IMG/VR virus record: IMGVR_UViG_3300021961_000447 | Coordinates: 1 to 29,078 of that record | Strand: one strand, 5' to 3' | Origin: a virus | Length of the DNA: 29,078 nucleotides | Shown: positions 1-29,078 of the stretch, in pieces | How positions within the stretch are numbered: the first letter of the stretch is position 1 | How the letters are laid out: every line of letters starts with the position of its first letter | Position numbers and translations under genes: made by a program | The notes under the pieces: model-generated | Told to the model about the DNA's origin: nothing | Database searches by the model: none | The model's input: only the letters and a program-made list of their open reading frames with translations

Positions 1-1263
1 ACTCTAAGACTTGGTAGCAGAATCATAGGTAAATGTATGATGGGTTCTACCTCTAATGCTCTTGACAAAGGAGGTGACAATTTTAAAAAACTATACCATG
101 ACTCAGACGTTACAAGACGAAATAAAAATGGACAGACTAGCTCGGGATTATATAGTTTGTTCATACCTATGGAATGGAACTACGAAGGATACATTGATGC
201 TTTTGGATACCCTGTCTTTGATACTCCAGAACAATCCGTCCTTGGAGTCGACGGCCAATATATCGATACAGGTGTCATAGACTTTTGGGAAAATGAAGTT
301 GAAGGACTTAAGCATGACAGCGATGGTTTAAATGAATATTATCGCCAATTTCCTCGTACTGAGGAGCATGCGTTTAGAGATGAAGCTAAAAATAGTATAT
401 TCAACTTAGCTAAAATATATGAGCAAATAGATTTTAATGAAGAAGCTGTAAGAGATGGTTTAGTAACAAAAGGATCGTTTGCTTGGGAAAACGGTGTTAA
501 AGATACAAAGGTAATGTTTACGCCAAATCCTAATGGTAGATTTTTAGTTTCATGGGTGCCTCCTAAGAATCTGCAAAACAATGTAATAGTAAAGAATGGG
601 ATGAAACATCCCGGTAATGAGCACATAGGCGCTTTTGGCTGTGACTCATATGATATATCAGGTACAACAGATGGTGTTGGTTCTAAAGGCTCGCTACATG
701 GCCTTACGATATTTAGCATGGAAGATGCTCCACCGCATACGTTTTTTTTAGAATATGTAGCAAGACCTCAAACAGCAGAATTGTTTTTTGAGGATGTACT
801 GATGGCAATTGTATTTTATGGTATGCCAATACTTGCGGAAAATAATAAACCAAGATTATTATACCATTTAAAACGAAGAGGTTATAGAGGGTTTTCAATG
901 AATAGACCTGATAAAATTTGGAATAAATTATCTATAACAGAAAAAGAAATAGGCGGAATACCTAATACATCAGAAGATATAAAGCAAGCTCACGCGGCTG
1001 CTATTGAATCATATATAGACAAATACGTTGGCTATAATGAAAATGGTTCTGGTAATATATATTTTAACAGAACATTGAATGATTGGGCAAAATTTGATAT
1101 AAATAAAAGAACAAAATATGATGCTACTATTAGTTCCGGGCTCGCTATTATGGCTTGTAATAGGCACTTATATCATCCAAAACCAAAATACGAAAAACAA
1201 AGTTTAGGTATACAAATAAAAAGATTTAATAATAAAGGAATGCACTCGCAAATAATTAAATAG
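1..1263 (+). CDS. terL: Terminase large subunit, 3' part (5' end outside window)
   Basis: The reading frame is open to the first base, so the gene starts upstream; the ATG at 37 is internal. The visible 420 residues begin at the end of the ATPase domain (coupling-type motif GSTSN, residues 15-19 of the fragment) and contain the C-terminal RNase H-like nuclease that cuts concatemeric DNA during packaging. Candidate metal-binding acids, counted from base 1, are D215 (in FGCDSYD), E280 (in LAENNKP) and D374 (in YDATISSG), spaced as in phage terminase nucleases. The Walker A and B part lies outside the window. The stop at 1261-1263 is one base before the portal ATG, so the two are probably cotranslated. 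The terminase-portal-scaffold-capsid order supports the call. Family identity comes from motif and context recognition, not a search. Confidence 0.9.
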   Translation, partial: TLRLGSRIIGKCMMGSTSNALDKGGDNFKKLYHDSDVTRRNKNGQTSSGLYSLFIPMEWNYEGYIDAFGYPVFDTPEQSVLGVDGQYIDTGVIDFWENEVEGLKHDSDGLNEYYRQFPRTEEHAFRDEAKNSIFNLAKIYEQIDFNEEAVRDGLVTKGSFAWENGVKDTKVMFTPNPNGRFLVSWVPPKNLQNNVIVKNGMKHPGNEHIGAFGCDSYDISGTTDGVGSKGSLHGLTIFSMEDAPPHTFFLEYVARPQTAELFFEDVLMAIVFYGMPILAENNKPRLLYHLKRRGYRGFSMNRPDKIWNKLSITEKEIGGIPNTSEDIKQAHAAAIESYIDKYVGYNENGSGNIYFNRTLNDWAKFDINKRTKYDATISSGLAIMACNRHLYHPKPKYEKQSLGIQIKRFNNKGMHSQIIK

Positions 1264-1264
1264 C

Positions 1265-3688
1265 ATGGCTGAAACAATATTAAAAAGTTCATTTCCAAGT
1301 CAAATAGCAAGTGATGCTGAAAAGGCTGGTTCAGAATACGGATTAAAAGTAGCCCGTGCTATTGAACATGAATGGTTCAAAAGAGACTCTGGCGCCACCC
1401 GTTTCTATTCTAATAGAGATGAATATCATAGACTTCGCTTATATGCACGAGGAGAACAATCTGTTAAAAAATACAAAGATGAATTATCTATTAATGGTGA
1501 TTTATCTTATTTAAATCTTGATTGGAAACCTGTACCTATTATACCAAAGTTTGTTGATATAGTGGTTAATGGTATGTCAGATAGACTTTATGATATTAAA
1601 GCTTTCTCGCAAGATCCATCGTCTGTAGAAAAAAGAACAAGATATGTTGAGTCTATATTAACTGATATGCAAACTAGAGAGATATCAGATAAGATTCAAC
1701 AACAACTTGGTATAAATGTGTATAGCAATGATCCTAAAACACTTCCAGAAAGCGAGGATGAACTTTCATTGCATATGCAACTTGAATATAAACAATCTAT
1801 TGAAATTGCAGAAGAGCAAGCTATTAATGCTGTATTTAATAAAAACAATTATGATTTAACACAACGTCGTGTAAATTATGATTTAACCGTTATTGGTATT
1901 GGCTCTACAAAAAATGAATTTAATAAGTCTGAAGGAATTAAAATTAAATATGTAGATCCAGCAAATTTAGTTTATTCGTATACTGAATCACCTTATTTTG
2001 ACGATATATATTATATTGGCGAAGTTAAAAGTGTGACTATCAATGAGTTAAAAATGCAATTCCCAGATCTTACTGATGAAGATTTAAATGAATTGACTAA
2101 ACAAGGCGTACAAACGCCCGCATCACATAATAGATTTATAAATGAAGATAGCGTACTTGATGCTAATACTATTCAAGTATTGTATTTTAATTATAAAACA
2201 TATAATAACGAAGTATTCAAAATTAAGCAAACCGCAAGCGGAGCAGATAAAGCTATACGAAAAAATGATCAGTTTGATCCACCAAAAGATCAAAGAGCTC
2301 GTTTTGAAAAAGCGGCAAGATCAATAGAAGTAGTTTATGATGGTGCATTTATATTAGGTACTAAAAGATTATTGAAATGGGAGCTTGCTAAAAACATGGT
2401 AAGACCTAAAAGCGATACCACAAAAGTAATGATGAATTATAATGTTGTGGCGCCTAGAATATATAAAGGAAGAATTGAATCATTAGTGAGTCGTATAACT
2501 GGGTTTGCTGATATGATTCAATTAACTCATTTAAAATTACAGCAAGTATTATCAAGAATGATTCCAGATGGAGTTTATCTTGATGCGGATGGATTAGCTG
2601 AAATTGATTTGGGTAATGGTACAAATTATAATCCGCAAGAAGCATTAAATATGTTCTTCCAAACAGGTTCTGTTATTGGTAGATCATATACGCAAGATGG
2701 TGATGTGAATCCCGGTAAAGTACCAATTCAAGAATTAACATCTAATGGTGGTAATAATAAAATAAGTTCACTTATTAGCACTTATAATTATTATTTACAA
2801 ATGATTAGAGATGTAACGGGATTAAATGAAGCAAGAGATGGTTCAACACCTGATAAATATGCTTTAGTTGGTTTACAAAAACTTGCGGCTGCAAATTCAA
2901 ATACAGCAACAAGACATATATTACAATCAAGTTTATTTTTAACTATAAAAACAGCAGAAGCTATTAGCTTAAGAATATCAGACGTGCTAGAATATTCACC
3001 AACTAGAGATGCATTTATATCAAGCATTGGGAGATTTAATGTTGGGGCGTTAGATGATATTAAAAATATGCATTTGCATGACTTTGGTATTTTTATTGAA
3101 TTAGCGCCAGATGAAGAAGAAAAACAATTACTTGAAAATAATATACAGCAAGCGTTAGCTAAAGATCAAATTTATCTTGAAGATGCTATTGATATTAGAG
3201 AAATAAAAAATATTAAGCTTGCTAATCAATTATTAAAAGTACGTAGACGTAAAAAACTTGAGCAAGACCAGCAACGCCAGCAAGCTAATATACAAGCGCA
3301 AGCAGATGCTAATTCACAAAATACACAAGTTGCTGCGCAAATGGAAGTGCAAAAAAATCAAGCACTTACTGGTCAAAAAGTACAGCTTATTCAAATTGAA
3401 GCTGAGCTTGAAATGCAAAAAATGCAACAAGAAAAAGAACTTAAGAAAGAACTTATGAAATATGAGTTTGATCTTAATATAGCATTAAAAGATAAAGATT
3501 CTCAAATGCTAAATGATAAAGAAAAATATAAAGAAGATCGTAAAGACGAAAGAACAAGAATACAAGCATCACAACAATCTAGACTTATAGAACAGCGTAA
3601 GGATAGAAAGGGTGAACAAGAATTTGAATCTGCTGGTAATGATACAATGGGTAGTGGATTTAATTTAGAAATGTTTGAACCAAGGTAA
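1265..3688 (+). CDS. Portal protein
   Basis: An 807-residue protein directly after the terminase and before the scaffold and capsid genes, the normal portal position. Portals form the dodecameric ring at one capsid vertex through which DNA enters and leaves. Residues about 75-110 (containing PIIPKFVDIVVNGM) and the segment about 380-420 look like the conserved portal core. From about 660 to 790 the chain is Gln/Lys/Glu-rich and predicted coiled coil, a C-terminal extension that may form a barrel reaching into the capsid. At about 800 residues it is long for a portal but matches podovirus portals with C-terminal extensions, including crAss-like ones. The ATG at 1265 follows the terminase stop by one base and has no Shine-Dalgarno sequence. 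Confidence 0.85.
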   Translation: MAETILKSSFPSQIASDAEKAGSEYGLKVARAIEHEWFKRDSGATRFYSNRDEYHRLRLYARGEQSVKKYKDELSINGDLSYLNLDWKPVPIIPKFVDIVVNGMSDRLYDIKAFSQDPSSVEKRTRYVESILTDMQTREISDKIQQQLGINVYSNDPKTLPESEDELSLHMQLEYKQSIEIAEEQAINAVFNKNNYDLTQRRVNYDLTVIGIGSTKNEFNKSEGIKIKYVDPANLVYSYTESPYFDDIYYIGEVKSVTINELKMQFPDLTDEDLNELTKQGVQTPASHNRFINEDSVLDANTIQVLYFNYKTYNNEVFKIKQTASGADKAIRKNDQFDPPKDQRARFEKAARSIEVVYDGAFILGTKRLLKWELAKNMVRPKSDTTKVMMNYNVVAPRIYKGRIESLVSRITGFADMIQLTHLKLQQVLSRMIPDGVYLDADGLAEIDLGNGTNYNPQEALNMFFQTGSVIGRSYTQDGDVNPGKVPIQELTSNGGNNKISSLISTYNYYLQMIRDVTGLNEARDGSTPDKYALVGLQKLAAANSNTATRHILQSSLFLTIKTAEAISLRISDVLEYSPTRDAFISSIGRFNVGALDDIKNMHLHDFGIFIELAPDEEEKQLLENNIQQALAKDQIYLEDAIDIREIKNIKLANQLLKVRRRKKLEQDQQRQQANIQAQADANSQNTQVAAQMEVQKNQALTGQKVQLIQIEAELEMQKMQQEKELKKELMKYEFDLNIALKDKDSQMLNDKEKYKEDRKDERTRIQASQQSRLIEQRKDRKGEQEFESAGNDTMGSGFNLEMFEPR

Positions 3689-3703
3689 CATAAGTTACAT
3701 TTT
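3674..3703 (+). promoter_or_regulatory. Candidate Bacteroidetes-type promoter before the scaffold gene
   Basis: TTTG (3674-3677), then 18 bases, then TACATTTT (3696-3703). This matches the Bacteroidetes pattern of a -33 TTTG and a -7 TAnnTTTG, except for the last base. It would start a transcript about 15-20 bases before the ATG at 3727 and could boost scaffold and capsid expression. In DNA this AT-rich, chance matches are likely. Confidence 0.28.
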
Positions 3704-3709
3704 TATTAA
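3685..3709 (+). terminator. Weak hairpin after the portal gene
   Basis: GTAAC (3685-3689) pairs with GTTAC (3694-3698) across a 4-base ATAA loop, followed by a T-rich run. The hairpin overlaps the portal stop codon. Five pairs make a weak terminator at best; it could instead mark an mRNA end or be chance. It overlaps the promoter candidate at 3674-3703. Confidence 0.25.
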
Positions 3710-3726
3710 TTATATATTATTTTATT

Positions 3727-4974
3727 ATGGCTGAAGAAACAACCAATGTTGTAGAAACTGCACAAGAGGCGGTTGAACAACAAGCACAAGAACAACAAGC
3801 GGCTGAGCCTGCTATTGTTGAAACAAAAGATGATGATACCAATATCACTACTAGTGAAGATGGTACAATCAAAATTGATTTAAGAAAACAACCTAAACAA
3901 GAAGCAAATGCCGTTCAAGAACCAAGCACAGAGAGCAGCGTGCTGGAGCCAGTACAACAGGGCGAAGAAGCAGGGGAAAACCCCACAGTGGAATTGCAAA
4001 GCGTGGGAGACGAAGACAAAGTCATCGAGCTCGTACAGGATGAAGAGAAGGTAGAAGAAAAACAAAGCTTAGCGGATAAAATAAAAGATATACCGAATAA
4101 GCTTAAAGAAGAGTCAGAAAGTGTAAATAATAATCAAGAAGCCAGTGAGTTACCTGAAAATATCAATAAGTTAATTGATTTTATGAAGGATACAGGCGGA
4201 ACACTTGAAGACTATATAAGATTAAATAAAAATTACGACGATATGGAAAGCATGGAATTGCTCCGTGAACATTATCGTCAAACTAAACCTCATTTGTCAG
4301 AAGATGAAATTAGCTTTTTAATGGAAGATAATTTTTCATATGATGAAGAGGTTGATGATGAAAGAGACATCAAAAGAAAAAAGCTCTTATTAAAAGAAAG
4401 TATTGCTGAAGCTAAATCAAATCTAACAAGCCTAAAGAGTAAATATTACGATGATCTTAAGTTAAGTTCAAAGTTATCTCCTGAAGCTAGAGAAGCGGTT
4501 GAGTTTTACAATAGCTATAAACAAGAACAAGATCAATCACAACAATTAGCACAAAAGCAAAGATCTGTATTTGAACAAAAAACAAATGAATTGTTTTCTG
4601 ACTCATTCAAAGGTTTTGAATATAAAGTTGGCAATAACAAATATAGGTTTAATGTAAATGATGTTAACACTGTAAAATCTACACAAGCAGATATTAATTC
4701 CTTAGTTAGCAAGTTTGTTGACAATAATAATAATATGTCTGATGCTGCGGGTTATCACAAAGCATTATTTACAGCAATGAATGCTGATTCTATTGCTAAT
4801 CATTTTTATGAGCAGGGTAGAGCTGATGCTATTAAAGAAGCAATGGCACAATCCAAAAATGTGGATATGAATCCACGTGGTACTCATGAAGCGGTTACAA
4901 CAGATTCGGGTATAAAAATTAGAGCAATTAGTGGTGATGATAGTTCAAAACTTAGAATAAAACTTAAACAATAA
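3727..4974 (+). CDS. Probable capsid scaffolding protein
   Basis: A 415-residue, strongly acidic protein rich in Glu and Gln, located between portal and major capsid genes, where scaffolding proteins usually lie. Residues about 1-135 are low-complexity and probably disordered. About 135-300 is helical and charged with coiled-coil character, including a KRKKLLLKESIAEAKSNL stretch at about 218-235. The C-terminus is short and basic (SSKLRIKLKQ), typical of the capsid-binding tail of scaffolds. No protease motif was seen, so it is unlikely to be a fused prohead protease. Codons for residues about 66-113 (3925-4065) are clearly more GC-rich than the rest of the gene, suggesting a swapped or inserted segment. 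The role rests on position and composition only. Confidence 0.65.
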   Translation: MAEETTNVVETAQEAVEQQAQEQQAAEPAIVETKDDDTNITTSEDGTIKIDLRKQPKQEANAVQEPSTESSVLEPVQQGEEAGENPTVELQSVGDEDKVIELVQDEEKVEEKQSLADKIKDIPNKLKEESESVNNNQEASELPENINKLIDFMKDTGGTLEDYIRLNKNYDDMESMELLREHYRQTKPHLSEDEISFLMEDNFSYDEEVDDERDIKRKKLLLKESIAEAKSNLTSLKSKYYDDLKLSSKLSPEAREAVEFYNSYKQEQDQSQQLAQKQRSVFEQKTNELFSDSFKGFEYKVGNNKYRFNVNDVNTVKSTQADINSLVSKFVDNNNNMSDAAGYHKALFTAMNADSIANHFYEQGRADAIKEAMAQSKNVDMNPRGTHEAVTTDSGIKIRAISGDDSSKLRIKLKQ

Positions 4975-4991
4975 CTTAAAATCACACTGAA

Positions 4992-6425
4992 ATGGGATTA
5001 TTTGCAACAGGTGGATCGTTTCCTGCTGGGTTAACGCCTTCACCAACTAAAACACTTTTTTCAGGTAACTACCTTACTTTTGACTCTGGGTCAGGGGGTG
5101 GTACCTTTGCACAACAATTTTTACCAGACGTATACGAAAAGGAAGTTGAGCGTTACGGAAATCGCTCTGTTTCTTCTTTCTTACGCATGGTAGGAGCTGA
5201 AATTCCTTCTGCTTCAGATCAAATCATTTGGTCAGAGCAAGGAAGATTACATATTGCTTATGATGCAGCAGCTGCTAATACTGCAACTGGTGTTATCACT
5301 GAAGCTGGACACGCTGTACGCGTTGGACAAACTGTAGCTATTGCTGAAGGTCTTGTTACCGTTAAAGCTGTAGTTACTGCTGTAGCTACTGACACTTTTA
5401 CTGTAAAACCTTACGGTGGAGCTGATCTTGATGCTGCAGGTCTTTCAACTGGTACTGCTGTAGCTGTAAAAGTATTCGTTTACGGTTCTGAATTTGGAAA
5501 AGGTACTGCTGGAATGGCTGGATCTATTGACGCTGGATTTGAACAATTTAGCAATTCACCTATCATTATTAAAGATAAATATTCTATCTCTGGTTCTGAT
5601 ACTGCACAAATTGGATGGGTTGAAGTTACTACTGAAAACGGTGCTTCTGGTTATCTATGGTATTTAAAATCTGAGCATGAAACAAGACTTCGTTTTGAAG
5701 ATTATCTTGAAATGGCAATGGTAGAAGGTGAATTAGCTGCTGCTGGTTCTGCTGCTCTTGGTTCTGGATATAAAGGTACTGAAGGTCTTTTTGCTGCTAT
5801 TGAAGGTCGTGGAAATATCTATCAAAACTTTAATTCTGGTGAAGGTACGCTTTCTAATGCTGGAGCTGATCGTACTGCATTACAAGATTTTGATGAAATT
5901 CTTAAAAATCTTGACAAGCAAGGAGCTATTGAAGAAAACATGCTTTTCTTAAACAGAGCTACTGCACTTGCATTTGATGATATGTTAGGAGCTGTAAATG
6001 CTCACTATAATGGTGGTACTTCTTACGGAGTATTCAACAACAGTGAGGATATGGCACTTAATTTAGGATTCAGCGGTTTCCGCAGAGGTTCTTATGATTT
6101 CTACAAAACTGACTGGAAATATTTAAATGATGCTGCTACTCGTGGTCTTACTGAAGATATTGATGGTGTACTTGTACCTGCTGGTACTTCAACTGTATAC
6201 GATCAACAATTAGGTAAGAACATTAAGCGTCCTTTCCTACACGTTCGTTACCGCGCTTCTGAAGCTGATGATAGAAAAATGAAATCTTGGATCACTGGAT
6301 CTGTAGGTGGAGTTTATACTTCTGATGTTGATGAAATGAATGTACACTTCTTATCTGAAAGATGTTTGTGTGTACAGGGAGCTAACAACTTTGTATTATT
6401 CAAATCTGTTACTCAGACTGCATAA
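4992..6425 (+). CDS. Major capsid protein
   Basis: A 477-residue protein after the scaffold gene. It begins MGLFATGGSF and contains FLPDVYEKEVERYGNRSV (about 43-60) and a well-ordered alpha/beta C-terminal half, consistent with an HK97-fold capsid protein. Residues about 98-165 are Ala/Val/Gly/Thr-rich and look like an inserted beta-domain exposed on the shell. Codon choice differs from its neighbours: many GCT, GGA and ACT, CGT/CGC used for Arg beside AGA, and more C-ending Tyr, Asn and Phe codons. That is what translational selection on the most abundant virion protein would give. A hairpin terminator follows the stop. The call rests on position, length, codon bias and resemblance to capsid proteins of marine phages as I remember them. 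Confidence 0.85.
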   Translation: MGLFATGGSFPAGLTPSPTKTLFSGNYLTFDSGSGGGTFAQQFLPDVYEKEVERYGNRSVSSFLRMVGAEIPSASDQIIWSEQGRLHIAYDAAAANTATGVITEAGHAVRVGQTVAIAEGLVTVKAVVTAVATDTFTVKPYGGADLDAAGLSTGTAVAVKVFVYGSEFGKGTAGMAGSIDAGFEQFSNSPIIIKDKYSISGSDTAQIGWVEVTTENGASGYLWYLKSEHETRLRFEDYLEMAMVEGELAAAGSAALGSGYKGTEGLFAAIEGRGNIYQNFNSGEGTLSNAGADRTALQDFDEILKNLDKQGAIEENMLFLNRATALAFDDMLGAVNAHYNGGTSYGVFNNSEDMALNLGFSGFRRGSYDFYKTDWKYLNDAATRGLTEDIDGVLVPAGTSTVYDQQLGKNIKRPFLHVRYRASEADDRKMKSWITGSVGGVYTSDVDEMNVHFLSERCLCVQGANNFVLFKSVTQTA

Positions 6426-6441
6426 TTAGTAATGTAAGGAT

Positions 6442-6477
6442 GAGGCGTCATTGCGGCGCCTCTATCTTTACTTTTTT
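6442..6477 (+). terminator. Rho-independent-type terminator after the capsid gene
   Basis: GAGGCGTC (6442-6449) pairs with GGCGCCTC (6455-6462) through 8 pairs (one T-G) around a 5-base loop, followed by a T-rich run ending in six T at 6472-6477. It lies 16 bases after the capsid stop and is the most GC-rich spot in the area. It could end or stabilise the 3' end of the abundant capsid mRNA. Confidence 0.7.
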
Positions 6478-6498
6478 ACAATTTTATTATATTATATT

Positions 6499-7272
6499 AT
6501 GGCTACAAAAACAAAGAAAATAACAGCCTCAGAACAAGACTGGGTTGTAAAAGATAGAACTTACGTATTAACTGGTAATAAAGCACCAATTACGTACACT
6601 TTAGCATCTAAACATCATAGTAGAAATCCACTTATGTGGTTTGATGAAACTAAAGGATATTCAAGAGAATTAAGATATGCTTCTAATCAGAAATCACCAT
6701 TTCGCGATGAACAAGAAGGGTTTTCAACATTAAGGCATATTGTATTTAAAAACGGATCATTATTCGTACCAAAATCTGATCAAGCTTTACAAAAGCTTCT
6801 TTCTATATATCATCCACAAAATGGTTTAACATATAGAGAATTAGATGCGGTAGTAGAAGCTAAAGATGATCTTTATGATATTGAACTTGAAATTGCGGCA
6901 TTAAATTTAGCAAAAGACCTAGATGTTGATCATGCTGAAGCTGTACTAAGAGTTGAATCAGGATCTGCAGTATCAAGAATGACTTCTTCTGAAATTAGAA
7001 GAGATTTACTTTTGTTTGCAAAAAGAAATCCTGCATTATTTATTAGTTTAGTAGAAGATGATAATGTTCAACTACGAAACATTGGAATTAAAGCTGTTGA
7101 AGCTGGAATTATTGTTTTATCACCAGATCAAAGATCATTCCATTGGGCTAGTAATAATAAAAAATTAATGGCTGTTCCTTTTGAAGAAAATCCATATTCA
7201 GCATTTGCTGCATATTTAAAAACAGATGAAGGTACTGAAGTTTACAAATCAATAGAAAAGAAACTTAAATAA
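6499..7272 (+). CDS. Conserved head-associated structural protein, function unknown
   Basis: A 257-residue protein starting MATKTKKITASEQDW. I chose the ATG at 6499; the TTG at 6451 would put the start inside the terminator hairpin. The protein has a beta-rich N-terminal half (about 1-110, including a TYTLASKHHSRNPL segment) and a helical second half (about 110-257) with RRDLLLFAKRNPALFISL and a conserved-looking FEENPYSAFAAYLKTDEG near the end. I recall similar proteins downstream of capsid genes in uncultured marine phages but know no established function. Possible roles are capsid decoration, head completion or vertex protein. It is flanked by two terminator-like hairpins, so it may be transcribed as its own unit or by read-through. 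The leader is AT-rich without a Shine-Dalgarno sequence. Confidence 0.6.
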   Translation: MATKTKKITASEQDWVVKDRTYVLTGNKAPITYTLASKHHSRNPLMWFDETKGYSRELRYASNQKSPFRDEQEGFSTLRHIVFKNGSLFVPKSDQALQKLLSIYHPQNGLTYRELDAVVEAKDDLYDIELEIAALNLAKDLDVDHAEAVLRVESGSAVSRMTSSEIRRDLLLFAKRNPALFISLVEDDNVQLRNIGIKAVEAGIIVLSPDQRSFHWASNNKKLMAVPFEENPYSAFAAYLKTDEGTEVYKSIEKKLK

Positions 7273-7287
7273 ATTACCTTATTGTGG

Positions 7288-7316
7288 AGGGTCACTATAA
7301 GGTGGCCCTTTATAAT
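7288..7316 (+). terminator. Terminator-like hairpin after the head-associated gene
   Basis: AGGGTCAC (7288-7295) pairs with GTGGCCCT (7302-7309) through 8 pairs (one T-G) around a 6-base loop, then TTATAATA. The T-run is short, so termination may be partial. Together with 6442-6477 it brackets the single gene between them. Confidence 0.55.
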
Positions 7317-7330
7317 AATAATTAAAAAAT

Positions 7331-8029
7331 ATGATTAGCATCGATACCGTTTATCAAAGAGTGCTTGCTATATTAAACAAAGAGCAAAGAGGTTATATAA
7401 CACCACAAGAATTTAATCTAAAAGCAAATCAAGCACAATTAGAAATATTTGAACAATATTTTTATGATTTGCAGCAATTCAAAAGAATGCGTGATAATAA
7501 TACAGAGTACTCTAATATGGTAAAACTTATTGATGAAAAAATCAGTAGGTTTAAAAAGTCTGCTGCATTAACATATATGACTGATCATTTCCATTTTCCG
7601 TCAGATATGCATAAATTAGGTACGGTTATATACAATAATATTGAAGTTGAAAAGGTAGATGCAAAAGAAGTTTTGTATTATAATCAATCTCCTTTAGCTG
7701 CTCCAAGTACTACAAGACCTGTATTTATACAAAATGTAGATAATTCAAGTGGGCATTGGGGAATAAAAGTATATCCTACTACTATAAATAGCGGAATCAG
7801 TTGTACTTATGTTAGAAAACCAAATGAAGTACAATGGGCTTACACTGAAGTTAATGGTGCCGCTTTATATAATGCTTCTAACACTATTAATTGTGAGTTG
7901 CATGAAATTGATGAAACAAGCTTGGTTATAAAAATATTAAGTTATTCTGGTATTATAATAAGACAACTTGAAATAACTGAAATTGCTGAAGCCGAAGAAA
8001 ACAAAAAAATAACTCAAGAAAAATCTTAA
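7331..8029 (+). CDS. Probable head-tail connector or ring protein
   Basis: A 232-residue protein starting MISIDTVYQRVLAILNKEQR, with an N-terminal helical region containing YITPQEFNLKANQAQLEIFE (about 25-44), then a beta-rich remainder. This N-terminal pattern recurs, as I remember it, in marine phages at the position between head and tail-tube genes. The next gene starts 4 bases later and encodes a tail-tubular or connector-type protein, so the pair probably builds the neck or the ring proteins of a short tail. The C-terminus (about 205-232) is charged and probably disordered. No catalytic motif is visible. The specific role (ring, adaptor or joining protein) is inferred from context. Confidence 0.55.
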   Translation: MISIDTVYQRVLAILNKEQRGYITPQEFNLKANQAQLEIFEQYFYDLQQFKRMRDNNTEYSNMVKLIDEKISRFKKSAALTYMTDHFHFPSDMHKLGTVIYNNIEVEKVDAKEVLYYNQSPLAAPSTTRPVFIQNVDNSSGHWGIKVYPTTINSGISCTYVRKPNEVQWAYTEVNGAALYNASNTINCELHEIDETSLVIKILSYSGIIIRQLEITEIAEAEENKKITQEKS

Positions 8030-8032
8030 TAA

Positions 8033-8923
8033 ATGGCTTTACTTACACAAACGCATGAACAATATTACAATGGCACTGCATTTGGTACTTACCAATATGT
8101 AACATTAGCTGATCTTATAAATAATTTTATTATTTCTTATATAGGTGATGATAAAATGATTAATACTGCAAAAAGAACAGAAGTAGCTTTTCATGCGCAA
8201 CGTGCACTCCAAGAATTAAGTTATGATACTTTACGTTCTATTAAATCAATGGAAATTGAGGTGCCTCCTTCTTTATCGATGACTTTACCACATGATTATG
8301 TTAACTATGTTCAGCTTTCGTTTGTTGACGACGCTGGATTAGAGCAATTAATTATGTCTAATAGATTATCTTCTACGCCTGAAGCTCCATTACAAGATCA
8401 AAATTATAGATTTTTATTTGATCAAAATGGTAATTTATTATATGCTAATAAGTCTGAAACAGAAACAAGATGGCATGCTGCAACAGGTATTAACAATTCA
8501 AGGCAAGATACAAATATAGATTTTTTAGAGGAAGGTTATGGTTATAATGTTGATTATGGTAAGCGTTATGGTATTAACCCAGAAACAGCAACTAAAAACG
8601 GCGCATATTATATTGATGAAGTAAGCGGAAGAATATCTTTTAGCAGTGATTTACAAGGTAAAATAATTACATTAAAATATATATCTGATAGTCTTGCTAC
8701 AGAAGAAGAAATGAAAGTACATAAATTTGCTGAAGAAGCGGTTTATAAATATATAGCTTATGCAATTGTGTCTAATAAAATGGACGCTCCTGAGTATAGA
8801 GTACAAAGATTAAGAAAAGAAAGTATTGCTGCAAAAAGAAAAGCAAAATTAAGATTAAGTAATATTAAAATTAAAGAGCTTGAGCAAATAATGCGTGGAA
8901 AAGGTAAACAAATTAAACACTAA
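8033..8923 (+). CDS. Tail tubular/connector protein (P22 gp4 or T7 tubular A type)
   Basis: A 296-residue protein. Residues about 22-75 (including TLADLINNFIISYIGDDKMI and the helix FHAQRALQELSYD) match the N-terminal helical bundle of podovirus tail-tubular A and P22 gp4-like connectors. The middle is a beta-sandwich region beginning SIKSMEIEVPPSLSMTLPHD (about 70-89). The C-terminal helix (about 225-296) is rich in Lys and Arg. Such proteins form a dodecameric ring under the portal. It starts 4 bases after the upstream neck gene, and the large tail gene follows 5 bases after its stop. The position and helix-beta-helix order support the call, which I have not confirmed by profile search. Confidence 0.65.
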   Translation: MALLTQTHEQYYNGTAFGTYQYVTLADLINNFIISYIGDDKMINTAKRTEVAFHAQRALQELSYDTLRSIKSMEIEVPPSLSMTLPHDYVNYVQLSFVDDAGLEQLIMSNRLSSTPEAPLQDQNYRFLFDQNGNLLYANKSETETRWHAATGINNSRQDTNIDFLEEGYGYNVDYGKRYGINPETATKNGAYYIDEVSGRISFSSDLQGKIITLKYISDSLATEEEMKVHKFAEEAVYKYIAYAIVSNKMDAPEYRVQRLRKESIAAKRKAKLRLSNIKIKELEQIMRGKGKQIKH

Positions 8924-8927
8924 TTAA

Positions 8928-11900
8928 ATGCCGGAAATTAAAAATACTTTTCTTAAGGGAAAAATGAATAAAGACGCAGATGAGCGTATATTGCCATCTG
9001 GAGAATATAAAGACGCTTTAAACATACAGGCTAGCATAAGCGAAAATGGCGATGCAGGAAGCTTACATAATATACCTGGTAATTCCAAATTAAGTAGTAT
9101 TAATATTTCTGGCGCTGAATGTATAGGCAGCATTGCAGATACTGAAAATGATAAAATATATTGGTTTATTTATGGAGCATCTGTTGATGCTATTGCTGAA
9201 TATACTGAATCTACAGGAGTAATTGCTCCAATATTAGTAGACGCATCTAAGTCTATTATAAAATTTCCTACAAATAAAATTACAGCTATAAATATCATAG
9301 AAGGTTATTTAGCATGGACTGATGATAATTCAGAACCAAAAATAATAGATATTGAATTATTTAAAGCTAATTCAAGTAACTTTTCTACAACTACGGTTAT
9401 TTATGATGATATCCTTAATGCAAATAGAAACATTACAGAAAGTGATATAACTTTAATAAAGAAAAAGCCTTTAAATGCACCATCATTAGTTATTAATACT
9501 ACAGGAACTAATGTGCAAAATAATAATGTTGATATTACTGCAACAGGAGATTTTACAGGAATTAATATAGGCAGTACAACAACTATAACATTTTCAGCAG
9601 ACCCTAATTTTACTGCAAATCAAATATTCTATATTGCAGATACATATTATATTAGTGTATTTAAATGTGCATTTGTATCTATAGCGGGTACTACAGTAAC
9701 GGCAGTATTTTTAAAAAATGAAAGTATATTAGGCGGAACTTTAACTTTTACAAATTCAAATGTTAAAGCTGGTGATATAATGTTTGAAGATAAATTTGTA
9801 AGATTTGCTTATAGATGGAAATTTAAAAATAATCAATATTCTGTTATTTCTCCATTTTCAGAAGTTGCATTTAGGCCATATGGAGTTATAGAATATGATT
9901 TTGAAAAAGGCTATAATACCTCAATGCAAAATCAAACTAGATCTATATTACTTGGTGAGATTAATGTTCAAGATACAAATATTGAATCTGTTGATATTTT
10001 ATATAAAGAATCTAATAATACAAATATATACATATACAAAAGTATTAAAAAAGAAGATTTAGATGGATATGGAACAAATTTATTTCCATATATATGTACA
10101 ACTACAATAACAGGAGAAAGTGTTTATAGTGTATTGCCAGAATCTCAATTATTAAGAAGCTATGATAATATTCCATATAAAGCTAAAGCTATGGAAATAT
10201 CAAGCAATAGAATAATATTTGGTAATTATATAGACGGATTAAATATAACTTTAGATTCTAATTCTAATTATCAACCCTATAGCCCTTCATTTAATGTTAG
10301 CATTGTTGGAAGAGGGGCAGCGCCTTTAAATAGATCTATAAAAGCGCATCGTAAATACCAATTAGGTATTGTATTTGAAGATGAATATGGAAGACAAACA
10401 ACTGTATATTCTAATGACAGTGGAATTATAAAAAGCGATTTTCCAAGATTAAATGGATTAACTGATCCAGGAAAAAGAATACAGGTTTCAATGAATGCAT
10501 TACCATTAGGTATAACATTTGATGCCAGAATTAAAACATTTAAATATTTTATTAAAGAAAGTTCTCAAGGTTATTATAATATAGTAATTTATAAAGCTTT
10601 TGATGAAACACCCACTTCTAATTTTTTATGGCTGGTTATACCTAGCTATGAAATAAATAAAGTAAATGAAGAAGATTATATAATATTAAAGAAAAGAGCT
10701 GATAGCGCATTACCTGAAGCGAATCCTTCTTTAAAATATAAAGTTATTAGTATTAAAAGCAGCAAACCAGATAGTATATCTTCAACCGAAAATTTTGATG
10801 GTTATTTTTTCTTAAAAATTGAAAAAGATTCTTTTAATGCTGCTACCGCAGCATCATTAACTCCTTCGTTTACAGGATCTTGGGCGTCTCCAGTTTTTGA
10901 AACAGTACCAGACCAAAATATACTCGATTTATATTATGAGACTGAAGAGTCTTATGATATAGCTGACTATACTATTGCTAAGCAATTAAAATGGTTTAAT
11001 TGTTTTGATTTTGGAAATGGAGTAGAAAGTAATAGAATAAGAGACGATTTTAATGAAAATACAATAGACAATCAAGTCAGAGTATCTGTAGTAGTCGAAG
11101 ACGGTTTTAAAGAAAAAACAAATAAAAGTGGATTAATATTTTCTGGTATTTTTAATTCAAGAAATGGTGTTAACAGGTTAAATGAATTTAATACTGGTGA
11201 AGCTATAACAAAAGAATTAAATAGAGAATACGGAAGTATTCAAAAATTATACGGTAGAGATAATGACCTTATAGCTTTTACTGAAGATAAAATTATAAAA
11301 ATATTAGCCAATAAAGATGCATTATACAATGCTGATGGCAATGTGAATCTAACTGCTACTAATGCAGTATTAGGGCAAGCTATACCGTTTGCAGGTGAAT
11401 TTGGTATATCTAAAAATCCAGAATCATTTGCTAATTATGGTTATCAAATATATTTTACGGATAAAGCAAGAAATGCTGTTTTAAGATTATCACTTGATGG
11501 ATTAACGGTTGTTTCTAATTATGGCATGTCTGACTATTTTAGAGATAAATTTAATCAACAAACATTAGAAGAATCTATATCATTTAGAGAAGAAAATAAT
11601 GGATGGACATCAAGATTAAGTTTTGTACCTGAATCAGGTCTATCATTAAATGGTAAATATTACACATTTAAAAATGGAGAATTATGGAAACATTATAATA
11701 GCGGAAGTAATTATAATAATTTTTATAACACTCAATATGATTCTAAAGTAAAATTTATTTATAATCAAAATCCTTCATCTGTTAAAAATTTTAAAACATT
11801 AGGATATGAAGGTACTGCAAATTGGTCTGCTGATTCAATACAAACAGACAAACAATCTGGTAAAGTATTAACTTTTGTAGAAAAAGAAGGTAAATGGTTT

Positions 11901-13676
11901 AATAATGTACAGGGTACGCAAAAAAGCGTTTCTAATATAGATTCTAAAGATTTTTCAATACAAGGTCTTGGTAATATAACATCATATTCAGGCTCATTAG
12001 TTGATTTGTCATCTACAACTCCAACCCCATCGGAAACATTAATAACACCAAAAAATATTATAGGTACTTATGATATTCATTCAAAACAATATGTATTATC
12101 ATTTGCAAGTGATGTAACCCCTGTACCAACACCCATACCAACGCCTACCCCTACACCCGTTCCAGTTCCGGTTCCTGTGCCTGTAGTACCTAGTCCTGTA
12201 CCTGTACCAGTTCCAGCCCCTGTAGTTGAGCCTACAGCGCCAACAGCTCCTCCTGTAGTTGAGCCCACAGCTCCTACTGCTCCTCCAGTTGCAGAACCAA
12301 CTCCACCTACTGCTCCACCGGTTGTTGAGCCAACCGCTCCAACAGCGCCTGCTCCAGTAGTATTATATTATAAATTAGACGCATGTAACCCTGCGTTAGG
12401 GCAATGTTATACAAGCATTACACCTGTTCTATCCTCTCAAGCTTATATTGACGCTATAACAAGCGACTACTATGTTTGGGATAATGCCGTTGGAACTTCC
12501 TCACCAGGTACATTATGTGGCGGCAGTATTCAAATAGTTAGCGGGCAATCTGGATGTACCCCAACACCAGCCCCAGTACCAGTACCAGTACCTGCACCAA
12601 CAGTAACGTATTATACATTAACATTATACGCTAATGTTTCATCTGGAACAAATCCTTTACAAGGATGGAGCACAAGCACTGATGCGTGTAATGGAACTGG
12701 CACACCCGTAACTGTATATTTAAGCCAAAACGCGTCATCTTTACAAGATGCACATAACAATGGATATGTTTTATATTTAAATAATACTTTAACAACGCCT
12801 TATGCTGGCAATAATACTTATTTCAAAGATGTAAGTAGCGCTGGATCTGGAAATGCATTAACTGTGGATAATAGCGGATCAATTTCAACATTTAGTGCTT
12901 GTTCTTCACCAACGCCCGTTCCAGCACCTGTACCAACACCAGTTGCACCTGTCCCTGCTCCTGTAGCAACACCAGTTTGGAATTTAGCACTTTGTAGCGG
13001 CGGAATTGCAAATCAGCAAATAGCTTATGATGCTAATTTAAGTGTAGGTGTTGTAATAGAAGCCTCAAATGGTATATGTTATACAATAGACAGTTATCAA
13101 GCTAATGGTTCTCCTACACAAACAGTAGTACAAGAATTTGATAATTGTTCAGAATGTCAATCATCCCCAACCCCAACTCCAGTTGCACCAACACCAACAC
13201 CTACTCCTGCACCTGTTGCACCAACCCCATCGCCTGCGCCTAGCCCTGTAGCACCTGTTGCACCAGTGCCATCGCCAGTACCAGCTCCAGTTGCACCAAC
13301 ACCTAGCCCTGTACCAACACCCACAGCACCAGTGCCATCACCTGTACCTGTTCCTGCGCCTACAGCGCCAGTGCCAGTGCCAACTTCACCAACTCCAAGT
13401 CCAACTCCAGCTCCTGTAGCTGCGTCTTGTACCCAATGGTTTGGTAGCGCTAGTACTTACAGCAATTCATCAACTGCTTGCGCATCAACAGATGTAAGCG
13501 CAAGAAGAAGACATAATGGAAGTGGAACAGAGCCAGAAGTTGGAGACACTATTTATACTGAAGCTACTTGTACAACAACATTTAATGGCGGAAATCAATG
13601 GCTATATGTTGGGCCCAGTGGTGCAGCAATACAAGTTAGCTCATCAGGCTCTGTATTACAAAAAGTATATTGTTAA
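8928..13676 (+). CDS. Large tail protein: stabilisation/muzzle-like N-part fused to proline-rich linkers and four Cys-containing domains
   Basis: A 1582-residue protein. The N-terminal motif KGKMNKDADERILPSGEYKD (about 10-29) and the beta-rich chain to about 1060 resemble tail stabilisation or muzzle proteins (P22 gp10-like role) of crAss-like and marine podoviruses. It then changes abruptly. Pro-rich tracts at about 1064-1144, 1210-1226, 1326-1350 and 1413-1499 (Pro alternating with Thr, Val, Ala and Ser) separate four small domains: A (1145-1209), B (1227-1325), C (1351-1412) and D (1500-1582). These hold 4, 2, 4 and 4 cysteines, against only four in the first 1060 residues, suggesting disulfides or metal sites. 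The C-part looks like surface-exposed adhesin or receptor-binding modules on stiff stalks. The downstream hydroxylase and glycosyltransferase make this region a likely modification target. The N-part identity is moderately sure; functions of A-D are unknown. Confidence 0.7.
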   Translation: MPEIKNTFLKGKMNKDADERILPSGEYKDALNIQASISENGDAGSLHNIPGNSKLSSINISGAECIGSIADTENDKIYWFIYGASVDAIAEYTESTGVIAPILVDASKSIIKFPTNKITAINIIEGYLAWTDDNSEPKIIDIELFKANSSNFSTTTVIYDDILNANRNITESDITLIKKKPLNAPSLVINTTGTNVQNNNVDITATGDFTGINIGSTTTITFSADPNFTANQIFYIADTYYISVFKCAFVSIAGTTVTAVFLKNESILGGTLTFTNSNVKAGDIMFEDKFVRFAYRWKFKNNQYSVISPFSEVAFRPYGVIEYDFEKGYNTSMQNQTRSILLGEINVQDTNIESVDILYKESNNTNIYIYKSIKKEDLDGYGTNLFPYICTTTITGESVYSVLPESQLLRSYDNIPYKAKAMEISSNRIIFGNYIDGLNITLDSNSNYQPYSPSFNVSIVGRGAAPLNRSIKAHRKYQLGIVFEDEYGRQTTVYSNDSGIIKSDFPRLNGLTDPGKRIQVSMNALPLGITFDARIKTFKYFIKESSQGYYNIVIYKAFDETPTSNFLWLVIPSYEINKVNEEDYIILKKRADSALPEANPSLKYKVISIKSSKPDSISSTENFDGYFFLKIEKDSFNAATAASLTPSFTGSWASPVFETVPDQNILDLYYETEESYDIADYTIAKQLKWFNCFDFGNGVESNRIRDDFNENTIDNQVRVSVVVEDGFKEKTNKSGLIFSGIFNSRNGVNRLNEFNTGEAITKELNREYGSIQKLYGRDNDLIAFTEDKIIKILANKDALYNADGNVNLTATNAVLGQAIPFAGEFGISKNPESFANYGYQIYFTDKARNAVLRLSLDGLTVVSNYGMSDYFRDKFNQQTLEESISFREENNGWTSRLSFVPESGLSLNGKYYTFKNGELWKHYNSGSNYNNFYNTQYDSKVKFIYNQNPSSVKNFKTLGYEGTANWSADSIQTDKQSGKVLTFVEKEGKWFNNVQGTQKSVSNIDSKDFSIQGLGNITSYSGSLVDLSSTTPTPSETLITPKNIIGTYDIHSKQYVLSFASDVTPVPTPIPTPTPTPVPVPVPVPVVPSPVPVPVPAPVVEPTAPTAPPVVEPTAPTAPPVAEPTPPTAPPVVEPTAPTAPAPVVLYYKLDACNPALGQCYTSITPVLSSQAYIDAITSDYYVWDNAVGTSSPGTLCGGSIQIVSGQSGCTPTPAPVPVPVPAPTVTYYTLTLYANVSSGTNPLQGWSTSTDACNGTGTPVTVYLSQNASSLQDAHNNGYVLYLNNTLTTPYAGNNTYFKDVSSAGSGNALTVDNSGSISTFSACSSPTPVPAPVPTPVAPVPAPVATPVWNLALCSGGIANQQIAYDANLSVGVVIEASNGICYTIDSYQANGSPTQTVVQEFDNCSECQSSPTPTPVAPTPTPTPAPVAPTPSPAPSPVAPVAPVPSPVPAPVAPTPSPVPTPTAPVPSPVPVPAPTAPVPVPTSPTPSPTPAPVAASCTQWFGSASTYSNSSTACASTDVSARRRHNGSGTEPEVGDTIYTEATCTTTFNGGNQWLYVGPSGAAIQVSSSGSVLQKVYC
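12117..12360 (+). repeat. Proline-rich tract 1 of the tail protein
   Basis: About 81 codons dominated by Pro with Thr, Val, Ala and Glu. It begins as Pro-Thr and Pro-Val dipeptides and ends in an 11-residue repeat. Pro codons are mainly CCA, CCT and CCC, and Val codons vary in the third base. Confidence 0.9.
12222..12353 (+). repeat. Four tandem 33-bp repeats
   Basis: Imperfect copies at 12222-12254, 12255-12287, 12288-12320 and 12321-12353 encode VVEPTAPTAPP, VVEPTAPTAPP, VAEPTPPTAPP and VVEPTAPTAPA. The first two copies encode identical peptides with several synonymous differences, so the protein sequence is kept although the DNA has drifted. Confidence 0.9.
12557..12603 (+). repeat. Proline-rich tract 2 of the tail protein
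   Basis: A short linker of about 16 codons reading TPTPAPVPVPVPAPTV, between domains A and B. It has the same alternating Pro pattern as the other tracts. Confidence 0.85.
12903..12975 (+). repeat. Proline-rich tract 3 of the tail protein
   Basis: About 25 codons of alternating Pro with Val, Ala and Thr, separating domain B from domain C. Confidence 0.85.
13165..13425 (+). repeat. Proline-rich tract 4 of the tail protein
   Basis: About 87 codons of Pro alternating with Thr, Val, Ala and Ser, the longest tract, just before the last Cys-containing domain. Ser-Pro and Thr-Pro pairs are frequent, offering many hydroxyl groups for O-glycosylation besides the prolines. Confidence 0.9.
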
Positions 13677-13695
13677 ATATAAATTATTTTAAATC

Positions 13696-14295
13696 ATGAT
13701 ATTAGTAAAAGAGCAAAGAGATTATATACCATATGATCCTTCTCCGCTACAACCAATAACAAGAGCGACTGAAAAAGGTTTTCAAGTTGTAGATGTTCCG
13801 GCAGCTGTGTATAGCATTTTAAGCGAATTTTATGATAGATCTAAAATGCAGGAAGAAAATTATCCAGGAAAAGAACATTATTCAAAGCAAATAAGTTTTT
13901 TACAAGATATTAATCAATATCCAGAAAAAGTGGCATTTATAAAAAATGCTTTATTAGATATACACCAAGAATGGTGCGGAAGGGAACTAAAACCTGCTGT
14001 TGTTTATGGTATTAGAAGCTATAGTAATAATACTGTTTTTAAGGCCCATTTTGATAGACAAGATACTCATCATGTTGCATCAAGTATTACAATGGGTAAA
14101 GATGCACCTTGGAATCTTAATATACAAGATCATGATAAACAATGGTGGGGTGTAGATGTAGAACCTGGGCAAATGATTATGTTTGAATCTGGGTGTTGCA
14201 TGCATGGTAGATTAGACCCATATCAAGGAACTTATTTTGATAATTTATATACACATTATACATACAATGAACCATTTGCACCATACCAAGGATAA
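13696..14295 (+). CDS. 2OG-Fe(II) oxygenase, prolyl 4-hydroxylase-like
   Basis: A 199-residue protein of the size of the catalytic double-stranded beta-helix domain of prolyl 4-hydroxylases. Iron ligands are visible: H118-x-D120 (in AHFDRQDTHH) and the distal H170 (in CCMHGRLDP). The conserved-looking EPGQMIMFES lies just before the distal His, and the domain ends in a LYTHY strand. The usual basic residue that binds 2-oxoglutarate is not obvious; R172 is the nearest candidate. The family uses O2 and 2-oxoglutarate to hydroxylate a substrate, often proline in repetitive peptides. It starts 20 bases after the gene for the proline-rich tail protein, making those tracts the natural substrate guess (inference). 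A small-molecule or lipopolysaccharide substrate is the main alternative. No signal peptide is seen, so it probably acts in the host cytoplasm. Confidence 0.75.
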   Translation: MILVKEQRDYIPYDPSPLQPITRATEKGFQVVDVPAAVYSILSEFYDRSKMQEENYPGKEHYSKQISFLQDINQYPEKVAFIKNALLDIHQEWCGRELKPAVVYGIRSYSNNTVFKAHFDRQDTHHVASSITMGKDAPWNLNIQDHDKQWWGVDVEPGQMIMFESGCCMHGRLDPYQGTYFDNLYTHYTYNEPFAPYQG

Positions 14296-14404
14296 AATAT
14301 ACATATATGAATCACCAGACAATGGAAAATCTATCTATAGACGAGAATTTGGTAATTATTCTGATAGAAAATTAATTGTTTGTAAAAAAAATGAAAGAAA
14401 ATAA
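14267..14404 (+). CDS. Small conserved-looking protein (45 aa)
   Basis: A short frame starting at the ATG at 14267, 29 bases inside the end of the hydroxylase gene, and ending 14 bases inside the glycosyltransferase gene. The core IYIYESPDNGKSIYRREFG is more protein-like than a random frame, and I recall near-identical small proteins (ESPD-GK--YRREFG) in marine phage genomes. It is basic at the C-terminus (VCKKNERK) with no membrane segment. Function is unknown. The ATG is the only standard start in frame, although homologues may begin closer to KIYIYE. Its overlap with both neighbours suggests translational coupling through the cassette. Confidence 0.6.
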   Translation: MNHLHHTKDKIYIYESPDNGKSIYRREFGNYSDRKLIVCKKNERK

Positions 14405-15458
14405 ATATATTTCTTTTGATTGGTGGTGGGGTGGTTTTAATAATATAAGGATGTGTTATGAAATGGTTGGGGCTATGTCATATGTATCTGGAAGAAAAAT
14501 TATTTTACCTCCTCCGGGCTATTGTTTATTTTTAGCTGAGCATCATGATAAAAAAACATTTTGGGATATTTGGGAAATATTAGATAAAAAAGCTTTTACT
14601 GATAATTTTGAATGCGTAGAATATAAAGACACTGAACTTATAAAATATTCTTCTGATCAGCAGAATTATGACGGCATATGCAAAGATATAAAATGCATAA
14701 TGTTTAATGATGAAGATAAAAATTGGGGGCCACAAAATTTTATTGGGAGATCACTAATATATCATAGCATAGAAAACATAAATCATTTTAATCAATTTAA
14801 TTGCGATAATAGGGATTTTTTGTATAATATAATGTCTGACGATAAAATAATACATTTTCCTAGAAATTTATTTGGGCATTTTGGATATCACGTATATCCC
14901 CCAAATGATATAGCCCGCAAAATAATACAAGAAAAAGTAAAAAACGGTGTTAAATTTAAACAAGAGTTTTTTTTACAAGCTAATAAATTAATGCCCGGTG
15001 ATTATGATGCTGTTCATATAAGAAGGGGTGATTTTAAATTTACACAAACAAAATGGACGGAAGATTTATATTCAAATCTTGAGCAATTATTGGATGGTAA
15101 AGTTAGAAATTCTGTGCCTTTATATATAGCCACAGATGAACAAGACTTATCATTATTTAATTTTTTAAAGAAAAAATACAATATAATTTTTTTAAAAGAT
15201 TTAATACAGGAAAGCAAAAGCAAAGAATTAGTTTTAGATACTATAATATGTGCAAATGCTTATAATTTTTTTGGTTCAAGAATGTCTACTTATAGTGATT
15301 ATATAAATATAATTAGAGGGTATAATAATAAAATAGACAACCATAGAGAGTCTTTAAATTTTAATAGAAATAAAATACAATACAATAAATACCCATGGGA
15401 AGTAGAGGCTTATAGCTGGCATGATTTATGGGGAGAATTATATTATGGAAAAATTTAA
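14391..15458 (+). CDS. Glycosyltransferase, protein O-fucosyltransferase-like
   Basis: A 355-residue protein; I use the ATG at 14391 rather than the TTG at 14376. It carries the three marks of the fucosyltransferase superfamily with GT-B fold: an N-terminal GGFNNIRM (14-21) followed by RKIILPPP (35-42), the nucleotide-sugar motif HIRRGDF (209-215), and a C-terminal GSRMSTYSDYI (about 295-305). The N-terminal pattern is closer to GDP-fucose protein O-fucosyltransferases than to GT11 enzymes, which hints at a protein acceptor. Donor and acceptor cannot be read from sequence. It overlaps the small upstream gene by 14 bases and the carbamoyltransferase by 14 bases. Position next to a Ser/Thr/Pro-rich tail protein suggests virion glycosylation (inference); host surface modification is the alternative. 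Confidence 0.7.
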   Translation: MKENKYISFDWWWGGFNNIRMCYEMVGAMSYVSGRKIILPPPGYCLFLAEHHDKKTFWDIWEILDKKAFTDNFECVEYKDTELIKYSSDQQNYDGICKDIKCIMFNDEDKNWGPQNFIGRSLIYHSIENINHFNQFNCDNRDFLYNIMSDDKIIHFPRNLFGHFGYHVYPPNDIARKIIQEKVKNGVKFKQEFFLQANKLMPGDYDAVHIRRGDFKFTQTKWTEDLYSNLEQLLDGKVRNSVPLYIATDEQDLSLFNFLKKKYNIIFLKDLIQESKSKELVLDTIICANAYNFFGSRMSTYSDYINIIRGYNNKIDNHRESLNFNRNKIQYNKYPWEVEAYSWHDLWGELYYGKI

Positions 15459-16905
15459 TTTAGGAGTACACGGCTCACATAACTCTACAATAGTCATATC
15501 TTATGGCGGAACAATACTTGAGGCTATAGAACTTGAAAGATGGGTTAAAATAAAAAATGCTGCATTTTTTTATTATCATCCAATACCAAACCCAATAGAA
15601 GTATTGAACGAAATATTAGATTATTTTGAATCTAAATACAATGTAAAAGAATATGATTACGCTATGATAAACTCATGGCCACAAGATCAAACAAAGCATT
15701 TAAGAGCTAAAAATATTATTCATGTACCTCATCATGATGCCCATGCATATAATGTAATGTACCATTCAGAAGCACAAGAATCATTAATCATTTCTTTTGA
15801 TGGCGGATCTGATAATGGGCATTTTAATATATATTTAGGTAGCAAAGGAAGTCCATTGCAACTAATACATCAATCACAAAAAGATTTGTGTGTACCATAT
15901 GCTGCATTAGGGCACTATATAAATGACATAAATAAAGAAAAAGATTATTGGGTTGGAAATTTAACCTATGCTGGAAAAATAATGGGGTTGTCCGCTTATG
16001 GTGAAAGAGACTATAAACTTTTTGAATATGTTACAGAACTTTATAATAGGAGTAATACTAATGAAGTAGGTGTTGCTCATAAAAATTGGGCTGATATATT
16101 TTGTAGTTGTAATCAATTTGATGATAATGCTAAAAATTTAGCATATGCAGCGCAATATATGTTTGAAAAAAACTTTGCTGATATAGTAATGCCTTTTATA
16201 TTTCAATATCCAAATAGAGAATTACAATTTACAGGTGGTGGGGCAATGAATATATTAAATAATTCTATTTATAAATCTTTTGTTTCGCCAAATGCAGATG
16301 ATAGAGGTATTGCATTGGGCTGTTTATTAAGTTTAATTAAACCACAAAATCCAATAGATAGTGCATATTTAGGCTCTGAGCCTTATGATAATATGCCAGA
16401 AGCAAAAAATATATCTATAAAAGAAATATCAGATATGTTATCTAATGATAAAATAATTGGTATTATACAAGGCAGAGCAGAATATAGTGCAAGGGCTTTA
16501 GGCAACAGATCTATATTATGTGCCCCAAAAGCTGGTGTAAAAGAAAGACTTAATTCGGAAGTTAAGCGCAGAGAATGGTTTAGGCCATTTGCTGCTATTT
16601 GCAGAGAAGAAGAGGCTTATAAGTATTTTAAAACTTTTGGTAAACATAAATGGATGACACATAACGTTAAAGTTATAGATAAAAGTTTTCCAGGTATTAC
16701 GCATGTAGATGGCACTTGCAGATTACAAACCGTAACTAAAGACCAAAATAAATTTATATATGATTTATTAGAATATCATCCGGTTTTATTAAATACTTCT
16801 TTTAATATTCAAGGGAAACCAATATTAAATACTTACAAAGAAGCTTTATGGATGAAAAAAAATACAGGAATAGATGAAGTTATAACCGATAAATATATAT
16901 TATAA
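15445..16905 (+). CDS. Carbamoyltransferase, NodU/CmcH family
   Basis: A 486-residue protein starting MEKFNLGVHG (ATG at 15445; the ATG at 15421 would lengthen the overlap). The N-terminal Kae1-like domain has the metal-binding HHDAHA (96-101) and SFDGGSDNG (117-125), and the C-terminal YrdC-like domain has GRAEYSARALGNRSIL (343-358), KRREWFRPFA (374-383) and LNTSFNIQGKP (449-459). These are the classic signatures of enzymes that make a carbamoyl-adenylate from carbamoyl phosphate and ATP and move the carbamoyl group to a hydroxyl, usually on a sugar or antibiotic. The usual GPRALG reads SARALG here, a variation whose effect is unknown. Following a glycosyltransferase, it most likely carbamoylates the added sugar (inference). 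Its stop overlaps the next start as TAATG. Confidence 0.9.
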   Translation: MEKFNLGVHGSHNSTIVISYGGTILEAIELERWVKIKNAAFFYYHPIPNPIEVLNEILDYFESKYNVKEYDYAMINSWPQDQTKHLRAKNIIHVPHHDAHAYNVMYHSEAQESLIISFDGGSDNGHFNIYLGSKGSPLQLIHQSQKDLCVPYAALGHYINDINKEKDYWVGNLTYAGKIMGLSAYGERDYKLFEYVTELYNRSNTNEVGVAHKNWADIFCSCNQFDDNAKNLAYAAQYMFEKNFADIVMPFIFQYPNRELQFTGGGAMNILNNSIYKSFVSPNADDRGIALGCLLSLIKPQNPIDSAYLGSEPYDNMPEAKNISIKEISDMLSNDKIIGIIQGRAEYSARALGNRSILCAPKAGVKERLNSEVKRREWFRPFAAICREEEAYKYFKTFGKHKWMTHNVKVIDKSFPGITHVDGTCRLQTVTKDQNKFIYDLLEYHPVLLNTSFNIQGKPILNTYKEALWMKKNTGIDEVITDKYIL

Positions 16906-17450
16906 TGTTAAGAAAAATAAAATTAAATTATGATTGGAGTTACTTTTTACCTCCAATGCAAGACTACTCAATACATAAAGGAACATGTTTAGCACATCAA
17001 TTACACGAGCTTACTGATATACATGAAGAATACGGACTTGGAGAAACTTTAACTAAAGATAATACTGTAATACAACAGCTTTGGTATACAGACAAACAAG
17101 TTGATTTTGAAGAATTAGGTAAGCAAACAGGTATGGAAGTTGTTACAATATCAAGTATTTTACAACCCCCTGGTAATACCATTGCTTTACACAGAGATAC
17201 TTTTTATCAAATAAATAAAAAATTTCCTAATGATAAAAGATTAAAGGTTAGAGCTAATATATATCTTGAAGACTGGAAAGTGGGGCATATGCTACAATAT
17301 AAATCAGAAGAAGATAATATTTGGAAAACATCTGACAACTGGAAGGCTGGCGATGGGTATATATGGGATTCAAAACCATTGCATTTATCTGCTAATGCGG
17401 GCATGAAAGATAAATTTACACTACAAATTTCAGGATTCTTATTACAATAG
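16905..17450 (+). CDS. 2OG-Fe(II) oxygenase-like (second hydroxylase)
   Basis: A 181-residue protein unrelated by eye to the first oxygenase. It has H96-R-D98 (in IALHRDTFY) and a distal H160 (in KPLHLSANAG), with K170 exactly ten residues later in the position that usually binds the 2-oxoglutarate carboxylate. The compact beta-helix layout and the HRD motif resemble aspartyl/asparaginyl hydroxylase-like and cupin oxygenases. The substrate is unknown; candidates are the tail protein, the sugar attached by the cassette, or a host metabolite. Its ATG overlaps the carbamoyltransferase stop by one base, tying it to the cassette. I recall similar proteins in marine phages without assigned function. 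Confidence 0.65.
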   Translation: MLRKIKLNYDWSYFLPPMQDYSIHKGTCLAHQLHELTDIHEEYGLGETLTKDNTVIQQLWYTDKQVDFEELGKQTGMEVVTISSILQPPGNTIALHRDTFYQINKKFPNDKRLKVRANIYLEDWKVGHMLQYKSEEDNIWKTSDNWKAGDGYIWDSKPLHLSANAGMKDKFTLQISGFLLQ

Positions 17451-17496
17451 AGTAAAAAACTTTTAACATGCTTGATTAAAATGTAATAATAACAAT

Positions 17497-17814
17497 ATGA
17501 GTCAAATAACACTAAATACTAGTTTTAATAAAAACGCATCTTTGCAGATTGGTGATATTATTTATTATAATGACAACGGAACTGTAAAAAGAATAGGCCC
17601 TGTTGATGAAATAAATACCGGCTCTATTGTATGTACTATTGACGGTGATGCAACTGGCTTATTACCAACATCTTTTATATTTTTTGGTAAAGACAGTCAA
17701 ATAAACACATCTGGCTTAATAGGTTATTATGCCGAAGTAGAATTTAAGAACGAATCAACTTCTGAAGCTGAAATATTTGCAGTTAGTTCAGAAGTATTTT
17801 TAAGCAGTAATTAA
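17497..17814 (+). CDS. Small beta-rich protein, probably structural
   Basis: A 105-residue protein starting MSQITLNTSFNKNASLQIGD. It contains GDIIYYNDNG (19-28), IGPVDEINTG (33-42) and GLIGYYAEVEF (about 73-83), a pattern of short strands with Gly/Asn turns. I recall proteins of this type in the tail or ejection region of marine phages but know no function. It has no catalytic motif, signal peptide or membrane segment. It lies 46 bases after the enzyme cassette and one base before the first ejection-type protein, so it most likely belongs to the virion. It has no Shine-Dalgarno sequence. Confidence 0.55.
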   Translation: MSQITLNTSFNKNASLQIGDIIYYNDNGTVKRIGPVDEINTGSIVCTIDGDATGLLPTSFIFFGKDSQINTSGLIGYYAEVEFKNESTSEAEIFAVSSEVFLSSN

Positions 17815-17815
17815 G

Positions 17816-18565
17816 ATGAATATATTAATTGATTTTTTATTTGGAACAAATGATCCTAATGTGCATAAAGCAATTGCACCATTAGCTATAGCGGCTATTG
17901 CAGCGGCTCCTGGCATAATTAAATCTGTTGGCTCTATGCTTGGCTCTGGAAAAAGGAAAAGAGCACAAGAAGCGGCTAATTTAGAATTAGGACAAAGAAA
18001 ACAAGCTTATGAAAGTTTTCAATTTACCAATCCTTATGCTAATTTAGAAAATACTTTTGAAGATTTAAAAGTATCAACTGCAGCAGCAGATTTTCAAGCA
18101 CAACAAGAGCAACAAGGTTTAGCTCAAACATTAGAAGCGTTAAAAAGTGGAGGAGGAGGAATGGGTGCTGCAGCATTGGCTCAAGCTTTAGCAAAACAAC
18201 AAGCATCAAATTTACAAGCTGCATCTGCTAGTATTAGCCAGCAAGAAAAAGAAATAGAAATGATGAAAGCAAGAGAAGCATCTAGGTTACAACAGCTGGA
18301 AGCTGCAGGCGCTGCTCAACAGCAAGAATTTGAATTAGGAAGAACAGAAACATTGCTTGGTATGTCAGCTGAAGAAAAATTAAGAACTGATTATGCAAGA
18401 CAACAGGCTAAACAAGATTTGATCGGTGGAGTTTCTGAGGCTGTAGGGGCCGGCGGAGCTGCATTTCTTGGGGCTAAGGGCGTTCCAGGTTTTGGTGGTG
18501 AAGATCAAAATAGTGGAAATCAATACGCTAAATTGTTTGGGCAAATGGCTAAAAAGAATTTTTAA
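17816..18565 (+). CDS. Probable internal virion/DNA ejection protein
   Basis: A 249-residue protein. An Ala/Ile-rich hydrophobic helix (AIAPLAIAAIAAAPGII, about 21-37) is followed by a basic GKRKRAQ and then long Gln/Ala/Glu-rich amphipathic helices (about 50-200) with a GGGGMGAAAL linker at about 113-122. The C-terminal fifth is Gly-rich. This composition is typical of podovirus ejection proteins (T7 gp14-like and P22 ejection proteins), which leave the virion and help build the channel across the host envelope. It is the first of three consecutive genes of this kind, separated by only a few bases. No enzyme motif is visible. The role is inferred from composition and context. Confidence 0.6.
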   Translation: MNILIDFLFGTNDPNVHKAIAPLAIAAIAAAPGIIKSVGSMLGSGKRKRAQEAANLELGQRKQAYESFQFTNPYANLENTFEDLKVSTAAADFQAQQEQQGLAQTLEALKSGGGGMGAAALAQALAKQQASNLQAASASISQQEKEIEMMKAREASRLQQLEAAGAAQQQEFELGRTETLLGMSAEEKLRTDYARQQAKQDLIGGVSEAVGAGGAAFLGAKGVPGFGGEDQNSGNQYAKLFGQMAKKNF

Positions 18566-18567
18566 TT

Positions 18568-19962
18568 ATGGCATCAAGATATTATAATCCAAGCTTAGCA
18601 CAAAAAGTAGGAGCTGCAAGTGCAGAACAATATGTAAGTATTACGCCTGCTATTGAAAAAGGACAAATGGCTTTTGAAAGACAACAAGCTAAGCAATTAA
18701 AACAACAAGAGCTTAGATTTGAAAAAAGAAAATTAGAGGCAGAAGCATTTAAAAAAGCATTAGAGCAAAGAGATGATGTTTTATATGCGGTTCAAAAAAA
18801 TATGGCTAAAACTTCTAAAAAAATTGATTTTGCGCCGCCTGCTATTAAAAATAGAGTTATTGCCATGGGCGATATAGCAAAACAAAATTATAAGCAATTA
18901 CAGGACGCAATAAAGCAAGGAAGATTAAACAGAGGGGCTGCTTTAATGTGGCAAGATGAAAATGTAAATAAATATATTGATGATGCCGCTTCTTTATTAG
19001 ATAAATATCCCGAAATAATATCAAATTACGCTAATTCACAGCCTAGTATGATTAATTCTTCTAAAGATATTAATATTACAAATAAAATTGCTAAAGGAGA
19101 ATTTGAACTTGATGCTGAAAATAATGCTATTATAAAATCTGAAGACGGGAAAACAATTGAGGCAAAAATACCATTTGATGAATTAGCTAACCCAACATAT
19201 ATTCCTGTAGACACTGAAGCTTTTACAGCTGCTTTTACAACCGTTAATGCTGCTGCAGATAAAGCCGCAAGTAAGGGAAAATCTTTAGATAGTTTTAATA
19301 AAGATATTGATGCTGCTATTTCTAGTTTAAATTTTACTCCGGAACAAGCTTTGTCAATTGCATTTGATTATTTAGGAAAAGAAATGCCTGAATTTGTTAC
19401 TATATCAGATTTTAAAGATAAAAATGGTAATATAGATATTGCTAAATTTAAAGGTAGTATTGATATGGATAATGGTGGTAAAGGAGATGGTGTGCCCGGA
19501 GAACCTGAAGATTTAAATTTATGGGTTAAAAGTCAATTAAAAAAGGCGGCTACAGAATCTTATGAAGACTATAGACGAGATTATGCGGATAAATTTGATA
19601 CAGGAACAGAGGCTGATAAAAAAAGACAGCGTAATAAAGAAATTGCTGATCAAACAATAACTTCTATAATATCTGACCCAATAAAAGCTATTGAAAAAAG
19701 CGGTATGCCTGATAAAACTGAAGTTAAAAATAATAAAATTACTTTTTATAATCTTGATAAAGATAATAATAAAGTAATAAATTCACAATTTGATTTAAAA
19801 ACAAAAGAGGGTATTGCTGCACTTGCAAAATATATTGCATCATACGATTATAAAAATGATGTTGATTTAATTTATAATATTAATAACTATCCTTTAACAG
19901 ACGAACAATTAAATCAAATACAAAAAGCTTTTCTTCCTAGTCTTTTACCAAGATATAATTAA
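18568..19962 (+). CDS. Probable internal virion protein
   Basis: A 464-residue, mostly helical protein starting MASRYYNPSLAQKVGAASAE. Residues about 30-75 form a Lys/Gln/Glu-rich coiled coil; the remainder is charged and helical, with a short acidic, Gly-rich turn (DNGGKGDGVPGEPED, about 302-316) that could be a flexible linker. No catalytic, membrane or signal motif was found. It lies two bases after one ejection-type gene and eleven bases before the giant internal virion protein, the place where podoviruses encode their middle internal protein (compare the T7 gp14-gp15-gp16 order). I do not recognise the family; the assignment is from context. Confidence 0.55.
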   Translation: MASRYYNPSLAQKVGAASAEQYVSITPAIEKGQMAFERQQAKQLKQQELRFEKRKLEAEAFKKALEQRDDVLYAVQKNMAKTSKKIDFAPPAIKNRVIAMGDIAKQNYKQLQDAIKQGRLNRGAALMWQDENVNKYIDDAASLLDKYPEIISNYANSQPSMINSSKDINITNKIAKGEFELDAENNAIIKSEDGKTIEAKIPFDELANPTYIPVDTEAFTAAFTTVNAAADKAASKGKSLDSFNKDIDAAISSLNFTPEQALSIAFDYLGKEMPEFVTISDFKDKNGNIDIAKFKGSIDMDNGGKGDGVPGEPEDLNLWVKSQLKKAATESYEDYRRDYADKFDTGTEADKKRQRNKEIADQTITSIISDPIKAIEKSGMPDKTEVKNNKITFYNLDKDNNKVINSQFDLKTKEGIAALAKYIASYDYKNDVDLIYNINNYPLTDEQLNQIQKAFLPSLLPRYN

Positions 19963-19973
19963 ATAAAAAAAAT

Positions 19974-22900
19974 ATGTTTGAATTTAACGGAATGCCTATT
20001 ACTTTAGAGCAAGTAGAAGAATCAGCAAAAGAATCCAATATGGATATTGATTCTTATATTAAAAAAGCAGAAAAAGATGGCTTAATTGATAAAAGAAAGC
20101 CCATAGAATTGGGAAAGTCAACTCCCACAACACCGGGTGCGGTTGTGGAGAAAACTGCAGCACCCGTTATGGATTCCAAGCCGGAAAATGGTTCATTGGA
20201 ATATACAGAAATTGAACCTTTTAAAGAATTTCAACAAAAAAAATCAATAATAACAGAAGAAGGCCAAATAGAATTAAGACAAGCTGGGGATGGCGAATTC
20301 CAACCAATTGAATTAAAAGAAGTTGTAGTAACAGGAAAAGATAAAACAAAAATAGCGGAAGCTAGAAATAGAGATATTCGTATAAAAAATATAGCTGCTA
20401 CTACTAATATTCCAAAAACAGCTATTTCTATGTCTGCAGGAATTGCGGCCACTACAATTGATATTTTAGGTGGTTTTATGAATTTAATTGATAAATATGG
20501 TGTAGCCCCTGTTAATTATGCAATTGGAAAATCTTTGGGATATGATACAACATTAAGGGCTGAGGTTGATGCTAGCATTGAAAATTATGAAGTATTTGAA
20601 AATGTAAGTAATTTACTTAGGCAATATACTATAAAAAAATATGATAAAGAAGGGAATGAGCAAGATACATTTTCTTTAATAGAGCAAGGAAATTATATAG
20701 ATGCAGCTGAATTAGCTTTTAACGAAGGCTTTAGTGCCGCACCTTATTTAGCTTTAAGTATTGCGAGCCCTGTTTATGGTAGTGCATTAATAGGGTCTTC
20801 AGTTACAGGGCAAGAAGTACAAAGAGCTTTGAAAGAAAGACCAGAAGCTACTTTAGAAGAAATATACGGGGCATCTGCCGCTAAGGGGGGAGTGGAATTT
20901 TTCACTAATATGATTGGCGGAGGTATGCAAAGAGGGATTTTAGGTATTGGTAAAAAATTAGGGGTAGGTACTAATGCTTATAAAGAAGCTGTTGATATTT
21001 ATACTAAAACATATTTAGGTAAAGTAGCTGATGCTGGAATAGGATTAACTAGGGGGGGTATTACTAATTTTATTGAAGAATGGTCTGCTTCAATGGGTAG
21101 TGCTATTGTTGATAGCGCTGTATATAATGACCCTTTTGAATTTAAGTCTGCAAATAGACAAGCGATAAACGAAGGGTTAATAGGTTTAGCTTTAGGTTCT
21201 CCTGTTGGTAGTTTAGGAGCGTTTAATTCTATTGCATCAAAACAACAAGCATTAGAATTCCTTGCTCCAAAACAATGGAATATAGAGTTGTCTAAGCAAA
21301 ATAGAAGGCTTGAAGAAGCAAAATTTGATTTAAATAATGCTCCTGAAAATAGAAAAGAAAAATTTCAAAAAAGAGTTCAAAAAATTGAATCTCTTATTAA
21401 AATGAAAAAACAGCAATTGCAAGATTCTTTTGATAATTTAACTAAAAAGGAAAAAAAGCAATATGCAAATAATTTAAATAAATCAGCAGAATCTATAGCT
21501 CAAATTGGAAATTCTAAATATACTTTAGCCGCTCAAGAAATAGCTAAAAAAGATTTTAATGAAGCTAATAAGCAAAATGAAATATTAGTAGGAAAAGAAA
21601 TATTTGATGCGGATATTGAAAAAAATATTAGTAAGACTTTAAAAAATACAGAGCGCATTGAAGAAGCTTTTCAAAAAGCGAAGCAAGAAGTAAAAAATGT
21701 AAAATTTGAATATATATCTGATATTCAAGCAGATTTTGATGCTCGTTTTGATCCAAATACGAATACAGTAACTATAAATAAACCTATTGCTCTTAAAACT
21801 GAACAGACTAATGTTATAGGCCACGAGTTATTACATTATATGATAGCTCAAAAATTTGCTACAGATAATGCTTCTATGCAGCCTTTAGTAGATAGTTTTA
21901 AAGATTATTTAAAAGAAACTCAACCTGAAATATATCAAAGAATACAAGAACGTATTGATATAAACTATACGGATGATGATGGGAATATAAGAAGCGGAGC
22001 ATTAGAAGAATATTTTAATATTTTTTCTGATCTTATTTCTAAAGAAAAAATTATTGTTAATGAGCCTGTAGCAGATAAAATTAAAAATTCAACTACCAGA
22101 TTTTTAAATGGTTTAGGATTTGGCTCTGTTAAATTAGAAACAGGTAAAGATGTATTTAATTTTATACGAAATTATCAAAAAAATATATCTGAATTTAAAT
22201 TTAAGCAATTAGGAGTAGATTTAAAATCTTCAAAAATACCTCAAGCTGTACAACAAGAAATACAACAATCAAAAGAATCAATATCAGGGGATCAAATACA
22301 AAAAGTATTTGATGAAAAAGGAAAAGATGGCGCTTTTGATATTATACAAGCTTATAAACCACTTACCTCTAAATTAACTAATAAATATAAAAATGTTCCT
22401 GGTTTTGACTTTGAATTACTTCAAAGCGAAATTGAAATTGGGAAACGCGGCTTATTAGACCTTATTAATGCTTATGACCCATCTAAAGGAGCTACGCTTA
22501 ATACATATATACAAGGACAATTAGCAAATAGATCTATTGAAGCTGCTAATCGTATATTAGATACTGATTTTAAATTAGATGTAACTGAAGCTAAAGGTAT
22601 TACAGATACAACTACAGAAGAAATTACAGAAGATGTTATAGAAAAACCATCTGAAAAATTACAAAGTTTACGCAAAAAAATGAATATTGGTGATGAAATT
22701 AAACCAGTTGTTTTTGATGCGGTAAGAAAAACTTTTGGAACAAAATTACCTAGCGTTACAGAAAAAGCATTTAAAATTGAATTAGAAAAAAGTTTTAGAA
22801 CAGAACTCAAAAAGCCAATTGCAAAATTAATGGGAAGAACAGAAGATTACAGATCTTTCCTTTCTAATAATTTTGAAGCTATATATGATGCATTACCGCA

Positions 22901-25900
22901 ATCTATAATAAATAAAAGGCTTGCTGAATTTGCAGAACCTGTTATGAAAGATGGTAAACAGGTTAGAGAAAAAACAGCAGAAGGTAATAAAGTATTTACT
23001 AAAAAGAAAATAAGTAAAGCTGAATGGATTAAATATTTTTTAGGAAGTGAAGTTGGAAGATCAACTCAAGGTACTAGAAAAACTGCTTTAGCGGAAGCGT
23101 TGTCAGAAGCACTTGGTTTAGACGCTACAATGGAAGTATTATCTGATCCGGCTATTATGCAAAAAGCAATGGATATTGCAGAATTACAAGGAATTGAATT
23201 AACAGATAATTTTGTAGACAAGGTAAGTAGCATAATTGGCAGACCTATTAATTTTAAATTTAGCAAAGCTAGAACAGCATTAAATCTTCCTGCAGGAGCT
23301 ATAGATTTTAAAAATAAAAGCCAGGTATTATCTGCTAGAAAAGCAATGCTTGAATTAGCAAAAATATTAGGACCTGAAAAAGCGGTTCAATATTTATTGC
23401 CTACTGTACAAGGGGGATGGGGTAGTATTGGTGGAAAATTTATACCAGAAAAAGATATAAATAAATTAATTGTAAAAGAATTAGAAGATCCAAATGATAA
23501 AAATTCTTTTAGAACAAATCAATTTTTATTTATTGGAAGAGCGGATTTTTTTGAAGAAGCTAAAAAAATATTTAATAGTGTAGAATATAAAAAACGAAAA
23601 AGATTTGTTAATATAAATGGGGAAGAAATACCAATATTAGCAGTTCCTAAGCAAACTCCAAAAGGATTTACTAGTGGAAAATTTGAAGGAAAACAATTAG
23701 AAAATAGATTGTATTTTGCTCGAACACAAAGAGAAGGATTAGAAAAAATTATAGACTCTATAAAAGAATTATACACAAATAATCAAATTACAAAAAATGA
23801 TGTAGGTATGATTTTAGCTACATTTAATTCTAGTATAAATGCTTTAATTAGGACTGCAGCTTATCCAGGTCTTCAATTTAAAATTGATGGATTAAAAGAT
23901 GGGGATTATAGATATGAGCACACACAAACAGCATCTGATACTTTAACCGATTTAGCTAAATATATAACTATAAAAGATTATAAATTTACATTTAATGATA
24001 TTATGCAAGGATTTAGAGTAGCTATAATACCTAAATCTTATGATAAAATTGTAAATTCTACTGGTTTTAAAAGTAATGGCCCAAGAGATACAAATGGAGA
24101 TTTAATAAAAGGTAGAAGTACAAATGTAATAAGATATAATCAAAAAGAAGTTATTGAAATTTTTGAAAATGAAAATTTACCTAAATTAGAATTAGAAGAT
24201 TTATTAACAGAAAATTTAATAGTAAAACCTTCTAAATCGTTAAATAAAAAATTAAGAGTATTTGATTTTGATGATACATTGGCAAAATCTAAATCTAATG
24301 TATTATATACTATGCCTAATGGTACTAAAGGAAAATTAAATGCTGAACAATTTGCAAAACAAGGTGATGATTTACTGCAGCAAGGCGCTGAATTTGATTT
24401 TTCTGAATTTTCAAAAGTTATTGAAGGACAAAAAGGACCAATGTTTGATGTAGCAAAAGCTATATTAGATAAAAGAGGTGATGAAGATTTATTTATATTA
24501 ACCGCAAGGCCAGCTGAAGCTAAATATGCAATACAACCTTTTTTAGAGGGTTTAGGATTGCCATTTAGACTAGAAAATATAATTGGTTTAGGAAACGGTT
24601 CACCACAAGCAAAAGCTGACTGGATTGCTTCTAAATTGAATTTAGGATATAATGATGTGTATTTTGCTGATGATGCTTTAAAAAATGTACAAGCCGTGGC
24701 TAAAACATTGTCTGCGTATGACATAAAATACAGGTCACAAGCCGTAAAAGCCTCTAAATCATTAGATACTGAATTTAATAAAATATTACAAGAATCTACA
24801 GGTGTTGAATTTTATAAAGAATATTCACCTGTTAAAGCAGAGCTTTTAGGAAGAGGTAAAGGCAAATTTAAATTTTTTGTACCTTATGATGCTGATGATT
24901 TTGTAGGTTTGCTATACACAACTTTAGCTAAAGGCAAATCCGGTGACGCTCAAATGGAATGGTATAAAGAAAATTTACTTAAACCATTTTCTCGTGGTAT
25001 TCAACAATATGAAGCCGCTAAACAAAGAGCACTTAGAGATTGGGCGGATTTAAAAGCGCAAATTAAAAAAGATGTTCCTGCTGGTTTAAATAAACAAAAT
25101 GAAACCGGATTTAGAAATCAAGATTCTGTACGTGTATATATTTGGCATACTCAAGGCGCTGATATGACATCAAAAGAAATGGGTATGAGTAAATCTGATT
25201 TAAATGATAATTTAAAATATATTCGAAACAATCCAGCATTAAAAGCTTTTGCAGATAAATTAATGGCTTTAAATGTTGATGGGTATCCTGATCCTACAAC
25301 AAATTGGACAGCTGGTGATATTACAACTGATCTTGTTTCTTATATTAATGATGTAAAAAGAAAAGAATATTTACAACCATGGAAAGATAATATTGATATA
25401 ATATTTTCTGATAAAAATAAAAACAAACTTAAAGCATTATATGGCAATAGCTATATAGAATCATTAGATGACATGCTTTATAGAATGTGGAATGGCAGAA
25501 ACAGAAGAGTTGGTATTACTAAAAAAGAAAGAGCATTTCAAGATTGGATAAATAATTCTGTTGGAACTGTAATGTTCTTTAACTCTCGTTCTGCATTACT
25601 ACAAACTATATCAGCAATTAACTTTATTAATTTTACAGACAATAATCCAATTAATGCAGCCGCGGCTTTTGCTAATCAAAAACAATATTGGACTGACTTT
25701 TCTGAATTATTTAACTCTGACTTTTTAAAGCAAAGAAGATCCGGATTACAAATAGATATTAATGCTGATGAAATTGCTAGTGCAGCGGCTACTTCAAGAA
25801 ATAAAGCTAAAGCAGCATTAAGTGCAATACTTAAATTTGGATTTACACCAACACAAATCGCTGACTCATTTGCTATTGCTTCTGGTGGTGCAACATTTTA

Positions 25901-26786
25901 TCGAAATAGAATAAAAAAATATTTAAAAGAAGGATTAACACAAGAAGAAGCACAAAAGAAAGCATTTGAAGATTTTCAAGAAACAGCTGAAGAATCACAA
26001 CAATCTGCAAGACCCGATAGAATTTCAATGCAGCAAGCTAGTTCTTTAGGCAGAACTATTCTAGCTTGGGGTAATACACCAATGCAATATGCTCGCATAC
26101 AAAAGAAGGCTGCACTAGATTTAATTAATGGAAGAGGCGATTGGAAGACAAATGTTAGTAAGATTATGTATTATGGCGTAATACAGAATATTATATTCTC
26201 TGCTTTGCAACAAGGAATGTTTGCTTTATTGTTTTCTGATGAAGAAGATGAAAAAGAAAAAGAAAGATATTTTAGAGTTGGGAACTCAATGCTTGATACA
26301 TTTTTGCGTGGAGCTGGTATTTATGGCGCAGTTGCATCAACAGCAAAGAATGTAATAATGGAAATAATTGATCAGGCTAAATCAAGTCGTCCTGATTATA
26401 CACAAGCAGCAATTGCGGCAACTACAATTTCACCTCCTGTAAATTCTAAATTACGTAAATTAATATCAGCTGGTAAAACTTTTACTTACAAGCAATCAAA
26501 AGAAAAAGTATTCACTGAAGGATTTAGTTTAGAAAATCCAGCATTTTTAGCAGGTGGGCAAGTAATATCTGCTGTAGCAAATATACCTGTTGATAGAATT
26601 GTACAAAAAGCAGATCATATTTATACTGCTATGAAACCTGAAACTGAATTATGGCAATCAATAGCTCTATCATTAGGATGGTCTGAATGGGATCTAAATA
26701 TGATTGAAAAACAAACTAAAAAACCGTCAACTATATACAAAACATCTAAATCAAGAGGATCAAGAAAATCAAGAAATACAAGATGA
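19974..26786 (+). CDS. Giant internal virion protein with zincin-like, sigma-region-2-like and HAD-phosphatase-like segments
   Basis: A 2270-residue protein, the largest in the window. Order of parts: short N-terminal helix; a Pro/Thr linker (about 43-75) with richer GC; hydrophobic segments (about 149-173, 254-280 and 305-420); coiled coil (about 430-600); a zincin motif H617-E-L-L-H621 with a possible third ligand E678 or E679; a helical stretch (790-862) resembling sigma-70 region 2 (NAYDPSKGATLNTYI around Y834-I846); a HAD domain with FDFDDT (1430-1435), LTARP (about 1509-1513), K1547 and FADDA (1564-1568); and a long helical C-terminus with a hydrophobic stretch near 2065-2090 and a basic end. 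Size and position fit the large internal virion protein injected with the DNA (T7 gp16 position). Which enzymatic parts are active is unknown. Confidence 0.7.
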   Translation: MFEFNGMPITLEQVEESAKESNMDIDSYIKKAEKDGLIDKRKPIELGKSTPTTPGAVVEKTAAPVMDSKPENGSLEYTEIEPFKEFQQKKSIITEEGQIELRQAGDGEFQPIELKEVVVTGKDKTKIAEARNRDIRIKNIAATTNIPKTAISMSAGIAATTIDILGGFMNLIDKYGVAPVNYAIGKSLGYDTTLRAEVDASIENYEVFENVSNLLRQYTIKKYDKEGNEQDTFSLIEQGNYIDAAELAFNEGFSAAPYLALSIASPVYGSALIGSSVTGQEVQRALKERPEATLEEIYGASAAKGGVEFFTNMIGGGMQRGILGIGKKLGVGTNAYKEAVDIYTKTYLGKVADAGIGLTRGGITNFIEEWSASMGSAIVDSAVYNDPFEFKSANRQAINEGLIGLALGSPVGSLGAFNSIASKQQALEFLAPKQWNIELSKQNRRLEEAKFDLNNAPENRKEKFQKRVQKIESLIKMKKQQLQDSFDNLTKKEKKQYANNLNKSAESIAQIGNSKYTLAAQEIAKKDFNEANKQNEILVGKEIFDADIEKNISKTLKNTERIEEAFQKAKQEVKNVKFEYISDIQADFDARFDPNTNTVTINKPIALKTEQTNVIGHELLHYMIAQKFATDNASMQPLVDSFKDYLKETQPEIYQRIQERIDINYTDDDGNIRSGALEEYFNIFSDLISKEKIIVNEPVADKIKNSTTRFLNGLGFGSVKLETGKDVFNFIRNYQKNISEFKFKQLGVDLKSSKIPQAVQQEIQQSKESISGDQIQKVFDEKGKDGAFDIIQAYKPLTSKLTNKYKNVPGFDFELLQSEIEIGKRGLLDLINAYDPSKGATLNTYIQGQLANRSIEAANRILDTDFKLDVTEAKGITDTTTEEITEDVIEKPSEKLQSLRKKMNIGDEIKPVVFDAVRKTFGTKLPSVTEKAFKIELEKSFRTELKKPIAKLMGRTEDYRSFLSNNFEAIYDALPQSIINKRLAEFAEPVMKDGKQVREKTAEGNKVFTKKKISKAEWIKYFLGSEVGRSTQGTRKTALAEALSEALGLDATMEVLSDPAIMQKAMDIAELQGIELTDNFVDKVSSIIGRPINFKFSKARTALNLPAGAIDFKNKSQVLSARKAMLELAKILGPEKAVQYLLPTVQGGWGSIGGKFIPEKDINKLIVKELEDPNDKNSFRTNQFLFIGRADFFEEAKKIFNSVEYKKRKRFVNINGEEIPILAVPKQTPKGFTSGKFEGKQLENRLYFARTQREGLEKIIDSIKELYTNNQITKNDVGMILATFNSSINALIRTAAYPGLQFKIDGLKDGDYRYEHTQTASDTLTDLAKYITIKDYKFTFNDIMQGFRVAIIPKSYDKIVNSTGFKSNGPRDTNGDLIKGRSTNVIRYNQKEVIEIFENENLPKLELEDLLTENLIVKPSKSLNKKLRVFDFDDTLAKSKSNVLYTMPNGTKGKLNAEQFAKQGDDLLQQGAEFDFSEFSKVIEGQKGPMFDVAKAILDKRGDEDLFILTARPAEAKYAIQPFLEGLGLPFRLENIIGLGNGSPQAKADWIASKLNLGYNDVYFADDALKNVQAVAKTLSAYDIKYRSQAVKASKSLDTEFNKILQESTGVEFYKEYSPVKAELLGRGKGKFKFFVPYDADDFVGLLYTTLAKGKSGDAQMEWYKENLLKPFSRGIQQYEAAKQRALRDWADLKAQIKKDVPAGLNKQNETGFRNQDSVRVYIWHTQGADMTSKEMGMSKSDLNDNLKYIRNNPALKAFADKLMALNVDGYPDPTTNWTAGDITTDLVSYINDVKRKEYLQPWKDNIDIIFSDKNKNKLKALYGNSYIESLDDMLYRMWNGRNRRVGITKKERAFQDWINNSVGTVMFFNSRSALLQTISAINFINFTDNNPINAAAAFANQKQYWTDFSELFNSDFLKQRRSGLQIDINADEIASAAATSRNKAKAALSAILKFGFTPTQIADSFAIASGGATFYRNRIKKYLKEGLTQEEAQKKAFEDFQETAEESQQSARPDRISMQQASSLGRTILAWGNTPMQYARIQKKAALDLINGRGDWKTNVSKIMYYGVIQNIIFSALQQGMFALLFSDEEDEKEKERYFRVGNSMLDTFLRGAGIYGAVASTAKNVIMEIIDQAKSSRPDYTQAAIAATTISPPVNSKLRKLISAGKTFTYKQSKEKVFTEGFSLENPAFLAGGQVISAVANIPVDRIVQKADHIYTAMKPETELWQSIALSLGWSEWDLNMIEKQTKKPSTIYKTSKSRGSRKSRNTR

Positions 26787-26938
26787 AATATAACCCAATA
26801 ACAACAAAAACATCTACACCTTTATTGCTTAAGGATGCGTGTTATCGTAAAGCTAAAGCAAAATACAGAGTATTCCCATCCGCTTATGCATCAGGTTATA
26901 TTGCAAAGTGTAGAAAGAAAAAAGGTAATATAGGATAA
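26783..26938 (+). CDS. Small basic protein (51 aa) with PSAYASG motif
   Basis: Starts with an ATGA overlap on the stop of the giant virion gene and ends with a TAATG overlap on the next gene, so it is translationally coupled on both sides. It is strongly basic with two Cys, and contains DACYRKAKAKYRVFPSAYAS (about 18-37) and CRKKKG near the end. I recall this short YPSAYASG/CRKK pattern in many marine phages and some large DNA viruses, often just before another small basic protein, as here. Function is unknown; DNA-binding or a minor virion component are guesses based on charge. Confidence 0.7.
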   Translation: MKYNPITTKTSTPLLLKDACYRKAKAKYRVFPSAYASGYIAKCRKKKGNIG

Positions 26939-27225
26939 TGGCTGTACGTAAAACTGAAAAAGGTGCATCACTTAAACGTTGGTTTAAAGAAGAATGGACT
27001 GATGTCCGTACAGGCAAACCTTGCGGCCGAAGTAAAGATGAAGACCGTGGAGTACCATATTGCCGTCCTAAAAAAAGAATATCTGGCAAAACGCCTAAAA
27101 CAATAAGTGAAATGTCTGCTTCTGAAAAAGCAAGAAAAATTAAAGAAAAAAAATCAATTGGTCAACCAGCTGGTAAACCGCGCAGAGTAAGTCCGGTTAC
27201 TATGAAAAAATCTTGCAAATACTAA
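26938..27225 (+). CDS. Small basic protein (95 aa), DUF5872-like
   Basis: The N-terminal half has SLKRWFKEEWTDVRTGKPCG (about 11-30) followed by PYCRPKKRISGKTPKTISEM (about 40-59); the rest is Lys/Arg-rich and ends SCKY. The WFKEEW-D-KTGKPCGR and CRPKKR signatures match, from memory, a family of short viral proteins annotated as a domain of unknown function (possibly DUF5872). Three Cys and a very high pI could suit nucleic acid binding, but no known fold is evident. Its ATG overlaps the preceding stop by one base, and the next gene starts one base after its own stop. Confidence 0.7.
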   Translation: MAVRKTEKGASLKRWFKEEWTDVRTGKPCGRSKDEDRGVPYCRPKKRISGKTPKTISEMSASEKARKIKEKKSIGQPAGKPRRVSPVTMKKSCKY

Positions 27226-27226
27226 A

Positions 27227-27370
27227 ATGAGTGATTTGAAAATATACGCAATAAACATTGGAGCTTTATTATTTAGCATAACAGACGTAGAACTTATATT
27301 AAAAATTAGTGTTCTTATATTATCAATTATATATACTTCAATCGGTATTTATAAACGATTAAAAAAATAA
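27227..27370 (+). CDS. Small membrane protein (47 aa), holin candidate
   Basis: Starts one base after the preceding stop. Of 47 residues, two hydrophobic stretches (YAINIGALLFSI, about 7-18, and LKISVLILSIIYTSIGI, about 26-42) flank a short acidic turn (TDVE), and the C-terminus is basic (YKRLKK). This hairpin layout with a positive end fits a class II-type holin or another small inner-membrane protein. Another membrane protein is encoded 2 bases later, so the two may be a holin/antiholin or lysis pair. No endolysin was seen nearby, so lysis function is only a candidate role. Confidence 0.6.
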   Translation: MSDLKIYAINIGALLFSITDVELILKISVLILSIIYTSIGIYKRLKK

Positions 27371-27372
27371 GC

Positions 27373-27657
27373 ATGGCAAAAATTGATATCAATGGTGACG
27401 GGAAAGCAGATTTTAGTATCTCAATTGCCCAGATAGTTATGATAGCATCTTTATTTGGTTCTATTATAGGATCCTATTATACATTAAGCGCTAAAATTGA
27501 AGCATTAGAAACAGCTTCAAAAAAGTTAAAAGAAAATGAACAACAATATACTTGGCCAGCGCAACGTAAGCTGGAAGCAGACTTTCAAGAAATAAAGTTA
27601 GAAATGAGAGACTTTATGAAAGATCTTGAATACTTACAGAAAGACAAAAAGAAATAA
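27373..27657 (+). CDS. Membrane-anchored coiled-coil protein with EF-hand-like loop (94 aa)
   Basis: The N-terminus reads KIDINGDGKADFSIS (3-17), a D-x-N-x-D-G-x-x-D pattern like a calcium-binding EF-hand or dockerin loop. It is followed by one membrane segment (about 18-40, IAQIVMIASLFGSIIGSYYT) and a charged coiled coil (about 42-94). The layout of one transmembrane helix plus a coiled coil resembles spanin inner-membrane subunits and XhlA-type lysis proteins. It is the last gene of the + strand unit, followed by a strong terminator. Similar proteins occur, as I recall, in marine phages without proven function. A lysis role is plausible from position beside the holin candidate. Confidence 0.6.
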   Translation: MAKIDINGDGKADFSISIAQIVMIASLFGSIIGSYYTLSAKIEALETASKKLKENEQQYTWPAQRKLEADFQEIKLEMRDFMKDLEYLQKDKKK

Positions 27658-27688
27658 AAAAAGGGGCCGCAAAGCCCCTTAATTTTTT
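27656..27688. terminator. Bidirectional terminator between convergent genes
   Basis: AAGGGGC (27661-27667) pairs with GCCCCTT (27674-27680) around a 6-base loop. There is an A-run on the left (27656-27662) and TTTTTT on the right (27683-27688). Read on the + strand it ends the late operon; read on the - strand the A-run becomes the T-tract and ends the reductase transcript. It overlaps the stop codons of both flanking genes. Confidence 0.85.
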
Positions 27689-29078
27689 ACCCGTCACAAG
27701 ATAAACAATCTGGATCCATTGCTTTAGCAGCAATATCACCTCTCAATACGGATTCAGTTCTCATATAATATAAAGTTTTAATACCGCGTTTCCATGCTTC
27801 CATATGGACTTTATTAATCCACTTAGGTTCAGCTACAGATGGAAATGCTAAATTCAAACTTACAGACTGATCTATATAGTCTTGTCTAATGCCTGCTTGA
27901 TTAACCAATTCTAATTGGTTTATTTCTTTAAATGTTTTAAATACATTCTTCACAGGCTCACCTTCCTCTTCATTTAATCTTCCAAGGTGGTCGTAAAACC
28001 ATCCATCGAGTTTTTTAATTCCTTGAACGGATCCACCGTCTTGCAGAATTTTATCCCAAGTTTCTTTGGTATCAATACCAATTTTCCTAAGTATTTTTTT
28101 AAGTTCATTATTCTTTCTTATAAATGTTCCTTTTGCACTTTGCTCAGTAAATACGTTAGCAGCCCAAGGCTCAATTCCAGCAGATACGTTGCCACTAAGC
28201 TTGCTGTTAGAGACTGTAGGGGCCAAAGCCCGAAGATGAGTGTTGCGCATACCAGTGCCCACACACCAGAGCGGCTCCCCATATATTTCTGCAAGCTTTC
28301 GCGAAGCTCTTTCAGATTCAATTTTAATTTTACTAAAAATTTCACGTGTTTTAAATTGTGCTAATAAGCCTTCAAATGCTATTCCATTTTGCTGTAATAA
28401 TGTATGCCATCCTAATACACCAAGGCCGAGAGCTCTACCTTTTTCAGCAGAACGCACAGAGTTTTCAAAGCCCCGCATATTTTTAGCTTTCTGTATAAAC
28501 TCTTCTAAAACACCGTCTAAAAACCAAACAGAATCATACACTAAATTAGTATTCTTCCATTCATCATATTTAGCAAGATTTAAAGAAGATAAACAACAAA
28601 CAAAACTATGAGATTCATCTGTATGCAATACAATCTCACTGCAAATGTTTGTCATATGTACTTTTAATCCGTTCGCTTTATAAGCAGTTGGATTAGCCTT
28701 GTTTGTATTTCCTTTAAAGAGAATATACGGTTCGCCAGTAGCTTTTCGTTTTTGGAGTAATCGTCCCCACTTACTTCTTGCTTCAGCGTCACCGCTTTCA
28801 AGTTTTCGCATAAACTTATCACCAATGACAACACACTGATGTAAGTTAAGAGATTGTCTATTGACGTCTCCTTTAGGTTCTCTGATTTCCAACCATTCAT
28901 TAAAATCAGAGTGTTCGATATTGATATTAACGGATGCAGCCCCTCTACGTACTGATCCTTGATTGGTTGCGAGTATAGTTGAGTCATAGATCTTGCAAAA
29001 AGGGACAACTCCATCTGATGTTCCATTACCTGTAATTTTAGCGCCGGCGGGTCTTATCATATTAACTCCAATGCCAAC
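27687..29078 (-). CDS. nrdA: Class I ribonucleotide reductase large subunit, C-terminal part (5' end outside window)
   Basis: The frame runs to the last base of the window, so the start is missing; 463 residues are visible. The enzyme reduces ribonucleotides to deoxyribonucleotides for phage DNA synthesis. Counted from the first visible residue, the catalytic N144-I-C146-S-E148 matches the class I N-x-C-x-E triad with the thiyl-radical cysteine. PTVSNSKLSGNVSAGIEP is the phosphate-binding strand, KTLYYMRTES holds the radical-transfer tyrosine pair, and the C-terminus ends CLSCDG, the swinging redox cysteine pair. The tyrosine pair and CxxC tail favour class I over class II or III. It probably partners a small subunit encoded further along on the - strand. 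GC content is higher than in the structural genes, which may reflect separate acquisition. Confidence 0.93.
   Translation of the reverse strand, partial: VGIGVNMIRPAGAKITGNGTSDGVVPFCKIYDSTILATNQGSVRRGAASVNINIEHSDFNEWLEIREPKGDVNRQSLNLHQCVVIGDKFMRKLESGDAEARSKWGRLLQKRKATGEPYILFKGNTNKANPTAYKANGLKVHMTNICSEIVLHTDESHSFVCCLSSLNLAKYDEWKNTNLVYDSVWFLDGVLEEFIQKAKNMRGFENSVRSAEKGRALGLGVLGWHTLLQQNGIAFEGLLAQFKTREIFSKIKIESERASRKLAEIYGEPLWCVGTGMRNTHLRALAPTVSNSKLSGNVSAGIEPWAANVFTEQSAKGTFIRKNNELKKILRKIGIDTKETWDKILQDGGSVQGIKKLDGWFYDHLGRLNEEEGEPVKNVFKTFKEINQLELVNQAGIRQDYIDQSVSLNLAFPSVAEPKWINKVHMEAWKRGIKTLYYMRTESVLRGDIAAKAMDPDCLSCDG

Follow-up and report, generated by a model that had tools for sequence, protein, structure and literature searches.

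A muzzle gene with a modular C-terminal extension

The DNA analyzed here, hereafter called the window, is a stretch of 29,078 nucleotides (positions 1 to 29,078 of the viral record IMGVR_UViG_3300021961_000447). Its plus strand carries at positions 8928–13676 an open reading frame (ORF) of 1582 aa, and genes for a terminase, a portal, a major virion protein and two tail-type structural proteins lie 5′ of it, so that the gene sits in an ordinary structural block of a crAss-like phage. The body of the encoded protein matched phrog_14478 over its length (E = 2.1e-114), and a crAss_MUZ_C domain (PF25729) was found at residues 928–995 (positions 11709–11912; E = 6.8e-11). By tblastn, the relatives of the body were structural proteins of Cellulophaga phi38:1 and of the Maribacter Panino, Tenacibaculum Gundel and Flavobacterium elemo phages. 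Based on the MUZ_C domain and the full-length muzzle homology, the ORF was assigned to the Crassvirales muzzle (tail-tip) proteins. The muzzle of crAss001 is a tail-tip hexamer whose length varies by insertion, and crAss001 is the only phage for which this hexamer is known (PMC10172136). The window protein is similar to the crAss001 muzzle gp44 in body homology, MUZ_C domain and position behind ring-type tail genes, but it adds behind MUZ_C an extension of 520 residues made of Pro-rich stalks and Cys modules, which is missing in most relatives examined. The initial annotation had taken the first 1060 or so residues as a conserved tail or muzzle body with only four Cys. The homology confirmed this, with Cys at residues 65, 247, 390 and 692, and the body/tail boundary seen in relatives placed the end of the conserved body near residue 1020.

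Four Pro-rich stalks alternate with four modules in the C-terminal part, all on the plus strand. Stalk 1 (residues 1064–1145; 12117–12362), which contains a 33-bp tandem repeat at 12219–12350, precedes module M1 (residues 1146–1210; 12363–12557), which was supported by a hidden Markov model (HMM), homologs and Cys parity and has four Cys (1153, 1160, 1197 and 1210). Behind stalk 2 (residues 1211–1226; 12558–12605) lies M2 (residues 1230–1325; 12615–12902), which has two Cys (1254 and 1325), was recognized by HMM and is predicted to be folded. Stalk 3 (residues 1326–1350; 12903–12977) leads to M3 (residues 1351–1410; 12978–13157), an HMM-defined module with a C...C...CxxC pattern (Cys 1356, 1384, 1407 and 1410), and stalk 4 (residues 1411–1499; 13158–13424), with tandem repeats at 13182–13297, leads to the terminal M4 (residues 1500–1582; 13425–13673), which has Cys 1501, 1518, 1548 and 1582 and was supported by phrog_21885 (8.6e-11) and an HMM. 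These positions agree with the alternation of four Pro tracts and modules of 4, 2, 4 and 4 Cys proposed earlier. Of the 98 prolines in the C-terminal part, 89 fall in the 238 tract residues versus 9 in the other 284, which indicates that the alternation does not occur by chance. The residue before a stalk proline was Ala, Val, Thr or Ser in 80 of the 89 cases, and the stalks thus contain the clustered, noncontiguous X-Pro (X = A, S, T, V) used as a criterion for AGP-like sequences. AP-, VP-, TP- and SP-type dipeptides are those of plant AGPs (PMC4908140, PMC9854139).

Support for the proposal that even Cys counts mark disulfide-bonded modules differed from module to module. Among the domains homologous to M1, 49 of 50 had 2 or 4 Cys, and the paired loss of Cys among these homologs supports a disulfide in M1. 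The four Cys of M3 were invariant in 136 of 141 homologous domains, the other five being truncated. Cross-hits of the HMMs indicated that M2 and M4 are homologous, and odd Cys counts were common in domains of M4 and of a related module, M5. The evidence for an even-Cys rule is therefore strong for M1 and M3, moderate for M2, and weak for M4 and M5, and the four Cys of M3, which include a CxxC pair, might coordinate zinc rather than pair as disulfides. The accompanying suggestion that disulfides would be unusual in an intracellularly assembled virion does not hold, because the crAss001 virion has them in its tail barrel and hubs (PMC10172136). The modules had also been described as compact domains. 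AlphaFold agreed for M2, which was modeled at pLDDT 85–93, whereas M1 and M3 remained below 50 with a shallow alignment. Foldseek found no match for the M2 model, the only good module model, and no module matched Pfam, so that a known ligand-binding family was not found there. Sequence matches of the C-terminal part in the PDB were dropped as compositional, since they lay on the Pro tracts (best 6ncl) or were weak. The modules probably bind the cell surface; this role stays an inference, because no Pfam family or PDB fold matched any of them.

Exchange of modules among relatives

Among 80 muzzle relatives, the sequence beyond the aligned body spanned roughly 1 to over 1100 residues and contained 0–44 Cys. 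In locus L002, whose body is 97% identical to that of the window, an extra module M5 stands before M1 and the stalks are shorter or longer, with the shared modules nearly identical. The L003 protein (body 85% identical) carries Thr/Pro stalks and two M6 modules, and the L004 protein (59%) ends after the body, with a Pro linker on a separate ORF. This comparison bears out the earlier expectation that modules are swapped while the body is conserved, and it shows domain shuffling, by which the C-terminal part evolves independently of the muzzle body. In L003, MUZ_C was located in a separate downstream ORF (14427–15176), where it is followed, in the same ORF, by a domain that the window encodes as a 105-aa ORF at 17497–17814 on the plus strand (phrog_18548, 4.5e-10), the downstream edge of its accessory island. 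In L123, MUZ_C lies behind an M1–Pro-linker region. The accessory island can thus interrupt the muzzle gene between the body and MUZ_C.

The module HMMs matched muzzles, standalone stalk proteins and, in another type of phage, a phrog_38559 protein; the modules followed each other in many different orders and were up to 88% identical between different carriers. Homologs of M1 were found in L090, L091 and L121–L124, and as standalone genes of about 146 aa in L127–L144. In the clear cases, the modules were carried by muzzles, by standalone proteins whose genes adjoin a muzzle gene, or by tail genes in other types of phage; the same C-terminal part on non-tail proteins, which would speak against a tail array, was not seen among them. 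No tblastn match of the C-terminal part alone was obtained in 50,697 cultured phage records, nor was a typical module protein found in cultured phages. These data bear on whether the C-terminal part is mainly a disordered, low-complexity extension that has no binding function and whose stalks vary by repeat slippage. The tandem repeats in the stalk DNA and the low pLDDT of M1 and M3, obtained with a shallow alignment, would fit such an extension, but the confident prediction of a folded M2, the strict Cys patterns in 50 M1 and 141 M3 domains and the high identity of modules across carriers argue against it, and we give it hardly any weight. A mobile display array, in which Cys modules on long Pro-rich stalks are fused to a crAss-like muzzle, is the reading that we prefer for the C-terminal part.

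Variable repeated modules also occur on crAss-like tail proteins as the BACON domains of crAssphage; these differ from the modules described here in domain type and in gene, and neither Pro stalks nor an oxygenase linkage is reported there (PMC10136315). A second kind of Cys array, consisting of tandem GCTDPxAxNYDPxATxDDGSC repeats, was noticed at the same muzzle position in other crAss-like phages (L021, L042, L050, L052, L058, L065, L069, L073 and L080). In L140, a standalone M1 gene (5764–6198) lies beside a gene for a 1919-aa protein that looks collagen-like, judged from shifted-frame repeats, and glycosyltransferase-looking genes are close by.

An oxygenase gene linked to the stalks

The enzyme cassette that adjoins the muzzle gene had been missed in the initial annotation and is the most informative feature of the locus. 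Its first gene (13696–14295, plus strand) encodes a 199-aa 2OG-Fe(II) oxygenase of the prolyl-hydroxylase type, as judged from the conserved motif, an AlphaFold2 model and Foldseek. The HxD...H metal triad and the basic 2OG-binding residue are present as H118, D120, H170 and R172; among 39 homologs, H118, H170 and R172 were invariant and D120 nearly so. The model (pLDDT 87, pTM 0.84) has a predicted double-stranded β-helix fold that is closest to prolyl hydroxylases: the top Foldseek match was the Dictyostelium prolyl hydroxylase 6t8m (3.6e-7), followed by the Pseudomonas putida prolyl 4-hydroxylase (P4H; 4iw3, 4j25) and human PHD2, all with moderate TM scores of 0.46–0.58, and EctD and AlkB-like 2OG oxygenases matched as well. 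The window enzyme corresponds to the C-terminal domain of a two-domain P4H family. In its relatives the N-terminal half is a procollagen-type prolyl 4-hydroxylase (PDB 5iax, 2.4e-34), and this canonical N-terminal P4H domain is missing in the window; the two-domain oxygenase as a whole was not found in cultured phages. An assignment as ferrochelatase, from weak matches to phrog_2954, was rejected because motif and fold are those of a 2OG oxygenase. The cyanophage S-SM1 record and the PHROGs entry phrog_2954 label the oxygenase family "ferrochelatase," apparently a misannotation.

Viral contigs were then queried with the oxygenase family, blind to stalks and modules; more than 474 loci matched, of which the best 80 were analyzed. 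In this set, a Pro stalk was encoded by the gene immediately upstream of the oxygenase at 64 of 73 loci and by the gene immediately downstream at 4 of 75, and most exceptions were genes cut at contig ends. The asymmetry was maintained after the oxygenases of these best 80 loci were clustered, at 70% identity (upstream 10/10 vs. downstream 0/10) as well as at 80% identity (23/24 vs. 1/25), and the module families M1–M5 of the window occurred in 68 of the 73 upstream genes. When loci were instead selected by the muzzle, the oxygenase was found in 2 of 3 loci with Pro/Thr stalks and in none of the 77 without, numbers that are small and phylogenetically close; the exception is L003, where stalks are present and the oxygenase is absent. 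Among bacterial relatives of the oxygenase, a stalk gene was adjacent in 1 of 64 loci. L246, on a Gammaproteobacteria MAG contig, is one of few genome-collection loci that combine the oxygenase with GT60, an O-FucT-like gene and a Pro-linker gene; the contig may be that of a phage and have been binned with bacterial DNA.

This linkage could have another origin, in which the array is a modular adhesin only, the oxygenase and the other enzymes are accessory genes that modify glycans of the host surface, for superinfection exclusion, or act elsewhere, and their placement reflects the muzzle junction being a tolerated insertion site. Accessory genes do gather at the muzzle junction in several relatives, and enzymes of the O-FucT, carbamoyltransferase, epimerase and radical SAM kinds can work in a variety of pathways. 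However, the oxygenase–stalk pairing was also found behind the tape-measure gene of siphovirus-type contigs (L173–L176; phrog_991, 1e-70) and behind phrog_38559 proteins, and it is thus not confined to the muzzle junction. The complete lack of oxygenase genes in the stalk-less muzzle loci likewise speaks against an accessory-gene origin, as does the obligatory pairing of the oxygenase with an HPAT-like gene described below. We therefore consider this origin unlikely, while giving it real weight, and favor enzymes that act on the virion itself.

Downstream of the window oxygenase, all on the plus strand, lie genes for an O-fucosyltransferase (O-FucT)-like glycosyltransferase (14376–15458; PF10250, 1.2e-9, 38.7 bits against a cutoff of 31.5), a NodU/Nol-like carbamoyltransferase (15421–16905; PF16861, 2.2e-45; phrog_1601, 6.3e-96) and a 181-aa protein of family PH (16905–17450), possibly a second 2OG oxygenase of the PhyH-like kind, whose relative in L158 matched PF05721 below the cutoff (E = 0.002). 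The same order of oxygenase, O-FucT, carbamoyltransferase and 181-aa protein occurs in L219, and it equals that of L158-type loci minus their GT60 gene. Glycosyltransferase genes usually follow the oxygenase: among the six genes behind it, in 75 loci from the 80 best-matching of more than 474, Gly_transf_sug-type genes were counted 29 times, HPAT-related genes 22, GT60/PF11397 genes 19, O-FucT genes 10 and carbamoyltransferases 7, and the O-FucT-like family of the window recurs in oxygenase-linked loci. GT60 (3.1e-35 in L147) was found in L158-type loci and was absent from the window and from its 65-kb sister record. HPAT is the plant hydroxyproline arabinosyltransferase (PMC4908140). GT60 includes the GlcNAc-transferase that modifies hydroxyproline in Skp1 once the prolyl hydroxylase PhyA has acted, as well as a polypeptide GlcNAc-transferase of Trypanosoma cruzi (PMC6939170). 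Of the phage HPAT-related sequences, 9 of 21 matched the HPAT profile (best E = 1.4e-7). No HPAT-like gene occurs in the window or was found in cultured phages, but a search with the HPAT-related family returned 41 other viral loci that carry one. The oxygenase was immediately upstream in 38 of these 41 loci and the other three start at a contig end, so that all 38 informative loci show the pair; the partners include single-domain oxygenases of the window type (L326, L330 and L334). In six loci (L342–L347), the oxygenase, an HPAT-like glycosyltransferase and GT60 stand in tandem, with no stalk gene detected within reach. A radical SAM/SPASM gene follows the oxygenase in eight loci (L178, 1674–2579, and relatives), with GT60 next in several, which suggests that some cassettes include an additional modification step.

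The substrate could also be the modules instead of the stalks. In animals, O-FucT-type enzymes glycosylate folded disulfide modules (EGF/TSR), and here an O-FucT would do the same while the 2OG oxygenase could β-hydroxylate Asp or Asn in the modules. The only clear glycosyltransferase of the window is indeed O-FucT-like, and linkage to the oxygenase is no looser for the module families than for the stalks (68/73, best 80 of more than 474 loci). Nevertheless, fold and N-terminal homology indicate prolyl hydroxylases, and L334 retains the oxygenase and the HPAT-like glycosyltransferase with long TP stalks and with modules outside the M1–M5 HMMs, so modification of the modules appears quite improbable to us. 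Modification of the stalks is the reading pursued below.

A candidate pathway for sugar-coated tail stalks

We propose, with a probability of roughly 0.6, that the phage cassette hydroxylates and glycosylates its own tail stalks, and that the resulting array displays binding modules. The display array and the genes behind the muzzle would form one cassette, in which the adjacent prolyl-hydroxylase-type oxygenase would hydroxylate prolines of the Ala/Val/Thr/Ser-Pro stalks and the glycosyltransferases, in the window the O-FucT-like one, would attach O-linked sugars to the hydroxyprolines or to neighboring Ser/Thr; the NodU-like enzyme perhaps carbamoylates the sugar in the window cassette. A sugar-coated stalk would be stiff, extended and protease resistant and would keep the exchangeable modules away from the tail tip. 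The data show the array, the exchange of modules, the family and fold of the enzyme, and the genetic linkage, whereas both modifications, the stalk mechanics and binding by the modules are inferred. Against the proposal stand the lack of GT60 and HPAT-like genes and of the canonical N-terminal P4H domain in the window, the moderate TM scores and the matches to other 2OG oxygenases, the six loci L342–L347 with enzymes but no detected stalk gene, the stalks of L003, which go without an oxygenase, and the modules' lack of a match to known ligand-binding families. The Thr-rich stalks of L003, with no oxygenase and with a glycosyltransferase gene adjacent, would fit direct glycosylation of Thr.

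Two eukaryotic pathways are comparable. The protist Skp1 pathway (PhyA and Gnt1 of GT60; PMC6939170) likewise places a prolyl-hydroxylase-type enzyme before glycosyltransferases, the best fold match of the window oxygenase is a Dictyostelium enzyme, and GT60 occurs in cassette relatives; however, a single Pro of Skp1 is modified there instead of a repetitive virion stalk, and the window has other glycosyltransferases in place of GT60. Plant AGPs and extensins, with P4H and HPAT, share the AP/VP/TP/SP repeats, the P4H-type enzyme and, in many relatives of the window, an HPAT-related glycosyltransferase, but the present case concerns a bacterial virus with no secretory pathway and with no HPAT-like gene in the window, and the two are alike by function only. 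Virus-encoded P4H is already known: Chlorella virus PBCV-1 encodes one, with evidence for hydroxyproline in viral proteins (Eriksson et al. 1999, as cited in PMC9301287), and in viruses of Baltic Sea water, P4H (P4HA) is among the most abundant accessory genes, its viral use being said to remain "cryptic" (PMC9301287). PBCV-1 shares with the window a virus-encoded P4H and differs in being a virus of eukaryotic algae. To our knowledge, its P4H is not part of a stalk–P4H–glycosyltransferase cassette. A search of the open-licence literature for phage together with hydroxyproline, HPAT, prolyl hydroxylase or glycosyltransferase returned nothing relevant beyond PMC9301287. Hydroxyproline-glycoprotein pathways are thus known in plants and protists, and a phage tail-stalk cassette appears to be undescribed.

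The linkage names a concrete substrate for viral P4H, the Pro stalk encoded by the next gene, together with partner enzymes. There is, in our estimate, an even chance that a transferable pathway for hydroxyproline glycoproteins is encoded by tailed phages in the sea and in other waters, made of a stalk protein, a two- or single-domain prolyl hydroxylase, and HPAT-like, GT60 or other glycosyltransferases, which sugar-coats stalks bearing exchangeable host-contact modules. If so, it would be a bacterial-virus counterpart of plant extensins and AGPs and would explain the abundance of prolyl 4-hydroxylase among viral accessory genes. Phages would then make glycosylated tail stalks by a plant/protist pathway. 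This would matter for how hosts are recognized, how modules are exchanged and how stable the virion is, and it would offer simple bacterial sources of hydroxyproline glycosyltransferases.

Two further ORFs were noted in the rest of the window. A late-block ORF of 2270 aa (19974–26786), with a weak polynucleotide-kinase-like stretch (phrog_415, residues 1421–1586), probably encodes a virion cargo protein, and on the opposite strand the window ends in what looks, from its sequence alone, like a fragment of a ribonucleotide reductase large subunit (27687–29078, minus strand).

Follow-up and report, generated by a model that had tools for sequence, protein, structure and literature searches.

A divergent sigma domain 2 within a giant virion-type protein of uncultured crAss-related podoviruses

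A preliminary description of the sequence had proposed that a virion-type protein contains a part resembling sigma region 2, and both sequence profiles and template-free structure prediction now back this proposal. Residues 769-866 of the giant virion-type protein P0002 are supported, by profile comparisons and by a predicted model, as a divergent sigma domain 2. The domain is related to sigma domain 2 by fold and profile and is not a bona fide sigma factor. We give about even odds (a probability of roughly 0.5) to the reading that this domain, carried in an ejected polyvalent protein, docks on the polymerase of the host and makes it favour the incoming genome.

The window, by which we mean the whole 29,078-base virus record that was analysed, encodes in order a terminase, a portal protein, virion structural families and a crAss muzzle C-terminal domain. 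Judging from this order, the structural operon, which is that of a crAss-related podovirus, ends with the giant ORF (Table 1). All sequence elements that had been named for the sigma-like stretch were found in its translation. The extent had been given as sigma regions 1.2-2.2; these regions do match, but the match also covers regions 2.3-2.4, and the domain is larger, about residues 769-866 according to the AlphaFold2 model, in which these residues form a confident unit (pLDDT around 90) followed by a disordered linker.

Table 1. Features of the giant ORF and its sigma-like domain, with positions in the window.
Feature	Position	Strand	Basis
Giant virion-type protein P0002, 2270 aa, carrier of the sigma-like domain	19974..26786	+	ORF list, relatives, positional counterparts
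Putative HExxH zincin-like metallopeptidase motif, residues 617-621, plus E679	21822..21836	+	17 aligned relatives
Sigma domain 2-like domain, residues 769-866, sigma regions 1.2 and 2.1-2.4	22278..22571	+	profiles, model, conservation
Stretch of the preliminary description, residues 790-862, IIQAYKPLTSKLTNKYKNVPGFDFELLQSEIEIGKRGLLDLINAYDPSKGATLNTYIQGQLANRSIEAANRIL	22341..22559	+	translation
Helix aligned to sigma region 2.2, residues 813-824, FELLQSEIEIGK	22410..22445	+	model helix 64-73, hhalign, conservation
Long helix aligned to sigma regions 2.3-2.4, residues 842-865	22497..22568	+	model, conservation
Linker after the sigma-like domain, residues 867-895, mostly pLDDT <50	22572..22658	+	model
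HAD / polynucleotide kinase-phosphatase-like domain, residues 1421-1586, FDFDDT at 1430	24234..24731	+	PHROG 415, E 4.5e-5

Relatives of the giant protein were present in 364 of 374 candidate stretches of viral contigs. Using an iterative HMM of these relatives, built without any sigma sequence in its database, the domain was located at 49 places and later in 128 of 160 loci, where 80 of the 160 contain the domain by construction because they had been fetched with the domain itself. Among the first 80 loci, 32 gave no HMM match for the domain, at least four of these being short fragments. Two alignments were used in what follows, one of 39 members (the window and 38 of the 49 HMM matches, near-duplicates and one partial match being left out) and one of 64 members (the window and the 63 of 96 qualifying relatives that remained after removal of redundancy). 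The most divergent copies showed a sigma likeness of 0.8% by profile, a value obtained from an alignment that had drifted; extension of the HMM to these relatives ran into another domain and was dropped. The HMM found no match for the domain in the giant proteins of elemoF, MW202828, phi38:1, phi18:3 and Gundel_1, a tblastn search of the domain against 50,697 phage records returned nothing better than E 0.1, and tblastn of P0002 returned no match among isolates. In one relative (L061:6700-7341), two successive matches to the domain model were seen, perhaps a tandem or degraded copy.

Searches with the whole giant protein against Pfam, PHROGs and by tblastn gave no match at the sigma-like domain. 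The 102 window residues by themselves matched nine NCBIfam models at E<=0.1, all nine of which are sigma factors (SigK, the best, with E 0.0014; FliA/WhiG, 0.0087; SigB/F/G, 0.016), none scoring above its curated cut-off. No curated cut-off of a Pfam sigma family was passed by the window's protein or by the 39 members, among which Sigma70_r2 was the family matched by most (3/39, best E 0.0015), and scanning all 2270 residues against Pfam up to E 10 gave no Sigma70_r4 match. An HMM was built from the region 2 sequences of 14 bacterial sigma factors (those ORFs, from 35 loci, that were recruited by an RpoD seed; an ECF-enriched set comprised 35 ORFs), and with it the stretch of residues 790-862 scored 19.1 bits. 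Among 1000 shuffles of this stretch, 750 were reported, with a best score of 9.8 bits and none at 19.1, and the best non-overlapping window of the giant protein reached 1.1 bits.

Profile-profile comparison with sigma region 2, the check to which the preliminary description had looked, gave hhalign probabilities of 91-95%. Against 14 sigma factors of groups 1-3, the 17-sequence profile reached 91.2% and the 39-sequence profile 94.8%, while column shuffles (n=100 per alignment) gave maxima of 2.5% and 4.3% and the reversed alignments 0.3% and 0.2%, respectively. When 45 windows along the giant protein were compared with sigma, using the profile of the relatives, only the overlapping windows starting at 751 (91.5%) and 801 (77.1%) matched, the next one reaching 3.0%. 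The match to ECF sigma factors was weak (18% and 59%), and that to the sigma factor of the phages themselves was lower still (10% and 11%). A search of 177,635 PDB sequences with the HMM of 39 relatives placed sigma factors at ranks 1-8 of the 20 matches listed (E 0.0014-0.027), and with the HMM of 17 close relatives they occupied ranks 1-4 of 19 (E 0.034-0.19). The domain carries the YDPxxG..(L/F)xTY pattern at the spacing of the sigma family, with about four additional residues between regions 2.1 and 2.2 relative to bacterial sigma in the hhalign alignment. That the domain was recently copied from the sigma factor of the phages themselves was considered and rejected: in four versions of the phage alignment, hhalign gave 2-11% for phage sigma versus 81-95% for bacterial sigma, and the phage-sigma HMM scored the domain at 0.1 bits, a value that 99 reported shuffles attained as well.

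A structural model of residues 750-1080 was predicted with AlphaFold2 from 64 sequences and without templates. In this model, the domain adopted a sigma-2 fold rather than a dissimilar structure or one in which the segment is buried in another fold. In VIA-align, the model superposed on sigma70 with Z 10.0 over 90 residues at an rmsd of 2.2 in the chain range 110..447, which in sigma70 numbering covers regions 1.2 and 2.1-2.4. All 50 listed entries were sigma factors, including three or four rows for 'integrative models' titled RPSH, RPSD and RPSB, which we take to be Bacillus sigma factors. Foldseek returned local matches to sigma factors with probabilities up to 0.94 and rmsd 2.5-2.6 for this model, and no match at E<=0.001 for either this model or the second one described below. 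VIA-align warns that Z values below about 13 may reflect an arrangement common in helical folds; the weight of the argument lies in the accord of all listed rows and of the sequence methods.

The second model was made for a divergent subfamily, which in the 39-member alignment shares 7-20% identity with the copy in the window. Here again all 50 listed VIA-align entries were sigma factors (best Z 7.6), as were all of the first 25 Foldseek matches, and T4 gp55 (PDB 7d7c chain F) was among the structural matches, with Z 6.5 over 101 residues at an rmsd of 3.7. The sequence profile of this subfamily found no sigma factor in the PDB, and its hhalign comparison with sigma reached 77%. In a search of viral predicted structures, an uncultured-virus protein came first (E 0.013), followed by phage sigma factors at ranks 2 and 3. 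The poor Foldseek E-values and the missed curated cut-offs speak for convergence, in which a small helical bundle of a widespread type, without kinship to sigma, would bear a YDPxxG...TY motif by chance; we regard this as highly improbable, since sigma was singled out by independent methods (NCBIfam 9/9, PDB ranks 1-8, structural rows 50/50 twice) and shuffled sequences scored far below the domain. Past the linker, residues ~896-1080 (22659-23213) form a second confident, mostly helical unit, for which no PDB match was listed.

Conservation was computed over the 64 relatives. The twelve most conserved 10-residue windows of residues 750-1080 all fall within 818-866, that is, in the parts resembling regions 2.2 and 2.3/2.4, and R853, I855, R860 and L862 in the 2.3-2.4-like helix are invariant (64/64). 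The equivalents of sigma70 G408 and G411 are kept in 63/64 and 64/64 relatives, and the Y430 equivalent is tyrosine in 61/64. The region 2.2-like helix includes columns aligned to core-binding positions of sigma70. Of the five core-binding residues D403, Q406, E407, N409 and M413 of sigma70 region 2.2, only the first is kept, the D403 equivalent being aspartate in 46/64 relatives and serine in the window; the others are replaced (Q406 by E, E407 by T or I, N409 by K, M413 by L). As the preliminary description had correctly observed, WW-type melting aromatics are missing, G848 and Q849 standing at the positions aligned to W433 and W434. At the positions of W433, W434, Q437 and T440, the sigma70 residues for promoter melting and -10 recognition, the window has G, Q, N and I, and the commonest residues in the 64 relatives are K, F, A and I. 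The retention of the G408 and G411 equivalents as against the replacement of W433, W434, Q437 and T440 suggests that the scaffold of the core-binding helix was kept and the promoter-reading side rebuilt.

These residues also bear on whether the domain touches a polymerase at all. An ancestral sigma domain 2 might have been exapted, serving the ejected protein solely in DNA binding or assembly and having lost its contact with RNA polymerase; such a history would fit the partial retention of the core-binding residues, the divergence of the family until the profile-level sigma signal disappears, and the conservation of two basic residues, R853 and R860, in the 2.4-like helix. It appears quite unlikely to us, given that few stretches are as conserved as the 2.2-like core-binding helix and that its two glycine equivalents are almost or fully invariant in the 64 relatives. 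Immediately behind the domain, at the start of the linker (22569-22598), lies the motif F-x-x-D-V-T-E-A-K-G, in which F866 and D869 are present in 64/64 relatives and which could be a putative processing or docking site. Divergent relatives have T-T-S-x-D-x(3)-A-K at this position, with a slight likeness to sigma 3.2. Some relatives show, farther along the protein than the domain, an 'SLD' element reminiscent of sigma 3.2; it was sighted by eye only, and no claim is made for it.

Several observations connect P0002 with the virion. The nearest named relatives by portal protein are a podovirus from Manatee Spring with a genome of 60.8 kb (53%) and the Flavobacterium elemo phages (44%), followed by Cellulophaga phi38:1/Calle (37%) and phi18:3/Gundel (28%). 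In elemoF, phi38:1 and phi18:3, a large protein at the matching position is annotated as structural, and for phi18:3 gp123, the positional counterpart, the annotation note cites MS/MS proteomics. The C-terminal residues 1866-2091 of P0002 share 24% identity with the structural protein gp74 of Gundel_1 (E 2e-6). On the strength of its place in the operon, these annotated counterparts and the similarity to gp74, P0002 is most likely a component of the virion that leaves it together with the DNA.

P0002 also has traits of polyvalent proteins, being giant and multidomain, with a putative zincin-like protease motif and a HAD/PNK-like domain. Upstream of the sigma-like domain, H617, E618, H621 and E679 are invariant in 17/17 aligned relatives. 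Of the polyvalent-associated (LPD) domains, there was one weak LPD14 match in 1/17 members (E 0.0069) and none in the window's protein. In relative L068, an AAA_33/Zeta-toxin kinase-type domain lies behind FDFDDT, resembling a full nucleic-acid end-repair enzyme. As described by Iyer et al. (2017; PMC5512222), polyvalent proteins are giant, multidomain, predicted to enter the cell with the DNA, and equipped with zincin-like proteases and nucleic-acid enzymes; jump-starting transcription is a theme there, and peptidases are proposed to process the polyvalent proteins. A sigma-2 domain would be an addition to this repertoire, the word 'sigma' not occurring in the main text of PMC5512222.

We then sought sigma factors and RNA polymerase elsewhere in the genomes of 13 long relatives (60-72 kb; loci L292 and L296-L308). 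A separate ORF with sigma region 2 was detected in 13/13 at E<=1, in 11 of them above the cut-off, and sigma region 4 in 12/13, seven above the cut-off. The majority of these ORFs, at ~245-263 aa, are full sigma factors, one of them matching TIGR02937 with E 2.4e-16; one record has two sigma genes, and in another the gene is split into ORFs of 95 and 164 aa. The sigma-like virion domain had no HMM match in the loci L016, L045 and L078, which correspond to 3 of the 13 long relatives, and a standalone sigma region 2 was found in 0/6 named relatives, five of which are those whose giant proteins gave no HMM match for the virion domain. The RNA polymerase beta-prime core family PF00623 was detected in 0/13 long relatives (control 14/14), in records that are possibly incomplete, and DxDGD occurred in none of the ORFs of at least 200 aa in one whole relative contig. 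An RNA polymerase within the giant protein itself was considered and rejected: P0002 has no DxDxD, the catalytic motif of the crAss-like virion polymerases, and PF00623 was detected in none of the 13. The absence of a polymerase from the relatives is less than proven, because parts of these genomes may be missing from the records and because the polymerases of the crAss type are described as very divergent (PMC7886860). With a sigma gene of their own and no visible polymerase, these phages would have the host RNA polymerase as the likely target of the sigma-like domain, judging from gene content.

Contact with the host enzyme need not mean recruitment. The domain could instead act as an inhibitor or decoy that blocks or titrates the clamp-helix site, excludes the housekeeping sigma and shuts down host transcription without initiating that of the phage. 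A sigma-2 fold whose melting tryptophans and -10 contacts are replaced, in a protein with no region 4 match, could bind core and yet not read a normal promoter, and the phages carry a full sigma gene of their own for later. We think such a role rather unlikely, because a pure decoy could do without the 2.3-2.4-like helix, which nonetheless ranks with the best-conserved parts (R853, I855, R860 and L862 in 64/64 relatives), and because the copies delivered by one virion are few relative to the many polymerases of a cell.

We return to the reading in which the ejected domain recruits the host polymerase. P0002 would be packed in the capsid and ejected along with the DNA, and its sigma-like domain would use the 2.2-like helix to dock on the clamp helices of the host enzyme's beta-prime subunit, which is where sigma domain 2 and T4 gp55 dock. 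Once docked, it would hold the polymerase on the incoming genome or bias it towards it, until the separately encoded sigma factor of the phage, once made, takes over. The computations show where the domain lies, its conservation, its sigma-2 fold and, in the relatives, its co-occurrence with a standalone sigma gene; the packaging, the ejection, the docking, and recruitment instead of inhibition, are what we infer. As a guess, the zincin part may cleave P0002 in the disordered linker and thereby release the sigma-like domain. A more specific version is put forward tentatively, and we consider it doubtful as a whole: that uncultured crAss-like podovirus relatives inject, as part of a giant protein that processes itself, a partial sigma whose DNA-contact residues are altered, that this partial sigma seizes the host polymerase at entry and starts transcription before any phage gene is expressed, and that the full sigma follows.

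The closest precedents are T4 gp55, AR9 gp226 and PhiKZ gp68; none of the three is known to be delivered by the virion. T4 gp55 is a small, separately made late sigma factor that works with gp33 and the sliding clamp. It resembles the present domain in being a phage protein with a sigma-2 fold that acts with the host RNA polymerase, as the present domain is predicted to do, and differs from it in that the domain here lies inside a virion-type protein. With the sigma-70 family (PF04542; RpoS, SigK/SigE, FliA, sigma70), the domain shares the fold of regions 1.2 and 2.1-2.4, the spacing of the YDPxxG..(L/F)xTY pattern and the equivalents of G408, G411 and Y430. Unlike these proteins, it is embedded in a virion-type protein of 2270 aa, has the insertion of about four residues between 2.1 and 2.2, scores below the cut-offs, and lacks the melting tryptophans and a region 4 match in the same protein. 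AR9 gp226 and PhiKZ gp68 (PMC9209446, PMC7618050) are sigma-like subunits, hardly recognisable by sequence, of non-virion polymerases encoded by jumbo phages, and AR9 gp226 likewise has an insertion between 2.1 and 2.2; searches of the relatives studied here brought up no polymerase of this kind. Virion-delivered RNA polymerases have been described for N4, crAss-like phi14:2 (gp66) and P23-45 (gp96) (PMC7886860, PMC10770324); these are alike in that a transcription component is carried by the virion, which here would be a sigma-like domain with apparently no phage polymerase. The word 'sigma' does not occur in the main text of the crAss comparative paper (PMC7886860), and among the papers listed by full-text literature searches none described an injected or virion protein that carries a sigma-like domain.

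Injection by phages has been established for complete RNA polymerases and for enzymes that modify the polymerase of the host. If the recruitment reading is true, these podoviruses would use a simpler trick, injecting only the part that positions the host polymerase, and this would explain the onset of transcription in a large marine podovirus group in which no polymerase can be recognised. Marine phages may then steer host transcription from entry onward, the hidden relatives of sigma would extend beyond AR9 gp226 and PhiKZ gp68, and the domain would offer a short protein in which host takeover can be studied at time zero.

Other genes of the window were observed in passing. Within the structural operon, a 199-aa ORF (13696-14295) matches PHROG families labelled ferrochelatase, and a Nol-like carbamoyltransferase (15421-16905; PHROG 1601, E 6e-96) is flanked by virion genes. 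Downstream of the giant ORF, on the opposite strand, 27687-29078 (-) encodes the large subunit of a ribonucleotide reductase, the ORF continuing past the end of the window.
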